From contig CM035807.1 of assembly GCA_020466095.1 (NCBI GenBank), positions 65,343,050-65,407,049 of the forward strand: 64,000 nucleotides of DNA. The letters run 5' to 3'. The notes under the pieces are model-generated. The model had not been told where the DNA came from. It did not search any database and was given only the letters and a program-made list of their open reading frames with translations. The position numbers and the translations under genes were made by a program. Shown here piece by piece: positions 1-64,000 of the stretch (position 1 is its first letter; each line of letters opens with the position of its first letter). The stretch comes from Chlorops oryzae (lineage: Eukaryota; Arthropoda; Insecta; Diptera; Chloropidae).

Positions 1-546
1 TCAATATCATCCATTTTCAATGGAATTTGCAGCTGCAAACTTTAGGTTAAAACAAAAGAAGTTTCCTAGATGGGACCTCCACTTAATTTTTTTATAGTTT
101 ATTATTTGGCCGTGAAAGAAGCGTATGTTGTGCAGGCATGGACGTAAAAGTATAGCAAAAGCTTTTACCAATGGAAAGCTCTAGGATCCAGTTAATATTA
201 AAAAGTAAAAAAATTTTTCTAAAATCTTTAGTTTATTTTATTGCAATGAATAATAACATATTTTTTGCATAATATGCAAAAAAAAGTCCCGAGCCGTCAG
301 TCCGAAGAACGTTCGGGTACTCCGCTTCGATGCGGCAAAAAAGCTCGAAATATATTCCTTCACTTTCGGCATCACAAAAATTGTGGCTAGTTTGAAGAAG
401 TCGAAACAATTTTTTTTTTTTACTGTAAAATTAATGGCTGGGAATTGAAATTTTAAAATATTTTTCGTTTGACACAGTGCGTGGGGCCCCTGGGTTAGGG
501 GCCCGGGAGATTTTCACCCCTAAGACCCCCGATAGTTACGCCACTG
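1..546. mobile_element. Right end of a hAT-like element (left end not seen)
   Basis: The sequence just before 546 ends ...GTTACGCCACTG. Read on the other strand it begins CAGTGGCGTAACTA, a terminus typical of hAT non-autonomous elements, followed by the GC-rich GGGGCCC-type tract (482-530) often found inside such ends. No matching left terminus or transposase ORF is visible, so the element either starts before the window or is truncated. No 8-bp target duplication can be tested. The rest is AT-rich with no supported gene. Confidence 0.35.
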
Positions 547-2522
547 TCTGTAAGCAGCAAAAATGTCCCTTAAGAATTTTTTTGTTTTGATTTAAATCAA
601 TTTGCCCCTATTTATTATATTTTAGTTTAGTTTAGTTATTATATTAATTGGTAAAACATGAATGCATGGCATTATTAAATTAATTGCCGTCAAATTTTTA
701 TTTATTTAAGTTAATTTGCTCATATGTTTATATATCACGAAATTTGTTATATACTCAAGTTTTGTATTTGACATTAAATTTATTTAATCTTAAAAAGTTT
801 TATTTTGCCGGGAAAAATCCCAACTATTTATTAATTTTTATATTAAAGCTAAATAAACGCTTGAGAATTCAAATAAATTCCTTCAAACACATATCTACGC
901 TATCTTATTACCCTATTTTTGTCATCAGCACATCCGCTCTCAGTCAAATCACGTTAAAAATGAGCCTTTTTACCTACACACTATACAAACGGCTTGTACA
1001 AACATCACCCAAAATCTAAATTTTTTTATCTACACGCCCATGTACGCGCAAGCACATAAACAGGTACACACTACACAACATGCTTGTATAAACATGGATT
1101 TGTGCAAATGCTTGTATGGTGTATTTGAGCCTTTATGTTGCGAAATATCGATACTCCTATTTTTTTTATCGATATCGATGGAACTCAAATCTCAAGTTCA
1201 ATGGCTGAATGTACACTATTCTAATTGTTCAAATTTCGGCGACGCTCGCCGCCCCTTGACATGTGCCGCCCGGGGCTTTCGCACCGCATCCCCCGCCCTC
1301 CCTTGCTACGCTGCTGACCTATGTAGGTACATATTTCTGAAAATCCAAAATTACCAAAAATAAACAAAAACCACAATCTCCTAGTTAAGTGTGCCAAGAA
1401 GGCGATTTTATATATCCTTACCTTAATGTAGAAAGGCTGTAGTAAGGCAGCTAAAAGTAGCTAGTATTGAGCCAGAGAAAATTTTGGTAGATTGCTGCAA
1501 AATTCGGTAGTTTTTCTATCAAAACTTAAACCTGGTCACTGAGACTAATATGTTACTGTTTCCTGAATTTAAGTCAAGTGTAATAAGATCATTTGCTTGC
1601 AAAAGTAATAAGAAAAAATTGTGCTTCGAAAAGTATGTAGATGTTAGACCCGGTACGATAGAATCGGTAGTGTCAAATCGGACAATACATGCGGTAGATC
1701 TTACGCATATTCGGTAGATGTGGCTACACTGCTTGTCTCTCTGGCCATCGATAACCAGAAGATGAGAAGACAAAGAGAGTGTAAGAGGAAATAAGTAGAA
1801 AAGCGGCCACAATTTGACTCTGGCATTTTTCCTCGTTTGAATTCTCTTATTAAAGATAATATAACCTTTGGTGCGCTCGGTTCGAGCAAAAGTCTTAGAG
1901 GCTCGAAAAAGAATAAAATTGTATAAGTGCTGAAAGCAAAATTTTGAACGTCGTGAAATTTTATTTCCTGACGGAGTTCATTAAGTTTTTCCTCAATCGA
2001 ATTGATTCGATCTCGCGTGATCACTTTGGAGTCCAGTTATTGACCCAGCTCGGAGAGCGAATGTATGTAAGTAGGATGATAGTGAAGCCTCGTGACCATT
2101 ATTTTATCGCTTCATTCTCGGGCAGACAAATCGACCGGCATCCGAAAAGGAATCCATTTCTCTGAATATTCACGACGTGAAGTCGACTCCCTGGGCCCCA
2201 CTGAAAGGCCCAGGCTACATTTCTTTCTGAATTTTCCGGAAACCGAGACACGTGGTTTTAGATCAGTCTGTCGCTCTGGAGGACAAAGTTAAGCTTCCGG
2301 ATTTCTGATAACTCGTGGCTTCTAGCCACGTTCTGAAGTGCTGTTACTCTGAACAAAAACCCCCCCGAAAATTTTGGAGGAAATAACTTAATGTGGATTA
2401 CAATTGGAATATCAATTGTTTTACGTGATTGGTTAAGATAAGTTAAAGTTCGTAGGCGAGGTAATAGCATATTTTTTTGTAGTTTAACGGTCGAGTCTCG
2501 AGAAAAAAAAACATCACTAATA
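547..2522. other. Non-coding stretch with no supported gene
   Basis: AT-rich sequence with short TTTAG runs near 620-645 and a GC-rich island at about 1235-1320. Open frames here are short, overlap on both strands and resemble no family I know. A cluster of GGTAGA-type motifs lies at 1480-1715. Confidence 0.4.
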
Positions 2523-3809
2523 TTAGGTGTAGTAAAAAGAAATCCATTATTTTTCCAATAGATGGCGTTATTTATCTGCATCTCGCGTTGTATAAGTCCG
2601 ATCGTGTTCCGCTAGGGGGCATTAGAAAGATGACAGTTCCTACTAAAAAGCTTTTTTGACACTTTTTTGATTGATTGATTCAGTTTTGTTTGAGAGCTTG
2701 TCAAAGATGGACATCAGCAAAGAGAAAATTCGCTTCATTTTACAGTTTTTCTTCGATAAGGCAGAAAACGCAAGCCAGGCGGCTGAAAATGTGAATAGCG
2801 TTTATGGACATGATACTGTAACAGCCAATCATGCGCAATTTTGGTTTCGTCGATTCCGTTCCGGTAACTTCGATGTCAAGGATGCACCACGCACTGGAAG
2901 GCCAATTGTCGAAAATGTCGATAAAATCATGGAAATTATCGAGTCCGACCGTCATGTTAGCACTGTTTCGATTGCAAAAGAGCTAAAGATTGCACAAAAA
3001 ACCGTTTGGAACCATTTGAATAAGGCTGGATACACAAAGAAGCTCGATGTATGGGTGCCACACGAGTTAACGCAAAAAAACCTCACAGACCGAATTTCCA
3101 TCTGCGAATCGCTGCTGAACCGCAACAAAATCGACCCATTTCTGAAGCGGTTGGTGACTGGTGATGAAAAGTGGGTCACTTACGACAACGTCAAGCGAAA
3201 ACGGTCGTGGTCGAAACACGGTGAACCGGCGGAAACGGTGGCCAAGCCAGGATTGACGGCCAGGAAGGTTTTGCTGTGTGTTTGGTGGGATTGGCAGGGA
3301 ATTATCTACTATGAGCTGCTGCCATACGGCAAAACTCTTAACTCGGAACTCTACTGTCAACAATGGGACCGTCTGAAGGAAGCAATCGCCCATAAGCGGC
3401 CAGCTTTGGCCAATAGGAGAGGAATTGTGTTCCATCAGGACAACGCCAGGCCACACACATCGATAGTGACTCGCCAGAAGCTCCGGGAGTTTGGTTGGGA
3501 GGTTCTTCTGCATCCACCTTATAGTCCGGACCTGGCACCAAGTGATTACCATCTGTTCCTGTCCATGGCGAACAATTTTGCTGGTGAAACATTCGCTTCA
3601 AGAGAGGCTTCTGAAATTCGACTGTCTCAATTTTTTGCTAATAGGAACGAGGGCTTCTATGAGAGAGGCATAATGAAATTACCTTTAAAATGGCAACAAG
3701 TTATCGAACAAAACGGCGCATATTTGACCTAAATCGGGTCATTCTAACTATCTTAAATAAAGCCCTCAATTTAATGCAAAAATAATGGATTTCTTTTTAC
3801 TACACCTAA
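2523..3809 (+). mobile_element. Complete mariner transposon (copy A)
   Basis: A 1287-bp element bounded by perfect 32-bp terminal inverted repeats (2523-2554 and 3778-3809, outer bases TTAGGTGTAGTAAAAAGAAA). A TA duplication sits on each side (2521-2522 and 3810-3811). These are the hallmarks of Tc1/mariner insertions. The internal region carries one uninterrupted transposase frame. Size, TIR length and ORF integrity fit a complete and possibly recently active mariner. Confidence 0.95.
2707..3732 (+). CDS. Mariner transposase, DD34D, intact
   Basis: A 341-residue transposase starting at the ATG at 2707; the open frame extends slightly upstream but without another ATG. The N-terminal third carries the paired helix-turn-helix DNA-binding region and ends near WVPHELT, the mariner linker motif. 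The catalytic domain shows all three acidic residues: D in VTGDEKW, D in FHQDNARPH and D in YSPDLAPSDYH. There are 34 residues between the second and third, giving the DD34D signature. Length matches the family's usual 340-350 residues, with no internal stop. Wording resembles the cecropia/rosa-type mariners often annotated as SETMAR-like in insects, but the subfamily is an inference. The enzyme would cut and paste the element at TA sites in the nucleus. Confidence 0.93.
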   Translation: MDISKEKIRFILQFFFDKAENASQAAENVNSVYGHDTVTANHAQFWFRRFRSGNFDVKDAPRTGRPIVENVDKIMEIIESDRHVSTVSIAKELKIAQKTVWNHLNKAGYTKKLDVWVPHELTQKNLTDRISICESLLNRNKIDPFLKRLVTGDEKWVTYDNVKRKRSWSKHGEPAETVAKPGLTARKVLLCVWWDWQGIIYYELLPYGKTLNSELYCQQWDRLKEAIAHKRPALANRRGIVFHQDNARPHTSIVTRQKLREFGWEVLLHPPYSPDLAPSDYHLFLSMANNFAGETFASREASEIRLSQFFANRNEGFYERGIMKLPLKWQQVIEQNGAYLT

Positions 3810-3811
3810 TA

Positions 3812-4617
3812 CATACAAACTTTTCACATATCTAGCATTCAATATATACATACATATTCCATTAAGGTGGCCTTTTTGGCACAAGTGTTTTTATTCTTTC
3901 TCCTTGTGATTTAAAATCTTGGTATCTATTAAAAACTTACTCGTGCAAAATTTTGTGGCGATTGGGTAATGTTTAGAGTGCGCTCATGGCCCCCGAAGTT
4001 GAGATAAATGTTGTTTTCATAACTTAAAATTTCCATAACTTGAGAAGTGTTGCTGGTAGCTATAGAAAATGTTCCGTGGCCCTTCGTATTTTTTAAAACT
4101 GCATTTTTCGTTCTCATGTCTCAAAGCTCTACCTCAACACATACAAAAATTTTCCTAATACAACCCGGTTTTTAAACGAAAATCGGTTTTTGCATTTTGC
4201 GGGTTAATCTGACCTCTGACAGAAATAATATCTATGACCAGCCCCCCTTAATTTTGTTTCAGCTAACTTTTTTTCTTTGGCTATGAAGCTTTATCTCAAC
4301 AATTTAAGGGACTTACCATAGAAAAATGTAGAAAATTGCGATTTTTGCCCTCCATGGGTGCAATAACAACCCGAGAAAGTTAACAATGAGTGGAAACCTC
4401 TTTTTATGAATAAAGTATCATTTCTCATCATTCAATATGCTGATATATCCTTCATGTTCAAACTAGCTGTCATACAAAATTTCCCATGTTAAAGGTAGCT
4501 GGAATTCGATGAAGGCTACATTGCTCAAAGTTGCCCTTCTGGGAGATGGTTAAATACGTAATAATATATATAATTGCATCAAAAAACATGTCATTATCAT
4601 TAGCGTTTTTAAATGAG
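3812..4617. other. Non-coding stretch with no supported gene
   Basis: AT-rich sequence between the mariner and a DINE-like fragment. I see no ORF with family resemblance, no tRNA-like structure and no clear repeat ends. Confidence 0.4.
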
Positions 4618-5232
4618 TAAGTAATGAGTAAGAACAAGTTCGAGAATGGACCCGATCGGACCATTTTTAGGGGTACCTCCAGTACTAGGGTCTGTTACGA
4701 AAATCACAAAAACTGCTCTAAAATCGAAGTTTTTCATGATATTTTGATGAAATTTGATATTTGAACATGTTCAAAAGCAAGTAATACGGTTTCAAAAAAT
4801 TGGAAAAGTGGGCGCGGCATAAGGGCGTTTTTCAAAAATAGTCTCCTACTCCCGAAATGCCAATGGGACTTGAACAAAAATTGGCACGTATACTTCCTTG
4901 ATAGCCAGTAACGTCCTTCCAAAAAATTTTTTCGATCGGACCATTATTAAGGGTACCTCTAGTACTAGGGTCTGTCACAAAAATTCCAAAAATGCCTCAA
5001 AATCCGACTTTATTGAAATACTTAGAATTTGACCGTATATATAAGGGTCCGATTAGAATTCCAAAAAATTTGAAAAGTGGGCGTGGCAAAAGGGCGGTTT
5101 TCATTTAGAAATTTAACAAAAGTCGGTATATGGGGCTCCTTATGGCCTTAAACACCTCTTGATATTAAAAATCATGTGTCTGTGTCGGGTATTCTATTTT
5201 CAGGCTCGCCTGACTATAACACCCTTACTTGT
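4618..5232 (+). mobile_element. DINE-1/Helentron-like element, 5'-truncated (copy C)
   Basis: The 3' end is a hairpin made of GTCAGGC and GCCTGAC arms (wobbled here as TTCAGGC) at about 5200-5220, followed by TATAACACCCTTACTTGTT. The same end is seen in the copies at 6326 and 17050. Internally, two diverged units share GGTACCTC-AGTACTAGGGTCTGT and a GTGGGCGTGGC motif. The microsatellite and 5' end present in the 6326-7226 copy are missing. No protein is encoded. Confidence 0.7.
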
Positions 5233-6325
5233 TTTATTTCTTTTCGACTAGCGCTTTGTTTTTTTTGCGAGACCGTTTGAATACTTTTATACGTTGGTTT
5301 AAAGGGGAATATAAAAGAAGAAAAAAAAAGGAGAGGATAGAAAGGCAACAACTGGCTGAAATTATTTTTTTTATTAAAGGCCAAAGAAAATTCGCATAAG
5401 TAATTGAAAGAAAAAGAGCAAAAATTAAAATTAAAGTTATCTGACTATTAGACATTTGATTTCGTATGGGATCTTATCAAATAAACTAAGCAAATTTGTA
5501 ACGAAAAAAAAAAACACAATCACAATCAAATAAGAAAAAAGATCGAACTAAGAATTTCTTTAAGTCATACTTTACTTCGTGGATGAACTGCGATAATTCT
5601 TTAAGTTCTTTTTGTCCAGCATTCAACCAATTTTGTGATGGATAGAGTTCTGAGCCAATTGGATAAAGCTATTATTTCGAAAAATTAAAACAGTAGCGTT
5701 GTTATTTGAAAACACCGATTTAAGTAATTACTAAGTATAAGCTAAAAGAAAATGTGTTAATTAAATTTCATTGGTCTGAAATCTGAAATAATACTGGTGT
5801 TCTTTCTACGGGACTCTAACTTACAGCTAAGGGGTCAAGGATGGGAGGGTACAGAGTAGCTCACAAAATCCGATGCTACTAATTTCCTGTCGATATACCG
5901 ATATATCTGTTTGCTCAAAGAGTAGATAGGTTCAGCGTTCCAAACCTAAATTCCGTGTGCAGATTTGTCTGATTGTACTGGGCTTAATAAAAATAATATA
6001 ATATGTAGCGACCCGGTCCTTACTGTAAAAGAAGCCCACATGACTGAAGCAGCCGGAACTGCCAGGCACACGGTACAGTATGGAGAGGATCCGGGACTCT
6101 GAAAGAAAAGAAAAATATATAAGATTTCAGGGGAACAAAGTAAGCATTTAAGCCTGAAACATAACAAGGCAACAACTAACATTTTTTCCAAATTACACTT
6201 TTATCCAATATACCGTCCCAAATTACACCATAATAAAAAAATTAAGGTTTTAAGTTCAGAAATAACGGATATACAATCATTTAAAAAAGAAGCCCTAACT
6301 GATTTCAAACAATTCTTTAAACAAC
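5233..6325. other. Spacer between two inward-facing DINE-like 3' ends
   Basis: About 1.1 kb lying between the hairpin end of a plus-oriented copy (ending 5232) and the hairpin end of a minus-oriented copy (starting 6326). It is mostly AT-rich and non-coding. One short exon-like segment at 6024-6098 is listed separately. Confidence 0.4.
6024..6098 (-). other. Possible small exon with splice-like borders
   Basis: On the minus strand this 75-base block (25 codons) is preceded by a pyrimidine-rich tract ending in CAG and followed by GTAAGG. It is markedly more GC-rich than its surroundings. It is open in more than one frame and matches no protein I know, including later Duox exons, so it may be chance or part of an unknown repeat. 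Confidence 0.2.
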
Positions 6326-7226
6326 AAGTAAGGGTGTTATAGTCAGGCGAGCCTGACAATAGAATACCCGAAACAGACAGGCGTGTTCAAATAATTTTTA
6401 ATATCAAGAGGTGTTTAAGGCCATAAGGGGCCCCATATGTCGACATTTGAAATTTTTATTTAAGAAAACCGCCCCTCTGCCACGCCCCCTTTTCCATTTT
6501 TTTTTTTATTCTAATCAGAGGCTTAAATATACGCTCAAATCCTAAGTTTGATTGAAATATTTCGAAAAAGTCCGATTTGGAGGCAATTTTGGGATTTTTG
6601 TGGCAGAACCTAGTACTGGAGGTACGCTTAATAATGGACCGACAAAAAAAATTTTTTGGGAGGAAGCATAAGTGCCATTTGAATTTCGGGTGCAGAAGAC
6701 AATTTTCGAAAAACGCCCTTCTGCCACGCCCAATTTTTAAATTTTTGGAAATTGTACAACGTGGCTTTAAATATGTTCAACTATCATATTTCATCAATAT
6801 ATATTGAATAACTCCGATTTTAGAGCAGTTTTTGTGACGTTCATAACAGACCCTAGTACTGGAGGTACCCCTTAAAATGGTCCGACAGGGTCCATTCTCG
6901 ATCTTGTTCTTACTCATGTCCCCGTGAGCACGCATACCAAAAATTGTCAAGATAGCTCAACTCCTTCGATAAGAAAACTGTATACAGACAGACAGACGGA
7001 CAGATGGACGGACGGACGGACAGACGGACGGACGGACAGACGGACAGACGGACGGACGGACAGACGGACGGACGGACAGACGGACGGACATGTCTAAATC
7101 GAATCTCCTGGTGACGCTCATCATTTCTATATACATTTTGTATGGTCTATCTCGACTAGTTCTGGGTGTTACACACAACCACACAAACGAAATATACCTT
7201 CGACACAGAGTGTGTCGGGTATAAAA
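6326..7226 (-). mobile_element. DINE-1/Helentron-like element (copy A)
   Basis: Minus-oriented, non-coding element. The 3' hairpin (GTCAGGCGAGCCTGAC) lies at the left end after AAGTAAGGGTGTTATA. The right end is the 5' terminus, reading TTTTATACCCGACACACTCT on the minus strand. A CGGA/CAGA microsatellite lies inside that end. This order (5' subterminal block, microsatellite, internal repeats, 3' hairpin) is the layout of DINE-1/HINE elements, which move with Helentron machinery. Family placement rests on this layout. Confidence 0.75.
6984..7090. repeat. CAGA/CGGA microsatellite
   Basis: A run of about 107 bases made of mixed ACAG and ACGG tetranucleotides, located just inside the 5' end of the DINE-like element, as in Drosophila DINE-1. 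Confidence 0.9.
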
Positions 7227-7390
7227 ATGTGAGATAACAAAAACACTCAAACTCATCAAAATCAGTTGTCCAGTTGTGTACGTAAGGGGAAATTTGATAG
7301 TTCAAACTCCTTCAGAAATACGAGAAAGTAGTCATGATATAAGGTAAGTGCTCCTAAGGTTGGCGTGTACAAAGGAGTCGGCAATCATTT

Positions 7391-8587
7391 TTATACCCAG
7401 CGTAAGCGGGGTATATTAGTTTTGTGCGAATCTTGTAACAGGGAGAACTAAGCTCCGGAGATATAGACATATATATATAGAAATGATCAGGATCAAAAAC
7501 TGAATAGATTTAGACATGTCCGTCTGTCCGTCCGTCCGTCCGTCCGTCCGTCTGTCCGTCTGTCCGTCTGTCCGTCCATCCGTGGTCGGATCTCCTCCGA
7601 AACGGCTGGACCAATCAAGTCGAAATTCGGCACACAGGTATATCGGGATCCGAGTATGATCCTAAGTAAAAATGGGAGACATCCGCCCACTGCCACGCCC
7701 ACAAATGAATATAATGTGTTTTCAGTAAAATGCTTGTAACTTGCGAACCACTCACCACATTCCATTGATATTTGGTGTACTGGTTAAATACGAAAAGGGA
7801 CATATCCTGGAAAAAAATGGACGCCGCCCTCCATGAGCCACGCCCACAAATAAGCCCACAAATAAGGGCTTATCGTAACTTGTGAAGTAAAAGGCGTAGA
7901 AGCTTCAAATTCGCAACATAGGTTGACCAAGGCGAATGAAAGGTGTAGCAACAAAAATTTATGTAGCCCGCCCACTGCCACGCCCACAAATGGAGAATTT
8001 TCGTAACTTCCGAAGTAAAAGGCGTAGAAGCTTCGAATTCGCAACATAGGTTCACCAAGGCGAATGAAAGGTGTAGGAAAAATTTTTTTGTGGCCCGCCC
8101 ACTGCCACGCCCACAAATAAAGATTTTTCGTAACTTCCGAAGTAAAAGGCGTAGAAGCTTCAAATTCGCAACATAGATTCACCAAGGCAAATGAAAGGTG
8201 TAGGAAAAAATTTAATGTGGCCCGCCCACTGCCACGCCAACAAATGAAGATTTTTCGTAAATTCCGAAGTAAAAGGCGTAGAAGCTTCAAATTCGCAACA
8301 TAGGTTCACCAAGGCGAATAAAAAGTGTAGAAAAAAATTTTATGTGGCCCGCCCACTGCCACGCCCACAAATGAAGATTTTTCGTAACTTCCGAAGTAAA
8401 AGGCGTAGAAGCTTCAAATTCGCAACATAGGTTCACCAAGGCGAATGAAAGGTGTAGGGAAAATATTTATGTTGCCCTCCCACTGCCACGCCCACAAATA
8501 GAGAAGAAAAACATAGTGCGCTCATAATGTCGGGACGCTGGGTATTTCAAAGTCGGGCTTGACTGACTTTAGCTTTCTTACTTGTTT
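7391..8587 (+). mobile_element. DINE-1/Helentron-like element, full structure (copy B)
   Basis: Starts with TTATACCCAGCGTAAGCGGG, then a TCCG/TCTG microsatellite (about 7502-7580), internal tandem repeats, and a 3' hairpin (AAAGTCGG-type arms around GCTTGA, near 8550-8570) followed by AGCTTTCTTACTTGTTT. Four relatives with the same ends occur in the window. Long open frames across it arise because the repeat unit keeps one frame open and do not look like a real protein. Confidence 0.8.
7855..8510 (+). repeat. Tandem array, unit about 126 bp, about 5 copies
   Basis: Units begin near GCCCACTGCCACGCCCACAA and recur at about 7981, 8108, 8237, 8362 and 8489, so the period is 125-128 bp. Each carries CCGAAGTAAAAGGCGTAGAA and AACATAGGTTCACCAAGGCG. 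The same unit is found in the copies at 26312, 35781 and 50728. Confidence 0.85.
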
Positions 8588-8763
8588 AATACTCAAATAA
8601 CAAGGAATAACGGTAATTACTCGTATGTATTAAAGTAACAACAAAAAACCATATGCGGACTGTTAGCAAATGTGCTCCTTTTTATAAAAAAGGAATTGTT
8701 GATAGTTCCGAAATTTATCTTATTTAAATGCAAACTTTACATATTAATGAATTTAAATAACTA

Positions 8764-10053
8764 ACAGGTTGGCTGATAAGTCCCCGGTCTGACACATAGT
8801 TGGCGTCGCTAGTATTAAATGCATATTATTTTTATATAGTGGCAACCTTCAAATGATTCGTGTCAAAATTTGACGTCTGTAAGTCAATTAGTTTGTAAGA
8901 TAGAGCGTCTTTTGTGAAGCAACTTTTGTTATTGTGAAAAAAATGGAAAAAAAGGAATTTCGTGTTTTGATAAAATACTGTTTTCTGAAGGGAAAAAATA
9001 CAGTGGAAGCAAAAACTTGGCTTGATAATGCGTTTCCGGACTCTGCCCCAGGAAAATCAACAATAATTGATTGGTATGCAAAATTCAAGCGTGGTGAAAT
9101 GAGCACGGAGGACGGTGAACGCAGTGGACGCCCGAAAGGGGTGGTTACCGACGAAAACATCAAAAAAATTCACAAAATGATTTTGAATGACCGTAAAATG
9201 AAGTTGATCGAGATAGCAGAGGCCTTAAAGATATCAAAGGAACGTGTTGGTCATATCATTCATTAATATTTGGATATGAAAAAGCTCTGTGCAAAATGGG
9301 TGCCGCGCGAGCTCAGATTTGACCAAAAACAACAACGTGTTGATGATTCTGAGCGGTGTTTGCAGCTGTTAACTCGCAATACACCCGAGTTTTTGCGTCG
9401 ATATGTGACAATGGATGAAACATGGCTCTATCACTACACTCCTGAGTCCAATCGACAGTCGGCTGAGTGGACAGCGATCGGTGAACCGTCTCCGAAGCGT
9501 GGAAAGACTCAAAAGTCCGCTGGCAAAGTAATGGCCTCTGTTTTTTGGGATGGGCATGGAATAATTTTTATCGATTATCTTGAGAAGGGAAAAACCATCA
9601 AAACTGACTATTATATGTCGTTATTGGAGCGTTTTAAGGTCGAAATCGCTTCAAAACGGCCCCATATGAAGAAGAAAAAAGTGTTGTTCCACCAAGACAA
9701 CGCACCGTGCCACAAGTCATTGAGAACGATGGCAAAAATTCATGAATTAGGCTTCGAATTGCTTCCCCACCCACCGTATTCTCCAGATCTGGCCCCCAGC
9801 GACTTTTTCTTGTTCTCAGACCTCAAAAGGATGCTCGCAGGGAAAAAATTTGGCTGCAATGAAGAGGTGATCGCCGAAACTGAGGCCTATTTTGAGGCAA
9901 AACCGAAGGAGTACTCCCAAAATGGTATCAAAAAATTGGAAGGTCGTTATAATCGTATCGCTCTGGAAGGGAACTATGTTGAATAATAAAAACGAATTTT
10001 GACAAAAAAATGTGTTTTTCTTTGTTAGACCGGGGACTTATCAGCCAACCTGT
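8764..10053 (+). mobile_element. Himar1-like mariner (irritans subfamily)
   Basis: A 1290-bp element with perfect 27-bp terminal inverted repeats (8764-8790 and 10027-10053, starting ACAGGTTGGCTGATAAGTCC) and TA duplications at 8762-8763 and 10054-10055. The terminal sequence is that of Himar1, first described from the horn fly Haematobia irritans. The internal frame differs from a working transposase by one premature stop and an apparent missing codon near the C terminus. Confidence 0.95.
8943..9986 (+). pseudogene. Himar1-type mariner transposase, one premature stop
   Basis: The frame runs from the ATG at 8943 to the stop at 9984-9986 and would encode 347 residues, interrupted only by TAA at 9264-9266. 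The frame continues unshifted on both sides. The stop follows HIIH, where Himar1 has glutamine, so a CAA to TAA change is the simplest cause. The catalytic residues remain: D in TMDETWL, D in FHQDNAPCH and D in YSPDLAPSDFF (DD34D). The WVPREL linker motif is present. Compared with my memory of Himar1, one residue is missing in the C-terminal NR-IALEG stretch. The protein is almost certainly inactive as it stands, unless the stop is read through. Confidence 0.92.
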
Positions 10054-10055
10054 TA

Positions 10056-10845
10056 CCTTGCACTAATATGAACTGACCCAAGTGTAGCCTTCGATCAGTC
10101 CTTTATGTTGCCAGTACTAGTCCCCTCATAATTCCACTTCTAATGTATTCCACTGACCCTTTTAACAAGGGCCTGTCATTGGAGAGGCAAAACGGCTGAC
10201 CCTAGCTCTGTTTTTTAGGGCCAATTGTCGTAACTTTGTCTGGTTTTAGGATAGTCAGTCGTTCTTAGGCAATTGACTGGCTCATTACTGCAGGATAGTC
10301 ATCAATCAAACAGCGAATTCAAACACGCAAGGGCGGAAGCTTAAGAGCAAAGAAACACTTAATCTGCAGTCTATTGGTGCACTTACCCTGTACGTGAAAT
10401 ATACTTTAAACCCCTCCCGAAATTATTTTCAATGAACACGCCAGAATGTGAATACAGTTTTCCATAAATAGGTACAGTGTTCATTAATCTTGCATATGGT
10501 TTGTGCAAACGCGTCACGAATGCTTTTAAAACCAAAAACTTGATGATTTGTTGAAATGACAAATATTTCACAGTAGCTGACTTTTATGGTTGATTTAATT
10601 GAAAACATCACCCTTTTATGGCACGACTAATTCGTCGCCTTGAAATGATTGACGCTTGTTGTACCTTATTTCTGATGGCAGCTCAAAGATATTGCACCTG
10701 AAACTGGTTACTTTAATTGGGAAAACCTTGATTTTGAATTCCTGATCGAATTTGTGATTGTTGTTAGATTTAATGCGTAATCTTATTAGATTTGACGAAT
10801 TTAATAAGGTTTTTTTGAAAAATTCGTTATTGCATTCAGTGCTGC
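10056..10845. other. Non-coding stretch, no supported gene
   Basis: Between the Himar1-like element and the MITE. Two overlapping minus-strand frames at 10383-10611 are open, with a possible GTAAGTG donor near 10387, but neither resembles a protein family I know. Confidence 0.35.
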
Positions 10846-11468
10846 ATATCGATAGCTTCGGATAGAAAGGGCGTAACTCATTTTTTTCTTAAAACGAGAT
10901 TTTTGCATTTTCTGATGGTCGACTCTCAAATACACCCCCTCCAAAAAAATTGACGACCTTTGATTGAAAATACCGAAGTTATAGTTACTTTTAAAAAAGC
11001 CCTAACTCATAGCGAACGTTCCTTTCTTAAGTCTTTGCATGTCTCTCTTGGTCTGTATGCATGCAAAGACTCAAGACACGAACGTGAAAACAGTGAATAA
11101 TGTGTTCAAAAAATATTTGTTTTGAATTAATTGTATCAATAGAAACCACTAACCGATATTATTGGTTACAGTATAGTGCTGGATCGCATCTTATAATTTT
11201 ATTTATATTTTAAACTTTGCGTACAAAGACCTAACTCACGTGTTTTGAACGAAAATTGATATCAAAAAGCCCTAACTCAGAAAACTGCTCGAAACACAGA
11301 AAAAATAAAAATTCAAGCCTAAAACAAATTTCGTGCGTAGTATTTAATTGACTTTGCGTTTAAACTTTTTTTAAATATCTAACCTTTGCGATTTTATGAA
11401 GTTTTTTCCTTCTCCTGTAAAGTAGCAAAATAATGAGTTACGCCCTTTCTATCCGAAGCTATCGATAT
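10846..11468. mobile_element. MITE-like element with perfect 37-bp TIRs
   Basis: The ends are perfect inverted repeats of 37 bp (10846-10882 and 11432-11468), beginning ATATCGATAGCTTCGGATAG and continuing through GGGCGTAACTCATT. The 623-bp interior has no ORF. It repeats a TAACTCA core: in both TIRs and again at about 11009, 11230 and 11270 (AGCCCTAACTCA or ACCTAACTCA). Such repeated internal motifs resemble transposase-binding sites in DNA transposons. No clear target duplication is seen beyond a possible TA, so the superfamily is unknown. Confidence 0.75.
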
Positions 11469-12099
11469 ACCCTTAGGCCGAAAAGGCCACGGTTCGGGGC
11501 CCCCGACGATCAAGGGCCCCCAAATATAATATTATTTTCTTCATTCGAATTTTTTTTTACACATGCTTGTATCCATAAAATAAAAAAAAATTGAAACAGC
11601 CTCGTTTACAAACAGCGACTGAAGATTATTGAACAAGAGGTGTAATTTCGCTTTTTGCACTCTTCTCGTTTTCAATCGATTCGGCCACGTCTGTAGCAAT
11701 AGAACACGAAATATTTAGGAAAATAAAACACAAGCAAAACAAAGATTTGGAATCGAAGACAACAATGCCCAGAGTAGAGATGGGCGCGACAAAGTAAATT
11801 GATTCCTATCCCACCCATTCCGATTCATAAATTTTTGTCCCATCCCGCTCATCCCGAATCACAAGACTTTTGTACCGTCCCGCCCGTCCCGAATCCCACC
11901 CGAGAATTTGTCGTCACCAGAAAGGTTTGCTTGAAAAATTTGATTTTTTACCGGTTACCGGTTTTTACCTCCAGTATGCAACTGAAAGTATAAAACACCC
12001 TTTCGCTGGTCGCCGATGAAGTTGGTACGTTAAACACTTGCCTAGCAAGTTTTTTCATAAGAGCATTTTCAGTGGAATTTTTCCAAAATAACAATACAT

Positions 12100-12254
12100 T
12101 GTTGGGAGTCACGCCTTAACTCCAACATTAAGGTCCCCTCCTGCTCCACCTCTGCGAACTCATAGAAGTGTTTGAATGTTGTAACACAAGCGTCAGCACA
12201 TCAACCCGGCATGATATTCGATACTCAACAATAACAACAACAAGTATCATGCCC
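12100..12254 (+). repeat. 5' LTR, portion matched by the 3' copy
   Basis: Begins TGTTGGGAGT and contains a short inverted partner (ACTCCAACA) 19 bases in. It is co-linear without gaps with 16537-16691. The full LTR likely continues to around 12745, after a TATAAATAAA-type polyadenylation signal near 12660. Confidence 0.75.
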
Positions 12255-13370
12255 AGCGACCGACGATGAGCGAGCAACGATCAACTCAGCGGAGAGACAG
12301 ACATAAAGAAAGAACAATAAAAGGTAACGACACCAGCAACGCGGAAGTGCAATTGAGCACTAATAACTGGGTCAATTGTTCAGTGGCAATATCACAGCCG
12401 AGAAACAATAATGAGAAGAAGAAAGTTGCATCACATCGAAGTACTATTGCGACAGAGCCAGGTCAGCACTTTCACAGCATAAAAGCAGAGTCTCGATCAA
12501 CGGAAAGGGAGACTGATTGTGACCGTTCCAGCAGAAGTCTCGGCTAAGCTCACGTACTATGACGAAGCCACGACGCTTAGATCTAGAATAGGGAAGTTTT
12601 AAGTAATTGTCAGGAGCTAGGATTCGCATATATTTCTGTTAGACATAAGGATTACATTTTATAAATAAAAGGATTGAACATTGTCAATCTTGTCTTTTAT
12701 TGAGCATAAGAGTCAAGCTGAGACGGAACCTTATTTGGTTTTAAACACCGGTGAAATCAGAACCGCATTAGCAAAGCTCTAAGCTCCGTGATCGAAAAAG
12801 CACACACGATTAGGGTGTTTTTAACGAAGAAAACATTATCGAGTAACGTTTTTAAGCGTACTCTGAGGGTGTTTTTTCGATAGAAGATTTTTATTTTTGA
12901 AAATTTTAAGTGTAAAAACCTTTTTTAAATCTTAATGTCAGGACAGAAATTAATGTGAAGAAATAAAAAGCAACGGTGGCAGTCCCAAAAAGCACAAACA
13001 AAGAAAAGCAGAGTAAAAAGAATTAATAAAAAAAAACAACGGTAGCAGTCCCCAAAAAATAAAGAAAAGCAGAGTAAACAAAAAGACGACTGGAAGAAGC
13101 AGAACAATGAAACTGGTGAGTGCATTTAAATATATTTTTTCACCTTGAGTCCCGTTTGATAGAATTTTTTTTTTCGCTAAAAAAAAAAAATAATTTGTTT
13201 CAGCCATATGGCTAAATAGATAGAATTATTAAAAGAAAAATTAAAATTATTTGAAAACGATTCGGACACTATTCTTAGAGAAGCAAGAGAATTAGTACGG
13301 GAAGCTAACTTAACGAAAGAAATTTCGCAATTAATAAAAGACCACACAGTGCAAGGGCTATTTTCAAAGA

Positions 13371-14447
13371 TTGGAGAAGCTACCTATCATATCAATCAAT
13401 ACAGTTAGCGCAACAGAAAACGCCACAGAAGAAAAGATTCAGTTATTAGAAGATACTATACAGGGTTTGACACGAGCATGCAAAAATTTCAAAAAACAAA
13501 TTGACGTTCAGAATAATTTAATAGAACAATCGGAAAATAATAGTCAAGAATTAAGGGCGTCATTAACCAAAGCAGTCGGGAACGAATTAGCTCAAACGGT
13601 AGAAAAGGATAAAGCGCGGTTAAAAGAAAGCGAGGAACAAGTTAAGAATTTGAAGCAGGAGGTCAAACGATTGAGAGTCTCCCTAAAAAGCGTTTGTGAC
13701 ACTGCCAATTCACCAAGCCCTAACCCAGTACGCAGAACCAAAACAATCAGCACGAACACGGACGTTCTCGTACTTCCGACAAGTCAAAATTTAATAGACG
13801 AACAAAATTCTTCCACACCCTCTAATCCAGAGTTACCAATAATTAGGATCAACATGACGCACCAACCACAAATAGATGAGGTAATGGACAAAGTTAATCG
13901 GTTGATACCTTATTTTGCAGAGAACAGCAATACAGACATGAGTGCAGAAGTTTTGAAATTTATTACTGGTTTAGAATTGGTTAAAAAAGCTTTAAGTAAT
14001 GTTGACTCCGAGACTATTCTACTTTGCATTAAACAGAGAATGGCAGGGAAAATTTTTATAAAAGCTAATCAAATTAAATTCAATAGTATTGACGAATTAG
14101 CCGATTTTATAAAAAAAGAATGTTTACCACGTCGAAATCTGGAAATTATTAGGAGGGAGTTGGCAAATTCAGAACAGAATTTAAATGAGTCAGCATCTGC
14201 ATTTGGAAGAAAGATAGAGTCCTTGCTTAGAGAGGCAGAAGAAATTATTGAAAAATCATGGAACCAAAGCGAAGCGGTATCCGCACTAAGTGAATACAGG
14301 GGTCTAGCAACAACGAGATTTATTTTAGGAATCAGAGATCCTTTCATGAGACATCGTTTAGAGTTGCATAAGCACCAACCTATTCCAGAAATAATAAAAA
14401 TAGCGGAAGAAGCAGAAAAAATTGATTCAGTCTCAGTTAAGTACTAA
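13371..14447 (+). CDS. Gag-like capsid protein of the LTR element
   Basis: An open frame of 358 codons, entered from upstream rather than from a clear ATG; the first in-frame ATG is at 13854. The N-terminal third (residues 20-105) is rich in Glu, Lys, Gln and Leu and should form a coiled coil. Residues 170-350 look like a retrotransposon capsid: helical, with features such as LKFITGLELV, RFILGIRDP and a final EIIKIAEEAEKI. There is no CCHC zinc knuckle and no protease or reverse transcriptase in frame downstream. A plausible intron (GTGAGTG near 13112 to TTTCAG near 13203) and an ATG at 13208 with stop and frame problems lie upstream, so the true N terminus is unclear. It would assemble virus-like particles in the cytoplasm. 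Confidence 0.65.
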   Translation: MEKLPIISINTVSATENATEEKIQLLEDTIQGLTRACKNFKKQIDVQNNLIEQSENNSQELRASLTKAVGNELAQTVEKDKARLKESEEQVKNLKQEVKRLRVSLKSVCDTANSPSPNPVRRTKTISTNTDVLVLPTSQNLIDEQNSSTPSNPELPIIRINMTHQPQIDEVMDKVNRLIPYFAENSNTDMSAEVLKFITGLELVKKALSNVDSETILLCIKQRMAGKIFIKANQIKFNSIDELADFIKKECLPRRNLEIIRRELANSEQNLNESASAFGRKIESLLREAEEIIEKSWNQSEAVSALSEYRGLATTRFILGIRDPFMRHRLELHKHQPIPEIIKIAEEAEKIDSVSVKY

Positions 14448-15053
14448 AAAAGTCTTTTGATACAGTGAAAGCAGTCTATAAGAGTTTTTGAAAAACAGTT
14501 GTTCTTATAAAAACAATTTTTAAATGGGATGGCGTGAACCGTAACGTAAAATCAAATACAAGCAAAAGCGAAATTTCAACTTTAAAAAAGAAAACTCTAA
14601 ACAAAATATTTGCGTACAATTTTAAAGTGCCGTAAAGAGTTCTCTAATACAGAAAATCAATCGAAAAACAAAGATTTTTATCACGTTAAGTGAGGTCTTA
14701 CTGTTTTTACACTTAATTATGACTAGGGAATTCTTTTTAACATCGCTCAAGGCTGTATAAATAAGAATGCCCTATCGAAACTTAAAAACAAAAAACCAAA
14801 TTTCTCGAAATATATTTTGAAGTCTTACAGTCACGAATATTTTCTACAATCCCCGGTAAACATTTTGATTAAACTTAAGTCTTTGAGCAGAAAATAAAAT
14901 CAAAAGAACTGAGAATGCAGCAGGGACTCAGGGTTAATAATTTATGTTTTTGATTTTCTTTCAAGACAAGTCACCAAACAAAGAAGAAGAGATATCGGAA
15001 AGCAGCTACACGAAGAAAAGCTCAAAATAAAAATAAGTAAAAGAAAAATCTGA
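14448..15053 (+). other. Interior of LTR element, no recognisable domain
   Basis: AT-rich, with stops in all frames. This is where protease and reverse transcriptase would be expected in a standard element; none is visible. Confidence 0.5.
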
Positions 15054-15434
15054 CGAAGTAAAGTAAGTAAAAATATTGTTGGACATGATTACAATAGATT
15101 GCTCAATAAAAACAAATTGAAACTAAGAAACATTGATGTGCTCATGGTAAAGCAATGCGTTTTTGCAAAATGTGAAAACAATCATTGGATGCTTGCGGTA
15201 GCACACTCTGACTTTATATATGTGTTTGACTCCCTCAAACCGCGTAGTAACCATGAAGTTATCACAAATATAAAGTTTTTTTTTTGACACAGCCAATAAC
15301 CTAAAAGAAAATGAAATTTTTTCAAAAATAAGAGAATCAATATATCCAAATTGTCCGCAACAGGAAAATCAAACAGATTGCGGGTTGTTCATTTTAAAAT
15401 TTGCACTCAGATTATTTTGCTGCATAGAGAAAAA
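15054..15434 (+). pseudogene. Ulp1-like (C48) cysteine peptidase domain, frameshifted
   Basis: The first frame (15054-15287) contains NNHWMLAVAHSDFIYVFDSL, matching the Ulp1/SENP pattern with catalytic His (HW) and Asp (FDSL). After a run of ten T at about 15275-15285 the frame shifts. The second part then reads CPQQENQTDCGLFILKFA, matching the oxyanion Gln and nucleophile Cys of the family (Q..DCG). All catalytic positions are therefore present in the right order and spacing, split by one homopolymer slip. C48 peptidases remove SUMO or related modifiers. Here the domain lies between a gag frame and the 3' LTR. An adenain-type (C5) protease is the alternative, but the DCGLF form favours C48. 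It lacks the longer N-terminal region of host Ulp1 proteins. Confidence 0.72.
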
Positions 15435-15733
15435 AATTTAATATAACCCAAACGAAAATATGTATGTTTAAACATGAACCTCTAAATTTATCAAGAGAAT
15501 TGTTGGGGGAAGTCATCAAAGATTGGCAACAACAAAACTTAAACAATATAATGGAAATAACAAAAACAGAAAATCTAATCTTATTTAAAATAATGAATTG
15601 CCTTACTAAAGAAAAAAGAAAAAAACAAAGGATCAAAATTAAAATCACACTGAATAAAAGACATTTTTGCAACAAAATCAGCGAATAAAATTGCAATCAA
15701 TTTCTGCAAAAAATATTGAAAATAACTGTTTAG

Positions 15734-15780
<47 letters not shown>

Positions 15781-16074
15781 TTATAAAACTATTTTTGATA
15801 CATAGTTTATATAAGAATATGAACATTTATAGTAATATAAGTAAATCGAACGAAAATATCTTATGGTAGGAGTAGAAACTAAGTCGATAGAAATTAAGAG
15901 AAAATAAAAATTGTTTATAAATAATTATTATAACTTTGGTAAATGTAGAGAAAGAGAATTAAAAGAGATAATGATTCAAAAAGACAATATGTATATGTTT
16001 TGAAGTTTCAAAGTTCGATTTATGTAAGAGGGATTTATGTAAAAGGGTAAAATAAATAACGAAGATTGTGCCAA
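15435..16074 (+). other. 3' interior of LTR element, no recognised gene
   Basis: Very AT-rich, with a poly-A run and (TA)n at about 15735-15770. A 74-codon frame at 15464-15688 has no similarity I can name. Confidence 0.45.
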
Positions 16075-16205
16075 AGTCAACAAGTCTCCAGCAACAACAG
16101 GCAAAAGTCTCAAAATTGCCTTTCGTCAACAAGTCTCCAGCAACAACAGCCAAAGTCTCAAAATTGCCTTTCTTCAACAACAACAGTCTCCAAATTGCCT
16201 TTCTT
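16075..16205 (+). repeat. Tandem repeat, unit about 60 bp
   Basis: Two full units and a partial one share GTCAACAAGTCTCCAGCAAC and AAAGTCTCAAAATTGCCTTT. They lie in the 3' untranslated part of the LTR element. Confidence 0.8.
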
Positions 16206-16523
16206 CTTCGCCACTACATCCGCGTGAAGATAAATACTTCGACATCAACTCACCAATGCAGATAACCGACTTCTTTAAGAAGGGGTGAGAAGGGAGCAAA
16301 CAATGACTCCCGGACTGAAACATTTTGCACCGATCAGGCTGGGTCTTCAAATCTAATTACAAGGCCAAATAAAACTTGCACGCTGACATAACCACATCGA
16401 CGAAGTTATGCTAACAACAATTTGAAGTCGAAACAGCAAAAGCCACTATATAAAGCTACTAGCACATGGCACAAACACAAGCAGTACTGAGGGTTTTTCA
16501 TCGCTAAGGTCGCAATTTTCTTC

Positions 16524-16536
16524 AAAGGGGGAGGGA
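16524..16536 (+). promoter_or_regulatory. Polypurine tract
   Basis: AAAGGGGGAGGGA directly abuts the TG that opens the 3' LTR fragment. This is the plus-strand priming site of LTR retrotransposons and fixes the start of the 3' LTR at 16537. Confidence 0.8.
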
Positions 16537-16691
16537 TGTTGGGAGTCACGCCTTGACTCCAACATTAAGGTCCCCTCCTGCTTCACCTCTGCAAACTCAT
16601 AGAAGTGTTTGAATGTTGTAACACAAGCGTCAGCACACCAACCTGGCATGATATTCGATACTCAACAATAACAACAACAAGTATCATGCCC
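16537..16691 (+). repeat. 3' LTR fragment
   Basis: 155 bp matching 12100-12254 with five transition differences and no indels. Sequence after 16691 no longer matches, so the LTR is cut short here and no target duplication can be read. Confidence 0.75.
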
Positions 16692-17049
16692 TTAACTTTT
16701 GTCTTGAATACAAATATTACTTTCTGCTTTACTCATCCGATTAATGTCCAACACTCACCAGTGTTGCTGTTTCCCTCAAAATAACCCTTTGTGTTAAAGT
16801 GTTGGTTTCACTCATGACCCGCCATATAACAGCAGCTGTTCTAACTTTAAATCGGCGAAGCAAAACTAATCAAGAGTAGTGACAGATTCCGGGACCCGCG
16901 TGAATATCGGGAACCAAGGGAATTTTGAAATTCGCGGGAATTTCGGGATCGTGTTAATCCCACATGGTTTACAACTATTCCCATCCCGCCCACGGGAATC
17001 CCGTCCCGCACCCATATCTAGTCCGGAGTCACACAAACAAAAAAAAAAG
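16692..17049. other. Flank of the LTR element, possible hAT-like end
   Basis: Includes repeated GGGAATCCCG-type stretches and ends near ACCCATATCTAGTCCGG (about 17010-17026). That is roughly the inverse of CAGAGTAGAGATGGGCGC at 11770, hinting that the LTR element lies inside an older DNA element. No gene. Confidence 0.3.
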
Positions 17050-17397
17050 TAAGGGTGTTATAATCAGGCGAGCCTGACAATAGAATACCCGACACAGACA
17101 CACGTGCTCAAATATTTTTTAATATCAAGAGGTGTTCAAGGCCATAGGGGTCCCAATACACCGACTTATGTTAAATTTCCTTATGACAACTGCCCCTTTG
17201 CCACGCTCACTTTCCCAATTTTTTGGAATTCTAATCGTAGGCTTAGATATACGCTCAAATCCTAAGTTTCATTGAAATATTTGGAAAAAGTCCGATTTGG
17301 AGGCAGTCTTGAGATTTTTGGGACAAATTATTTGAACATGTGATTCTGTGTCGGGTATTTAATTGTCAGGCTCGCCTGACTATAACACCCTAACTTT
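17050..17397. mobile_element. Palindromic DINE-like element with hairpin ends on both sides
   Basis: The left edge reads GTAAGGGTGTTATAATCAGG and the right edge is its near inverse (...CTGACTATAACACCCTAAC), each with the GTCAGGC/GCCTGAC hairpin. The inverted similarity extends about 65 bp inward. The element therefore has two 3' ends facing outward and no 5' end or microsatellite, unlike the other copies. Confidence 0.65.
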
Positions 17398-17436
17398 TTT
17401 TAAAATTTCCCTTTGACAGTAAAGGTCAAAATAAAC

Positions 17437-17490
17437 GTTGAAGTGCAGTAGACTTGTAATCTGGAAGATCCGAGTTCGAACCCTGTCAAC
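17437..17490 (+). other. tRNA-like sequence, D-arm reduced
   Basis: Begins GTTGA and ends TCAAC, which pair as a short acceptor stem. It contains a B box (GAGTTCGAACCC) and an anticodon-like stem-loop AGA-CTTGTAA-TCT with TGT (Thr) at the anticodon position. At 54 bases it is too short for a working tRNA. It is probably a tRNA pseudogene or a SINE head. Confidence 0.4.
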
Positions 17491-17979
17491 TAGAAAAGAA
17501 TTTGTGGAAAAATGGAGAATAAAACAAACAGGCAAGTACATTGCAAGGCAAATATTACGGGGAAAGAGAAAGTAAGTTGCCAACCAAATAAATAGAGTTG
17601 CTTTCATTGCGCCTTCCAAAACGTCACGCGCAAGCTCTTTCAAGAAAATCCTATTGAATCTTTGAGGCAACCCTTGTCGAAGACTGACGTATATAGTTTC
17701 GCGCTCCGTAAACAATAATAAATAAAAACAAAAAGTAGATATTGAGCAACCTGCATTAATTTGAGCAAAGCACAAAAGTATTCTCCAAGGAGGACTGCAG
17801 TGTTTTTGTGCCGCTCCACCAGTAAATTGTGTGTTTGAAACACAAAATAAAGATAAGTATAGTGAATATACATACGGACATTCGTATATTATTTGTTGTC
17901 GTCCAACTTCTAGGAACGACAGAAAGAGACACTCGGTCTCTGCAGCTGCTGCAGCAGCTAGCTGCTCTGCCCGAAAGTG

Positions 17980-19550
17980 ATGCCAATCGGACACAGTCCA
18001 CCATCCAATAGCTGCGACACGAACCAGTTAAAAGCTGGGCTTAATCAACATCCCGGTAGGGAAAATTTACTAATTCCCAGTAGGGAAATTACACAAAATG
18101 GTGACAATCTGGACCAGTCTACAAGTGAACAGCCAGGTATAAGCCAATTCAAAAATATTAAAATCCAGTTCGAAAGAAAGAGATCGAACTCTACGAGTGG
18201 AATAATCTCTCTAAGCGTTAAGAAAAATAGCCCTAACAACACTCCAAACAGTTTTTTACCAAATTTCCCTTTGGACGCTCTTTCTAGAGATGTAATTGAA
18301 CTTAATTCGTCCAAACAAAGTCCAATAGTTGCTGAAATGAATAAAGAGCAAAACAAGCAGCAGGCGGTGCTAATCGGTATGCACCGTAATATTAATATTA
18401 CGAAGAGGAAAAGAAGCCCTTCCGGAAAAAATGACAACAGGGCCAAACTTAATAAAATGTTAGCTCCTGCTTCTCAAGAAACACTAATTGGTAATCGGTT
18501 CGCTCCACTTGCTGCAATTTCTGATGAAAATTCAACAGAAAATCAGCCAAAAAAAGTATTTAAACTGCCCCCAATCTATTTGCGCGAGCGGAGCTCGAAT
18601 GCACTTGTTGCCAAATTAGCTAAATTATTAGGAAATAGCAACTTTTACGTAGTTCCCTTAACTAGGGGTAATATCCATGAAACTAAAATTCAAACAAACA
18701 CGGAAGACAGTTACCGAAAAGTTGTAAAAGAGTTTGAAGGAGCGAATAAAAATTTTTACACATACCAGCTGAAGAGCAGCAAAGGCATTACAGTAGTGAT
18801 CAAAGGTATTGAAGCGGATGTTGACACAAACGAAATAAAGAGTGCGCTAGAAGAGAATGGTTTTCACGCAAGATCGGTTATAAATATATTTAACAAAGCC
18901 AAAATTCCTCAGCCTATGTTTAAAGTTGATCTGTTGCCGGACAACTTAAAGCTTAAAAAAAAAACGAAATCCATCCGATATACAATTTTCAATTCCTGTT
19001 GCATCGTAAAATAACGGTAGAAGAGCCACATAAAAGAAATGGTCCCATACAATGTGCCAACTTCCAAGAATTTGGACACACAAAATCGTATTGTACATTG
19101 CGCACCGTGTGTGTAATATGTGGCGAGCTTCATCACAGCTCAGTCTGTGATAAAAAATCAAAAAATGATCGCAATTTACTTAAATGTAGTAACTGCGATG
19201 GAAATCATTCTGCAAATTTCAGAGGTTGTCTAGTTTATCAAGATCTGAAAAAACGAATCAGCATTAAAAAGGAATCAGCTCGTAATCCTACAAAAAATAT
19301 TACTGTTTCGGTACCATTCTCCTCTCACAGCCTTAATTTGAACCCCGTAACTCCAGGAGTTTCTTATGCAAATACACTAAAACCCGCGACCCCTATTAGT
19401 GCTCCTACTAACAACAACAGTAGTCTTGAGATAATGATATCTACTCTAACTCAAAGTTTGTCCCAATTTATGCAAACAATGCAAAGCTCACTCGACAGAA
19501 TTGTGCAAATTCAAACACAATTAATGACAGCAATTTTGGCTAAAATATGA
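17980..19550 (+). pseudogene. Jockey ORF1 (gag-like), one frameshift
   Basis: Starts at the ATG at 17980. The frame breaks at a run of ten A near 18955-18964, where the other copy has eight, and continues in another frame to the TGA at 19548-19550. The N-terminal half is polar and low-complexity. The region around 18640-18960 (YVVPLTRGN through RYTI) fits the RRM-like/PRE_C2HC part of Jockey-type gag proteins. The C-terminal part has zinc-knuckle motifs (CVICGELHHSSVC, CSNCDGNHSANFRGC). The first knuckle has Phe in place of its second Cys (QCANFQEFGH), as in the other copy. The protein would coat the element RNA and aid its nuclear import. Confidence 0.85.
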
Positions 19551-22233
19551 ATTTCCTAAAAATTTGTGCCTGGAATTCGAACGGGTTACCCAAGCATAAG
19601 CTAGAAATTCAGAATTTCTTTAATCAGGAAGAAGTTGACGTTATGCTTCTCTCTGAAACACATTTAACAAACAAAAATTTCTTCTCAATCCCCGGGTACA
19701 TATTTTATCAAACCAACCACCCAGACGGCAAGGCGCATGGAGGCACGGGTATACTTATTCGTAGAAGAATACAACATTTTATTCTAGATTCTTACAGTTA
19801 TGATTTCCTTCAGGCAACAACGCTTTACGTAATAGTGAGAGGTAAAAATCTGGTTTTATCGGCGATTTATTGCCCACCTCGTTTTAGCATAACCGAAAAA
19901 ATTTTCTTAGACTTCTTTAAGACATTAGGTGATAAGTTCCTAGCAGCAGGAGATTATAATGCAAAGCACATTTTCTGGGGTTCCAGAACGTGCAATCCTA
20001 AGGGTCAGCAATTATACAAGGCAATTGTCAATAAAAACAATTCTCTAGACTTTCTATCTCCAAAACAACCAACTTATTGGCCAACAGATCTCCAAAAAAT
20101 TCCAGACCTCTTAGATTTTGGAATAACTAAAGGTATTGCAAGAGAGCTTATTTCTGCAAAAGCAACAACCGACCTCTCCTCAGATCATTCCCCAGTTGTA
20201 TTCGTTTTGAACAAATATCCGGAACCAGTAGAGCGCCCACCCAGCTTAAAAGATGCAGGCACAAATTGGTTAAAATACAAAAAGCACATAAGTGCGCATA
20301 TTCATACTAACTATAAAATTGAATGCATTGATCATATTGACGATGCCGTAACTGTTTTTAACTCTAATTTGGCATCAGCAGCACAAAACTAGACTCCTCG
20401 TACTAAATATAGAACAAAACACGCCTTCTCTAATAGGGAAATTGAAAATCTCGTTGCAGAAAAACGAAGATTCAGGCGCGAATGGCAGCGGGTTCGTTCT
20501 CCGTTGGCCAAAAACAAGCTAAAACAAGTAGAAAAAAAGCTAAGAGCAAGTTTTAATAGGGAGAAAGAATGCAAAACCCGCAACTTTGTCGAGAACCTTA
20601 CGCCCAGAGGCTCAAATCGTAGTTTCTTGTGGTTGGCAAGCCGCTCTATGAAGACCCCAGTACAGAGTGGAACACCCGTTCGGTGTCTCAACAGTGGATG
20701 GGCGCGCTCAGATGAAGAGAAAGCTATGGTTTTTGCTGTGCACCTCAATAAGGTTTTCCAACCGAATCCGAGCAATGCTGAGCATGTTCTCCCAACTTTG
20801 TCCGAAAACACTCGTAGAATTTCCAACCAAATCAGTTCGGTATCATAAAAAATGAACTGGTCTGCAAAAAAGCCCCGGGACATGATCTTGTCACTCCAAA
20901 AATGTTAAAAAATATACCATTCGTAGCAGTACAGTTTTCAACAGTCTTATTTAATGCAATTATTGAATTCAGCTACTTCCCAAAATATTGGAAATGGTCG
21001 GTTATTAAAATGGGTCCTAAGCCAGGAAAAGATCCTACCCAAACATCCTCTTATAGACCAATTAGCCTCCTGCCTTGTCTCTCAAAGTTATTCGAAAAGT
21101 TACTCATAGCTAAATTAACACCTTATCTGCAAGAGCAGAACATTATCCCTACACATCAATTCGGGTTTAGAAAACAACACGGTACTATTGAACAGGTAAA
21201 TCGGATTACAAATGAAATAAGACTTGCCTATGAAAATCGGGAGTACTGCTCTGCAGTATTCCTTGATGTGCAACAAGCGTTCGATAAAGTTTGGCATGAC
21301 GGACTGTTATACAAAATCAGAAGATTACTTCCCTTTAATTTTCACGCGATCTTTGAGTCATACTTAAAACATAGAACGTATCAAGTAAGACATAACTCAT
21401 TTATTACAAAAACCTTTCAAATAAACGCGGGAGTCCCCCAAGGGAGTGTTGTTGGGCCTTTTCTTTACCTTGTATACACAGCAGATATTCCAAATAACGA
21501 TAGAATATTGATTTCAACATTTGCTGATGACACAGCGGTACTTAGTCGGCACAAGAACATAAGTATCGCAACTTCTCAGCTTCAAGATCACTTGAGCGAA
21601 ATCCAAAGCTGGTTATCTAAATGGCGTAGCAAAATTAATGAGCCTAAATGTCAACACATTAATTTCACGCTCAATAGAAAAGCTTCTCCAGACATTTTCC
21701 TTAATAATGTACGCATCCCACAATGTGAGGAAGTCACATATCTCGGTATTCATTTGGACAAAAGACTGACATGGCGTAAGCATATTGAAGCCAAGAGAAC
21801 CCAAATGAAGCTTAAAGCCAACAGCCTGCACTGGTTAATAAATAGCCGCTCTCCTCTAAAGCTTGAATATAAAATCCTTCTATACAACCAAGTTATAAAA
21901 CCAATATGGACGTATGGTTTACAATTGTATGGAAATGCCAGCTCTTCGAATATAGAAATCCTGCAAAGAGCACAGTCCAAGATCCTAAGGACTATAACAG
22001 GAGCTCCTTGGTTTGTTTCGAATGAACGGATCCATAAAGAGCTCAACGTAGAACTGGTTAAAACAGAGTTCACCAATATCAAAGAGAAATACTTCAATAA
22101 ATTGCGCAGACATGTAAATTCACTTGCCCGTGGATTATCGAACACATCGTACTCTTCGAGATTGAAAAGAAATGACCGGCCAGCAATTATAAATCGTTCT
22201 ACAACAGCAGGTGCAATCCATGCACATCCATAA
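19547..22233 (+). pseudogene. Jockey ORF2: endonuclease and reverse transcriptase, disrupted
   Basis: The start ATG overlaps the ORF1 stop. The AP-type endonuclease shows WN near the start, LLSETHL, AGDYNAKH and SDHSPVVF. A TAG at 20390-20392 stops the frame after SAAQN; the coding sense continues in the same frame to about 20848. There a 14-bp deletion relative to the other copy shifts the frame. Reverse transcriptase follows from 20902: YRPISLLP, HQFGFRK, FLDVQQAFDKVWH, NAGVPQGSVVGPFLY and the catalytic FADDTAVL, then a C-terminal region ending at 22233 inside a 74-bp tandem repeat. The enzyme would nick target DNA and prime cDNA synthesis there. Confidence 0.9.
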
Positions 22234-22376
22234 ACTCAGCTTTCCTAGCTGATCGTCTACTCGGTGGGTGCACTCCATGCACCCTTGCAATCCACGCACA
22301 TCCATAAACTCAGCTTTCCTAGCTGATCGTCTACTCGGTGGGTGCACTCCATGCACCCTTGCAATCCACGCACAGC
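22213..22376 (+). repeat. 74-bp tandem repeat spanning the ORF2 stop
   Basis: GCAATCCAYGCACATCC recurs at 22213, 22287 and 22361, giving a period of 74 bp and about 2.2 copies. The ORF2 stop lies in the first unit. The second Jockey copy has the same duplication (about 54475-54640), so it belongs to the family rather than to one insertion. Confidence 0.85.
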
Positions 22377-22737
22377 CTAGCTGCTTAAAATCTTCGTTTC
22401 CGCACCGTCAATATGTTACGTGTTTCTTCACACATCAGCAAAGCCCAGTTTTCGGTATCCGAGGCCCGCAATGAACTTATTACTAAGTCATAAACTTTTC
22501 AATTAAGAAAATGCTTTGTGATTTGTAATATTGTCCAAATAAGGTGTAAGATTTAAAAACTTATTGCTAGACTCCTATATTAGAGGAGTGATCCAATAAA
22601 TAATAAAATGTTTAAAAAAAAAAATAAAAAAAATTTTGAACCATTCAAATTTTCGTAAAATCTTTAAATTCTCAGTTTTTTAAATAATGTTAATGTTAGA
22701 TTACCTACTTTTCAAAAAAAAAAAAAAAATACGTTCG

Positions 22738-22766
22738 CTGGAGCAGGGATCGAACCCGCCGACAAG
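22738..22766 (-). other. tRNA-like 3' half with poly-T on its downstream side
   Basis: On the minus strand it reads CGGCGGGTTCGATCCCTGCT, with a good B box (GGTTCGATCCC), followed by a T-rich run. No 5' half is recognisable, so this is a fragment or a SINE remnant. Confidence 0.3.
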
Positions 22767-22779
22767 AATTTATATCAAA

Positions 22780-23040
22780 ATTAAGAAGTTCTCGAAATGT
22801 ACTTCAAGATTTGAAATCGTAGTTACTATGATTTGGTATCGTAGTTCCTATGAAATAACATTATAGTTCCTAAGATGGAATATCGTTAAATCTACGTTAT
22901 ATATCGTTGAAATCAATGACATTCCTCATCGTAGAAACTACTGCAAAGCTGCCGTAGAATCTATGATATCCTGCAATTGGACCTATATCAATTGCGGATA
23001 TAATAGATTCTACGTCCGATATCATAGATTCTACGACGGA
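22780..23040. repeat. Cluster of short imperfect palindromes (CGTAGAATCTA/ATCGTAG)
   Basis: CCGTAGAATCTATGATATC at about 22952 is the inverse of GATATCATAGATTCTACG at about 23018, with another TAGATTCTACG and two CAATTG in between. Upstream, ATCGTAGTTCCTATG-like motifs recur. The block directly abuts the left TIR of the next element and has no coding potential. Confidence 0.5.
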
Positions 23041-23051
23041 ATTTTTTGAGT

Positions 23052-25100
23052 GTATTGTTTGTAGTATTTCTCGGCTCCAATAATAGAGCAGAATTTGGAA
23101 TTTCGAACCATGAGGGATATCGAACCACTTAGTAGTTGACATTTGTCCAATTCATTCTTGTTAATGGGGTCTACATCTTTTTTGAAATTCTTTCTCAAGG
23201 CATTTCTTTTATGTTGCACGAAAGTATCCCTTTTCAGAGTCCAGCATTAATCTGCCAATATGTTGATGTCCCATAAACATTGAAGGGGTGTCTTCATTTC
23301 TTTGATGTCCTCATGTAACCTTTCCCACTGCTCCTCACTCTAATCTCCTGGATTTTCTAAAAAATTCTCTAAATGGGAATCCAAAAAGTGAACATTGAGG
23401 TCCACCAAACACCCTTAAACTTAAAAGTTGTTGAACAATTCCTCCACAACTTTTTTGTAATTTGGTTCCAGGAAACTTCTCACAAACATCAACAAAATTC
23501 CTTCACGCCTTCACCTCATCTCCGTCCATCTTGCTCGGGAATTCTGCATCCTTAATGAGTTCCTTTATTTGTGGACCATTTAAAATCCCCTCGATGATTT
23601 TAGCTTCGGCAAGTTTTGGGTATTGAAAGGAGTCACTACTTCTTTTCTTACGGGCTTTGACGAGGTGCTTTATTAATCCTAGTTTTATATGGAGCGGTTG
23701 CAATAGTATTTCTGTCGGTTCCATCAAATTGCTTTGAACAAAATTTTTTCTCCCCAAAACCAAACTATCACGCGATTTCCACACTTTCGTTTTATAATGT
23801 TTTTCACGCGCTCTGATCTCCCAATCACAAAGGCAGCACCGATATCTTGCGAAACCACTTTGTTGTCCCAATAGAAGTGTTACGACTTTCAAATCCGTAC
23901 ATATTCTCCAGTTATATTTTTTGTTATAAATTTTAGGGAGTAAGTACACCATATTGGAATAATTTTTACTCAATATCGTCGAATGCCCCAAAGAAATGGC
24001 TGCAAAATCACTGCCGTTATGTAGTAGAACTGCTTTCAAGCTCCTCGTTGCAGAATCAATATTTAAGCGCCACTGATTAGGGTCATGTCCGATCTCGAAC
24101 TCGCTGAATAGTTTGTCCGCATCTTTAAAATAAACGAAGGAGTTTTCCCTGTTAAAGTATTTTCGCAAAAGATCGTCTCTTTTCCTGAAATTCGTGCCTT
24201 TTACGCCTTGTTCAAGGCTTTTTTGTCTTTGAGTCGTGAAGCCAGCAGTTCTGATTGTTCCTTAGACAGGCTCAAATCTCTCACCAAGTTATTCAGTTCA
24301 GATTGGTTGATCTTTGATTGGGATTTTGGTCTCATGTGGGCACATTCAAAGTGATCATCCCATTTTCTACTATTCCATTTCACTCGTTTTCGCATGTTCG
24401 CGGAGAAGAAGCAATCGCTATCGTGATTTTCAGGGGCACGGCAAATTTTAGGCGAAGAAAAGGTCTGTCTTTGATAACCACAAACCCAATCTCTTAATCG
24501 GGCTCTGCAAGTAGTACAAATGACTTTTGGGGCCCAAGAGTTGTTTGCGGGGTCATCGCTTATTTTAAAACATTTGGTGTAATTTTTTGTTTTATTTTAC
24601 CTGAGAATGCTTCCAGGTTATTCTTGGGATTATACTCACCCCACATAATACAGAAGAATTGTTTGTTCTTTGAACATTCTATTTTACTCACACTGCCAAA
24701 GCACTCATCACTGCTTGTAACATTACACGTCTCAAAAGCCAAGTTGCCTACCTCTGAAAAGTTGCGGTTGCATGATGACGACGCCTGCGGGTCCTCTTGC
24801 TCACCCTAACCAGCCGCCGAAACTGGGGTTCTGAACCCATGCTTCGTTATAAATCTCCTTCTTCTGCATGCCATTACGGCGTGGGATATAAAATGTATAC
24901 ACATCTTATATTACCATTTTTATAAACCAAATAAAAATTACAAACAATTATTGTGATTTTTACTAAAAACCCACTGAGGAGCATGAATTATACATTATCC
25001 ACTGGACAAACAAGAACTATGTAAGTGGTTCGATTACCCCATGGTTCGAAATTCCCTACTCTGCCCTATAATTGGAGCGGACATATACTACAAACAATAC
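23052..25100 (-). mobile_element. TIR element carrying an unclassified arthropod protein family (copy 1)
   Basis: The ends are imperfect inverted repeats of about 100 bp: 23052-23160 against 24995-25100. Both share GTATTGTTTGTAGTAT, GAATTTCGAACCAT and TCGAACCACTTA in the same order. A decayed minus-strand gene fills the interior. About 2.05 kb with one gene between inverted ends is the architecture of a DNA transposon. The target duplication is not clear. Confidence 0.65.
23110..24840 (-). pseudogene. Unclassified transposon-associated protein, degenerate copy 1
   Basis: Reading right to left, fragments line up with a protein family common in arthropod genomes under uncharacterised names. 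An N-terminal zinc-finger-like part comes first (WAPKVICTTC, about 24500-24540). Next is SELNNLVRDLSLSKEQSELL (about 24230-24300), then a core with LKAVLLHNGS, ICTDLKVVTLLLGQQSGFAR, CCLCDW and LLQPLHIKLGLIKHLVKA (23503-24168). A C-terminal part has VHFLDSHLEN and SEEQWERLHEDIKEM (about 23250-23400). Stops and frameshifts occur throughout, for example before SEEQ and within AD-CW. Conserved Asp, Cys and His residues (DLK, CxxC, HY) suggest a nuclease fold, but I cannot assign a superfamily. Confidence 0.7.
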
Positions 25101-25499
25101 GAACTCTTCAATATGTGCAATCCCATCAAATCATTCAAAATGGAAATTACTTTTAGCAAAGTGATGCGCTATTTTCTATGTGTGGTATTTTTGAGGTTAT
25201 ATTTCTTGGTCTTTAATTGCTTGGAAAAATTTCGTTTAACTTTGAAAACACTCGAGACACTTCAAAAGTGAATTCTCGCAAAAAAAAAAAAAATTGAAGT
25301 TCAGCAAAATTTACACCGACTGAATACCAACTTTTTAATATCATGAATTTTAAGGTTATTTTCGCTGTTAAAAATAATGTGTCGTTCAAAAAGCAAATGG
25401 ACTTCAGATTCGTGTTCAGCGTAGCGACAGGCATAAGGATCACATAGTCTCCTTTAAAGGGCATGACTTTTTTTTTTGTCGACCTCTGCTATTGTTGAA

Positions 25500-26160
25500 T
25501 TTCAAATATCTTTAGGAGGTGTTGGAAAAACTGTGGAAATAGATGAATCCAAGATTTGGCGCTGGAAATAGCAAAAATGGACATCGTGTGGAGGGTCAGT
25601 GAGTATTTGTTAGAATCGAACGCCAGAGTGTCATTGGTGTTATGGTACCAGTTCAGAAACGTGACACGTCGACTCTTATGTCAGTCATAAAGTATTGGAT
25701 TGAGACCGGCACCACAATAATTTCCGGCGGGTGAAAAGTAAGTGGTAAAATTAAGCAATAATCTGCAGTATTTTAACCAATTGTACTTTGAAGGCATACG
25801 ACTACTTGGAACCTGAAGGTTGCCAGCATTTGACGGTGAACAACAGCGTGCCATTTAAGTACTCAGAGACCAGGCGCACACAAACACGATCAATGTGGCG
25901 TTATGCAAAAACGGTTTTTCCAAAGTGTATGTGAAGGAAGCCATTCTTGCAATGGTATTTGGGAAAATAAATGTTTTTGTGGGAAGGTTGACCCCAGAAA
26001 AACGTCCCCCAAGCAGAAATTGTCAAAATTGCTCGCTAATTATATGAAATTGTGAGGGAGCGTCAGGTTTTGGAGGATTTTGATTTGAGCGATTTCGATA
26101 AAGAAGACGAGGGCGAAAGCGATTCAACCGAGTCCGTCTCCACAACGTATTAAATGGTTC
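25500..26160 (+). pseudogene. Merlin/ISXO2-like transposase remnant
   Basis: Translating across stops gives pieces of the ISXO2/Merlin (IS1016-like) transposase in order: IGGVGKTVEIDESKIWRWK, GHRVEGQ, MVPVQKRDTSTL, IIKYWIETGTTII, then AYDYLEPEG, HLTVNNSVPFK and MWRYAKTVF. The first catalytic Asp (in EIDESK) is kept. The second (SDCWKAY in the family) is not intact. A GT...AG block of about 65 bp (about 25733-25800) before AYDYLE may be a small intron or a divergent insertion. The frame ends in an acidic tail (DLSDFDKEDEGESD). No TIRs were recognised. Confidence 0.6.
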
Positions 26161-26311
26161 TTCTTAGGACCAATGCGTTTTATAAAGCGGTTCTTTTCAG
26201 GGCAACCAAGATTTGACCGAAGAGACTACAGATCTAAAATTTTTCATTTACTCAAAAATTTAGAAAAATCACTTGTAAAGTTCTATATTTTTCGCTTCAT
26301 TTTATAGTAAA

Positions 26312-27412
26312 AACAAATAAGAAAGCTAAAGTCGGTCAAGCCCGACTTTTAAATACCCAGCGTCCCGACATTATGAGTGCACTATGTTTTTCTTCTCTAT
26401 TTGTGGGCGTGGCAGTGGGAGGACCACATAAATTATTTCCCTACACCTTTCATTCGCCTTGGTCAACCTATGTTGCGAATTTTAAGCTTCTACGCCTTTT
26501 ACTTCGGAAGTTACGAAAAATCTTCATTTTTGGGCGTGGCAGTGGGCGGGCTACATAAAATTTTTACCTACAACTTTCATTTGCCTTGGTGAACCTATGT
26601 TGCGAATTCGACCACATAAAATTTTTACCTACACCTTTCATTCGCCTTGGTGAACCTATGTTGCGAATTCGAAGCTTCTACGCCATTTACTTCGGAAGTT
26701 ACGAAAAATCTTCATTTGTGGGCGTGGCAGCGGGCGGGCCAGTTAAATTTTTTCCCTACACCTTTCGTTTGCCTTGGTCAACCTATGTTACGAATTTGAA
26801 GCGTCTACGCCTATTAATTCGGAAGTTACGAAAAATCTCCATTTGTGGGCGTGGAAGTGGGCGGGCCATATAAATTTTTTTCCTATACCTTTCATTCGCC
26901 GTGGTCAACCTATGCTGCGAATTTGAACCTTCTATTCCTTTTATTTCACAAGTTACGATAAGCCCTTATTTGTGTGCTTATTTGTGGGCGTGGCTCACGG
27001 AGAGCGGCGTCCATTTTTTTCCAGGATATGTGCCTTTTTGTATTTTATCAGTACACCAAATATCAATAGAATGTGTTGAGTGGTTCGCAAGTTACAAGCA
27101 TTTTACTGAAAACACATTATATTCATTTGTGGGCGTGGCAGTCAGCGAATGTCTCCAATTTTTACTTAGGATCATACTCGGATCCCCATATACCTGTGAG
27201 CCAAATTTCGACTTGATTGGTCCAGCCGTTTCGGAGGAGATCCGACCACGGACGGACGGACAGACGGACGGACGGACAGACGGACATGTCTAAATCGATT
27301 CAAATTTTGATCCTGATCATTTCTATATATATATGTCTATATCTCCGGAGCTTAGTTCTCCCTGTTACAAGATTCGCACAAAACTAATATACCCCGCTTA
27401 CGCTGGGTATAA
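26312..27412 (-). mobile_element. DINE-1/Helentron-like element (copy E)
   Basis: Minus-oriented relative of the 7391-8587 element. The 3' hairpin end is at the left (AAGTCGGTCAAGCCCGACTT) and the TATACCCAGCGTAAGCGGGG-type 5' end at the right. Internal units of about 126 bp and a CGGA/CAGA microsatellite (about 27251-27285) have the same order. Open frames here are by-products of the repeat. Confidence 0.8.
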
Positions 27413-28395
27413 TAAATGCTTTTTGATTATTTCACATCCTATTTCATAGCTTTCCTTCCTAACTTTTTTATTCTGTTTTCATATTCGCTATATTTAACCA
27501 CAAATTTCTAGCAAATAGTAACAATTTGGCAAATTTATTTTGTGCAAGAAGTTTTCTTCATGTAGCAGCTTTTGTTTATAAAAACGCATGTATTTCCATT
27601 TTCCAAACATTTACAATTTAAATCTACGAATTGGTAGATTTTTTTATACACGTAAAAAATATATCTATCAGATTGGTAGATTTTCTCAAAAAATGGTCTG
27701 GCAGCGCTTTTATTACTTTGCTGTCAGTTTTTTCATTATTTACATTGTGATTCCATAAAAACTATACGCGGCTATACCTTCTTACCTAAACACAACCCCC
27801 AAAAACGGATCCCTGAAACGCCCCCAAAAAAATATATTCCCAAATATGTAATTCAATTTAAAACTTTCTGGTAAACACAATCTTTTCAACCACTCACAAT
27901 TTTTTTTTTTTACTAATCTGCCAGGCTGCCCTCAAAGCACCCGCCAAAAGAATGTGTTTATATACATTTGGGGAACATTATATGGTGCAAAGTTTCTTCC
28001 CATGTGATTTTCTGATACGCTTAAGTAACTGCAATCTCCTCTAGGTCCTCCTTACCACTTGTTCAAAACGCCATGGTATGCTTTTGACTTTTCGTTTTAT
28101 ATCTTCTCTAAAAATATATATATGGGACCTGAAAAATTATTGTCAAGTAAAATAAATATAAGATGGAACAAATTCTAGAGAGTTAAATTAGTGAATTTTT
28201 GATAAAAATATTTATAGGTCTATTTATAGGCAAAAACAAGCAAATACGTCCAACAATTTTTTGTAGAAAACTTTGGAAAAAATATCAAGAAAGATCTAGT
28301 TAATAGCCTTGAAATTTTTTAAACTGATAAAAAAATATTTTGAATACATCATAGATACCTATCAATAAGTCCAAGAACTGAAAATTTCAACTTAC
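27413..28395 (-). other. Probable Duox intron sequence, no feature
   Basis: AT-rich, with no ORF resembling the next Duox exons. Two GGTAGA-type motifs lie at about 27630-27690, like those at 1480-1715. The donor of the last recognised Duox exon is at 28395 (GTAAGT on the minus strand). Confidence 0.5.
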
Positions 28396-28673
28396 TTAAG
28401 AAGTTCTGGGTTTGATTCAAATAACTCCGGATTAATTTCCTTCCATTGCTTTCGACGTTGAAGTCCAAAGGAGTCGCGTGCTGTATTATAGTCTGGCAGT
28501 CCATTATCGCGGCCTCTCATTATATTTAATGCGCCGAGGTCGCGTCGCGAGAACTCCATAGGGCCAAAAAGCTTATCACGTATATCTGAGCACAATACAG
28601 GGTCTTCGCGCTCAGAAATTTGGGACGCCATACCCAAAAGCACTTCTTCAAGAGTTGTGTCCGTAAAAAAGCC
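28396..28673 (-). CDS. Duox: Duox exon: end of the peroxidase-homology domain
   Basis: A 278-bp exon entered in phase 0 after an AG at 28674-28675 and leaving with two bases of a split codon before GTAAGT. It encodes GFFTDTTLEEVLLGMASQ through INPELFESNPELL. It includes the family signature FSRRDLGALNIMRGRDNGLP followed by DYNTAR, conserved in animal haem peroxidases and very close to dipteran Duox. Downstream exons (EF hands and the NADPH-oxidase half) would lie at lower coordinates but none was recognised in the window. Confidence 0.9.
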
Positions 28674-28747
28674 CTTAACAAGAAGCAATGAGTACGGTAA
28701 CAATACAATGTCTAGCAAGTATTTTAGTTTATAATGATAGATCTTAC

Positions 28748-29151
28748 ACTAGAGTCCCACCACGTAGAGCACAGACGTATTGCTGGGTAACCCATGGGAG
28801 TCTTACGGAAATTGCATTTAGAGTCCCGACGATAAATGCCAGGTGGTATCATGGTGTGACCGAATCTAAAAGCGGCGGCTTGAAAAACGTGGTCGACCCC
28901 CGGATGCACGTCTAGCTTGTAGTGCTTATAAGGTGGCAGTTTTGTACCCAAAAATGCAGGAAGGTATTCGTATAATATAATATTTTGTACACTGGCAATT
29001 ACTATATGCCGAGCTCGTTGAAATATATCTTCATCACTCCAGTCAGGGTGTGTATGCTTCACCCGCTGCGCTAACGTATTGTGCCAGCGTAAGAACAGTA
29101 TGGCAAAACTGAGAATAGCAGGGTTTTGGTTCGTGCGTGGATCACCCAGTA
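28748..29151 (-). CDS. Duox: Duox exon: central peroxidase-homology domain
   Basis: A 404-bp exon between an acceptor ending TGTAG and a GTAAGA donor. It completes the split Leu codon and reads LGDPRTNQNPAILSFAILFL, RWHNTLAQRVK, LYEYLPAFLG and FQAAAFRFGHTMIPPGIYRR, ending CSTWWDSS. The His in FRFGHTMI matches the proximal haem ligand of animal peroxidases. Where active peroxidases have Asn-Glu in the GDxRxNE motif, this has Asn-Gln. The intron to the next exon is 74 bp. Confidence 0.92.
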
Positions 29152-29214
29152 CTACAGCAAAACAAGCGAAATTAAACTCAAAGATTCTCTTCTTTAAATA
29201 TATTATATACTTAC

Positions 29215-29419
29215 AAAACAAGCGCTCGGGGCTTAGCATTTTCATCACATTTGGTATTGGGTTATTGAATAAAGGGACGCGCATTGTATTCCTAACAGGC
29301 ATTTTCCCAGTTTTGTCAGTGAGCAACGTTCCATTGTGAAACGAACGCAAAGCATTAAGCCATGCTTCTGAGGTACTGTATATGAAACTACCATCAATCC
29401 AAGCTGTCATTTGATTGAT
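29215..29419 (-). CDS. Duox: Duox exon: peroxidase-homology domain
   Basis: A 205-bp exon starting in phase 0 after TTAACAG and ending with one base of a split codon before GTAAGT. It encodes INQMTAWIDGSFIYSTSEAW, then LRSFHNGTLLTD, MRVPLFNNPIPN and MLSPERLF. The neighbouring introns are 63 and 60 bp. Sequence and small introns fit a functional gene with no lesion. Confidence 0.92.
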
Positions 29420-29479
29420 CTGTTAAAGTAGAAGTTGAGATTTTTTTGGTGTTTGTATACATATTTGCGGATAACACAC

Positions 29480-29829
29480 CTGCTCTCGTGGCGCGTTTGG
29501 ACTTTGCCCCGTGTTGCGATCATATGCCGCTCTATGAAAAGGTATGTACTTATCACCACGACATTCTTTATCGTACATTTCATCACATTTTTCGATATCG
29601 ATGCGATGAACTTCAATGGGGCATCCCGATTCAGATGCCATCACAATTTCATTCGCAACCACTTGCCCAAAGAAGGCCAACATAGCAGTGCGATTGTGCT
29701 TTGAACCTAATCCATCCCGACCATTCATGAACAGCCGACTAAGCCGACGAGTGGATGGTCGGTTCAACCCCGCCATTGCATAAACGCCGTCGGTGTATGA
29801 GGGTGGCGCTTTTCGCACCAAGTGACTGT
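29480..29829 (-). CDS. Duox: Duox exon: start of the peroxidase-homology domain
   Basis: A 350-bp exon after an AATTTCAG acceptor. Its first two bases complete a codon begun in the exon at 52692-52772, and it ends in phase 0 before GTGTGT. It encodes SHLVRKAPPSYTDGVYAMAG through NTGQSPNAPREQ. Duox makes H2O2 at the plasma membrane; in flies it acts in gut defence and cuticle cross-linking. At the place of the distal-His motif (QxxDHD in active peroxidases) this protein has QVVANE. The extracellular domain therefore lacks the distal His and the Ca-binding Asp, as reported for insect Duox. Cys residues in GCPIE and EKCDEMYDKEC are conserved. Confidence 0.93.
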
Positions 29830-30170
29830 CTGAAATTATTTAAATTCAAATACTTCGAAAGGATGGCAAACATTTGAAATATTAAAAAAAAAAATTTATA
29901 ACTTTTCATCCTATTCCACTTTTTACTAAAAGCTGGGCTCGCTAAAATGGAAAATTTTATACTTGATTTTTGAATGTGTTTGGTGTAAATTTGCAACACC
30001 AAATTACAACAAACACACGAGAGCCTACGCTTCAGCTTTAGCTTCGCTGTAAGAGCAGCCTTGGTGTTTGTACCCATTATACCTTCGTTTTGTGCGGATA
30101 TTTATCAGCTAGAACTAAGCGCCGCAATCATCTTAACTTCGAAGCCTCAATATGAATTTTTTAAGGGATC

Positions 30171-30179
30171 TTTCTTTAA
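30171..30179. repeat. 9-bp target duplication of the Foldback-like element (left)
   Basis: TTTCTTTAA here is repeated at 34363-34371 directly after the opposite end of the element. Confidence 0.85.
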
Positions 30180-31324
30180 ATGTATATGAACTTAGCGAAA
30201 CACTTTTTCAATTTGAATTTCTAAACTATCCTATAATTAGCCGTTAATTAACCGTTAATTAATCGTGAAAGAAAAAAATTTACCGCTCTTTTAGTTTTTT
30301 TTTTATGCGATGTTTCGCTAAGTTCATATGAACTTAGCGGAACAAAAATTTTAAAAATATGTTTTTTGTTTCCACTTATAGCTCAATCGATGCTGTGAAT
30401 TAACCGTTAATTAATCGTGAAAGAAAAAAATTTACCGCTCATCTAGTTTTTTTTTTATGCGATGTTTCGCTAAGTTCATATGAACTTAGCGGAACAAAAA
30501 TTTTAAAAATATGTTTTTTGTTTCCACTTATAGCTTAATCGATGCTGTGAATTAACCGTTAATTAATCGTGAAAGAAAAAAATTTACCGCGCATCTAGTT
30601 TTTTTTTTAAGCGATGTTTCGCTAATGTGGCAGCGGACTAAGCAAGCATAAACAGTAGACATGACGTTAAAAACGACTTTTTGGAATTTCTTAGGTGGGG
30701 TGGTCTCATATTGTAGGGTTCCTCGAAAAACTTTATGGGCCAAAATTTTTTTCTGTAGGACGACGCTTAGACGTGCCCCACGGGGGTCAAAGTTAAAAAA
30801 AACCCCGCCAAATCTTACTAATGTCGCCATAACTCTGTAAGGGAGGTCAGAAAGTGGGTAAATGTGAGAGCGACCCCCATTAATTTTTCCCCCGTAACAT
30901 TTTATCTCAACAAACTTTTCCCCTATCTCCCCTCCTTAAGGGGGCTCCCATATAAAAGTACCCTTTTTATAAAATTGGTGCAAACCACGCACCAATGGCA
31001 TAAATGGGTTAAAATGTATAACTAATCTCAACTATTTTTTTATTTTACACATTTTACACAAATATACTTACCCCCTATCTCCCCTCCTTAGGGGGGCCCC
31101 CATACAAAATTACCTTCATTTTATCAAATTTTCATTAAAAATGGCCGTCAATAGAGTCAAACCCCTCCTAGAGAGATGATATGTATGACCGACCCCCATT
31201 ATTTTTTTACCCTAAACATTTTCTTCCAACATACCTATCCTCTATCTCCCCTCCTTAGGGGGGTCTCCATACAAGATTATAGTCCGGGAGCTAGCACGTG
31301 TTTTACCCTCCTCATAAGCGCCGC
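30180..31324 (+). repeat. Left inverted arm of the Foldback-like element
   Basis: About 2.5 copies of the 150-bp unit (recurring CGATGCTGTGAATTAACCGT and GCGATGTTTCGCTAAGTTCA) in the outer 450 bp. A non-repeated part with three CCCCTATCTCCCCTCCTTA boxes follows, ending CCTCATAAGCGCCGC. Confidence 0.85.
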
Positions 31325-32096
31325 ATTCCAAATGTATCTTTAAAGACGGGGTTTTAGTCGTACATCACAAAAATCGTTTGCTGCCACCTCAGAGAGGTGG
31401 CATAAGGGGCGAAAATCGACCCCCAATGGGTGAAAAAATGGCCAAAAAAGCGCGATCTGCGCCGCGGTTGAAATTTTGCTGAGTGGTAGGTAAATGGCTA
31501 ACTAAGCGAAAAATCATTTGCTGTCACCTGTGGGAGGTGGCGAAGTCTTGCTGCCAGGACGATAAAGTCCGCGGTGCCAAGCGAATGGACAAGTTTGCAA
31601 CTGAAGTCTGTTCGCAGACACTTCTGTTATAAATAGCGCAAAGACTTAAGACACGAGCTGTAAAGATGTGACATAATTTAAATGGTTTTCCTAAAAACGC
31701 AGAGCAGATTATATTAGTTTCTGGTATCAATGAACCAAGTTTTAAGTTTGGTTTGGATCCGATAACGTTTAATGGCCCCGCAAGTCGATCAAAGTTAAAA
31801 AATTCTGAACAAATTCCAAGTAAAGCCAGCAACGTATCGCCTCAGCTTGTGTACGTATGGATGTGTGTAGCATCCCTGCAGTAATGAAATGTTTTGGGTG
31901 TAAAATGGACCAGACCTGGGTGAGTCCATATAGGACCGACCTGAAAATGATATGCACTGCGACCGACCCGGGGTGAGTCTCAATTGGACTCACCCTCGTC
32001 TAGTCCAAAAATGAGCGTAGGTGGGGTGAGTTCGTATAAACTTGTACTTATTGTTGTCTGTTTTAAGTCCTCAATCTGATCGTTGTGCTACCAAAG

Positions 32097-32164
32097 GCAA
32101 GTTAGCTTGATGGTTAAGACTCTCGCTTCGCAACCGAGAGGGTGGGAGTTCAAGCCCTTGCTCG
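32097..32164 (+). other. tRNA-like sequence with A and B boxes
   Basis: The A box TTAGCTTGATGGTTAAGAC and B box GAGTTCAAGCCC are correctly spaced. The anticodon arm CTCTCG...CGAGAG is strong, and a long T run follows from about 32177, suitable as a Pol III terminator. The T arm pairs poorly, so it is not a convincing functional tRNA. A SINE head or tRNA pseudogene is more likely. Confidence 0.45.
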
Positions 32165-32393
32165 TTTTAGAAAGAATTTTTTTTTTTTCAATAACCTAAG
32201 ATTTTTTTATGTTCATATTTAATTTTTTTTTTAACTTGAAAAAAAAAGTCGTTTTTTACATGTTATTTGTTTTTTAATATTTATTTTTCAAGAATTTTTT
32301 TTTCTGTGAAAACGAAAAATTCTTTACGCACGTTTCCCAAAAACTTGAGCAACCAAACACTCAAGTCAGCGTTTTGATCAAAGCATTAAACTT

Positions 32394-32469
32394 GCTTGTT
32401 TAGCGTAATGGTTAAGACACCAATTTAGCAACCCAGAGTTCTGCGGTTCGAGGCTCGGCCGACGCGGGC
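32394..32469 (+). other. Second tRNA-like sequence with A and B boxes
   Basis: The A box TTAGCGTAATGGTTAAGAC closely resembles the one at 32097. The B box is GGTTCGAGGCTC. The ends GCTTG and CGGGC can pair with wobble. The anticodon arm is weak. Probably a second SINE or tRNA-like relic of the same family. Confidence 0.4.
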
Positions 32470-32760
32470 AAATCAAAAAGGAAATTATATAATATTGTGT
32501 AACAAAAAGGATTAAAAAACAAAAAAGGCAAAATAAACAAAATAAGAAAAAAATTTTTTTTCATTTTTCATATTAAAATAAATATTTAAAAAAAAAAAAA
32601 CTCACCCTCATTTAAGGCCATATGGACCCACCCACAACCGACCCTTAAAGCTTTGAAAATGGACCGGTTGTTTTTCAATGACAACGCTGTGGAAAAACGG
32701 GTGAGTTGAACGTATGAAAACGCGACCGGTCCTCACCTCTTTTGGACCGACCCCGGGAAA

Positions 32761-34362
32761 GCGGCGCTTATGAGGAGGGTAAAACACGTGCTAGCTCCCG
32801 GACTATAATCTTGTATGGAGACCCCCCTAAGGAGGGGAGATAGAGGATAGGTATGTTGGAAGAAAATGTTTTGGGTAAAAAAATAATGGGGGTCGGTCAT
32901 ACATATCATCTCTCTAGGAGGGGTTTGACTCTATTGACGGCTATTTTTAATGAAAATTTGATAAAATGAAGGTAATTTTGTATGGGGGCCCCCCTAAGGA
33001 GGGGAGATAGGGGGTAAGTATATTTGGGTGAAATGTGTAAAATAAAATAATAGTTGAGATTAGTTATACATTTTAACCCATTTATGCCATTGGTGCGTGG
33101 TTTGCACCAATTTTATAAAAAGGGTACTTTTATATGGGAGCCCCCTTAAGGAGGGGAGATAGGGGAAAAGTTTGTTGAGATAAAATGTTACGGGGGAAAA
33201 ATTAATGGGGGTCGCTCTCACATATTACCCACTTTCTGACCTCCCTTACAGAGTTATGGCGACATTAGTAAGATTTGGCGGGGTTTTTGTGAACTTTGAC
33301 CCCCGTGGGGCACGTCTAAGCGTCGTCCTACAGAAAAAAAATTTTGGCCCATAAAGTTTTTCGAGGAACCCTACAATATGAGACCACCCCACCTAAGAAA
33401 TTCCAAAAAGTCGTTTTTAACGTCATGTCTACTGTTTATGCTTGCTTAGTCCGCTGCCACATTAGCGAAACATCGCATAAAAAAAAAACTAGATGAGCGG
33501 TAAATTTTTTTCTTTCACGATTAATTAACGGTTAATTCACAGCATCGATTGAGCTATAAGTGGAAACAAAAAACATATTTTTAAAATTTTTGTTCCGCTA
33601 AAATCATACGAACTCAGCGAAACATCGCATAAAAAAAAAACTAGATGAGCGGTAAGTTTTTTTCTTTCACGATTAATTTACGGTTAATTCACAGCATCGA
33701 TTAAGCTATAAGTGGAAACAAAAAACATATTTTTAAAATTTTTGTTCCGCTAAGTTCATATGAACTTAGCGAAACATCGCATAAAAAAAAACTAGATGAG
33801 CGGTAAATTTTTTTCTTTCACGATTAATTAACGGTTAATTCACAGCATCGATTGAGCTATAAGTGGAAACAAAAAACATATTTTTAAAATTTTTGTTCCG
33901 CTAAAATCATACGAACTCAGCGAAACATCGCATAAAAAAAAAACTAGATGAGCGGTAAATTTTTTTCTTTCACGATTAATTAACGGTTAATTCACAGCAT
34001 CGATTAAGCTATAAGTGGAAACAAAAAACATATTTTTAAAATTTTTGTTCCGCTAAGTTCATATGAACTTAGCGAAACATCGCATAAAAAAAAAACTAGA
34101 TGAGCGGTAAATTTTTTTCTTTCACGATTAATTAACGGTTAATTCACAGCATCGATTGAGCTATAAGTGGAAACAAAAAACATATTTTTAAAATTTTTGT
34201 TCCGCTAAGTTCATATGAACTTAGCGAAACATCGCATAAAAAAAAAACTAAAAGAGCGGTAAATTTTTTTCTTTCACGATTAATTAACGGTTAATTAACG
34301 GCTAATTATAGGATAGTTTAGAAATTCAAATTGAAAAAGTGTTTCGCTAAGTTCATATACAT
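32761..34362 (-). repeat. Right inverted arm of the Foldback-like element
   Basis: Inverse of 30180-31324, but longer because the 150-bp tandem unit is present about 5 times (33470-34300) instead of about 2.5. The inner 700 bp match the left arm closely, including the CCTCCTTA boxes in inverse. Confidence 0.85.
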
Positions 34363-35140
34363 TTTCTTTAAGACTCTTTTAGGTAAAACTTTTGACTTTT
34401 CATTTTTGTTAAACTGTACCGGCTACTCATATTAGACAAAATAAGACACATTTCACTATTTTCTGTAAGAATCAGGCATGACAATCCTTTTATGTTGACA
34501 TTTCTTTTCACTTATAAATAGCCATTCGTTGTACAGGCTTGCTCGAGTGTGGACCAAGTATTACAGTATGGGTAACGCTGTAAAAATTTTCGCGCGATAA
34601 ATATACAATGGCAAAGATGCGCAAAACAGCTGACTGTCAAAAACGACAAAGGGTATTGTAACAACTTGGCGTGATTTCACCGACTGACTCTTTATTCATA
34701 TTTAGCTCTTAACCTAGCTTATTTCTATAACTATTTGTAATAATTTTAATAATACTATTAACACATTTCGGATTTAGCGATGTTCTTATAGTGCGAACAC
34801 ACTGCTGTACAAATTCCTACATTACAATCTTCACGCTTAATCTTATGCTACTACATAAATTTCGGTTATTTCAAATTAGTAAAATTAATCAGGCTTCGAT
34901 TGTAAATGCATAAATAGATAGACGGTAGCTCAATGCTAGGTCCTCATTAAGGCTATCCCAGAAATAACTGTCCTTTTGTTCTATTTTTATTGCACATAAC
35001 CATTCATGTTTTTTTTTTTAACTTTTGCAGTTTATGATTTAAGGAATATTACAAAATAAACCAAACTTTTAGTTACACTGAAAAAAAAAAAACAAATAAA
35101 ATTTCGAACTGTTTGATTAAGGTCCTTTATTAGGTTTTTT

Positions 35141-36950
35141 TTACCGATCTTTCGTTGATTTTAGTGCATGCCCGAAGCCATTTATGTCGAAATATTTCGA
35201 AGTTTTCAAAATTTGTTCTGTATTTTTAAGATTTCTTTTCATTAAAGCCCAATATCCTTCGATTGGGCGAAGTTCGGGGCAATTCAGAGGATTTGATTCT
35301 CTTGTTACAACAGCGACATTGTTGGATTGGTACCAATCCATCATATTAATGGGCATACTGAGATGTTGCTTGATCCGGCAAAAATAGTACTGAACCCGGG
35401 TGCTGACATATTAATGGCAGAAAATGCCACTCCAGATACGCAGTGATGTCATTTTCAGTGTTGATCGTGCGATCTGTCACAAATTTCTTACTTCGAAGGC
35501 CACATTTCCAAATGGCATGCCAATCCATATATTCCTGTGAAAATTTGGTATATTTTTCTGTGGTTAATTCAGAGGCTACTCGACCTGTTTTAACGGCAGT
35601 ATAATAACCCTGTCCAGGTAACTGCTTGCAAAAAGGTCCATTTCATCATCCATGATCACGCAGACGAATTTGGGCAGGTATCGCGATTCAGTTTTCGAGC
35701 CCTCCTCTTGGCTGCTGCGTCTTTTTCTTCTGCCCTATCGAGTACTTATTGTAATTTATAGCTCCTAAGGATGTAACATTTTTATACCCAGCGTAAGCAG
35801 GGTATATAAGTTTTGTGCGAACCTTGTAACAGCCAGAACTAAGCTCCGTAGATAAAGACATATCTATATATTCTTGATCAGGATCAAAAACTGAATCGAT
35901 TTAGACATGTCCGTCTGTCCGTCTGTCGGTCCGTCCATCTTTCTGTCTGTCCGTCCGTCTGTCTGTCTGTCCGTCCGTCTGTCTGTCTGTCCGTGTGTCT
36001 GTGTTCAGATCTCCTCCGAAACGGCTGGACCAACCAAGTCGAAATTTGGCACACAGGTATATCGCGATTCGAGTATGATTTAAAGTAAAAATGGTAGACA
36101 TCCGCTCACTTCCACGCCCATAAATGAATTTAATAAGTTTTCAGTAAAATGCTTGTAACTTGCGAACCACTCAACACATTTCTTTGATATTTGGTGTACT
36201 GCTTAACTACGTAAAGGCACATATCCTGCAAAAAATCACGCCGTCCTCCTCGAGCCACGCCCACAAATAAGGGTTTATGGTAACGTGTGAAGTAAAAGGC
36301 GTAGAAACGTCAAATTCACAACGCAGGTTGACCAAGGCAAATTAAAGGTGGAGGGAAAAATTTATTTGGCCCGCCCACTGCCAAGCCCACAAATGGAGAT
36401 TTTTCGTTGCTTCCGAAGCAAAAGGCGTAGAAGCTTCAAACTCGGAACATAGGTTCACCAAGGTGAACGAAAGGTGCAGGAAAAAATTTATGTAGACCTC
36501 CCACTTCCACGCCCACAAATGGAGATTTTTCGTAACATATTGCGCCAATAATGTCGGGACGCTGGGTATTTCAAAATCGGGCTTAACCGACTTTAGCTTT
36601 CTTAATTGTTTAATCTGTAATACATTTGACTTCGATGTTACCGGTTTTTTGCCATATCACGAACTGTAGTGCCTGGATCCTGAGTAAACAGCCGCTTAGC
36701 CTTTGGGGCTTGGTTCCCCGGACCACTTTTTCAACCTTAACCTGGTGTTTTTCGTAACAGAGTAAGCCGCTTGTATCATTTTGCGGTCCTTCCGACAGTT
36801 TTTACGCACATGCCAACTTTTTTTTAGCGATATTTTTGTACGTGGTGTTTGGATTTTCCACGTATTAGCAAATAATTTATTTTCGCTTTTCTTCTTGTTG
36901 AGATGACATCTTTTGAGTAGCTCTTTAATTTTACTTCGATTATATTTTTT
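35141..36950 (-). pseudogene. Tc1-like transposase, decayed and interrupted
   Basis: From right to left: poorly preserved N-terminal pieces (about 36950-36612, with TKPQRLSG- and VRDMAKN-like words in different frames). The 35781-36611 insertion follows, then CVIMDDEMDLFA with the first catalytic Asp (about 35655), MDWHAIWKCGLRSKKFVTD, PDQATSQYAH, and NCPELRPIEGYWALMKRNLK with the last catalytic acid (35141-35356). The PELRPIEGYWA wording is that of Tc1/mariner DDE enzymes. Several stops and frameshifts; not functional. Confidence 0.65.
35781..36611 (+). mobile_element. DINE-1/Helentron-like element (copy F)
   Basis: Runs from TTTATACCCAGCGTAAGCAG through a TCCG/TCTG microsatellite (35908-36000) and two to three 126-bp units to the hairpin AAATCGGGCTTAACCGACTTT and AGCTTTCTTAATTGTTT. 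It is inserted inside the Tc1-like transposase. Confidence 0.8.
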
Positions 36951-37159
36951 TTATCTGCAATATTTTTACTTTATGTTGGTTCTAAATGTGTTGCGTTAGA
37001 GCTAAAAATTTTTTATTAATTGCCTAAAAACAAAAGGGCAGTTTTTCTGGGACAGTCCTTATTTCGACTTTGAAGATTGTAGCGATTTCCCAGGCTTATG
37101 TTTAAGCTACTCTCTGCATTTGATGCGCTGTCAAATTCACTTCCGTGATTTATTATTCC

Positions 37160-37400
37160 CTAATTCTTTTGCCTTTCCTGTTCTTGATTTGTTATTTCGT
37201 TTGGGATTAACTCAACGATGTCTTGAGAATAACGCGGTATGAGTTGATTTGCGTGTCTTTTCCAAATTTTATTCAATTCGGTCTCTACTAAGTATGTTAG
37301 CATTCCGATTCTCTTTAACACCTTTCGCTTACACCAGCTTATTTTGCCCGGCTTCGAATAAAATCGAATCATCACTGTATCATTCCTTAAGAATATTGTT
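37160..37400 (-). pseudogene. Gypsy-type integrase C-terminal fragment
   Basis: The minus-strand frame reads RFYSKPGKISWCKRKVLKRI, LTYLVETELNKIWKRHANQL and IPRYSQDIVEL. The TYLVE...WKRHANQL pattern is the C-terminal (GPY/F-like) module of Ty3/gypsy integrases. The rest of that element is absent: a Tc1-like relic lies on one side and the BEL LTR on the other. Confidence 0.55.
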
Positions 37401-38542
37401 TTATTGTGACCCTTAAAATTTCATTTTTGCTTATGTCAAGTAGACATTAAAATCAACGCGCGATGCACCTTAAGAAAATATTTATTCAACAAACATAAAA
37501 ATATAACTCAAAATACACTTCTTAAAAAAAATTAATGCAAGCTTCCGAGAAATTTTTTTCAAATGGTTGTTAAATCGCGAACTCTGCACTTCACTCCTCT
37601 TAGTAGGCTTCTCCTATTGTTCTTATTATACTATAGGATTGCTCGATAACTTCTTAGCGCGATAGTTTTACTGGCCGAGTATCGGTTGCAATATAATCGG
37701 TTACAGCTCGGCCTCTCCTGACCTTTCAGCTTCATCTGCCGTGTCGTCATCAACTGAATAAATCTCAGGGCTGGATGTGCACCAAGTTTCAAGGTTATCG
37801 GCTTTTGTCACGTTGCTATACCGTCGCTGGATGACAAATGCGTCAGGCAAATCCTCAAGGATTAAACGATCGATGTTGAGGACTTTGGTTACAATATACA
37901 GTATTTATAAGCAGCAAGGGTCGATGTTCAGATTCATAACGGTATGGGTAATACGCCTCGGATGTGCATTTGGCTCTCAACCTTACCACCTGTTAAGAAT
38001 TAACAGAAGGCCAAAAATTGCTGTTCGCTTGTAGGATTCACTCATAAGAGCATGCATGCATTAAGCAAGAGCGCGTTAGAAGTGCACGAAATCGTTTGAC
38101 TTACATACGCACAAATATGCACAAAAAAAAAAGAAAAACCACACATAGCTAGGTAAAACTTGGACTGTACCGACTTGACGACAAAATTGCTGAGATGTCA
38201 ATTAGGAGTAATGAACTGCAATTGGCAAATTTGATTTGATTTTTGCTTCAAGCTTTGGATAATTTGAATTTGTTTGCTTCTTTCTTCTGTCTCCAATAAA
38301 TGTAAAGTTAGCAATAAAATAGTATATAAATAAAAAAATATTTTGGACACCTAAAAAGTAAAGATTAATTATTTTTACCTTGATTCAAGTTAAAGTGCTA
38401 GCAATTAATCTCAACGAGAGACCATAGTTCAAGTGAAAGTTATCTTCTTTACGTAATTGTGAACATTTAAAATCCCTCAAGCAACGATAGGTCGTAGGAC
38501 ATGCACTACGGGCCTAACACCATTAAAGGTGGTAATTAATAT

Positions 38543-38556
38543 TGGTGACCCCAGAC
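38543..38556 (+). promoter_or_regulatory. Primer binding site of the BEL element
   Basis: TGGTGACCCCAGAC follows the presumed end of the LTR (...GGTGGTAATTAATAT). TGGTGACCCC-type sites are usual in BEL/Pao elements. Confidence 0.65.
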
Positions 38557-38733
38557 GTTTTCAGCTGGGCACATCACGTTATCCTTCTAAACGCGAAAAA
38601 TTTCAATTCGTATGCTAGGGCAGTACGCCGCGAATTAAATCTCGTTTACATATCCCAAAAGCGTGGGCGTTCGGTGTCGTAAGGTTACATTCATAAACGT
38701 ACCATCAAAGGACGATTTTGGGAGTTCTGTATC

Positions 38734-39535
38734 CAGCGGCGGATTAAAGTGTCCTGAGGCCCGGGGCTTATGTAGTGATGGGACCCCAGATTCTATATTT
38801 GGTGCAGTTGTTTTAAATAAAGAATACAGTCGTTTTGCTATATAAGAAAGTCGATTTTTCCAAGAAAGTTCATTCTTATATCCGGTTTTTTCTTATATAA
38901 AAACCCGTTTATAAGAACATTCTTTCTTAAAAAAAAAACCGTTTGTAAGAAAATTTTTTCTTATATAAACTACCAATATTTGAAATTTGCGGTGTTAAAT
39001 TTTTTATAAAACCCAATTTTCTTGTATAAAAATGTTTTCCATACTAAAAGAGTTTTTGGTTTTGGTAAACAGTTTTTTAAAGGCAGGTTTTTCTTAAATA
39101 CGAGTTTCTTATATACAAACATTTTTGTACAGAGCTTAATATAAATGGACTTGGGGCCCTGAGATTCCTTTCTTAAAAGCGGGTTTTTCTTATATAAGTG
39201 GGAGTTTCTTATATAGCGAAACTACTGTAGCTGCTAAAGTCAATTATAGAAATAGAACAATATAAATTCTTTCAAAGGAATGAACCATAAAAAAGGAAAT
39301 AGTTTATATATGGGCCCTTGATTTTGAAAGTGCTATAAGTCAAAAATTTTATTAATATATCATATAAGTATGTAATTTAATTTTATATTTCATTAATTTT
39401 TAAACTTTAAAGCGATTTTATCCAAAAAAATTTTTTGGAAATATTTTGATGATATTTTAGTTGGACCCTCGGGGCCCGTTGCAAGTTGGGGCCCGGGGCT
39501 ATAGCCCCAGCTAGCCCTACCTTAATCCGGCACTG
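38734..39535. mobile_element. hAT-type MITE with 8-bp duplication
   Basis: The ends are CAGCGGCGGATTAAAG and, inverted, CAGTGCCGGATTAAGG. The 8-bp direct repeat TCTGTATC flanks it (38726-38733, 39536-39543). The 802-bp interior lacks an ORF and repeats TTCTTATATAA-like words. GC-rich GGGGCCCGGGGC tracts sit just inside both ends. Confidence 0.85.
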
Positions 39536-39619
39536 TCTGTATCGCAAGGACACACTCTAATCAACGTACAATTTTAGAAGTTCAGTGTCGCAAGTACACA
39601 CTTTAATCATTTTTCGATT

Positions 39620-40903
39620 TTGGGAGTGCGGTGTCGCAAGGACACACTGAAATCAACAGATTTGGGCAGTTGGTGTATAAAAAACACAAGATTGCATCGT
39701 ACAAGGGAAAATTCAGCCATAACTTTTGAAACAATTGTAAAGCGCCACTATCAGCCGGGGGACGACATAAGGCAGTTCATTGAAAACTTTAGAAAATCTC
39801 AGAAAGAGCGCCGCACTTCTCAACTTTATACCACTAAAACTCAGGAGTTGCAAGAATTAACATTGCAGCTTTACAAAAATCATTCAATAAATAATGCTCT
39901 TGACGAAGAGCTGCTTGATGATAATTATTTTGGAAGTTCATACTACGCAGGAATCAATAAAATGGCTATAGATTACATCAAACGAATGAAGAAAAGGGCA
40001 GTGAAGCTGGCAGAAGGTACCGAAGCGTCTGCAAAAGCAAGATCAACGCAAGAAGAACAATTTAAACAGCAACAAAGGAAAGAGTACGCTACGAGGAAAC
40101 GCCTTCGTAATCAAAAAGCACACATTTGGGCCTTGGAAAGAAATATTGAAGAAATTAACTCAGCTCGAAATAAACAGCATCCTCATTCGTTCTACACAAT
40201 CAAAGCAGCGATTCTGTTTAAACGTATGGCAGAGTTATAGCAAAATAACGGCACTCTGTGGGAGTCAACCGATGACAACCAAATAGAGGAATACACATTA
40301 CAATCCTATTATGAGATGGAATCTTAGGTTGAGGCCGCATTAGTTGAACTCCAGGATCACATAAAAATTGCACCGCTACAGGCGAATACAATCGCACCAA
40401 GATCACATGACAATTCTGCAGTCAATGCTATGCTGCCAAGGATATCATTGCCAAAGTTCAATGGCGATTACATGCAATGGGTCGCATTTAATGACCTTTT
40501 TGTAGAAAACATTCATCAGTCGTCCATGATCGATTCTCAACGGATGCGGTAGCTTTCAAAATCATTAGTTGGTGAACCAAAAAACTTATTCAAACACCTA
40601 CCATCGATTGGAAGCAATTATGCTGCTGCACGGAGCATACTCACAAGCAGATATGATAACAAACGTCTGCTTGTATCAACACTACCAAATACGCTTTTGT
40701 CACAACCCACTGTTAAAATCGAGTCTCCATCATCGATGAAATTCTTTGATGACATGACCAAGGAATGCCTGCACGATTTGAAAACTCAAGGAATGCCAAT
40801 TCAGCATTGGGATACTATTATTTCTCATGTGGTAATGCGGAAATGGATTAAGATACACAGAAAGCATAAGAGCAAAGCATTGACGACAGCAAAAGAATTT
40901 TAA
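39620..40903 (+). pseudogene. BEL/Pao gag, broken
   Basis: The first frame (to 40240) holds a helical, charged region. After a stop, sense continues with LPRISLPKFNGDYMQWVAFN, DLFVENIHQS, HLPSIGSNYAAARSILTSRY, TLLSQPTVKIESPSS and DMTKECLHDLKTQGMPIQHW, which is the DUF1759-type capsid of BEL elements. Stops at about 40326 and 40549 and a loss of match after VVMRKW show decay. Confidence 0.75.
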
Positions 40904-41269
40904 CGCTGGATAAAGTCTTAAAGTTTTAAGAACGTAGATTTGAAGCATTAGGAGTAAGGAGTAATGCCCAAAAATCCATTAAGCGCACATGCGCCCCAAC
41001 AGTAAGTACAGATGGTAGATTTCTCGTGTGTAAAAAAGAGCGGCACACGGTTTATGAATGAAACAATTTTAAAAAGGCTGCTATCAAACAAAAGTCGCAG
41101 CTAGTTAAACTTATCACTTGTGCGCTAACTGCTTAAAGCCAGGACATAAATTTAATAACTGTTAATCAGTTCATTGCACAAAATGCAAAAGAAGGTACAA
41201 ACCCCTTCTTTATCCGGAAGAAAACAAACCAGAAAAAAAAGAAGTCAGCCACGCCTAATGCAGTTAGCC

Positions 41270-44200
41270 TTTTGACTAAACAAACAGCTCATGGAGAACA
41301 CTTAGATTTATTGGGAACTGTAAAAATCATCCTCATAAACGACAATGACGACACAGTGCAGTGCAATTCTGGATCGCAAGTAAATCTGATCGCAGAAAAT
41401 TTAAAATGAAAGCTCAGAATAGCCACAACACTTTCTATGCCACAATTGCAAGGCATTGGTCAAAAGGATACCGCGATTCGCCATCGCGCAGTGGTCAAGA
41501 TGCAATCTTAATTCAATGGATTTACGGCCAAAGTGAATGTTCATGTCATACCCAATATTGTCTTCAATTAACCGGCATATCGCATTGAAATAGCACATTG
41601 GAAAATTCCTAAGCACCTAACCTTAGCTGATTCGGAATTCAACAAACCAGGCCGCATCGATCGCTTTCTAGTAACCGAAATATTCTTAGATTTATTCACA
41701 AAAGGAAACATAAAACTTGGTGACGGTTTGCCCATATTACAAAACACGGTATTTGGTTGGGTGGTCGCTGGCAGTGTTGGAATTTCCAATTTATCTAATG
41801 CGGTTTGTGGGATATGCTCTACATCCGAATTAGAACATGTTTTTCAATTTTTGGAAGTAAGAAGGGTTTCGGGAAGACAACTCGACTCTGGACTCATAGG
41901 ACGACGTGCATTGTGAATCGATTTTTATTCAATATACAACCAGATCGCGAGATGGAAGATTTACTGTAAAATTACCCCTCAAGGAGCACCAGTCTGCAGT
42001 CTCTCTACAATTCGCTTATGAAATAATATAAAGCATTGGGACAAATGACCGAAGCTAAGCCGTGAGAAATAAAGCAGCGAAAGTCCTATATCCCACATCA
42101 CTACGTACTGAGGCCAGACAGTACCAGCACAAAATTAAGAGTCGTTTTTGATGCTTCAGCCCACAGAAGTGGAAGCCCATCACTTAATGACATGATGCAC
42201 ACTGGTCTTACTGTGCAGAGTGAACTGTTTTCAATCCTGCTAAGATTCAGGACATATAAATATGTACTGAAAACGGATGTCAAAAAAATGTTTAGGGTTA
42301 TATGGGTGCATCCAGATGACCGTAACTCCAACTTATACTGTGGCGTGAAAGTCCATTAGCCCAAGGGAAAGTTTATAAGCTTAATACAGTTCCTTATGGT
42401 ACCCGTGCAGCATCTTATCTACCTACTAGATGCTTAAACCAATTGGCTGATGACAACATGCACCAATTTCCAGAAGCAGCATCTGCATTTTAAACCAATT
42501 TTTACTTTAATGATGGGCTAATAGGTGCTAGTACAATCCGAGAAGCCATTAAGATTCAGCAGCAGCTGACAACCATATTTCAAAGTTCCGGAATGAAGTT
42601 GAAAAAGCGGTGTGCAAACCATTCAAAGTTTTTGCAGGACATTGCCTCAAATTTGTATTGGACTTCGACTCACAGGAAGACCAAAAACCGAAAACTTTAG
42701 GGGTAACATGGCGAGCAAAAACAGACTCTCTGGGAATAAGGGCCAGCATTTAGAAGAAACCATCAAACACCAAGATAAATGTTATCTCGGACGTCGCACG
42801 AATTTATGATCCCCTAGGATCCATAATTTTTACTGCAAAAATTTTCATTCAACAATTGTGGCAACCTAAATATGAATGGGACGCAATACTTCCAACGGCA
42901 CTTCAAAAGCAATGGGATAAACTCAGAAACGAGCTTCCCTAATTGGAGTAATTAACAATTCCAAGATACATATTAGGAGCACAAAACTGTAAACGTTTGG
43001 ACCTGCATGCCTTTGCTGATGCTTCAGAGAGAGAAAGAGAGTACGGAGCCGCAGTATACTTTTGAACGGTCCAAAAGGATCGAGCCGTCAGGATTAATCT
43101 CTTACACTCCAAATCGCATGTGGCCCCCTTACAGCTGCAAACCATTCCAAGCGTAGAGCTTTGTGCAGCTCTGCTTGCAGCTGAGCTGACTGCAAGGGTC
43201 AAAAACGATCTAAGACTTCTCATCGAACCTACATTCTATTGGAGTGACTCTCAAATTGTGCTTTCTTGGATAAATGATTATCCAGGGACTCTTACTCCAT
43301 TTGCTGCACACAGGATTATAAAAATTCGGCAGACTTCATTCGCAAATCAGTTGCGTCACCTGCCGTCAAATCAGAATCCTGCTGACATGTTGTCGAGAGG
43401 ACTTAGACCAAATGAGTAACGAAATCGCCAAATGTGGTTTTATGGTCCACTATTGTTATATTAGATGGAAGACACATGGCCTAAAAAAATATTCCCGGAT
43501 AACTTCACACCAATTCTTGTAAATTAGGCAACTAAGGCAGCTCATAAGTCAGGAGAAGCTTGTTGGGTGTACTCGATTCCATCGAGAAATTCATGCCTTC
43601 ACTTACAAAGGACAATTGCGTACGTGATCCGTTTTAAAAAACACGCAAAAATTTTGAAAGGATCCCGTTTAGAATTTCTAAGCCTGTCAACACTCGAGTT
43701 GGATGCAGTGTTAAAAGTTATCACTCGTCAGATTCAATTATTGGATTTTTCGGAAATAGTCTATTTATTGTCCAAAGACAAATTCTTCTAAAATCGCACT
43801 TCTTAAGCACGTTGACACCGTTTCTAGACGAAGAAAGTATTATACGAGTGGGTGGAAGAAAAAATTCATCCTTCCAACTATTTGATGGAAGTCACCAAAT
43901 GATTTTGCCACACAACGACCCACTAGTCACTCTTCTTATAGAAAAAATTCCCAAGGAAAACTATCATTGCGGCCCACAGGCCCTGTTAGCACACCTAAGA
44001 CAGAAGTTTTTGCCGCTGAAAGGAAAAAGCTTAGTAAGGTCAGTAGTGCAGCCTTGTGTGAGTTGTACTCGAGCAAGACCTGCTTTTTACGCACACAAAA
44101 AAGGAAACTTACCAGTGCCAGGAGTAGAGTTGGCTCGACCATTTCTAGATTCTGGTGTGGACTTTTGCGGACGCTTTTTGGTAAATTTCAAAACTCGAGG

Positions 44201-44720
44201 CAAAAGACCGCAAAAGGCAAACCTCGCAGTGTTCTGCTGCTTCGCGACGAAAACTGTTCACTTAGCACTAGTAACAGACCTTACGACGGATACATTCATT
44301 GGAGCGTTGAAACGATTTATTGTTCGCTGTGGTCATTGTCAATCACTTTATTGTGATAATGTAACAAATTTCGTTGGCGCAAGAAATCAGCTCGAGCAAT
44401 TGAATGACGTTATCTACACCAAGAAGGCCAAGGAATCAATTCAGCATAAAAGGAATCGAGTTTATTTTATTCCACCAAGATCACCACATTTTTGGGCTTG
44501 TGGGAAGCTGCTGTCAAATCAGCAAAGCATTTTTTGTTCAAGAATGTGTCACCTGCCTCACTTACGAAGAGCTCGAAGCTGTTATTGTTGAGATTGAAGC
44601 AGTGCTAAACTCACGTCCGTTAACTCCAATTCCATCTGACCCAAATGACCTCAACGCTCTCACTCTGGGCCATGCACTAATCGGGGAGCATATAAAAACT
44701 GGTGTCGATGTGCACTCGAC
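41270..44720 (+). pseudogene. BEL/Pao pol: protease, RT, RNase H, integrase, decayed
   Basis: Protease: QCNSGSQVNLIAENL (about 41361-41405), where the active-site Asp of DSGS is Asn. Reverse transcriptase: LRVVFDASAHRSGSPSLNDM, LKTDVKKMFRVIWVHPDDRN, TVPYGTRAA (42090-42420); the YxDD-type motif reads YFNDG. RNase H: PSVELCAALLAAELTAR, WSDSQIVLSWI, LPSNQNPADMLSRG (43120-43419). Integrase: HCGPQALLAHLRQKFLPLKG, CVSCTRARP, VDFCGRF, LYCDNVTNFVGARNQL, SPHFWACGKL, then a frameshift into AVLNSRPLTPIPSDPNDLNA (43812-44725). Many stops lie between domains. Confidence 0.85.
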
Positions 44721-46785
44721 AGGTTAGGTTAGGTTACGTTAGGTTGAACTGGATGGTCAGTAAGACCAAACATATAACCAACGGTTCCGTTGCCATGCCA
44801 GTGTAAATTTTTGAAACAAGGTGTCTTTGAATTTCGGTTTTGATGACGTATGATTACCGCAACATGCCAGTCATCTTCGCGAAATTACGGAGAGTAGGCA
44901 GGTTATACTCCGTCATACACTCTGAGTCGACGAGTCTAGGTTTTCCGAATAGTTGAAGTCTCGTTCTGGCAAAACCTGGGCAGTGACAAAAGATGTGCTC
45001 GACTGTTTCTCGTGCCCCAGGTTCAGAGCATCTTCTTCACTCATTGGAGTCTGCCAGATTCAGCTTAAGCGCATGAGCGCGTAGGAGACTGTGACCGGTT
45101 ATAATACTTCAATTAGATCTGCAGTCTGTACGAGAGAGTGTAAGAATATAGTCAGTGTAGTTTTTGTTGAAGGTGGGCCAGAGCCACCTTCATTCTTTGC
45201 AGGTGCTGGTACTGTTCCATCTTCTCTTGGCTGTATTAAGCAGTTGCTCTTCTATGTTGTTCTTAAAAACAATCATAGGTAGCGTTGTTTTCGTGATATT
45301 TATTACTGTAAGAAGGACCCGTTCTTTGGCAGAGAATCAACTTTTTTGTTGCCGTCAATCCCGGTGTGTCCTCGGACCCAGAAAAATCTGACCTTTCTGT
45401 TTACACTCAGATTGTTAAAGGCATTCCTTCATTTAAGATTTTTATTTGGATCTGATATCCCCAGAAGTCAGCGCTTTGATCGCAGCTAGACGGTATATAT
45501 GGATTTAATCTGACCTGCCTTGTGTCTCATTCAAGTCCGCTAACTCTGCTGCTGCTTTTGAAGCAAACATTTCTGCTTGAAAGACTGTACATTTATCGGG
45601 TAGTTTGAAGGATTGTTCAATGCCTAGTTCGTGGCAGGTTACCTTTGCTCCCACTCCTAGGGACAGTTTTGTTTCATTTGTGAAGAAGTTAGTGCTGATA
45701 TGGTCGTCAGTTACTCGCCCAACAATTCCCTTGTCGATTATTGTTTCGAACCGGCAGTTTAAGTTTAGTTAAGCATACGTGACCTCCAGGTCTATGAGAG
45801 GGAGAAACAGGATTGTTTCAAGCGATTTAGTCGGGGTTGGTTTCAGCGCTGCGGTGATGCTTATCATGGCAAGCTGCTGTACCCTTCCTGCCAGTCGTGC
45901 AGAGCTTAGTTTGCTTAAAGACGTCCATCAGACTTCTGCTCCGTACGTCAGGAAAGAACTGACAAAGGCAGTATAAATCCAGTGCACGAGCAATGGGCTC
46001 AACGTTTCCAGGATAGTCTAGTATCTAGGATTATTCCCAGATATTGACGGTCAGTTTTGATTTTAAGTATGGAGTCTTTCAATCTTATTTCGTCAAAATC
46101 TGGGACCTTTTACTTCTTAGTCAAGAGCACTTGCTCTGTTTTTTTGCGGATTAAGCGAGATACCTACTGTACCAGTCCAGGTCTTGATCACGCCTAGCGC
46201 TGCCTTGATTAGATCTCTCACAGTATGAATGCATCTGCCTGCGATTTGAATCACCAGGTCATCAGCATACGCCGAAGCGTTGAAGACCCCATCCTTCAAG
46301 TGACTTAGCAACCTGTTCATCACCAGGTTCCACAGCATCGGGAAGAGCACCCCGCTTACGGCGTACATTTGCTGGTTTTCTTCGTAATCTAACAGCATCC
46401 ACAAGCCACGGTGATAAGTCGTTGCTCTAGGATATTGCTTTTCTAGGAGCTGAGTGGTAAGTTAATTCCTGCGGCAGTGAGTTCCTTTGTAATGGCTTCT
46501 ATTGTCACATTGTCAAAGGCACCCTCAATGTCCAGAAAAGCTCCCATTGCGTACTGCTTGAATTTTAGCGCTCTTTCCATGGAGCCAACAACTGAATGCA
46601 AAGCGTTTTCTGTTGAGTTTCCTTTAGTGTAAGCGTGTTGATCTTTAGACAAGAATTCGTGGTCTAGGCCTTCCCTAATCCATGTTTCTATGATTCGTTC
46701 AAGAATCTTCAGTAGAAAGCACAGCGCCAAGTTAATCAATCGTTTCGTTTGTGTGTTCAAAGAGGAACTGACGTTTTTTCCTTTT
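44720..46785 (-). pseudogene. LOA/R1-type non-LTR retrotransposon, 5'-truncated
   Basis: Minus strand. Reverse transcriptase appears as INLALCFLLKILERIIETWI, DQHAYTKGNSTENALHSVVG, AMGAFLDIEGAFDNVTIEAI (about 46443-46770), then the catalytic AYADDLVIQIAG and TVGISLNPQKN (46117-46404). Further left an RNase H piece reads VRFFWVRGHTGIDGN (about 45345-45390). The 3' end is (CCTAA)n-like, seen here as AGGTTAGGTTAGGTTACGTT at 44720-44739, instead of poly-A. RT wording plus RNase H plus tandem-repeat tail fits the LOA/R1 group. It is 5'-truncated inside a copia LTR. Confidence 0.7.
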
Positions 46786-46882
46786 GTTTCTCCTTTGTAA
46801 ATCATTTGACAGTTCTTATAATCAGAGTACATATGTTTCGCTATGTTATACTTCGTTTGCATTTATGTCTTACATTCTAACA
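46786..46882 (-). repeat. Copia 3' LTR fragment
   Basis: On the minus strand TGTTAGAATGTAAGACATAA begins at 46882 directly after a polypurine tract AGGGAGGG (46883-46890). The LTR is cut off at about 46786, where the LOA-type sequence begins. The apparent N terminus of the neighbouring RT frame is actually this LTR. Confidence 0.6.
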
Positions 46883-47031
46883 CCCTCCCTAAACGATGTT
46901 ATATAGACATCATTGAATATATAATATATCTAATAAAAAAATATGACATTTCAATTTCAATTTAAAAAAAAAAAGTGTATCATTTCAATTTCACTGCACA
47001 AAAAAAATTTTTATAAAAAAAAAATTAATAA

Positions 47032-47163
47032 GGCTCCTCATGCAACGCATTAACACCGTGTAAGCTGAGTGAAGTTCGTAAAACCTTCAAATTTTGTATG
47101 CAATTTTGACAGTTTTACTTACTTCACTCAGTTTACACGGTGTAAATGTGTTGCATGAGGACC
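47032..47163. mobile_element. 132-bp hairpin MITE
   Basis: Two arms of about 50 bp are near-perfect inverses (GGCTCCTCATGCAACGCATT / inverse GGGTCCTCATGCAACACATT, both continuing ACACCGTGTAARCTGAGTGA). They enclose a short AT-rich loop. ATAA occurs on both sides and may be the target duplication. No coding potential. Confidence 0.75.
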
Positions 47164-47185
47164 CATAATATATTCCAAATTTTTC

Positions 47186-49045
47186 CTAAAGAATTTTGAG
47201 TTTTGGATTACGAACTCCTTTCGTCAATATGTCAGCAATGTTCTCCTGAGTGGATACGTAAGACAGATGCACCTCACTACTATTGACTTTTTCCTGGATG
47301 AATCGGTTTTTTACTTCAACATGCTTTGTTCTAGCAGAGTAGCAGTTGTTGGTCGCGATGTGAATGGTACTTTTGTTATCGCATAGAAGTTGGCACACTG
47401 AGGTTGTGCTTAGCAGCTCACGCGTAAAACGCTTTAACCAGATGCTTTTCTGGATAGCTGCAACCATAGCCATTAACTCCGCTTCAGTGGATGACAGGGG
47501 CAATGTAGTCTGCAGCTAAGAAGCCCAAGATATTGCGCCGTTTTGTAAAATAAATACATATCCAGTGGTGGATTTACGCTCATCAATATCGGATGCCCAA
47601 TCAGCATCACAATAACCTTTAAGTTCACTACCATCTCTGAAATATGCAAGTTTTTTATTAATGGTGCCTTTAATATACCTTAATATTCGTTTTATTGCAC
47701 TCCAGTGTCCATTCTTCGGATAAGTGGAGTAGCGGATCAAAATGTTGCCAGCAAAGCAAATATCTGGACGTGTGAATTGGGCTGCATATAATAGCGACCC
47801 AATCGCTGATTGGTATTTCACTTTTGAAACACCTTCTTCATTTGAGCCTGATGACATCTTTGATTATATTGTTTGCTTAACATCGATTAAAGTGTCAACT
47901 GGATTACACTCACTCATACCGAAGCGATGTAAAATTTTGGTTAAATTCCTCGCCTGATCAATTGCAATCGTACCATCTTCTATGTTGCGAGTGATCTTCA
48001 CACCTAAGACTGATGATGCCTCTACAAGATCTTTTACACGAAAACAGGTCGATAGCTCATGTACCAGTTTCCGCTCCATTCTTTCACTGTTTGAAAACAC
48101 CAGAACGTCGTCAACATAGATCGCCACGATGAACATGATTTCCTTTTTTACATAATGATAAATACATTGATCGGTTTCGCATCTTTTCAGTCCGAAGCGT
48201 GTGAGTACGAAGTTAAACTTCTCGTTCCAGCTCCTACTTGCCTGCTTCAGTCCGTAGAGCGACTTTCGAAGCGTGCATATTCCATCAGTATTATCCTCAA
48301 AACCTTCAGGATGTTGCATGTATACAGTTTCCTTTAAATCACCATTTAAAAAAGCTGTTACGATAGCTAGTTGACGAATTTTGAAGTTGTGTTTTGCATA
48401 TAAGGCCAGAAGATATCTTATTGACGTGTACCGGGCAACTGGAGAAAATCTTTCTTGATAATCAATACCCTCCTTTTGGGTATACCCTTTTGCGACAAGG
48501 CGAGCTTTATACTTTATGACATCACCGGTTTCATTGAATTTTTTTTTTAAAACCCATTTACATTTCAATATAGAACTATTTGCTGGTTTATCCACTAATT
48601 AACATGTTCTGTTTTCAAGCAATGACGAATATTCCTCTTGCGTTGCATGAAACCAACATTTTGAATTTTCCATCGAGAGTGCTTCTTCAACCGCCGTAGG
48701 ATCCATAATTACTCGCTGCTTTCCAGATTGGCTATTCGCTCTGAATATCGAAAACCAAGATTTCAGGAACATATTCAGACACGTCTTCGAGTAATTCTCC
48801 ATCATTGGTGTCACTTCTTCGTCTTGTGTCATGACGGCCAAATTTTCTTCAATATTTTCGATTCGATCATCACGCTCCCTCCCTGAATCGACATTATCTT
48901 CGTCATTAACCAAAATTTCGGATGTTCCTGTTGATTCGTTTTGTTTCGATTCAACTTTTTTTTTTCTGTGACTTCGATGAACAATTTGATTGCCACGATA
49001 AACCATTATCGTGGTAGAATTTTTTTTCTCGACTGACTGCTTCAA
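47186..49045 (-). pseudogene. Copia pol: reverse transcriptase and RNase H
   Basis: Frames from right to left: a linker ending CWFHATQEEYSSLLENRTC (48599-49045), a stop, then RT with KCKWVLKKKFNETGDVIKYK, ARLVAKGYTQKEGIDYQERF, SPVARYTSIR, FLNGDLKETVYMQHPEGF, LYGLKQASRSWNEKF and the catalytic IYVDDVLVFSN (47864-48595). Next come YQSAIGSLLYAAQFTRPDIC and YCDADWASDIDERKSTTGY (47516-47857), and RNase H with LSSTEAELMAMVAAIQ, CDNKSTIHIA, TKHVEVKNRFIQEKV and NIADILTKG (47186-47503). Only about three stops break it, so it is a fairly young relic. IYVDD is the copia-type active site. Confidence 0.88.
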
Positions 49046-49230
49046 AACATTAAGGCCCTATAACTTCTAAGGGATACATTTGCGACCCCCCATCCCATAC
49101 GATTTTTGGTCGGTGTTGAATCCACCTATCACTTCCTTTCGGATAAACATCCTTACGCGAAACACCCTGTATAATGCTTCCTAACTTTTTAAGTTCCCCT
49201 TTAACCTTTTCGCTGAATTTTTTAAATCGG

Positions 49231-50727
49231 TCTACTCCAATTCGATCATTGACATTTCTACGCCAAATGGATCTTCCGCTGGATCAGGAGGCTTTTCTTT
49301 TCCTATACCTATCATTGATACGGAAATTGTGTTCAAATATTTAATCTCAGTTAAAGAGTACTCGAGCCCAGGACCCGACGAAATACGTAGCATTATATTG
49401 AAAAAATGCGCTCATGAAGTCTCTCTTCCTCTGTATTATATATTTAATGTATCAACGAAGGAGTCATTTATTATTCATATACACAAGAGTGGACCTAGAT
49501 CTTGTGTAAGCAATTATAGAGGTATAGCCAAATTGAGTGCTATTCCAAAAATATTTGAGCACATAATAACGGACCGAATAAGTAACAACCTAAATTCTTT
49601 CATCACCTCAGCTCAGCACGGTTTTGTAAAAGGAAGGTCATCAGTGACAAATCTGCTGGAATTCACCTCAATGGTTATTGATGGTTCTGCTCATGGCCTC
49701 CAAACCGACGTTATCTACACAGATTTTAGTAAAGCTTTCAACACCGTAAATCATGAAATTCTTTTGGTAAAAATGAACGCGCTTGGTTTTCCTGATCTGT
49801 TAATCAAATGGATTAAGTCATACCTGAGTGGTCGAACGCAACGAGTAAATTTTAAGAGTGTACTATCAAGACCTATTGAGGTTTCATCGGTAGTACCACA
49901 GGGGAGCCATTTGGGTCCACTTTTATTCATCACCTTCGTTAATGATCTTCCGTCGATTGTAAGTCATTGCAGAATCTTTATGTTTGCTGATGATGTCAAA
50001 ATCTGGCATTCATATAATCACATCTCCGCTCAGACCGTAATTCAGCACGATCTTGATAGCTTTAGCCATTGGTGTCATGAAAACTGGCTGAAACTGAATG
50101 TGAATAAGTGCAAGGCCATGACATACTTTAGAAGACAACCTCTTCCAATCTCATATCAGATTGATAACAATGATATTGATACTGTGTAGGAATACCGGGA
50201 TTTTGGAGTGATAATGGATCATAAGCCTGGATTTTCAAACCACGTGAATACAATTGTTAATAAAGCGAAGGCAATGTTGGGCTTCATAAAACGTTGGGCT
50301 AAGGAATTTAATGATCCTTACATAACAAAAATTCTTTATGTACCTGTTGTTCGTCCATCACTGGAATATGCCTCTCCCGTTTGGAATTCGCAATACTCAG
50401 TTTATGCTGACCAAATAGAGTCAGTTCAAAAGCAATTTTTGCTGTTTGCATTGAGAAATATTCTTGGTGATCCGTCGAGAAGACTCCCCTCTTATGAATC
50501 TCGCCTTAAGTTTATCGGACTACCATCTTTAGAAAGCCATCGCCGTGTTGACAACATAATGTTTTTACAAAAGCTCTTATCTGGGAACATCAACTCGTCT
50601 ATCCTTCTGAGCCGAGTGTCTTTCAATGTGCCCATTTGCCCTCTACGATACTTTGAACCTTCAGGTTACATTCCGTTACTTCCAACTATCTTGATATGAA
50701 CCTTTTCGATGCATCTGTAGCTCCAAT
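49231..50727 (+). pseudogene. CR1/Jockey-group reverse transcriptase, 5'-truncated
   Basis: Sense starts near 49270 (FPIPIIDTEIVFKYLISVKE) with SSPGPDEI and continues IHKSGPRSCVSNYRGIAKLS, QHGFVKGRSSVTNLLEF, VIYTDFSKAFNTVNHEILL, VPQGSHLGPLLFITFVNDLP and the catalytic FMFADDVKIWHSY. After a TAG at 50187-50189 the same frame resumes (EYRDFGVIMD) to 50699. A short in-frame deletion is likely before SFIIHIHKSG, where PDVWK-type residues are expected. Endonuclease and ORF1 are missing. RT type is that of the CR1/Jockey supergroup; it is not the same family as the two Jockey copies elsewhere in the window. Confidence 0.8.
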
Positions 50728-50992
50728 AAAGGGTGTAGGAAAAAAATTAATGTGGCCCACCCACTGCTACGCCCACAAATTGGGATTTTTTGTAACTTCC
50801 GAAGTTAAAGGCGTAGAAGCTTCAAATTCGCAACATAGGTTGACCAAGGCGAATGAAAGGTGTAGGAAAAAGTTTATGTTGCCCGCCCACTGCCACGCCC
50901 ACAAATGGAGAGGAAAAAAATAGTGCGCCAATAATGTCGCGTATTTCAAAGTCGGGCTTGACCGACTTTAGCTTTCTTACTTGTTTTAACTT
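50728..50992 (+). mobile_element. DINE-1/Helentron-like 3' fragment (copy G)
   Basis: Two 126-bp-type units and the 3' hairpin end (AAAGTCGGGCTTGACCGACTTT region and AGCTTTCTTACTTGTTTT). The 5' end and microsatellite are missing. Confidence 0.75.
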
Positions 50993-51500
50993 GAATATAT
51001 ATTTCTTGCGCTTCGAAACACGTTCTTTAGAGTAACGGTTATGCATTACCTAGACGTATGTTATGCTTCTCTATCAATCAATTCATTTATTGTTATAAAA
51101 CTGAATTTATATTGAAAGAAAAAAGAATGACTTCCAAACCTTCCCCCTGGGGAGCTTAGCTTTTGGAATTACTGCTTTCAAATAATTAATAGAGAAAAAC
51201 GAAACCAGCCATTCGTTGAAGAAAATAGAAGGAGTTGTTGTAGAGCAATGAATTTTGGTACACCCATTGCTATAGGTGAAAATAAGAAAATTTTAAAATT
51301 TCATCCATATCGGTCACCCCACCTCCCACCTCCCACCTCCCATACACCACCAAAATCTTTTTGCATATAAAACTTATATTTTTGCTCGGATTGTAATAAA
51401 ATTATACACAAACCTTAAATACGATTAAATTCCCCACCACCATTCCCAAAATGTGAACAACTTCTTGAAACTATTGCAAATAAGAAATACATTTTTTAAT

Positions 51501-51770
51501 TTATTCGGCTATCATTTCAATTACGACCGGATCTAATTCCAAGGTATTTTTAGAGGGTTGACGTCTTATAAAAGTAACGTCTTCATTCGAAGAGACTCTG
51601 TCACATTTCCTGGAAAACATCAGTCTGTATTTTCGGTAATCCTTGTTTCGGGCCTCTTCGGCTTCTTCAGATAGCATTCCTATTGGAAGAACTGCGGCGT
51701 CCATCATTCGTTGCCCATGTATTAAAATCTTATGAACCGTCACAGGCATAAGATACCATTCATAATTCTA
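51501..51770 (-). pseudogene. Transib/RAG1-like transposase C-terminal fragment
   Basis: The minus-strand frame reads MPVTVHKILIHGQRMMDAAV, LPIGMLSEEAEEARNKDYRK and YRLMFSRKC. This is the same region as MTPTVHKLLIHSKQIM, LPIGVLSEEAAEARHKYYKS in the Transib at 59300-62505. The Glu-rich SEEAEEARNK helix corresponds to the last catalytic acid of RAG1/Transib. The rest of the element is absent. Confidence 0.6.
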
Positions 51771-52691
51771 ATGCCAACAGCCCCCTAAAAGTATGCCCCA
51801 TTTTTTAAACATTTTTTTTTGCAAGTATTTTTTCATTTAAATTGGAATAACTCACTGGTAGGCAGCTGTCGGCAAAAATTTCTTTCAGATATTGAAAAAT
51901 GACATCTCGACCTTTCATTTTTATATACGTAGAGCACAAAGGTAAACAAAGGTAACTTAGTTTTTGACCATAAAAGGCAAAAAATTTATGTTTAGAAAGC
52001 TGCCTGTTACATTGCTCATAACTTCAAAAATTCTTCATGGATTGATTTAATTTTTTTATATTTTGACAATAAAATACTACTTTTTCATATAAAACCAACA
52101 AAAGCAGCCATCAAAACAATATAATAAGAAAAAAATGTTGCTTTATATTACCAATATTTTCATGGTTTTAGGTAAAAAAATGTTTTCTGACTTTCAATAA
52201 CTTTATTGAGGATAAAAATTTCCTTTTCGGAAAAAAATATCATGTTTTCTTCTTATTGAAACAATGCTTAAGTCAGATAAAAACATCAAACATTGGAATA
52301 AGGTACTTAAAAAAATTCATTTTTTCCGCAAATAAACCACTGTGCGTCGTGCTAAATTTCTCTAGATCGTTTAAACATTTATTCTTGAAATCTAAAAATT
52401 TAAATATAGTAAAATTTTAATATGTCTTTAATCTACGAACAATAAATAAAATTAAACATACGAAAACTAAATTTTTGGAACATAATCTTCATTGATTTGT
52501 ACACCTCAATACTTTGCTTTGACTTGAATCTAAAAACACCTAAGCTATAAAGTGAAGATGATTGTATCATGGTAATAATTCTATCCCATTAACCTTCGAT
52601 AAGATTTTCAAGCTGACCAAAAGGGATTTTCCGTTCGTTGTACAGGATGACTGTAAACTAAAGTTATTTGAATATTTTTAAAATTGCTCAC

Positions 52692-52772
52692 CTACTGAAC
52701 CCCAGGTGGGGTGTGCTAGATTATTGTACCATCCATCATATCGCTGCTTCTCTGTTTGACTATATATTTTAC
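52692..52772 (-). CDS. Duox: Duox exon: start of the peroxidase-homology region
   Basis: An 81-bp exon after a TTTTTTTAG acceptor and before GTGAGC. It reads KIYSQTEKQRYDGWYNNLAH and PTWGSV plus one base. That base joins the first two of the 29829 exon to give Asp, restoring the WGSVDSHLVRK sequence of fly Duox. The N-terminal signal-peptide exon must lie further upstream (higher coordinates) and was not found. Both splice sites are good and there is no lesion. Confidence 0.88.
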
Positions 52773-53380
52773 CTAAAAAAATACAATGAATGCAAAGTTA
52801 AACAAACTTGATGATATTAGAACGAAATTTTAATATTATAATCTTAAGTATAATCTTAAGCTGGCGCACAGTGTTGCTGCTTAATATATAATAATACAAT
52901 TTTTGGCCAATCATAGAATTTATTGTCATAGAAAGATGATTTTCCATTTCTTTCCGTTAATTTATGCAATTTGAAATGAGTTGAATTGTAAATTGCTTTT
53001 GTGTAGATTTTGTAAATAATGCTACAGTTTTACATAGGGGATTTGCTCACATATCGATGTTAACTCCTTAATCCCAGGATTGAGTACGGAATTTCCACAC
53101 AAAAATTTGACGCTAACCCCTCGGCGAAGCGGGCTCAAAAGTTTATCCCGGTAAGAAAATATCTTTGATACTAAATTTAGCTTTAAAAAATACAGGTTTA
53201 AAAAATCAGTTATTTATAAACATTCTGGATCCTAACTCACGGAGTTATGGCAGAGTAAAAAGTGCCAGGTGTACTTGTAAATGCAGGAAACGATTGCATC
53301 GAGGGGTTTAATGTCTCACCTGAAGAATTCAAAAATTTAATAAAAAACATTAAGGTTACACCGGCACACAAAAAACAAAA
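52773..53380 (-). other. Duox intron sequence, no supported feature
   Basis: AT-rich. The 53262-53570 open frame matches nothing I know. Confidence 0.4.
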
Positions 53381-53384
53381 AGTT

Positions 53385-53980
53385 CTGAACTCGGAAAGAG
53401 AGGTACCCTCCGTTATGTTTTTTGGGGTGCAGAACATGAATCTGAAGTCAGATTTTTTCCATCACCCCCAGTTTTCGCCCCAGCCACCCATCAACCCCCC
53501 AAAGGGTGAAATTTTTTTAATATATAAGAAATCGAATCAAGTACCCCCCTTAAGTTTTTTGGTGGTCTAAAGACAAATCTGAGGTCAAAATTTATCCACG
53601 ACCCTGAATTTTGGCTAAAAGCTCTACAGCACCCCTCCCCCGGTGGGTGAAATTAATCGAATACATAGAAAATGAAATGACATATCCCATATGAAGTTTT
53701 TTGATGTGCGCAAAGCGAATCTGAGCTTTAAATTTACCCACCGCACTCTATTATGCTTCTACACCCCTCATCACTAATACACCCCTCACGCCATACCCCT
53801 CCCACCCTACCCCCGGCACACACAAAAAAAAATAGTTCTGAACTCGGAAAGAGAGGTACCCTCCGTTATGTTTTTTGGGGTGCAGAACACGAATCTGAAG
53901 TTAGATTGTTTCCACCACCCCCAGTTTTTGCCCCACCATCCCCAGGAACCCCCCAAAGGGTCAAATTTTTATAATGGGTT
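53385..53980 (+). repeat. Diverged tandem repeats with a palindromic core
   Basis: Two long units (53385-53520 and 53833-53970) share GAACTCGGAAAGAGAGGTAC and TTTTTTGGGGTGCAGAACA. Two weaker ones lie between. Each has AATCTGARGTCAGATT, a near palindrome, then CCACCCCCAGTTTT. Located just 3' of the C-terminal piece of the unclassified transposon gene. Confidence 0.6.
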
Positions 53981-53985
53981 ACTTC

Positions 53986-54224
53986 CTAATTTTGACGTAC
54001 ATAACGTGTCCGTTTTTGTTCAAATGAACGATGAAGCTGGTTTCGAGAACGTGCGGTTACATTTTTATTTGTTTCCTCCCGTTTAATCATCCAGCAATAG
54101 TCTGCTAGCATATTAACGTCCCATCTACACTGATACCTTCTTTCCATTTCCCGTAAATCTTGGTGAAAACGTTCACCTTGTTCTTCGCTATAATCAGTAA
54201 CATTTTCAGGAAAGTAATCAATAT
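53986..54224 (-). pseudogene. Unclassified transposon protein, copy 2, C-terminal part
   Basis: The minus-strand frame reads (D)YFPENVTDYSEEQGERFHQD, LREMERRYQCRWDVNMLADY, CWMIKREET and ends RYVRQN at 53988-53986. It matches the end of copy 1 (SEEQWERLHEDIKEM). The frame is continuous with 59214-59299 once the Jockey insertion is removed. Confidence 0.8.
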
Positions 54225-54614
54225 TTTTTTTTTTTAAACGTTTTATTATTTATTGGATCACTCCTCTAATATAGGAGTCTAGCAATAAGTTTTTAAATTT
54301 AACACCTAATTGGACAATATTACAAATCACAAAGCATTTTCTTAATTGAAAAGTTTATGACTTAGTAATAAGTTCATTGCGGGCCTCGGATACCGAAAAC
54401 TGGGCTTTGCTGATGTGTGAAGAAACACGTAAAATATTGACGGTGCGGGAAAGAAGATTTTAAGCAGCTAGGCTGTGCGTGGATTGCAAAGGTGCATGGA
54501 GTGCACCCACCGAGTATACGATCAGCTAGGAAAGCTGAGTTTATGGATGTGCGTGGATTGCAAGGGTGCATGGAGTGCACCCACCGAGTAGACGATCAGC
54601 TAGGAAAGCTGAGT

Positions 54615-57314
54615 TTATGGATGTGCATGGATTGCACTTGCTGTTGTAGAACGATTTATAATTGCTGGCCGGTCATTTCTTTTCAATCTCGAAGAGTACG
54701 ATGTGTTCGATAATCCACGGGCAAGTGGATTTACATGTCTGCGCAATTTATTGAAGTATTTCTCTTTGATATTGGTGAACTCTGTTTTAACCAGTTCTAC
54801 GTTGAGCTCTTTATGGATCCGTTCATTCGAAACAAACCAAGGAGCTCCTGTTATAGTCCTTAGGATCTTGGACTGTGCTCTTTGCAGGATTTCTATATTC
54901 GAAGAGCTGGCATTTCCATACAATTGTAAACCATACGTCCATATTGGTTTTATAACTTGGTTGTATAGAAGGATTTTATATTCAAGCTTTAGATGAGAGC
55001 GGATATATATTAACCAGTGCAGGATATTGGCTTTAAGCTTCATTTGGGTTCTCTTGGCTTTAATATGCTTACGCCATGTCAGTCTTTTGTCCAAATGAAT
55101 ACCGAGATATGTGACTTCCTCACATTGTGGGATGCGTACATTATTAAGGAAAATGTCTGGAGAAGCTTTTCTATTGAGCGTGAAATTAATGTGTTGACAT
55201 TTAGGCTCATTAATTTTGCTACGCCATTTAGATAACCAGCTTTGGATTTCGCTCAAGTGATCTTGGAGCTAAAAAGTTGCGATACTTATGTTCTTGTGCC
55301 GACTAAGTACCGCTGTGTCATCAGCAAATGTTGAAATCAATATTCTATCGTTATTTGGAATATCTGCTGTGTATACAAGGTAAAGAAAAGGCCCAACAAC
55401 ACTCCCTTGGGGGACTCCCGCGTTTATTTGAAAGGTTTTTGTAATAAATGAGTTATGTCTTACTTGATACGTTCTATGTTTTAAGTATGACTCAAAGATC
55501 GCGTGAAAATTAAAGGGAAGTAATCTTCTGATTTTGTATAACAGTCCGTCATGCCAAACTTTATCGAACGCTTGTTGCACATCAAGGAATACTGCAGAGC
55601 AGTACTCCCGATTTTCATAGGCAAGTCTTATTTCATTTGTAATCCGATTTACCTGTTCAATAGTACCGTGTTGTTTTCTAAACCCGAATTGATGTGTAGG
55701 GATAATGTTCTGCTCTTGCAGATAAGGTGTTAATTTAGCTATGAGTAACTTTTCGAATAAATTTGAGAGACAAGGCAGGAGGCTAATTGGTCTATAAGAG
55801 GATGTTTGAGTAGGATCTTTTCCTGGCTTAGGACCCATTTTAATAACCGACCGTTTCCAATATTTTGGGAAGTAGCTGAATTCAATAATTGCATTAAATA
55901 AGACTGTTGAAAACTGTACTGCTACGAATGGTATATTTTTTAACATTTTTGGAGTGACAAGATCATGTCCCGGGGCTTTTTTGCAGACAAGTTTTTTTTT
56001 TTATGATACCGACCATATCTCTTGAACTGATTTGTATGGAAATTCTACGAGTGTTTTCGGACAAAGTTGGGAGAACATGTTCAGCATTGCTCGGATTCGG
56101 TTGGAATACCTTATTGAGGTGCAAAGCAAAAACCATAACTTTCTCTTCATCTGAGCGCGCCCATCCACTGTTGAGACACCGAACGGGTGTTTCACTCTGT
56201 ACTGGGGTCTTCATAGAGCGGCTAGCCAACCACAAAGAACTACGATTTGAGCCTCTGGGCGTAAGGTACTCGACAAACTTTCGGGTTTTACATTCTTTCT
56301 CCCTATTTAAACTTGCTCTTAGCTTTTTTTCTAATTGTTTTAGCTTGTTTTTGGCCAACGGAGAACGAACCCGCTGCCACTCGCGCCTGAATCTTCGTTT
56401 TTCTGCAACGAGATTTTCAATTTCCCTATTAGAGAAGGCGTGTTTTGTTCCATATTTAGTATGAGGAGTCTATTTTTGTGCTGCTGATGCCAAATTAGAG
56501 TTAAAAACAGTTACGGCATCGTCAATATGATCAATGCATTCAATTTTATAGTTAGTATGAATATGCGCACTTATGTGCTTTTTGAATTTTAACCAATTTG
56601 TGCCTGCATCTGTTAAGCTGGGTGGGCGTTCTACTGGTTCCGGATATTTGTTCAAAACGAATACAACTGGGGAATGATCTGAGGAGAGGTCGGTTGTTGC
56701 TTTTGCAGAAATAAGCTCTCTTGCAATACCTTTAGTTATTCCGAAATCTAAGAGGTCTGGAATTTTTTGGAGATCTGTTGGCCAATAAGTTGGCTGTTTT
56801 GGAGATACAAAGTTTAGAGAATTGTTTTATTGACAATTGCCTTCTATAATTGCTGACCCTTAGGATTGCACGTTCTGGAACCCCAGAAAATGTGCTTTGC
56901 ATTATAGTCTCCTGCTGCTAGGAACTTATCACCTAATGTCTTAAAGAAGTCTAAGAACATTTTTTCGGCTATGCTTAAACGAGGTGGGCAATAAATCGCC
57001 GATAAAACCAGATTTTTACCTCTCACTATTACGTAAAGCGTTGTTGCCTGAAGGAAATCATAACTGTAAGAATCTAGAATAAAATGTTGTATTCTTCTAC
57101 GAATAAGTATACCTGTTCCTCCATGCGCCTTGCCATCTGGGTGGTTGGTTTGATAAAATACATACCCAGGGATTGAGAAGAAATTTTTGTTTGTTAAATG
57201 TGTTTCAGAGAGAAGCATAACGTCAACTTCTTCCTGATTTAAGAAATTCTGAATTTCTAGCTTATGCTTGGGTAACCCGTTCGAATGCCAGGCACAAATT
57301 TTTAGGAAATTCAT
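54615..57314 (-). pseudogene. Jockey ORF2 copy 2, disrupted
   Basis: Endonuclease begins at 57314 (MNFLKICAWHSNGLPK; copy 1 has WN where this has WH, so the catalytic Asn is replaced). It runs to 56844 and, after a frame break, to 56470. The frame ends there with TAG after SAAQK, the same place as in copy 1. The linker follows (56358-55963) with a poly-A slip near 55990-56000. RT is at 55269-55946 (FLDVQQAFDKVWH, STFADDTAVL). A CAG to TAG change stops it at 55269, and the C-terminal part continues in the same frame to 54615. Confidence 0.88.
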
Positions 57315-58879
57315 ATTTTAGCCAAAAGTGCTGTCATTAATTGTGTTTGAATTTGCACAATTCTGTCGAGTGAGCTTTGCATTGTTTGCATAAATTGGGA
57401 CAAACTTTGAGTTAGAGTAAATATCATTATCTCAAGACTACTGTTGTTGTTAGTAGGAGCACTAATAGGGATCGCGGGTTTTAGTGCATTTGCATAAGAA
57501 ACTCCTGGAGTAACGGGGTTCAAATTAAGGTTGTGAGAGGAGAATGGTACCGAAACAGTAATATTTTTTGTAGGATTACGAGCTGATTCCTTTTTAATGT
57601 TGATTCGTTTTTTCAGATCTTGATAAACTAGACAACCTCTGAAATTTGCAGAATGATTTCCATCGCAGTTACTACTTTTAAGTAAATTGCGATCATTTTT
57701 TGATTTTTTATCACAGACTGAGCTGTGATGAAGCTCGCCACATATTACACACACGGTGCGCAATGTACAATACGATTTTGTGTGTCCAAATTCTTGGAAG
57801 TTGGCACATTGTATGGGACCATTTCTTTTATGTGGCTCTTCTACCGTTATTTTACGATGCAACAGGAATTGCAAATTGTATATCGGATAGATTTCGTTTT
57901 TTTTAAGCTTTAAGTTGTCCGGCAACAGATCAATTTTAAACATAGGCTGAGGAATTTTGGCTTTGTTAAATATATTTATAACCGATCTTGCGTGAAAACC
58001 ATTCTCTTCTAGCGCACTCTTTATTTCGTTTGTGTCAACATCTGCTTCAATACCTTTGATCACTACTGTAATGCCTTTGCTGCTCTTCAGCTGGTATGTG
58101 TAAAAATTTTTATTCGCTCCTTCAAACTCTTTTACAACTTTTCGGTAACTGTCTTCCGTGTTTGTTTGAATTTTAGTTTCATGGATATTACCCCTAGTTA
58201 AAGGAACTACGTAAAAGTTGCTATTTCCTAATAAATTAGCTAATTTGGCAACAAGTGCATTCGAGCTCCGCTCGCGTAAATAGATTGGGGGCGGTTTAAA
58301 TACTTTTTTTGATTGATTTTCTGTTGAATTTTCATCAGAAATTGCAGCAAGTGGAGCGAACCGATTACCAATTAGTGTTTCTTGAGAAGCAGGAGCTTCC
58401 ATTTTATTAAGTTTGGCCCTGTTGTCATTTTTTCCGGAAGGGCTTCTCTTCCTCTTCGTAATATAAATATAACGGTGCATACCGATTAGCACCGCCTGCT
58501 GCTTGTTTTGCTCTTTATTCATTTCAGCAACTATTGGACTTTGTTTGGACGAATTAAGTTCAATTACATCTCTAGAAAGAGCGTCCAAAGGCGAATTTGA
58601 TAAAATACTCTTAGGAGTGTTGTTAGGGCTATTTTTCTTAACGCTTAGAGAGATTATTCCACTGGTAGAGTTCGATCTCTTTCTTTCGAACTGGATTTTA
58701 ATATTTTTGAATTGGCTTATACCTGGCTGTTCACTTGTAGACTGGTCCAGATTGTCACCATTTTGTGTAATTTCCCTACTGGGAATTAGTAAATGTTCCC
58801 TACCGGGATGTTGATTAAGCCCAGCTTTTAACTGGTTCGTGTCGCAGCTATTGGATGGTGGACTGTGTCCGATTGGCAT
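57311..58879 (-). CDS. Jockey ORF1 (gag-like), intact
   Basis: 522 codons from the ATG at 58879 to the TAA at 57311-57313 with no internal stop. It has eight A at the site where copy 1 has ten. Order: polar N-terminal region (1-190), an RRM/PRE_C2HC-like region (about 195-345, YVVPLTRGN through YPIYNLQF), zinc-knuckle region (about 365-430: CVICGELHHSSVC, SSNCDGNHSANFRGC) and a Ser/Asn-rich tail with LTQSLSQFMQTMQSSLDRIV, likely a short coiled coil. Two knuckle Cys are replaced (QCANF and KSSNC). It ends in an ATGA overlap with ORF2. The protein binds element RNA. Confidence 0.85.
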   Translation of the reverse strand: MPIGHSPPSNSCDTNQLKAGLNQHPGREHLLIPSREITQNGDNLDQSTSEQPGISQFKNIKIQFERKRSNSTSGIISLSVKKNSPNNTPKSILSNSPLDALSRDVIELNSSKQSPIVAEMNKEQNKQQAVLIGMHRYIYITKRKRSPSGKNDNRAKLNKMEAPASQETLIGNRFAPLAAISDENSTENQSKKVFKPPPIYLRERSSNALVAKLANLLGNSNFYVVPLTRGNIHETKIQTNTEDSYRKVVKEFEGANKNFYTYQLKSSKGITVVIKGIEADVDTNEIKSALEENGFHARSVINIFNKAKIPQPMFKIDLLPDNLKLKKNEIYPIYNLQFLLHRKITVEEPHKRNGPIQCANFQEFGHTKSYCTLRTVCVICGELHHSSVCDKKSKNDRNLLKSSNCDGNHSANFRGCLVYQDLKKRINIKKESARNPTKNITVSVPFSSHNLNLNPVTPGVSYANALKPAIPISAPTNNNSSLEIMIFTLTQSLSQFMQTMQSSLDRIVQIQTQLMTALLAKI

Positions 58880-59213
58880 CACTTTCGGGCAGAGCAGCTA
58901 GCTGCTGCAGCAGCTGCAGAGACCGATTGTCTCTTTCTGTCGTTTCTAGAAGTTGGACGACAACAAATAATATACGGATGTCCGTTTGTATTATATATTC
59001 ACTACACTTATCTTTATTTTGTGTTTCAAACACACAATTTACTGGTGGAGCGGCACAAAAACACTGCAGTCCTCCTTGGAGAATACTTTTGAGCTTTGCT
59101 CAAATTAATGCAGGTTGCTCAATATTTACTTTTTGTTTTTATTTATTATTGTTTACGGAGCGCGAAACTATATACGTCAGTCTTCGACAAGGGTTGCCAG
59201 ATCGTATATCGTA

Positions 59214-59299
59214 TATCAATATTTGAATCTAAAAAATGAAGCTTTAAGTTCATGAGGCATCCCAACTTGTGAAAATCGTTAACCATCTTTTCTACAATG
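59214..59299 (-). pseudogene. Unclassified transposon protein, copy 2, middle part
   Basis: Encodes KMVNDFHKLGCLMNLKLHFL and DSNID between the Transib insertion on one side and the Jockey insertion on the other. It matches LGCNMSLKVHFLDSHLD-type sequence of the family and copy 1 VHFLDSHLEN. It includes one copy of each target duplication (CAATG at 59295-59299, ATATTGAT at 59214-59221). Confidence 0.8.
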
Positions 59300-59349
59300 C
59301 ACTATGTTGCAAAATGCCTTTTTTGGCCAAAAGTCGAAGGACTTTTTTC

Positions 59350-59690
59350 GCTGATTCCGAATCTGAAGTCAGATTTTCAAAAAACAAAATGGCGGCCTTT
59401 TTTTCTAAAATCTATATAAGTGTTCGTTAATATGTTGTCTAGGGGGTCTTAAGACTCGCTGATTCCGAATCTGAAGTCAGATTTATAAAAAAAACAAAAT
59501 GGCAGATCCAATATGGCGGCCTTTTTTCCTAAAATCTAATTAAGTCTTCGTTAATATGTGGTCTAGGGGGTTTTAAGACTCGCTGATTCCGAATCTGAAG
59601 TCAGATTTTTAAAAAACAAAATGGCGGATCCAATATGGCGGCCTTTTTTTCTAAAATCTAATGAAATCTTCGTTAGTCTATGATGCAGGG
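59350..59690 (+). repeat. Subterminal tandem repeats of the Transib
   Basis: GCTGATTCCGAATCTGAAGT recurs at about 59350, 59458 and 59582, followed each time by AAAACAAAATGGC and a GGCGGCCTTTTTT stretch. Period 108 to 124 bp. The core AATCTGAAGTCAGATT is a near palindrome. Confidence 0.85.
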
Positions 59691-59889
59691 GTTTTGGGTT
59701 TGACGATTTGGAGTTTGTAGAAGTTGCCATATTTGATACTAAAACTTCGTTTGAATTAACAGACTTACATTTAAAAACACTTAATAAAAAGAAGATGGTA
59801 ATTTGTTATTTTGTTATTTATATTGTTAGTTATTTTAACAAAAAAAATTATGTGGAATACAAAACGGGTCGCTACCCAGTATTATTTCT

Positions 59890-61990
59890 TCAAACCTCCC
59901 CAAAGCTTTCTGCATCAGATTGTTCGCCATTACTCTCTTCGATTTGAGCTTCACATTTCAATATCGACAATACTTCCTTCGGAAGCTTAATTTTTCTTTT
60001 TTGTCGTGACCGTTTTTCTAGGTATAAACTAGATATAAGAGGATCAGATGAATCAATCGCACGATTAAAAATATCTTCGAGATTGTGTTCTCGACTATCT
60101 TTCCTCGCGTGGTGCAATCGATCAGATTTATAATATTTATGTCGTGCTTCAGCTGCCTCCTCACTTAGAACTCCAATAGGAAGCAATGCCTTTTGCATAA
60201 TTTGCTTGGAATGTATTAGTAATTTATGTACTGTTGGAGTCATAGGTAACCAAGGATACGCTTCCATGAACAAGTGAGCTGTTTCAAAACACAAAGTTTG
60301 AAATTTCTCCAAATCTAGCTGCAGTTGGCACGATAAAGCAATTAAAATGGTTTATAACTTGCGAATAAGGTCAAAATCTACACCAGTTATTTCAGAAAAC
60401 AAATTCCCATTTTCAAAAGCACGTCGAGCAGTGTTACCATCATTGCTACCACCAAATCCTCCTGACTTTGGCTTGTGCACTCGCAAGCCCATTTTTTCCA
60501 TAAATGCATGCTGTATAGATTTTTTTCGTTCTGCAACAGCTTCTTTGTCAACCTGGTTCATTGCTTTCCACTTCTTAATTTGCAGCTTGTAGCTGATTCC
60601 TAAAACAAATTCAAAAAAGCGTATTCTGCAGTGAAGTGGGCTCCATATTTTAAATTTTCTTCTTTTGGGTTAAATATTTCTGAAGAAAAGTCTCTTACGT
60701 TCAAAAAATCCCCAGGAAGAGCTCCACAAATAGGGCACGCTTGAAAAGATTTTGTGCCAGTCAAGATATTCAAAACTTTGCCATCAATTAAAGTCAAATA
60801 CAATTGAAATGTTACAGTTATTGTCACGTTTTCCGCAATTTGAAAAACAAACTTCTGCAAATTATTTATTTCGCTTTTAATGTTGATATCTTCGTTAAGA
60901 ACAACTTCTTTGGTTTCTTTCACAAATTCCAGCTTGAGGGGCCTGCAAAATCTCATTGACTGCGGGGTGGGGTTTTCCCACAAAATTTTCCCACTTGTGC
61001 CAATCAAACGTAAAGGAATAAGAGTTGTTGCGAATAGTGATGAATCAAAATCTTCATAAGTACCTTCATCAGTATAGATTTGCTTAAAATTTGAATGTCC
61101 AGTGCTACTGTCAAAGCCGTAACTTAGCATCAATGTTACTTCATTTTCTTCAATCTCATTTGTCAGTAGCTCTGCTGTTATAGCTTCCTTGTCTATGGAA
61201 ATAATTCGATCCACGGTGTTATTTAAAAGGGACTGCAACGATACTTTTGCGACTGTTTCACTCACACTTATTCCATCGGGCCTGCATTGCTTTTTATAGG
61301 CTAAAATTTTCCTATATGATGGATATATGGGACAATTACGCTTTTTGCTTTCCTCATATATACTTGTATATTGTTGTACCGTAAAAATATTTTCCATTAT
61401 AAATGCGTGCGCCTCACTAACCGACATACAGTTCGGCTTATTTTCGGTCTCTATAACCCGACGGATTTTAGATGCCCTAGTTGGAGTAGCCACAGATTTT
61501 TTCAAGACCGCGGCCAAATCTTTTTAACCTTGCTTGCGCGCTGACATACTTGCTGCATTGACTAATAAGTTCGTTTCATTTAAGTTTTCTGCACACAAAT
61601 TCGAGGCAATTTTCCTTTTGCTTCTTTCAGATTTAGATCGGAAAGGCAGGGCAGGTCGGCCTGTTATTTTTTTGGAATCTTTACCCTTGCTCAAAAAAAA
61701 TGTTTCCTCCTTAAGCCAATCACCACACTTATTTCTAAAAGCTCCAATGTCCCGATGAACGCTTTGCAACCTCTTCCCAATATTTTTACAGAAACTTCCC
61801 GTTTTCAACACCAAATGCTCCATATGTGGATTTGGAACACCACTACCCGACGCAGAAGCTGTAATAAGCTCGGTAACTGCATTTCTTCTTACTGTGAACG
61901 CAGCTCGCACATGTCCGTGCCAAACAGAAAACAACTCTGCGTTGCTGAAGCGAAGGGTGCCTTTAAAAAATCAAAAATTATACGCTATTA
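59890..61990 (-). pseudogene. Transib/RAG1-like transposase, decayed
   Basis: Right to left: N-terminal region to 61524 (HRDIGAFRNKCGDWLKEETF, GRPALPFRSKSERSKRK), a TAA at 61524, then 61517-60600 in the same frame. This has VTLMLSYGFDSSTGHSNFKQ (first catalytic Asp region), LIPLRLIGTSGKILWENPTP and the zinc-binding CPICGALPGDF. A frameshift near 60630 leads to SPLHCRIRFFEFVLGISYKL and NDGNTARRAF (60352-60630). A TAA at 60352 follows, then 60312-59890 with TPTVHKLLIH, LPIGVLSEEAAEARHKYYKS (last catalytic acid region). In total two stops and one frameshift. The ends support Transib; catalytic positions are assigned from memory of RAG1. Confidence 0.75.
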
Positions 61991-62505
61991 GGCCAATTTA
62001 GGCAAAACACATTTGCGCAGTAAGATTCAGAATTTCATGCACTTTTTAATGGTATCGGAGTTTTGGTGATCCAAAGTTAACCAACATAACTTTTTTTCCA
62101 TCAAACATGAGATATCGCTTAAAATGTTAGCATTTTAAGTCTTTTTAAAAACACACCATTTAAGCCGAAACCAAAAACTTTCATCATTTTTGCAATACAA
62201 ATGGCCGAAACACTTACCGTTAAGAGTCTGACTCATTTTTTCGATTTCCGTTTTTATATTGTAAATGCGAGTTTTCCGTTCCTCAAAAGTTGTGTATTTT
62301 ACAAACAAAAAACTAAGAACACGTTTCTTCAGCAAATGCCTACTTTGATTGCCTATAGGTCAACGGTAAATCAAGCTACAACAAAGTTTTTGGTATTTTT
62401 ATCATATTTGAAGTTTCTACTATTCGTAAACAAAAAGAAAAACATTATTTGGACATCTTCATTTTACGACTTTCGGCCAAAAAAAGGTCATTTTGCAAAA
62501 CAGTG

Positions 62506-64000
62506 CAATGGTCTTATATTGAGGGCTTTGATTGTTTGATCTTAATGTCAAAAACTTTTGGGAAACATCACGAAAACTAAGCCAAGCTACTTTTTCTGTT
62601 TTCGTCATATTTGATGTGAAATTTTTATCCCGAAACATTTAACCAATTTCAGGTCCATCAAATATAACTTCTTTCAGTTTCATAGTTTCTTTCTGATGAT
62701 GTTTAGTTTTCCTACATCAAAAGACTCTCTTTTTTCCCATTTTTTCTTTATATAATGATTTTCACGATCTCTGCTATTCCACAAGCACAGAAAGCATGAA
62801 TGCTTTGTAAATCCAGACTGCTTCCCTAGTAATAAAGTTATAATTTTAAGATCACCGCAAATTTGCCACTTATGATCCTTGTACTTAATTTTATCTAAGA
62901 CATATTGTAAAGCTCCGTATTCCTCTTTCAGCTTTGTGGAATGGGCAACTGGGACACTTGCATACACATTACCATTGTGTAGTAATACTGCTTTTAAGCT
63001 TCGCACGGATGAGTCTTTAAACAGCCTCCATTCGTTAGGGACATACACGTTCGGTTTCAATTCATTCATCAGGCCTTGAACGTCGGTACAGTAAACCAAC
63101 GAATGATCCTCGCTTTTAGTATAAAATTTCCTAAACTCTTTCTCTCTATTTCTGTAGAAAGAAGATATGGTTCCTTTTTCAAGAAACCCACGCTCTTTGA
63201 ACTCTGCAGCAATATACTCTGCCATATCCTTTGGGACCCCGATCCTTCTAATAAAATCGTTGAGAGATTTTTGATCAAAACGCCGGGGAGCTTTTCATTC
63301 ACTGCAATCGTTGAAATCAGAGTCACTGTTATCGGCGTCACTGTCATCAGACCCATTTTTATCAATTTCCATGGGATTCCCCCTCTCAGCATCAATTTCC
63401 ATTCTCTTGTCATCATTTAAGGAAGTGTTCAGGAGGGTATTTAGATTTGAGGACTTATTTATTGATTTCCTAGCAACTGTGGGTCTTGTTACGGAAGCAA
63501 CGTTTGCATATTTTATTTTGGCTTTATTGCTTGAATTAAAGCCCGTTACATTTGTGTTGCAAAAGTAACAGTCTGCTTTTGTCTTAGGTTTCTGCCATAT
63601 TGTAGGTACTGTGAATTTAAGATCTTCTACATTTTGACTTTTTTCATAGCGGTTCATCATATAATACAATAACAAGCAGAGCATATGATTTTAGGAGTCC
63701 ATGTCTGAATGTCGTCTAATATTGGCAAATTAAAGCATTTGAAGAAGACCTCCTTGTTTGCTTCGGATATCTTTTTACGATTTTTGATAACTTCAAAACT
63801 ACCACAGACAAAACAAAAGATATCTTTATCTTTCGAGCAAAAATGCGTGTATCTTGTAACTCTTAACTCTTCCGAGGGCAAGTTCCCCACCAAAGAAGAG
63901 CTGCGGTCGCTGGATAACGACGCCTGCGGGCCCGCTTGCACACCCTGACCAGCCGCCGATACTGGGGTATCCCTCCCCTGCATCGTAAACCTTTCCTTAC
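62506..64000 (-). pseudogene. Unclassified transposon protein, copy 2, N-terminal and central parts
   Basis: Right to left from the window edge: a small zinc-finger-like domain (FCFVCGSFEV, WTPKIICSAC), a frameshift near 63665, KADCYFCNTNVTGFNS, an acidic Asp/Ser-rich stretch, TGA at 63295, then SLNDFIRRIGVPKDMAEYIA, SSFYRNREKEFRKFY, LVYCTDVQGL, EWRLFKDSSVRSLKAVLLHN, WQICGDLKIITLLLGKQSGF and CFLCLWNSRDRENHY. About 40 residues seem deleted near 62680, after which sense resumes KLKEVIFDGPEIG, TAA, then MTKTEKVAWLSFRDVSQKF, QYKTIVEKM across the Transib site. The same protein family as 23110-24840. Widespread in arthropods with no assigned function that I know of. The 5' end lies beyond the window. 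Confidence 0.75.

Follow-up and report, generated by a model that had tools for sequence, protein, structure and literature searches.

A decayed Ty3/gypsy-type copy with a broken C48 peptidase gene in Chlorops oryzae and its polymerase-bearing relatives

Structure of the element at 12100-16691

The window is a stretch of 64,000 nucleotides from the genome of Chlorops oryzae (assembly GCA_020466095.1, contig CM035807.1, positions 65,343,050 to 65,407,049). At positions 12100-16691, it contains a decayed, shortened retrovirus-like (Ty3/gypsy-type) copy carrying a broken C48 peptidase gene (Table 1). The LTR pieces, the polypurine tract, gag and a C48 sequence between gag and the 3' LTR had been proposed in an earlier, sequence-only reading, and all of them were confirmed.

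Table 1. Features of the element, given as positions in the window.
Feature	Position	Strand	Basis or remark
5' LTR	12100..12740	+	~150-180 bp shorter near 12700 than the LTRs of several relatives
gag relic, two frames (13220-13405, 13338-14447)	13220..14447	+	Zinc-finger end missing
Polymerase-less joint: integrase N-terminal remnant (14441-14629), then non-coding sequence	14439..14842	+	L018 match
Sequence that separates env from C48 in a 12.6-kb relative	14922..15088	+	L066 match
C48 relic, piece 1 (His, Asp motifs), domain start missing	15063..15284	+	L045 match
C48 relic, piece 2 (Gln, Cys motif), other frame	15286..15435	+	PF02902
C48 C-terminal extension, third frame piece	15428..15685	+	44.8% amino acid identity to L045 over 87 residues
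Polypurine tract	16524..16536	+	Adjoins the 3' LTR, as in relatives
3' LTR, truncated after 155 nt	16537..16691	+	97% identical to 12100-12254 across 155 nt

Because the 3' LTR ends so early, no target duplication is readable in the window, and a primer site was looked for but was not recognisable. Scoring of 40 out of 394 candidate matches to the 5' LTR yielded, apart from the row of the window itself, 39 long rows with 86-96% identity, most of them spanning 12100-12701; in 12 match rows, the last 42 nt of the window LTR were displaced by a further 150-180 bp. The window LTR begins TGTTGGGAGT, and the LTRs of families C and D begin TGTTGTGAGT. The polypurine tract together with the LTR start gave an 87-88% DNA match to L054, L056 and L058. 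Paired LTRs with an adjacent purine tract were also present in relatives of groups A, C and D, and LTRs in group B, with 4-bp target duplications in L018, L015 and group A (GGTT, GTAG, ACTT; LTR ends set by eye).

The longer gag frame (369 aa) gave nothing above the cut-off against Pfam and matched the gags of C48-bearing gypsy elements with a best E value of 4e-60, and of 1e-130 in another search. Its protein was 55.8% identical over 362 residues to the gag of family C (L057) and 44-46% identical to those of L055 and L018; at the DNA level, 13000-14417, including the leader, showed 68% identity to L057 over 1460 columns.

The joint downstream of gag aligned with positions 4681-5072 of L018 with 311 of 411 columns identical and a score of 329, a value to be compared with a maximum of 36 in 300 shuffles. 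Its integrase remnant matched full integrases weakly and was strong only against L018. RT and RNase H gave no homology in the window element, with group A queries or with window fragments compared against 14 loci, and env was not found in the DNA comparison with relatives. The earlier statement that RT, RNase H and integrase are missing was thus upheld for the first two and has to be amended for the third. Positions 14843-14921 and 15686-16498 matched no relative in the DNA comparison.

The sequence preceding C48 aligned with positions 1403-1585 of L066 (74% over 183 columns), just downstream of the env frame of that copy (1-1296). The C48 sequence at 15054-15284 matched the C48s of other elements (L045: 54% amino acid identity over 59 residues, E 3e-19); by itself, the first piece did not pass Pfam, and upstream of 15105 the window C48 was unmatched by any other copy. 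The HMM search suggested in the sequence-only reading placed 15286-15435 above the PF02902 cut-off (E 5e-6, 26.9 bits; cut-off 20.7 bits), and this second piece was 64% identical to L045 over 53 residues. With its catalytic motifs split between two frames, the window C48 is broken.

Searching the 442-Mb genome with the window C48 gave 26 further match rows at 84-94% identity, and in six other places an LTR of the same family followed C48 after 1.0-1.6 kb; one of these reads LTR-9.7 kb-C48-1.3 kb-LTR. The sequence-only reading would have been overturned by a C48 present once only, or by one belonging to a separate inserted element, and both cases were contradicted by these data. Considered alone, the window would allow C48 to have arrived on its own, inserted into an ordinary element; the further rows and the same-family LTRs speak against this explanation, to which we assign practically no chance.

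C48 in polymerase-bearing relatives

An integrase was located upstream of C48, on the same strand, in 15 of 20 hand-picked C48 loci of the genome, and a pol comprising RT, RNase H and integrase is present in relatives. C48 recurs as a gene of Ty3/gypsy elements that have a polymerase and does not mark polymerase-less ones. Of the earlier proposal of a non-autonomous C48 element, the C48 as a real and repeated gene of LTR elements is upheld; the emphasis on a polymerase-less character is not.

Two copies of the window C48 family were read, in pieces. L065, a short C48 copy with both LTRs, has RT, RNase H, integrase and phosphatase before C48, in broken frames, and in L066 env precedes C48. Across the relatives, aspartic protease was above the cut-off in groups A and C and was not found in L028, the only pol of group B that was scanned. 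Env of the Baculo_F type (PF12259) was above the cut-off in L015, L017, L063, L059 and L066, and none was found in group A elements. Several groups have the order gag-pol-phosphatase-env-C48, in which the tyrosine phosphatase is attached to the end of the integrase; another has gag-pol-C48-env and a third gag-pol-C48. It is in family B that C48 is placed before env.

The combination of C48, tyrosine phosphatase and env is an unusual gene set for retrovirus-like elements, and this set, together with pol, is the larger find beyond the window copy. Among the matches listed in the literature searched, no description of an LTR retrotransposon with a Ulp1/C48 gene was found; the available text of PMC11952523 contains neither Ulp1 nor SUMO, and that of PMC13226689 has SUMO in its reference list only. 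In viral contigs, the C48 profile gave 71 pattern matches, none of which was confirmed. A set of 5.8 billion proteins yielded one Ulp1-like match (P0001, 34% identity) and nothing in further searches.

The joint had 312 candidates in the genome; 40 of them were scored, 39 besides the window's own, at 87-94% identity. The order joint-C48 as in the window occurred in one of the 40 scored joint copies and one of 25 C48 rows, in each case the window itself, in a comparison covering 25 of the 27 C48 rows of at least 84%, all 40 scored joint rows (out of the 312 candidates) and 40 of 53 LTR rows. With its internal deletion, the window copy is a mosaic in which gag is followed by the polymerase-less joint also present in L018 and by a C48 tail.

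L018 demonstrates that gag and an open C48 between two LTRs (99.45% identical, 4-bp duplication) exist elsewhere without RT. Together with the number of joint candidates, it speaks for a true non-autonomous family selected to keep gag and C48 while losing the polymerase, as the sequence-only reading had it. However, the gag matches of L018 are spread over three frames. Both of its ends are 94-96% identical to family D, to which its C48 end belongs, while its middle is foreign and 76% identical to the middle of the window element; L018 is a second mosaic, separate from that of the window, whose C48 is of another family. Moreover, a joint element with both LTRs at C3:69.30 Mb has no C48 match, joint and C48 occur together only in the window among the copies compared, and L065 retains polymerase sequence. 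We regard such a selected family as unlikely.

Enzyme type and constraint of C48

PF02902 was above the cut-off also in L012, L018 and L045. The His, Asp, Gln and Cys of the active site are kept in most of the relatives' C48s, as seen in an alignment of 13 of 17 rows from which the host-like L001, L025, and L024 and L032 were left out; the last two have lost the Cys, and L026 the Asp, all three being degenerate copies. A PDB search with element C48s returned SENP7 (3e-35), SENP2 (1e-29) and SENP8 (8e-6), the matches being SENP/Ulp proteases and bacterial effectors, with no retroviral or adenoviral protease among them. Judged from these similarities, the C48 of working relatives is most likely a SENP-like deSUMOylase.

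Selection was analysed across copies by dN/dS, another check put forward with the first reading, on 34 open copies from 49 loci, after removal of L001 and of 14 loci with stops; 32 of 561 possible pairs fell within the limits (dS 0.03-1.2, >150 codons). All 12 pairs with dS of at least 0.33, which lie between subfamilies and amount to about three independent contrasts, gave values of 0.18-0.29; the remaining 20 pairs ranged from 0.17 to 1.09. Between families (B vs C/D), C48 identity was 22-28% and integrase identity 63-77%, and C48 divergence tracks that of integrase (Mantel r 0.67). The faster divergence of C48 is compatible with an arms race but also with relaxed constraint.

Origin of the mosaic and possible role of C48

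We consider it probable that the window copy is a dead deletion mosaic of an env-bearing Ty3/gypsy-type element, generated by template switching, and that in working relatives C48 would deSUMOylate host silencers. The closer relatives would have the order gag-pol (PR-RT-RNaseH-INT, then a tyrosine phosphatase domain)-env-C48 between LTRs, an order assembled from several copies and groups rather than from one intact copy. The probable route to the mosaic is a template switch between two RNAs packaged together, the first belonging to an abundant polymerase-less subfamily and the second to a C48-bearing relative; its replication would have depended on enzymes acting in trans. Deletion, or recombination at the DNA level, could also produce such a mosaic. 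As in the sequence-only reading, C48 may counter SUMO-dependent silencing of the element, most likely by stripping SUMO from host proteins of, for example, the Su(var)2-10/SFiNX piRNA branch. The fly pathway serves here as an analogy: in the fly ovary, SFiNX-driven silencing requires SUMO, according to the accessible part of PMC8733420.

Provided that the C48 enzymes are active, some animal mobile elements carry a deSUMOylase of their own, and whether transposons counteract SUMO-dependent silencing could then be tested directly; the phosphatase beside C48 would make these elements a natural example of env-bearing LTR elements capturing accessory genes. A related scenario, tentative and less likely than not, is that a lineage of endogenous retroviruses gained two host-type enzymes as accessory proteins in addition to gag, pol and env: a SENP-like deSUMOylase, which would undo SUMO-dependent piRNA silencing, and a receptor-type-like tyrosine phosphatase, which would alter the signalling of infected cells, with the gene order shuffled among lineages and the polymerase-less mosaics living as parasites.

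Retroelement proteins can themselves be SUMO targets, and C48 lies within the element and diverges alongside its integrase. An action on the element's own proteins, by maturing Gag or Pol or by deSUMOylating Gag or integrase for nuclear entry or stability, is considered rather unlikely: the C48-bearing elements of groups A and C encode an aspartic protease too, and the structural matches include no retroviral or adenoviral protease. Since both enzymes are encoded in these groups, processing of Gag by C48 instead of the aspartic protease, as once suggested, is disfavoured.

Env-bearing Ty3/gypsy elements of the errantivirus-like family are linked with insects, and they share with the relatives described here the LTRs, gag, RT-RNaseH-INT, Baculo_F env, 4-bp duplications and purine tract. 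What sets the present elements apart is the added C48 gene, which follows env except in family B, where it precedes it, and a tyrosine phosphatase at the integrase end in several groups.

A Ginger1-type or other Ulp1-bearing DNA transposon as the source of C48 beside a gypsy-like integrase would account for that pairing, given that both domains are joined in Ginger1 transposases (PMC2836005, available part). Ginger1 is a cut-and-paste element with Ulp1 fused to the transposase, whereas the elements studied here have LTRs, a purine tract, RT, RNase H and a separate C48 gene, and their duplications (LTR ends set by eye) are not CCGG/CCGT, the duplications that go with the terminal inverted repeats and the lack of RT in Ginger1. 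For groups A, C and D, the RT and LTR findings rule this origin out, and overall it is very improbable.

NeSL and Utopia are likewise retrotransposons with a Ulp1-like protease (PMC4640811), but they are non-LTR elements whose RT protein carries the protease as an N-terminal domain. The KIU/VANC Vandal (Mutator-like) elements also carry a Ulp1 domain, and their VANC genes counter silencing; they are plant DNA transposons, unlike the LTR elements here, and the portion of PMC13317346 consulted states the role of their Ulp1 domain as unknown. Host SENP/Ulp1 deSUMOylases have the C48 core and the catalytic residues in common with the element C48s, which continue into a C-terminal extension of ~90 residues, while the host-like L001 stops soon after the core.

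Anatomy and family of the window element

Positions 12100-16691 of the window hold a pair of 155-nt LTR pieces with 97% identity, the 3' one being directly preceded by a purine tract, together with a gag frame and two pieces of a gene for a C48 (Ulp1/SENP-like) peptidase. All these parts, described in the sequence-only reading, were recovered, and its proposed profile comparison was positive for the second C48 piece; the first stayed by itself below the Pfam cut-off and matched C48s from other elements with a best E of 3e-19. Equally, no homology to RT or RNase H was seen within the element, as that reading had claimed, and env and phosphatase queries against the window gave only two phosphatase matches at chance level (E 0.084 and 0.11).

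Coordinates of the window element's frames and of the element-borne phosphatases
Feature	Position	Remark
gag frame	window 13338-14447	369 aa
C48 piece 1	window 15063-15284	frame differs from piece 2
C48 piece 2	window 15286-15435	passes PF02902, 26.9 bits (cut-off 20.7)
Phosphatase, classical protein tyrosine type, after gypsy integrase	L016:3986-4930	Pfam Y_phosphatase 6e-74
Same	L062:2346-3461	Pfam Y_phosphatase 4e-72
Same	L017:2329-3009	Pfam Y_phosphatase 3e-58
Same	L063:2-1097	Pfam Y_phosphatase 2e-47
Same	L013:1-2100	Pfam Y_phosphatase 5e-37
Same	L019	
Same	L065	

A genome search with the window C48 returned 41 match rows, comprising itself, 26 rows at 84-94% identity, some of them separate pieces from the same place, and another 14 at 68-71%, among them the group G locus L045; the region is present beyond the window. 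Of 15 close rows spanning most of the query, one starts at its position 74 and the other 14 at 57. Because no other row reaches further back than position 57, the window copy has probably been shortened at the start of the domain. For the window LTR, 40 of 394 candidates were scored, and the 39 besides its own show 86-96% identity.

In addition to the window, six places have a same-family LTR 1.0-1.6 kb 3' of a C48 row. One place is laid out as LTR-9.7 kb-C48-1.3 kb-LTR and another as LTR-4.2 kb-C48-1.2 kb-LTR, both read in pieces and not whole, the short copy without about 0.8 kb beside the 5' LTR. A 432-aa env frame (Baculo_F 3.6e-9) precedes C48 in the piece of the long copy (L066), and RT, RNase H, INT and phosphatase precede it, in broken frames, in that of the short copy (L065). 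The window C48 is therefore part of a family in which the other copies retain polymerase and env, and the idea that C48 marks a polymerase-less element was not borne out. The anatomy and family membership of the window element are established at sequence level. Taken by itself, the window copy is an unremarkable relic, and we think it reasonably probable, mainly on its anatomy, that it is a dead, internally deleted mosaic of an env-bearing Ty3/gypsy-type element.

The polymerase-less middle

The middle of the window element (the joint, 14439-14842) aligned with 4681-5072 of locus L018 at 76% identity (311/411 columns), scoring 329 against a maximum of 36 in 300 shuffles, and had no match in any other compared locus. 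Both ends of L018 match family D, at 94% for the stretch that starts with the LTR and takes in most of gag and at 96% for the env tail and all that follows; in between, 3570-5087 matched family D over 82 bp only, at 72%. On its sequence, L018 thus reads as a mosaic in which a pol-less middle is framed by ends of family D. A related pol-less joint is therefore found in two elements, the window copy and L018, that have C48 ends from different families. L018 (G000:C2:67304418-67312188) is a young LTR element, its LTRs being 99.45% identical.

The genome yielded 312 joint candidates, 40 of which were scored. One joint copy of 6.7 kb has both LTRs, and no C48 match was found in it; among the rows compared, with 272 joint candidates outside the scoring, joint and C48 occur together in the window only. 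A stretch beginning at window 14922 resembles the sequence that separates env from C48 in the 12.6-kb relative L066 (74% over 183 columns). We infer that recombination between a pol-less subfamily and a relative with C48 gave rise to the window copy; template switching would be the likely route.

C48-bearing element groups

A PF02902 profile search of the 442-Mb assembly scored 150 of 513 candidates. Among the matches listed, the top one (L001) resembles a host SENP/Ulp1 gene, and many others are repeated frames of the same length and score. When the neighbourhoods of 20 hand-picked representative C48 loci were inspected, tblastn placed a Ty3/gypsy integrase 5' of C48 on the same strand in 15, including L015, but there the integrase is only partial. 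The remaining five are L018 with an integrase remnant only, L020, whose C48 was judged host-like by eye, L023, L024 and L027. Integrase also lies upstream of C48 in three more group A loci (L005/L010, L006/L009, L002/L011).

Group A (L009+L012) has 948-bp LTRs of 99.7% identity and a gag carrying Retrotrans_gag. Its pol, 1067 aa long, comprises aspartic protease, RT, RNase H and INT; a 322-aa C48 lies 3' of it, and no env was found in this element. Group B (L031 with L059, L060) has 664-bp LTR stretches that are 100% identical and open frames for gag (563 aa), pol (1338 aa) and C48 (298 aa), with an env fragment downstream of C48 (L031 with L059:2125-3210; fragment in L032). The position of env thus differs by lineage, being 3' of C48 in B and 5' of it in C, D, F and G. 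In group C (L013, L015, L016), aspartic protease and RT were seen in L015, and INT and phosphatase in L013 and L016; env and then C48 complete the order. The order is gag, RT to INT, phosphatase, env, C48 in group D (L055+L017), RT, RNase H, INT, phosphatase, env, C48 in group F (L062 with L040), and gag to INT, phosphatase (two frames), env, C48 in group G (L064, L063, L045). Frames are broken in many of the copies from these groups. L015 (with L057, L058) has LTRs 99.5% identical despite a shortened INT, gave no phosphatase match, and is a second young deletion copy alongside L018. Group E (L027:5780-6616 and L023:5776-6543) is known here from C48 frames alone; its 279-aa frames account for five rows among the PF02902 matches listed.

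The phosphatase was detected by tblastn in 7 of 66 loci, many of which do not span that part of the element, and lies 3' of INT and 5' of env or C48 (L013, L016, L017, L062, L063, L065), sharing one open frame with INT in L016. Among solved chains, receptor-type phosphatase alpha comes closest to it (2e-85). The C-x5-R motif is kept in all five copies inspected, with HCSAGVGRTG in L013, L016 and L063 and deviations in L017 and L062. The gene set of the lineage behind the window copy deserves specialist attention.

The C48 enzyme and its possible role

Of 17 aligned C48s, two (L024 and L032) lack Cys and one (L026) lacks Asp. Once L024, L032, L025 and the host-like copy are set aside, the remaining 13 rows show His, Trp, Gln and Cys without exception and an Asp that is almost invariant. 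The closest solved structures are SENP7 (3e-35), SENP2 (1e-29), SENP1 (3e-29) and Ulp1 (6e-21), with the NEDD8-specific SENP8 far weaker (8e-6). In hhalign, the C-terminal extension of group A matched a joint B-E profile at 96.3% (E 1.5e-9), against 0.2% for the reversed control; comparisons of A with single groups were mixed, at 73.6% for E, 54.5% for B, 3.4% for C, 0.8% for D and 0.3% for G. Overall, a single origin is moderately favoured.

Across 10 elements, C48 and integrase identities are correlated (Mantel r 0.67, p 0.0001), with C48 diverging much faster. The dN/dS comparison proposed in the sequence-only reading gave a consistent result for older copies, at 0.18-0.29 in 12/12 pairs with dS of at least 0.33 (about three independent contrasts; C48 only), and a scattered one for 20 younger pairs (0.17-1.09). 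Active-site conservation and a selection signal are evident in the C48 sequences.

The enzyme would be expected to cleave SUMO, and by doing so would counter silencing of the element, a role we put forward tentatively. Action on the element's own proteins seems rather unlikely, and other roles take up the remaining probability. Panoramix/SFiNX-driven silencing in the fly ovary requires SUMO conjugation (PMC8733420), and in plants Ulp1-bearing KIU/VANC genes are tied to escape from silencing, the contribution of Ulp1 itself not being established (PMC13317346). Ulp1 domains are also known in DNA transposons of the Ginger1 and Mutator kinds (PMC2836005) and in the non-LTR elements NeSL/Utopia (PMC4640811). 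A literature search, with most subscription papers outside its reach, found no LTR retrotransposon with a Ulp1/C48 gene.

Elsewhere in the window, judged by eye, are two oppositely oriented copies of a non-LTR element whose frames resemble endonuclease/RT (17962-22233, 54615-58897), two mariner-like transposase frames (2671-3732, 9267-9986), Copia-like RT and BEL-like pol fragments (47864-48598 and 43638-44591), and a peroxidase-like frame, possibly an exon of a host gene (28724-29422). An inverted repeat at 17042-17401 has 77-nt arms, 88% complementary and spaced by 206 nt, and sequence akin to it recurs at other sites of the window and in L023.
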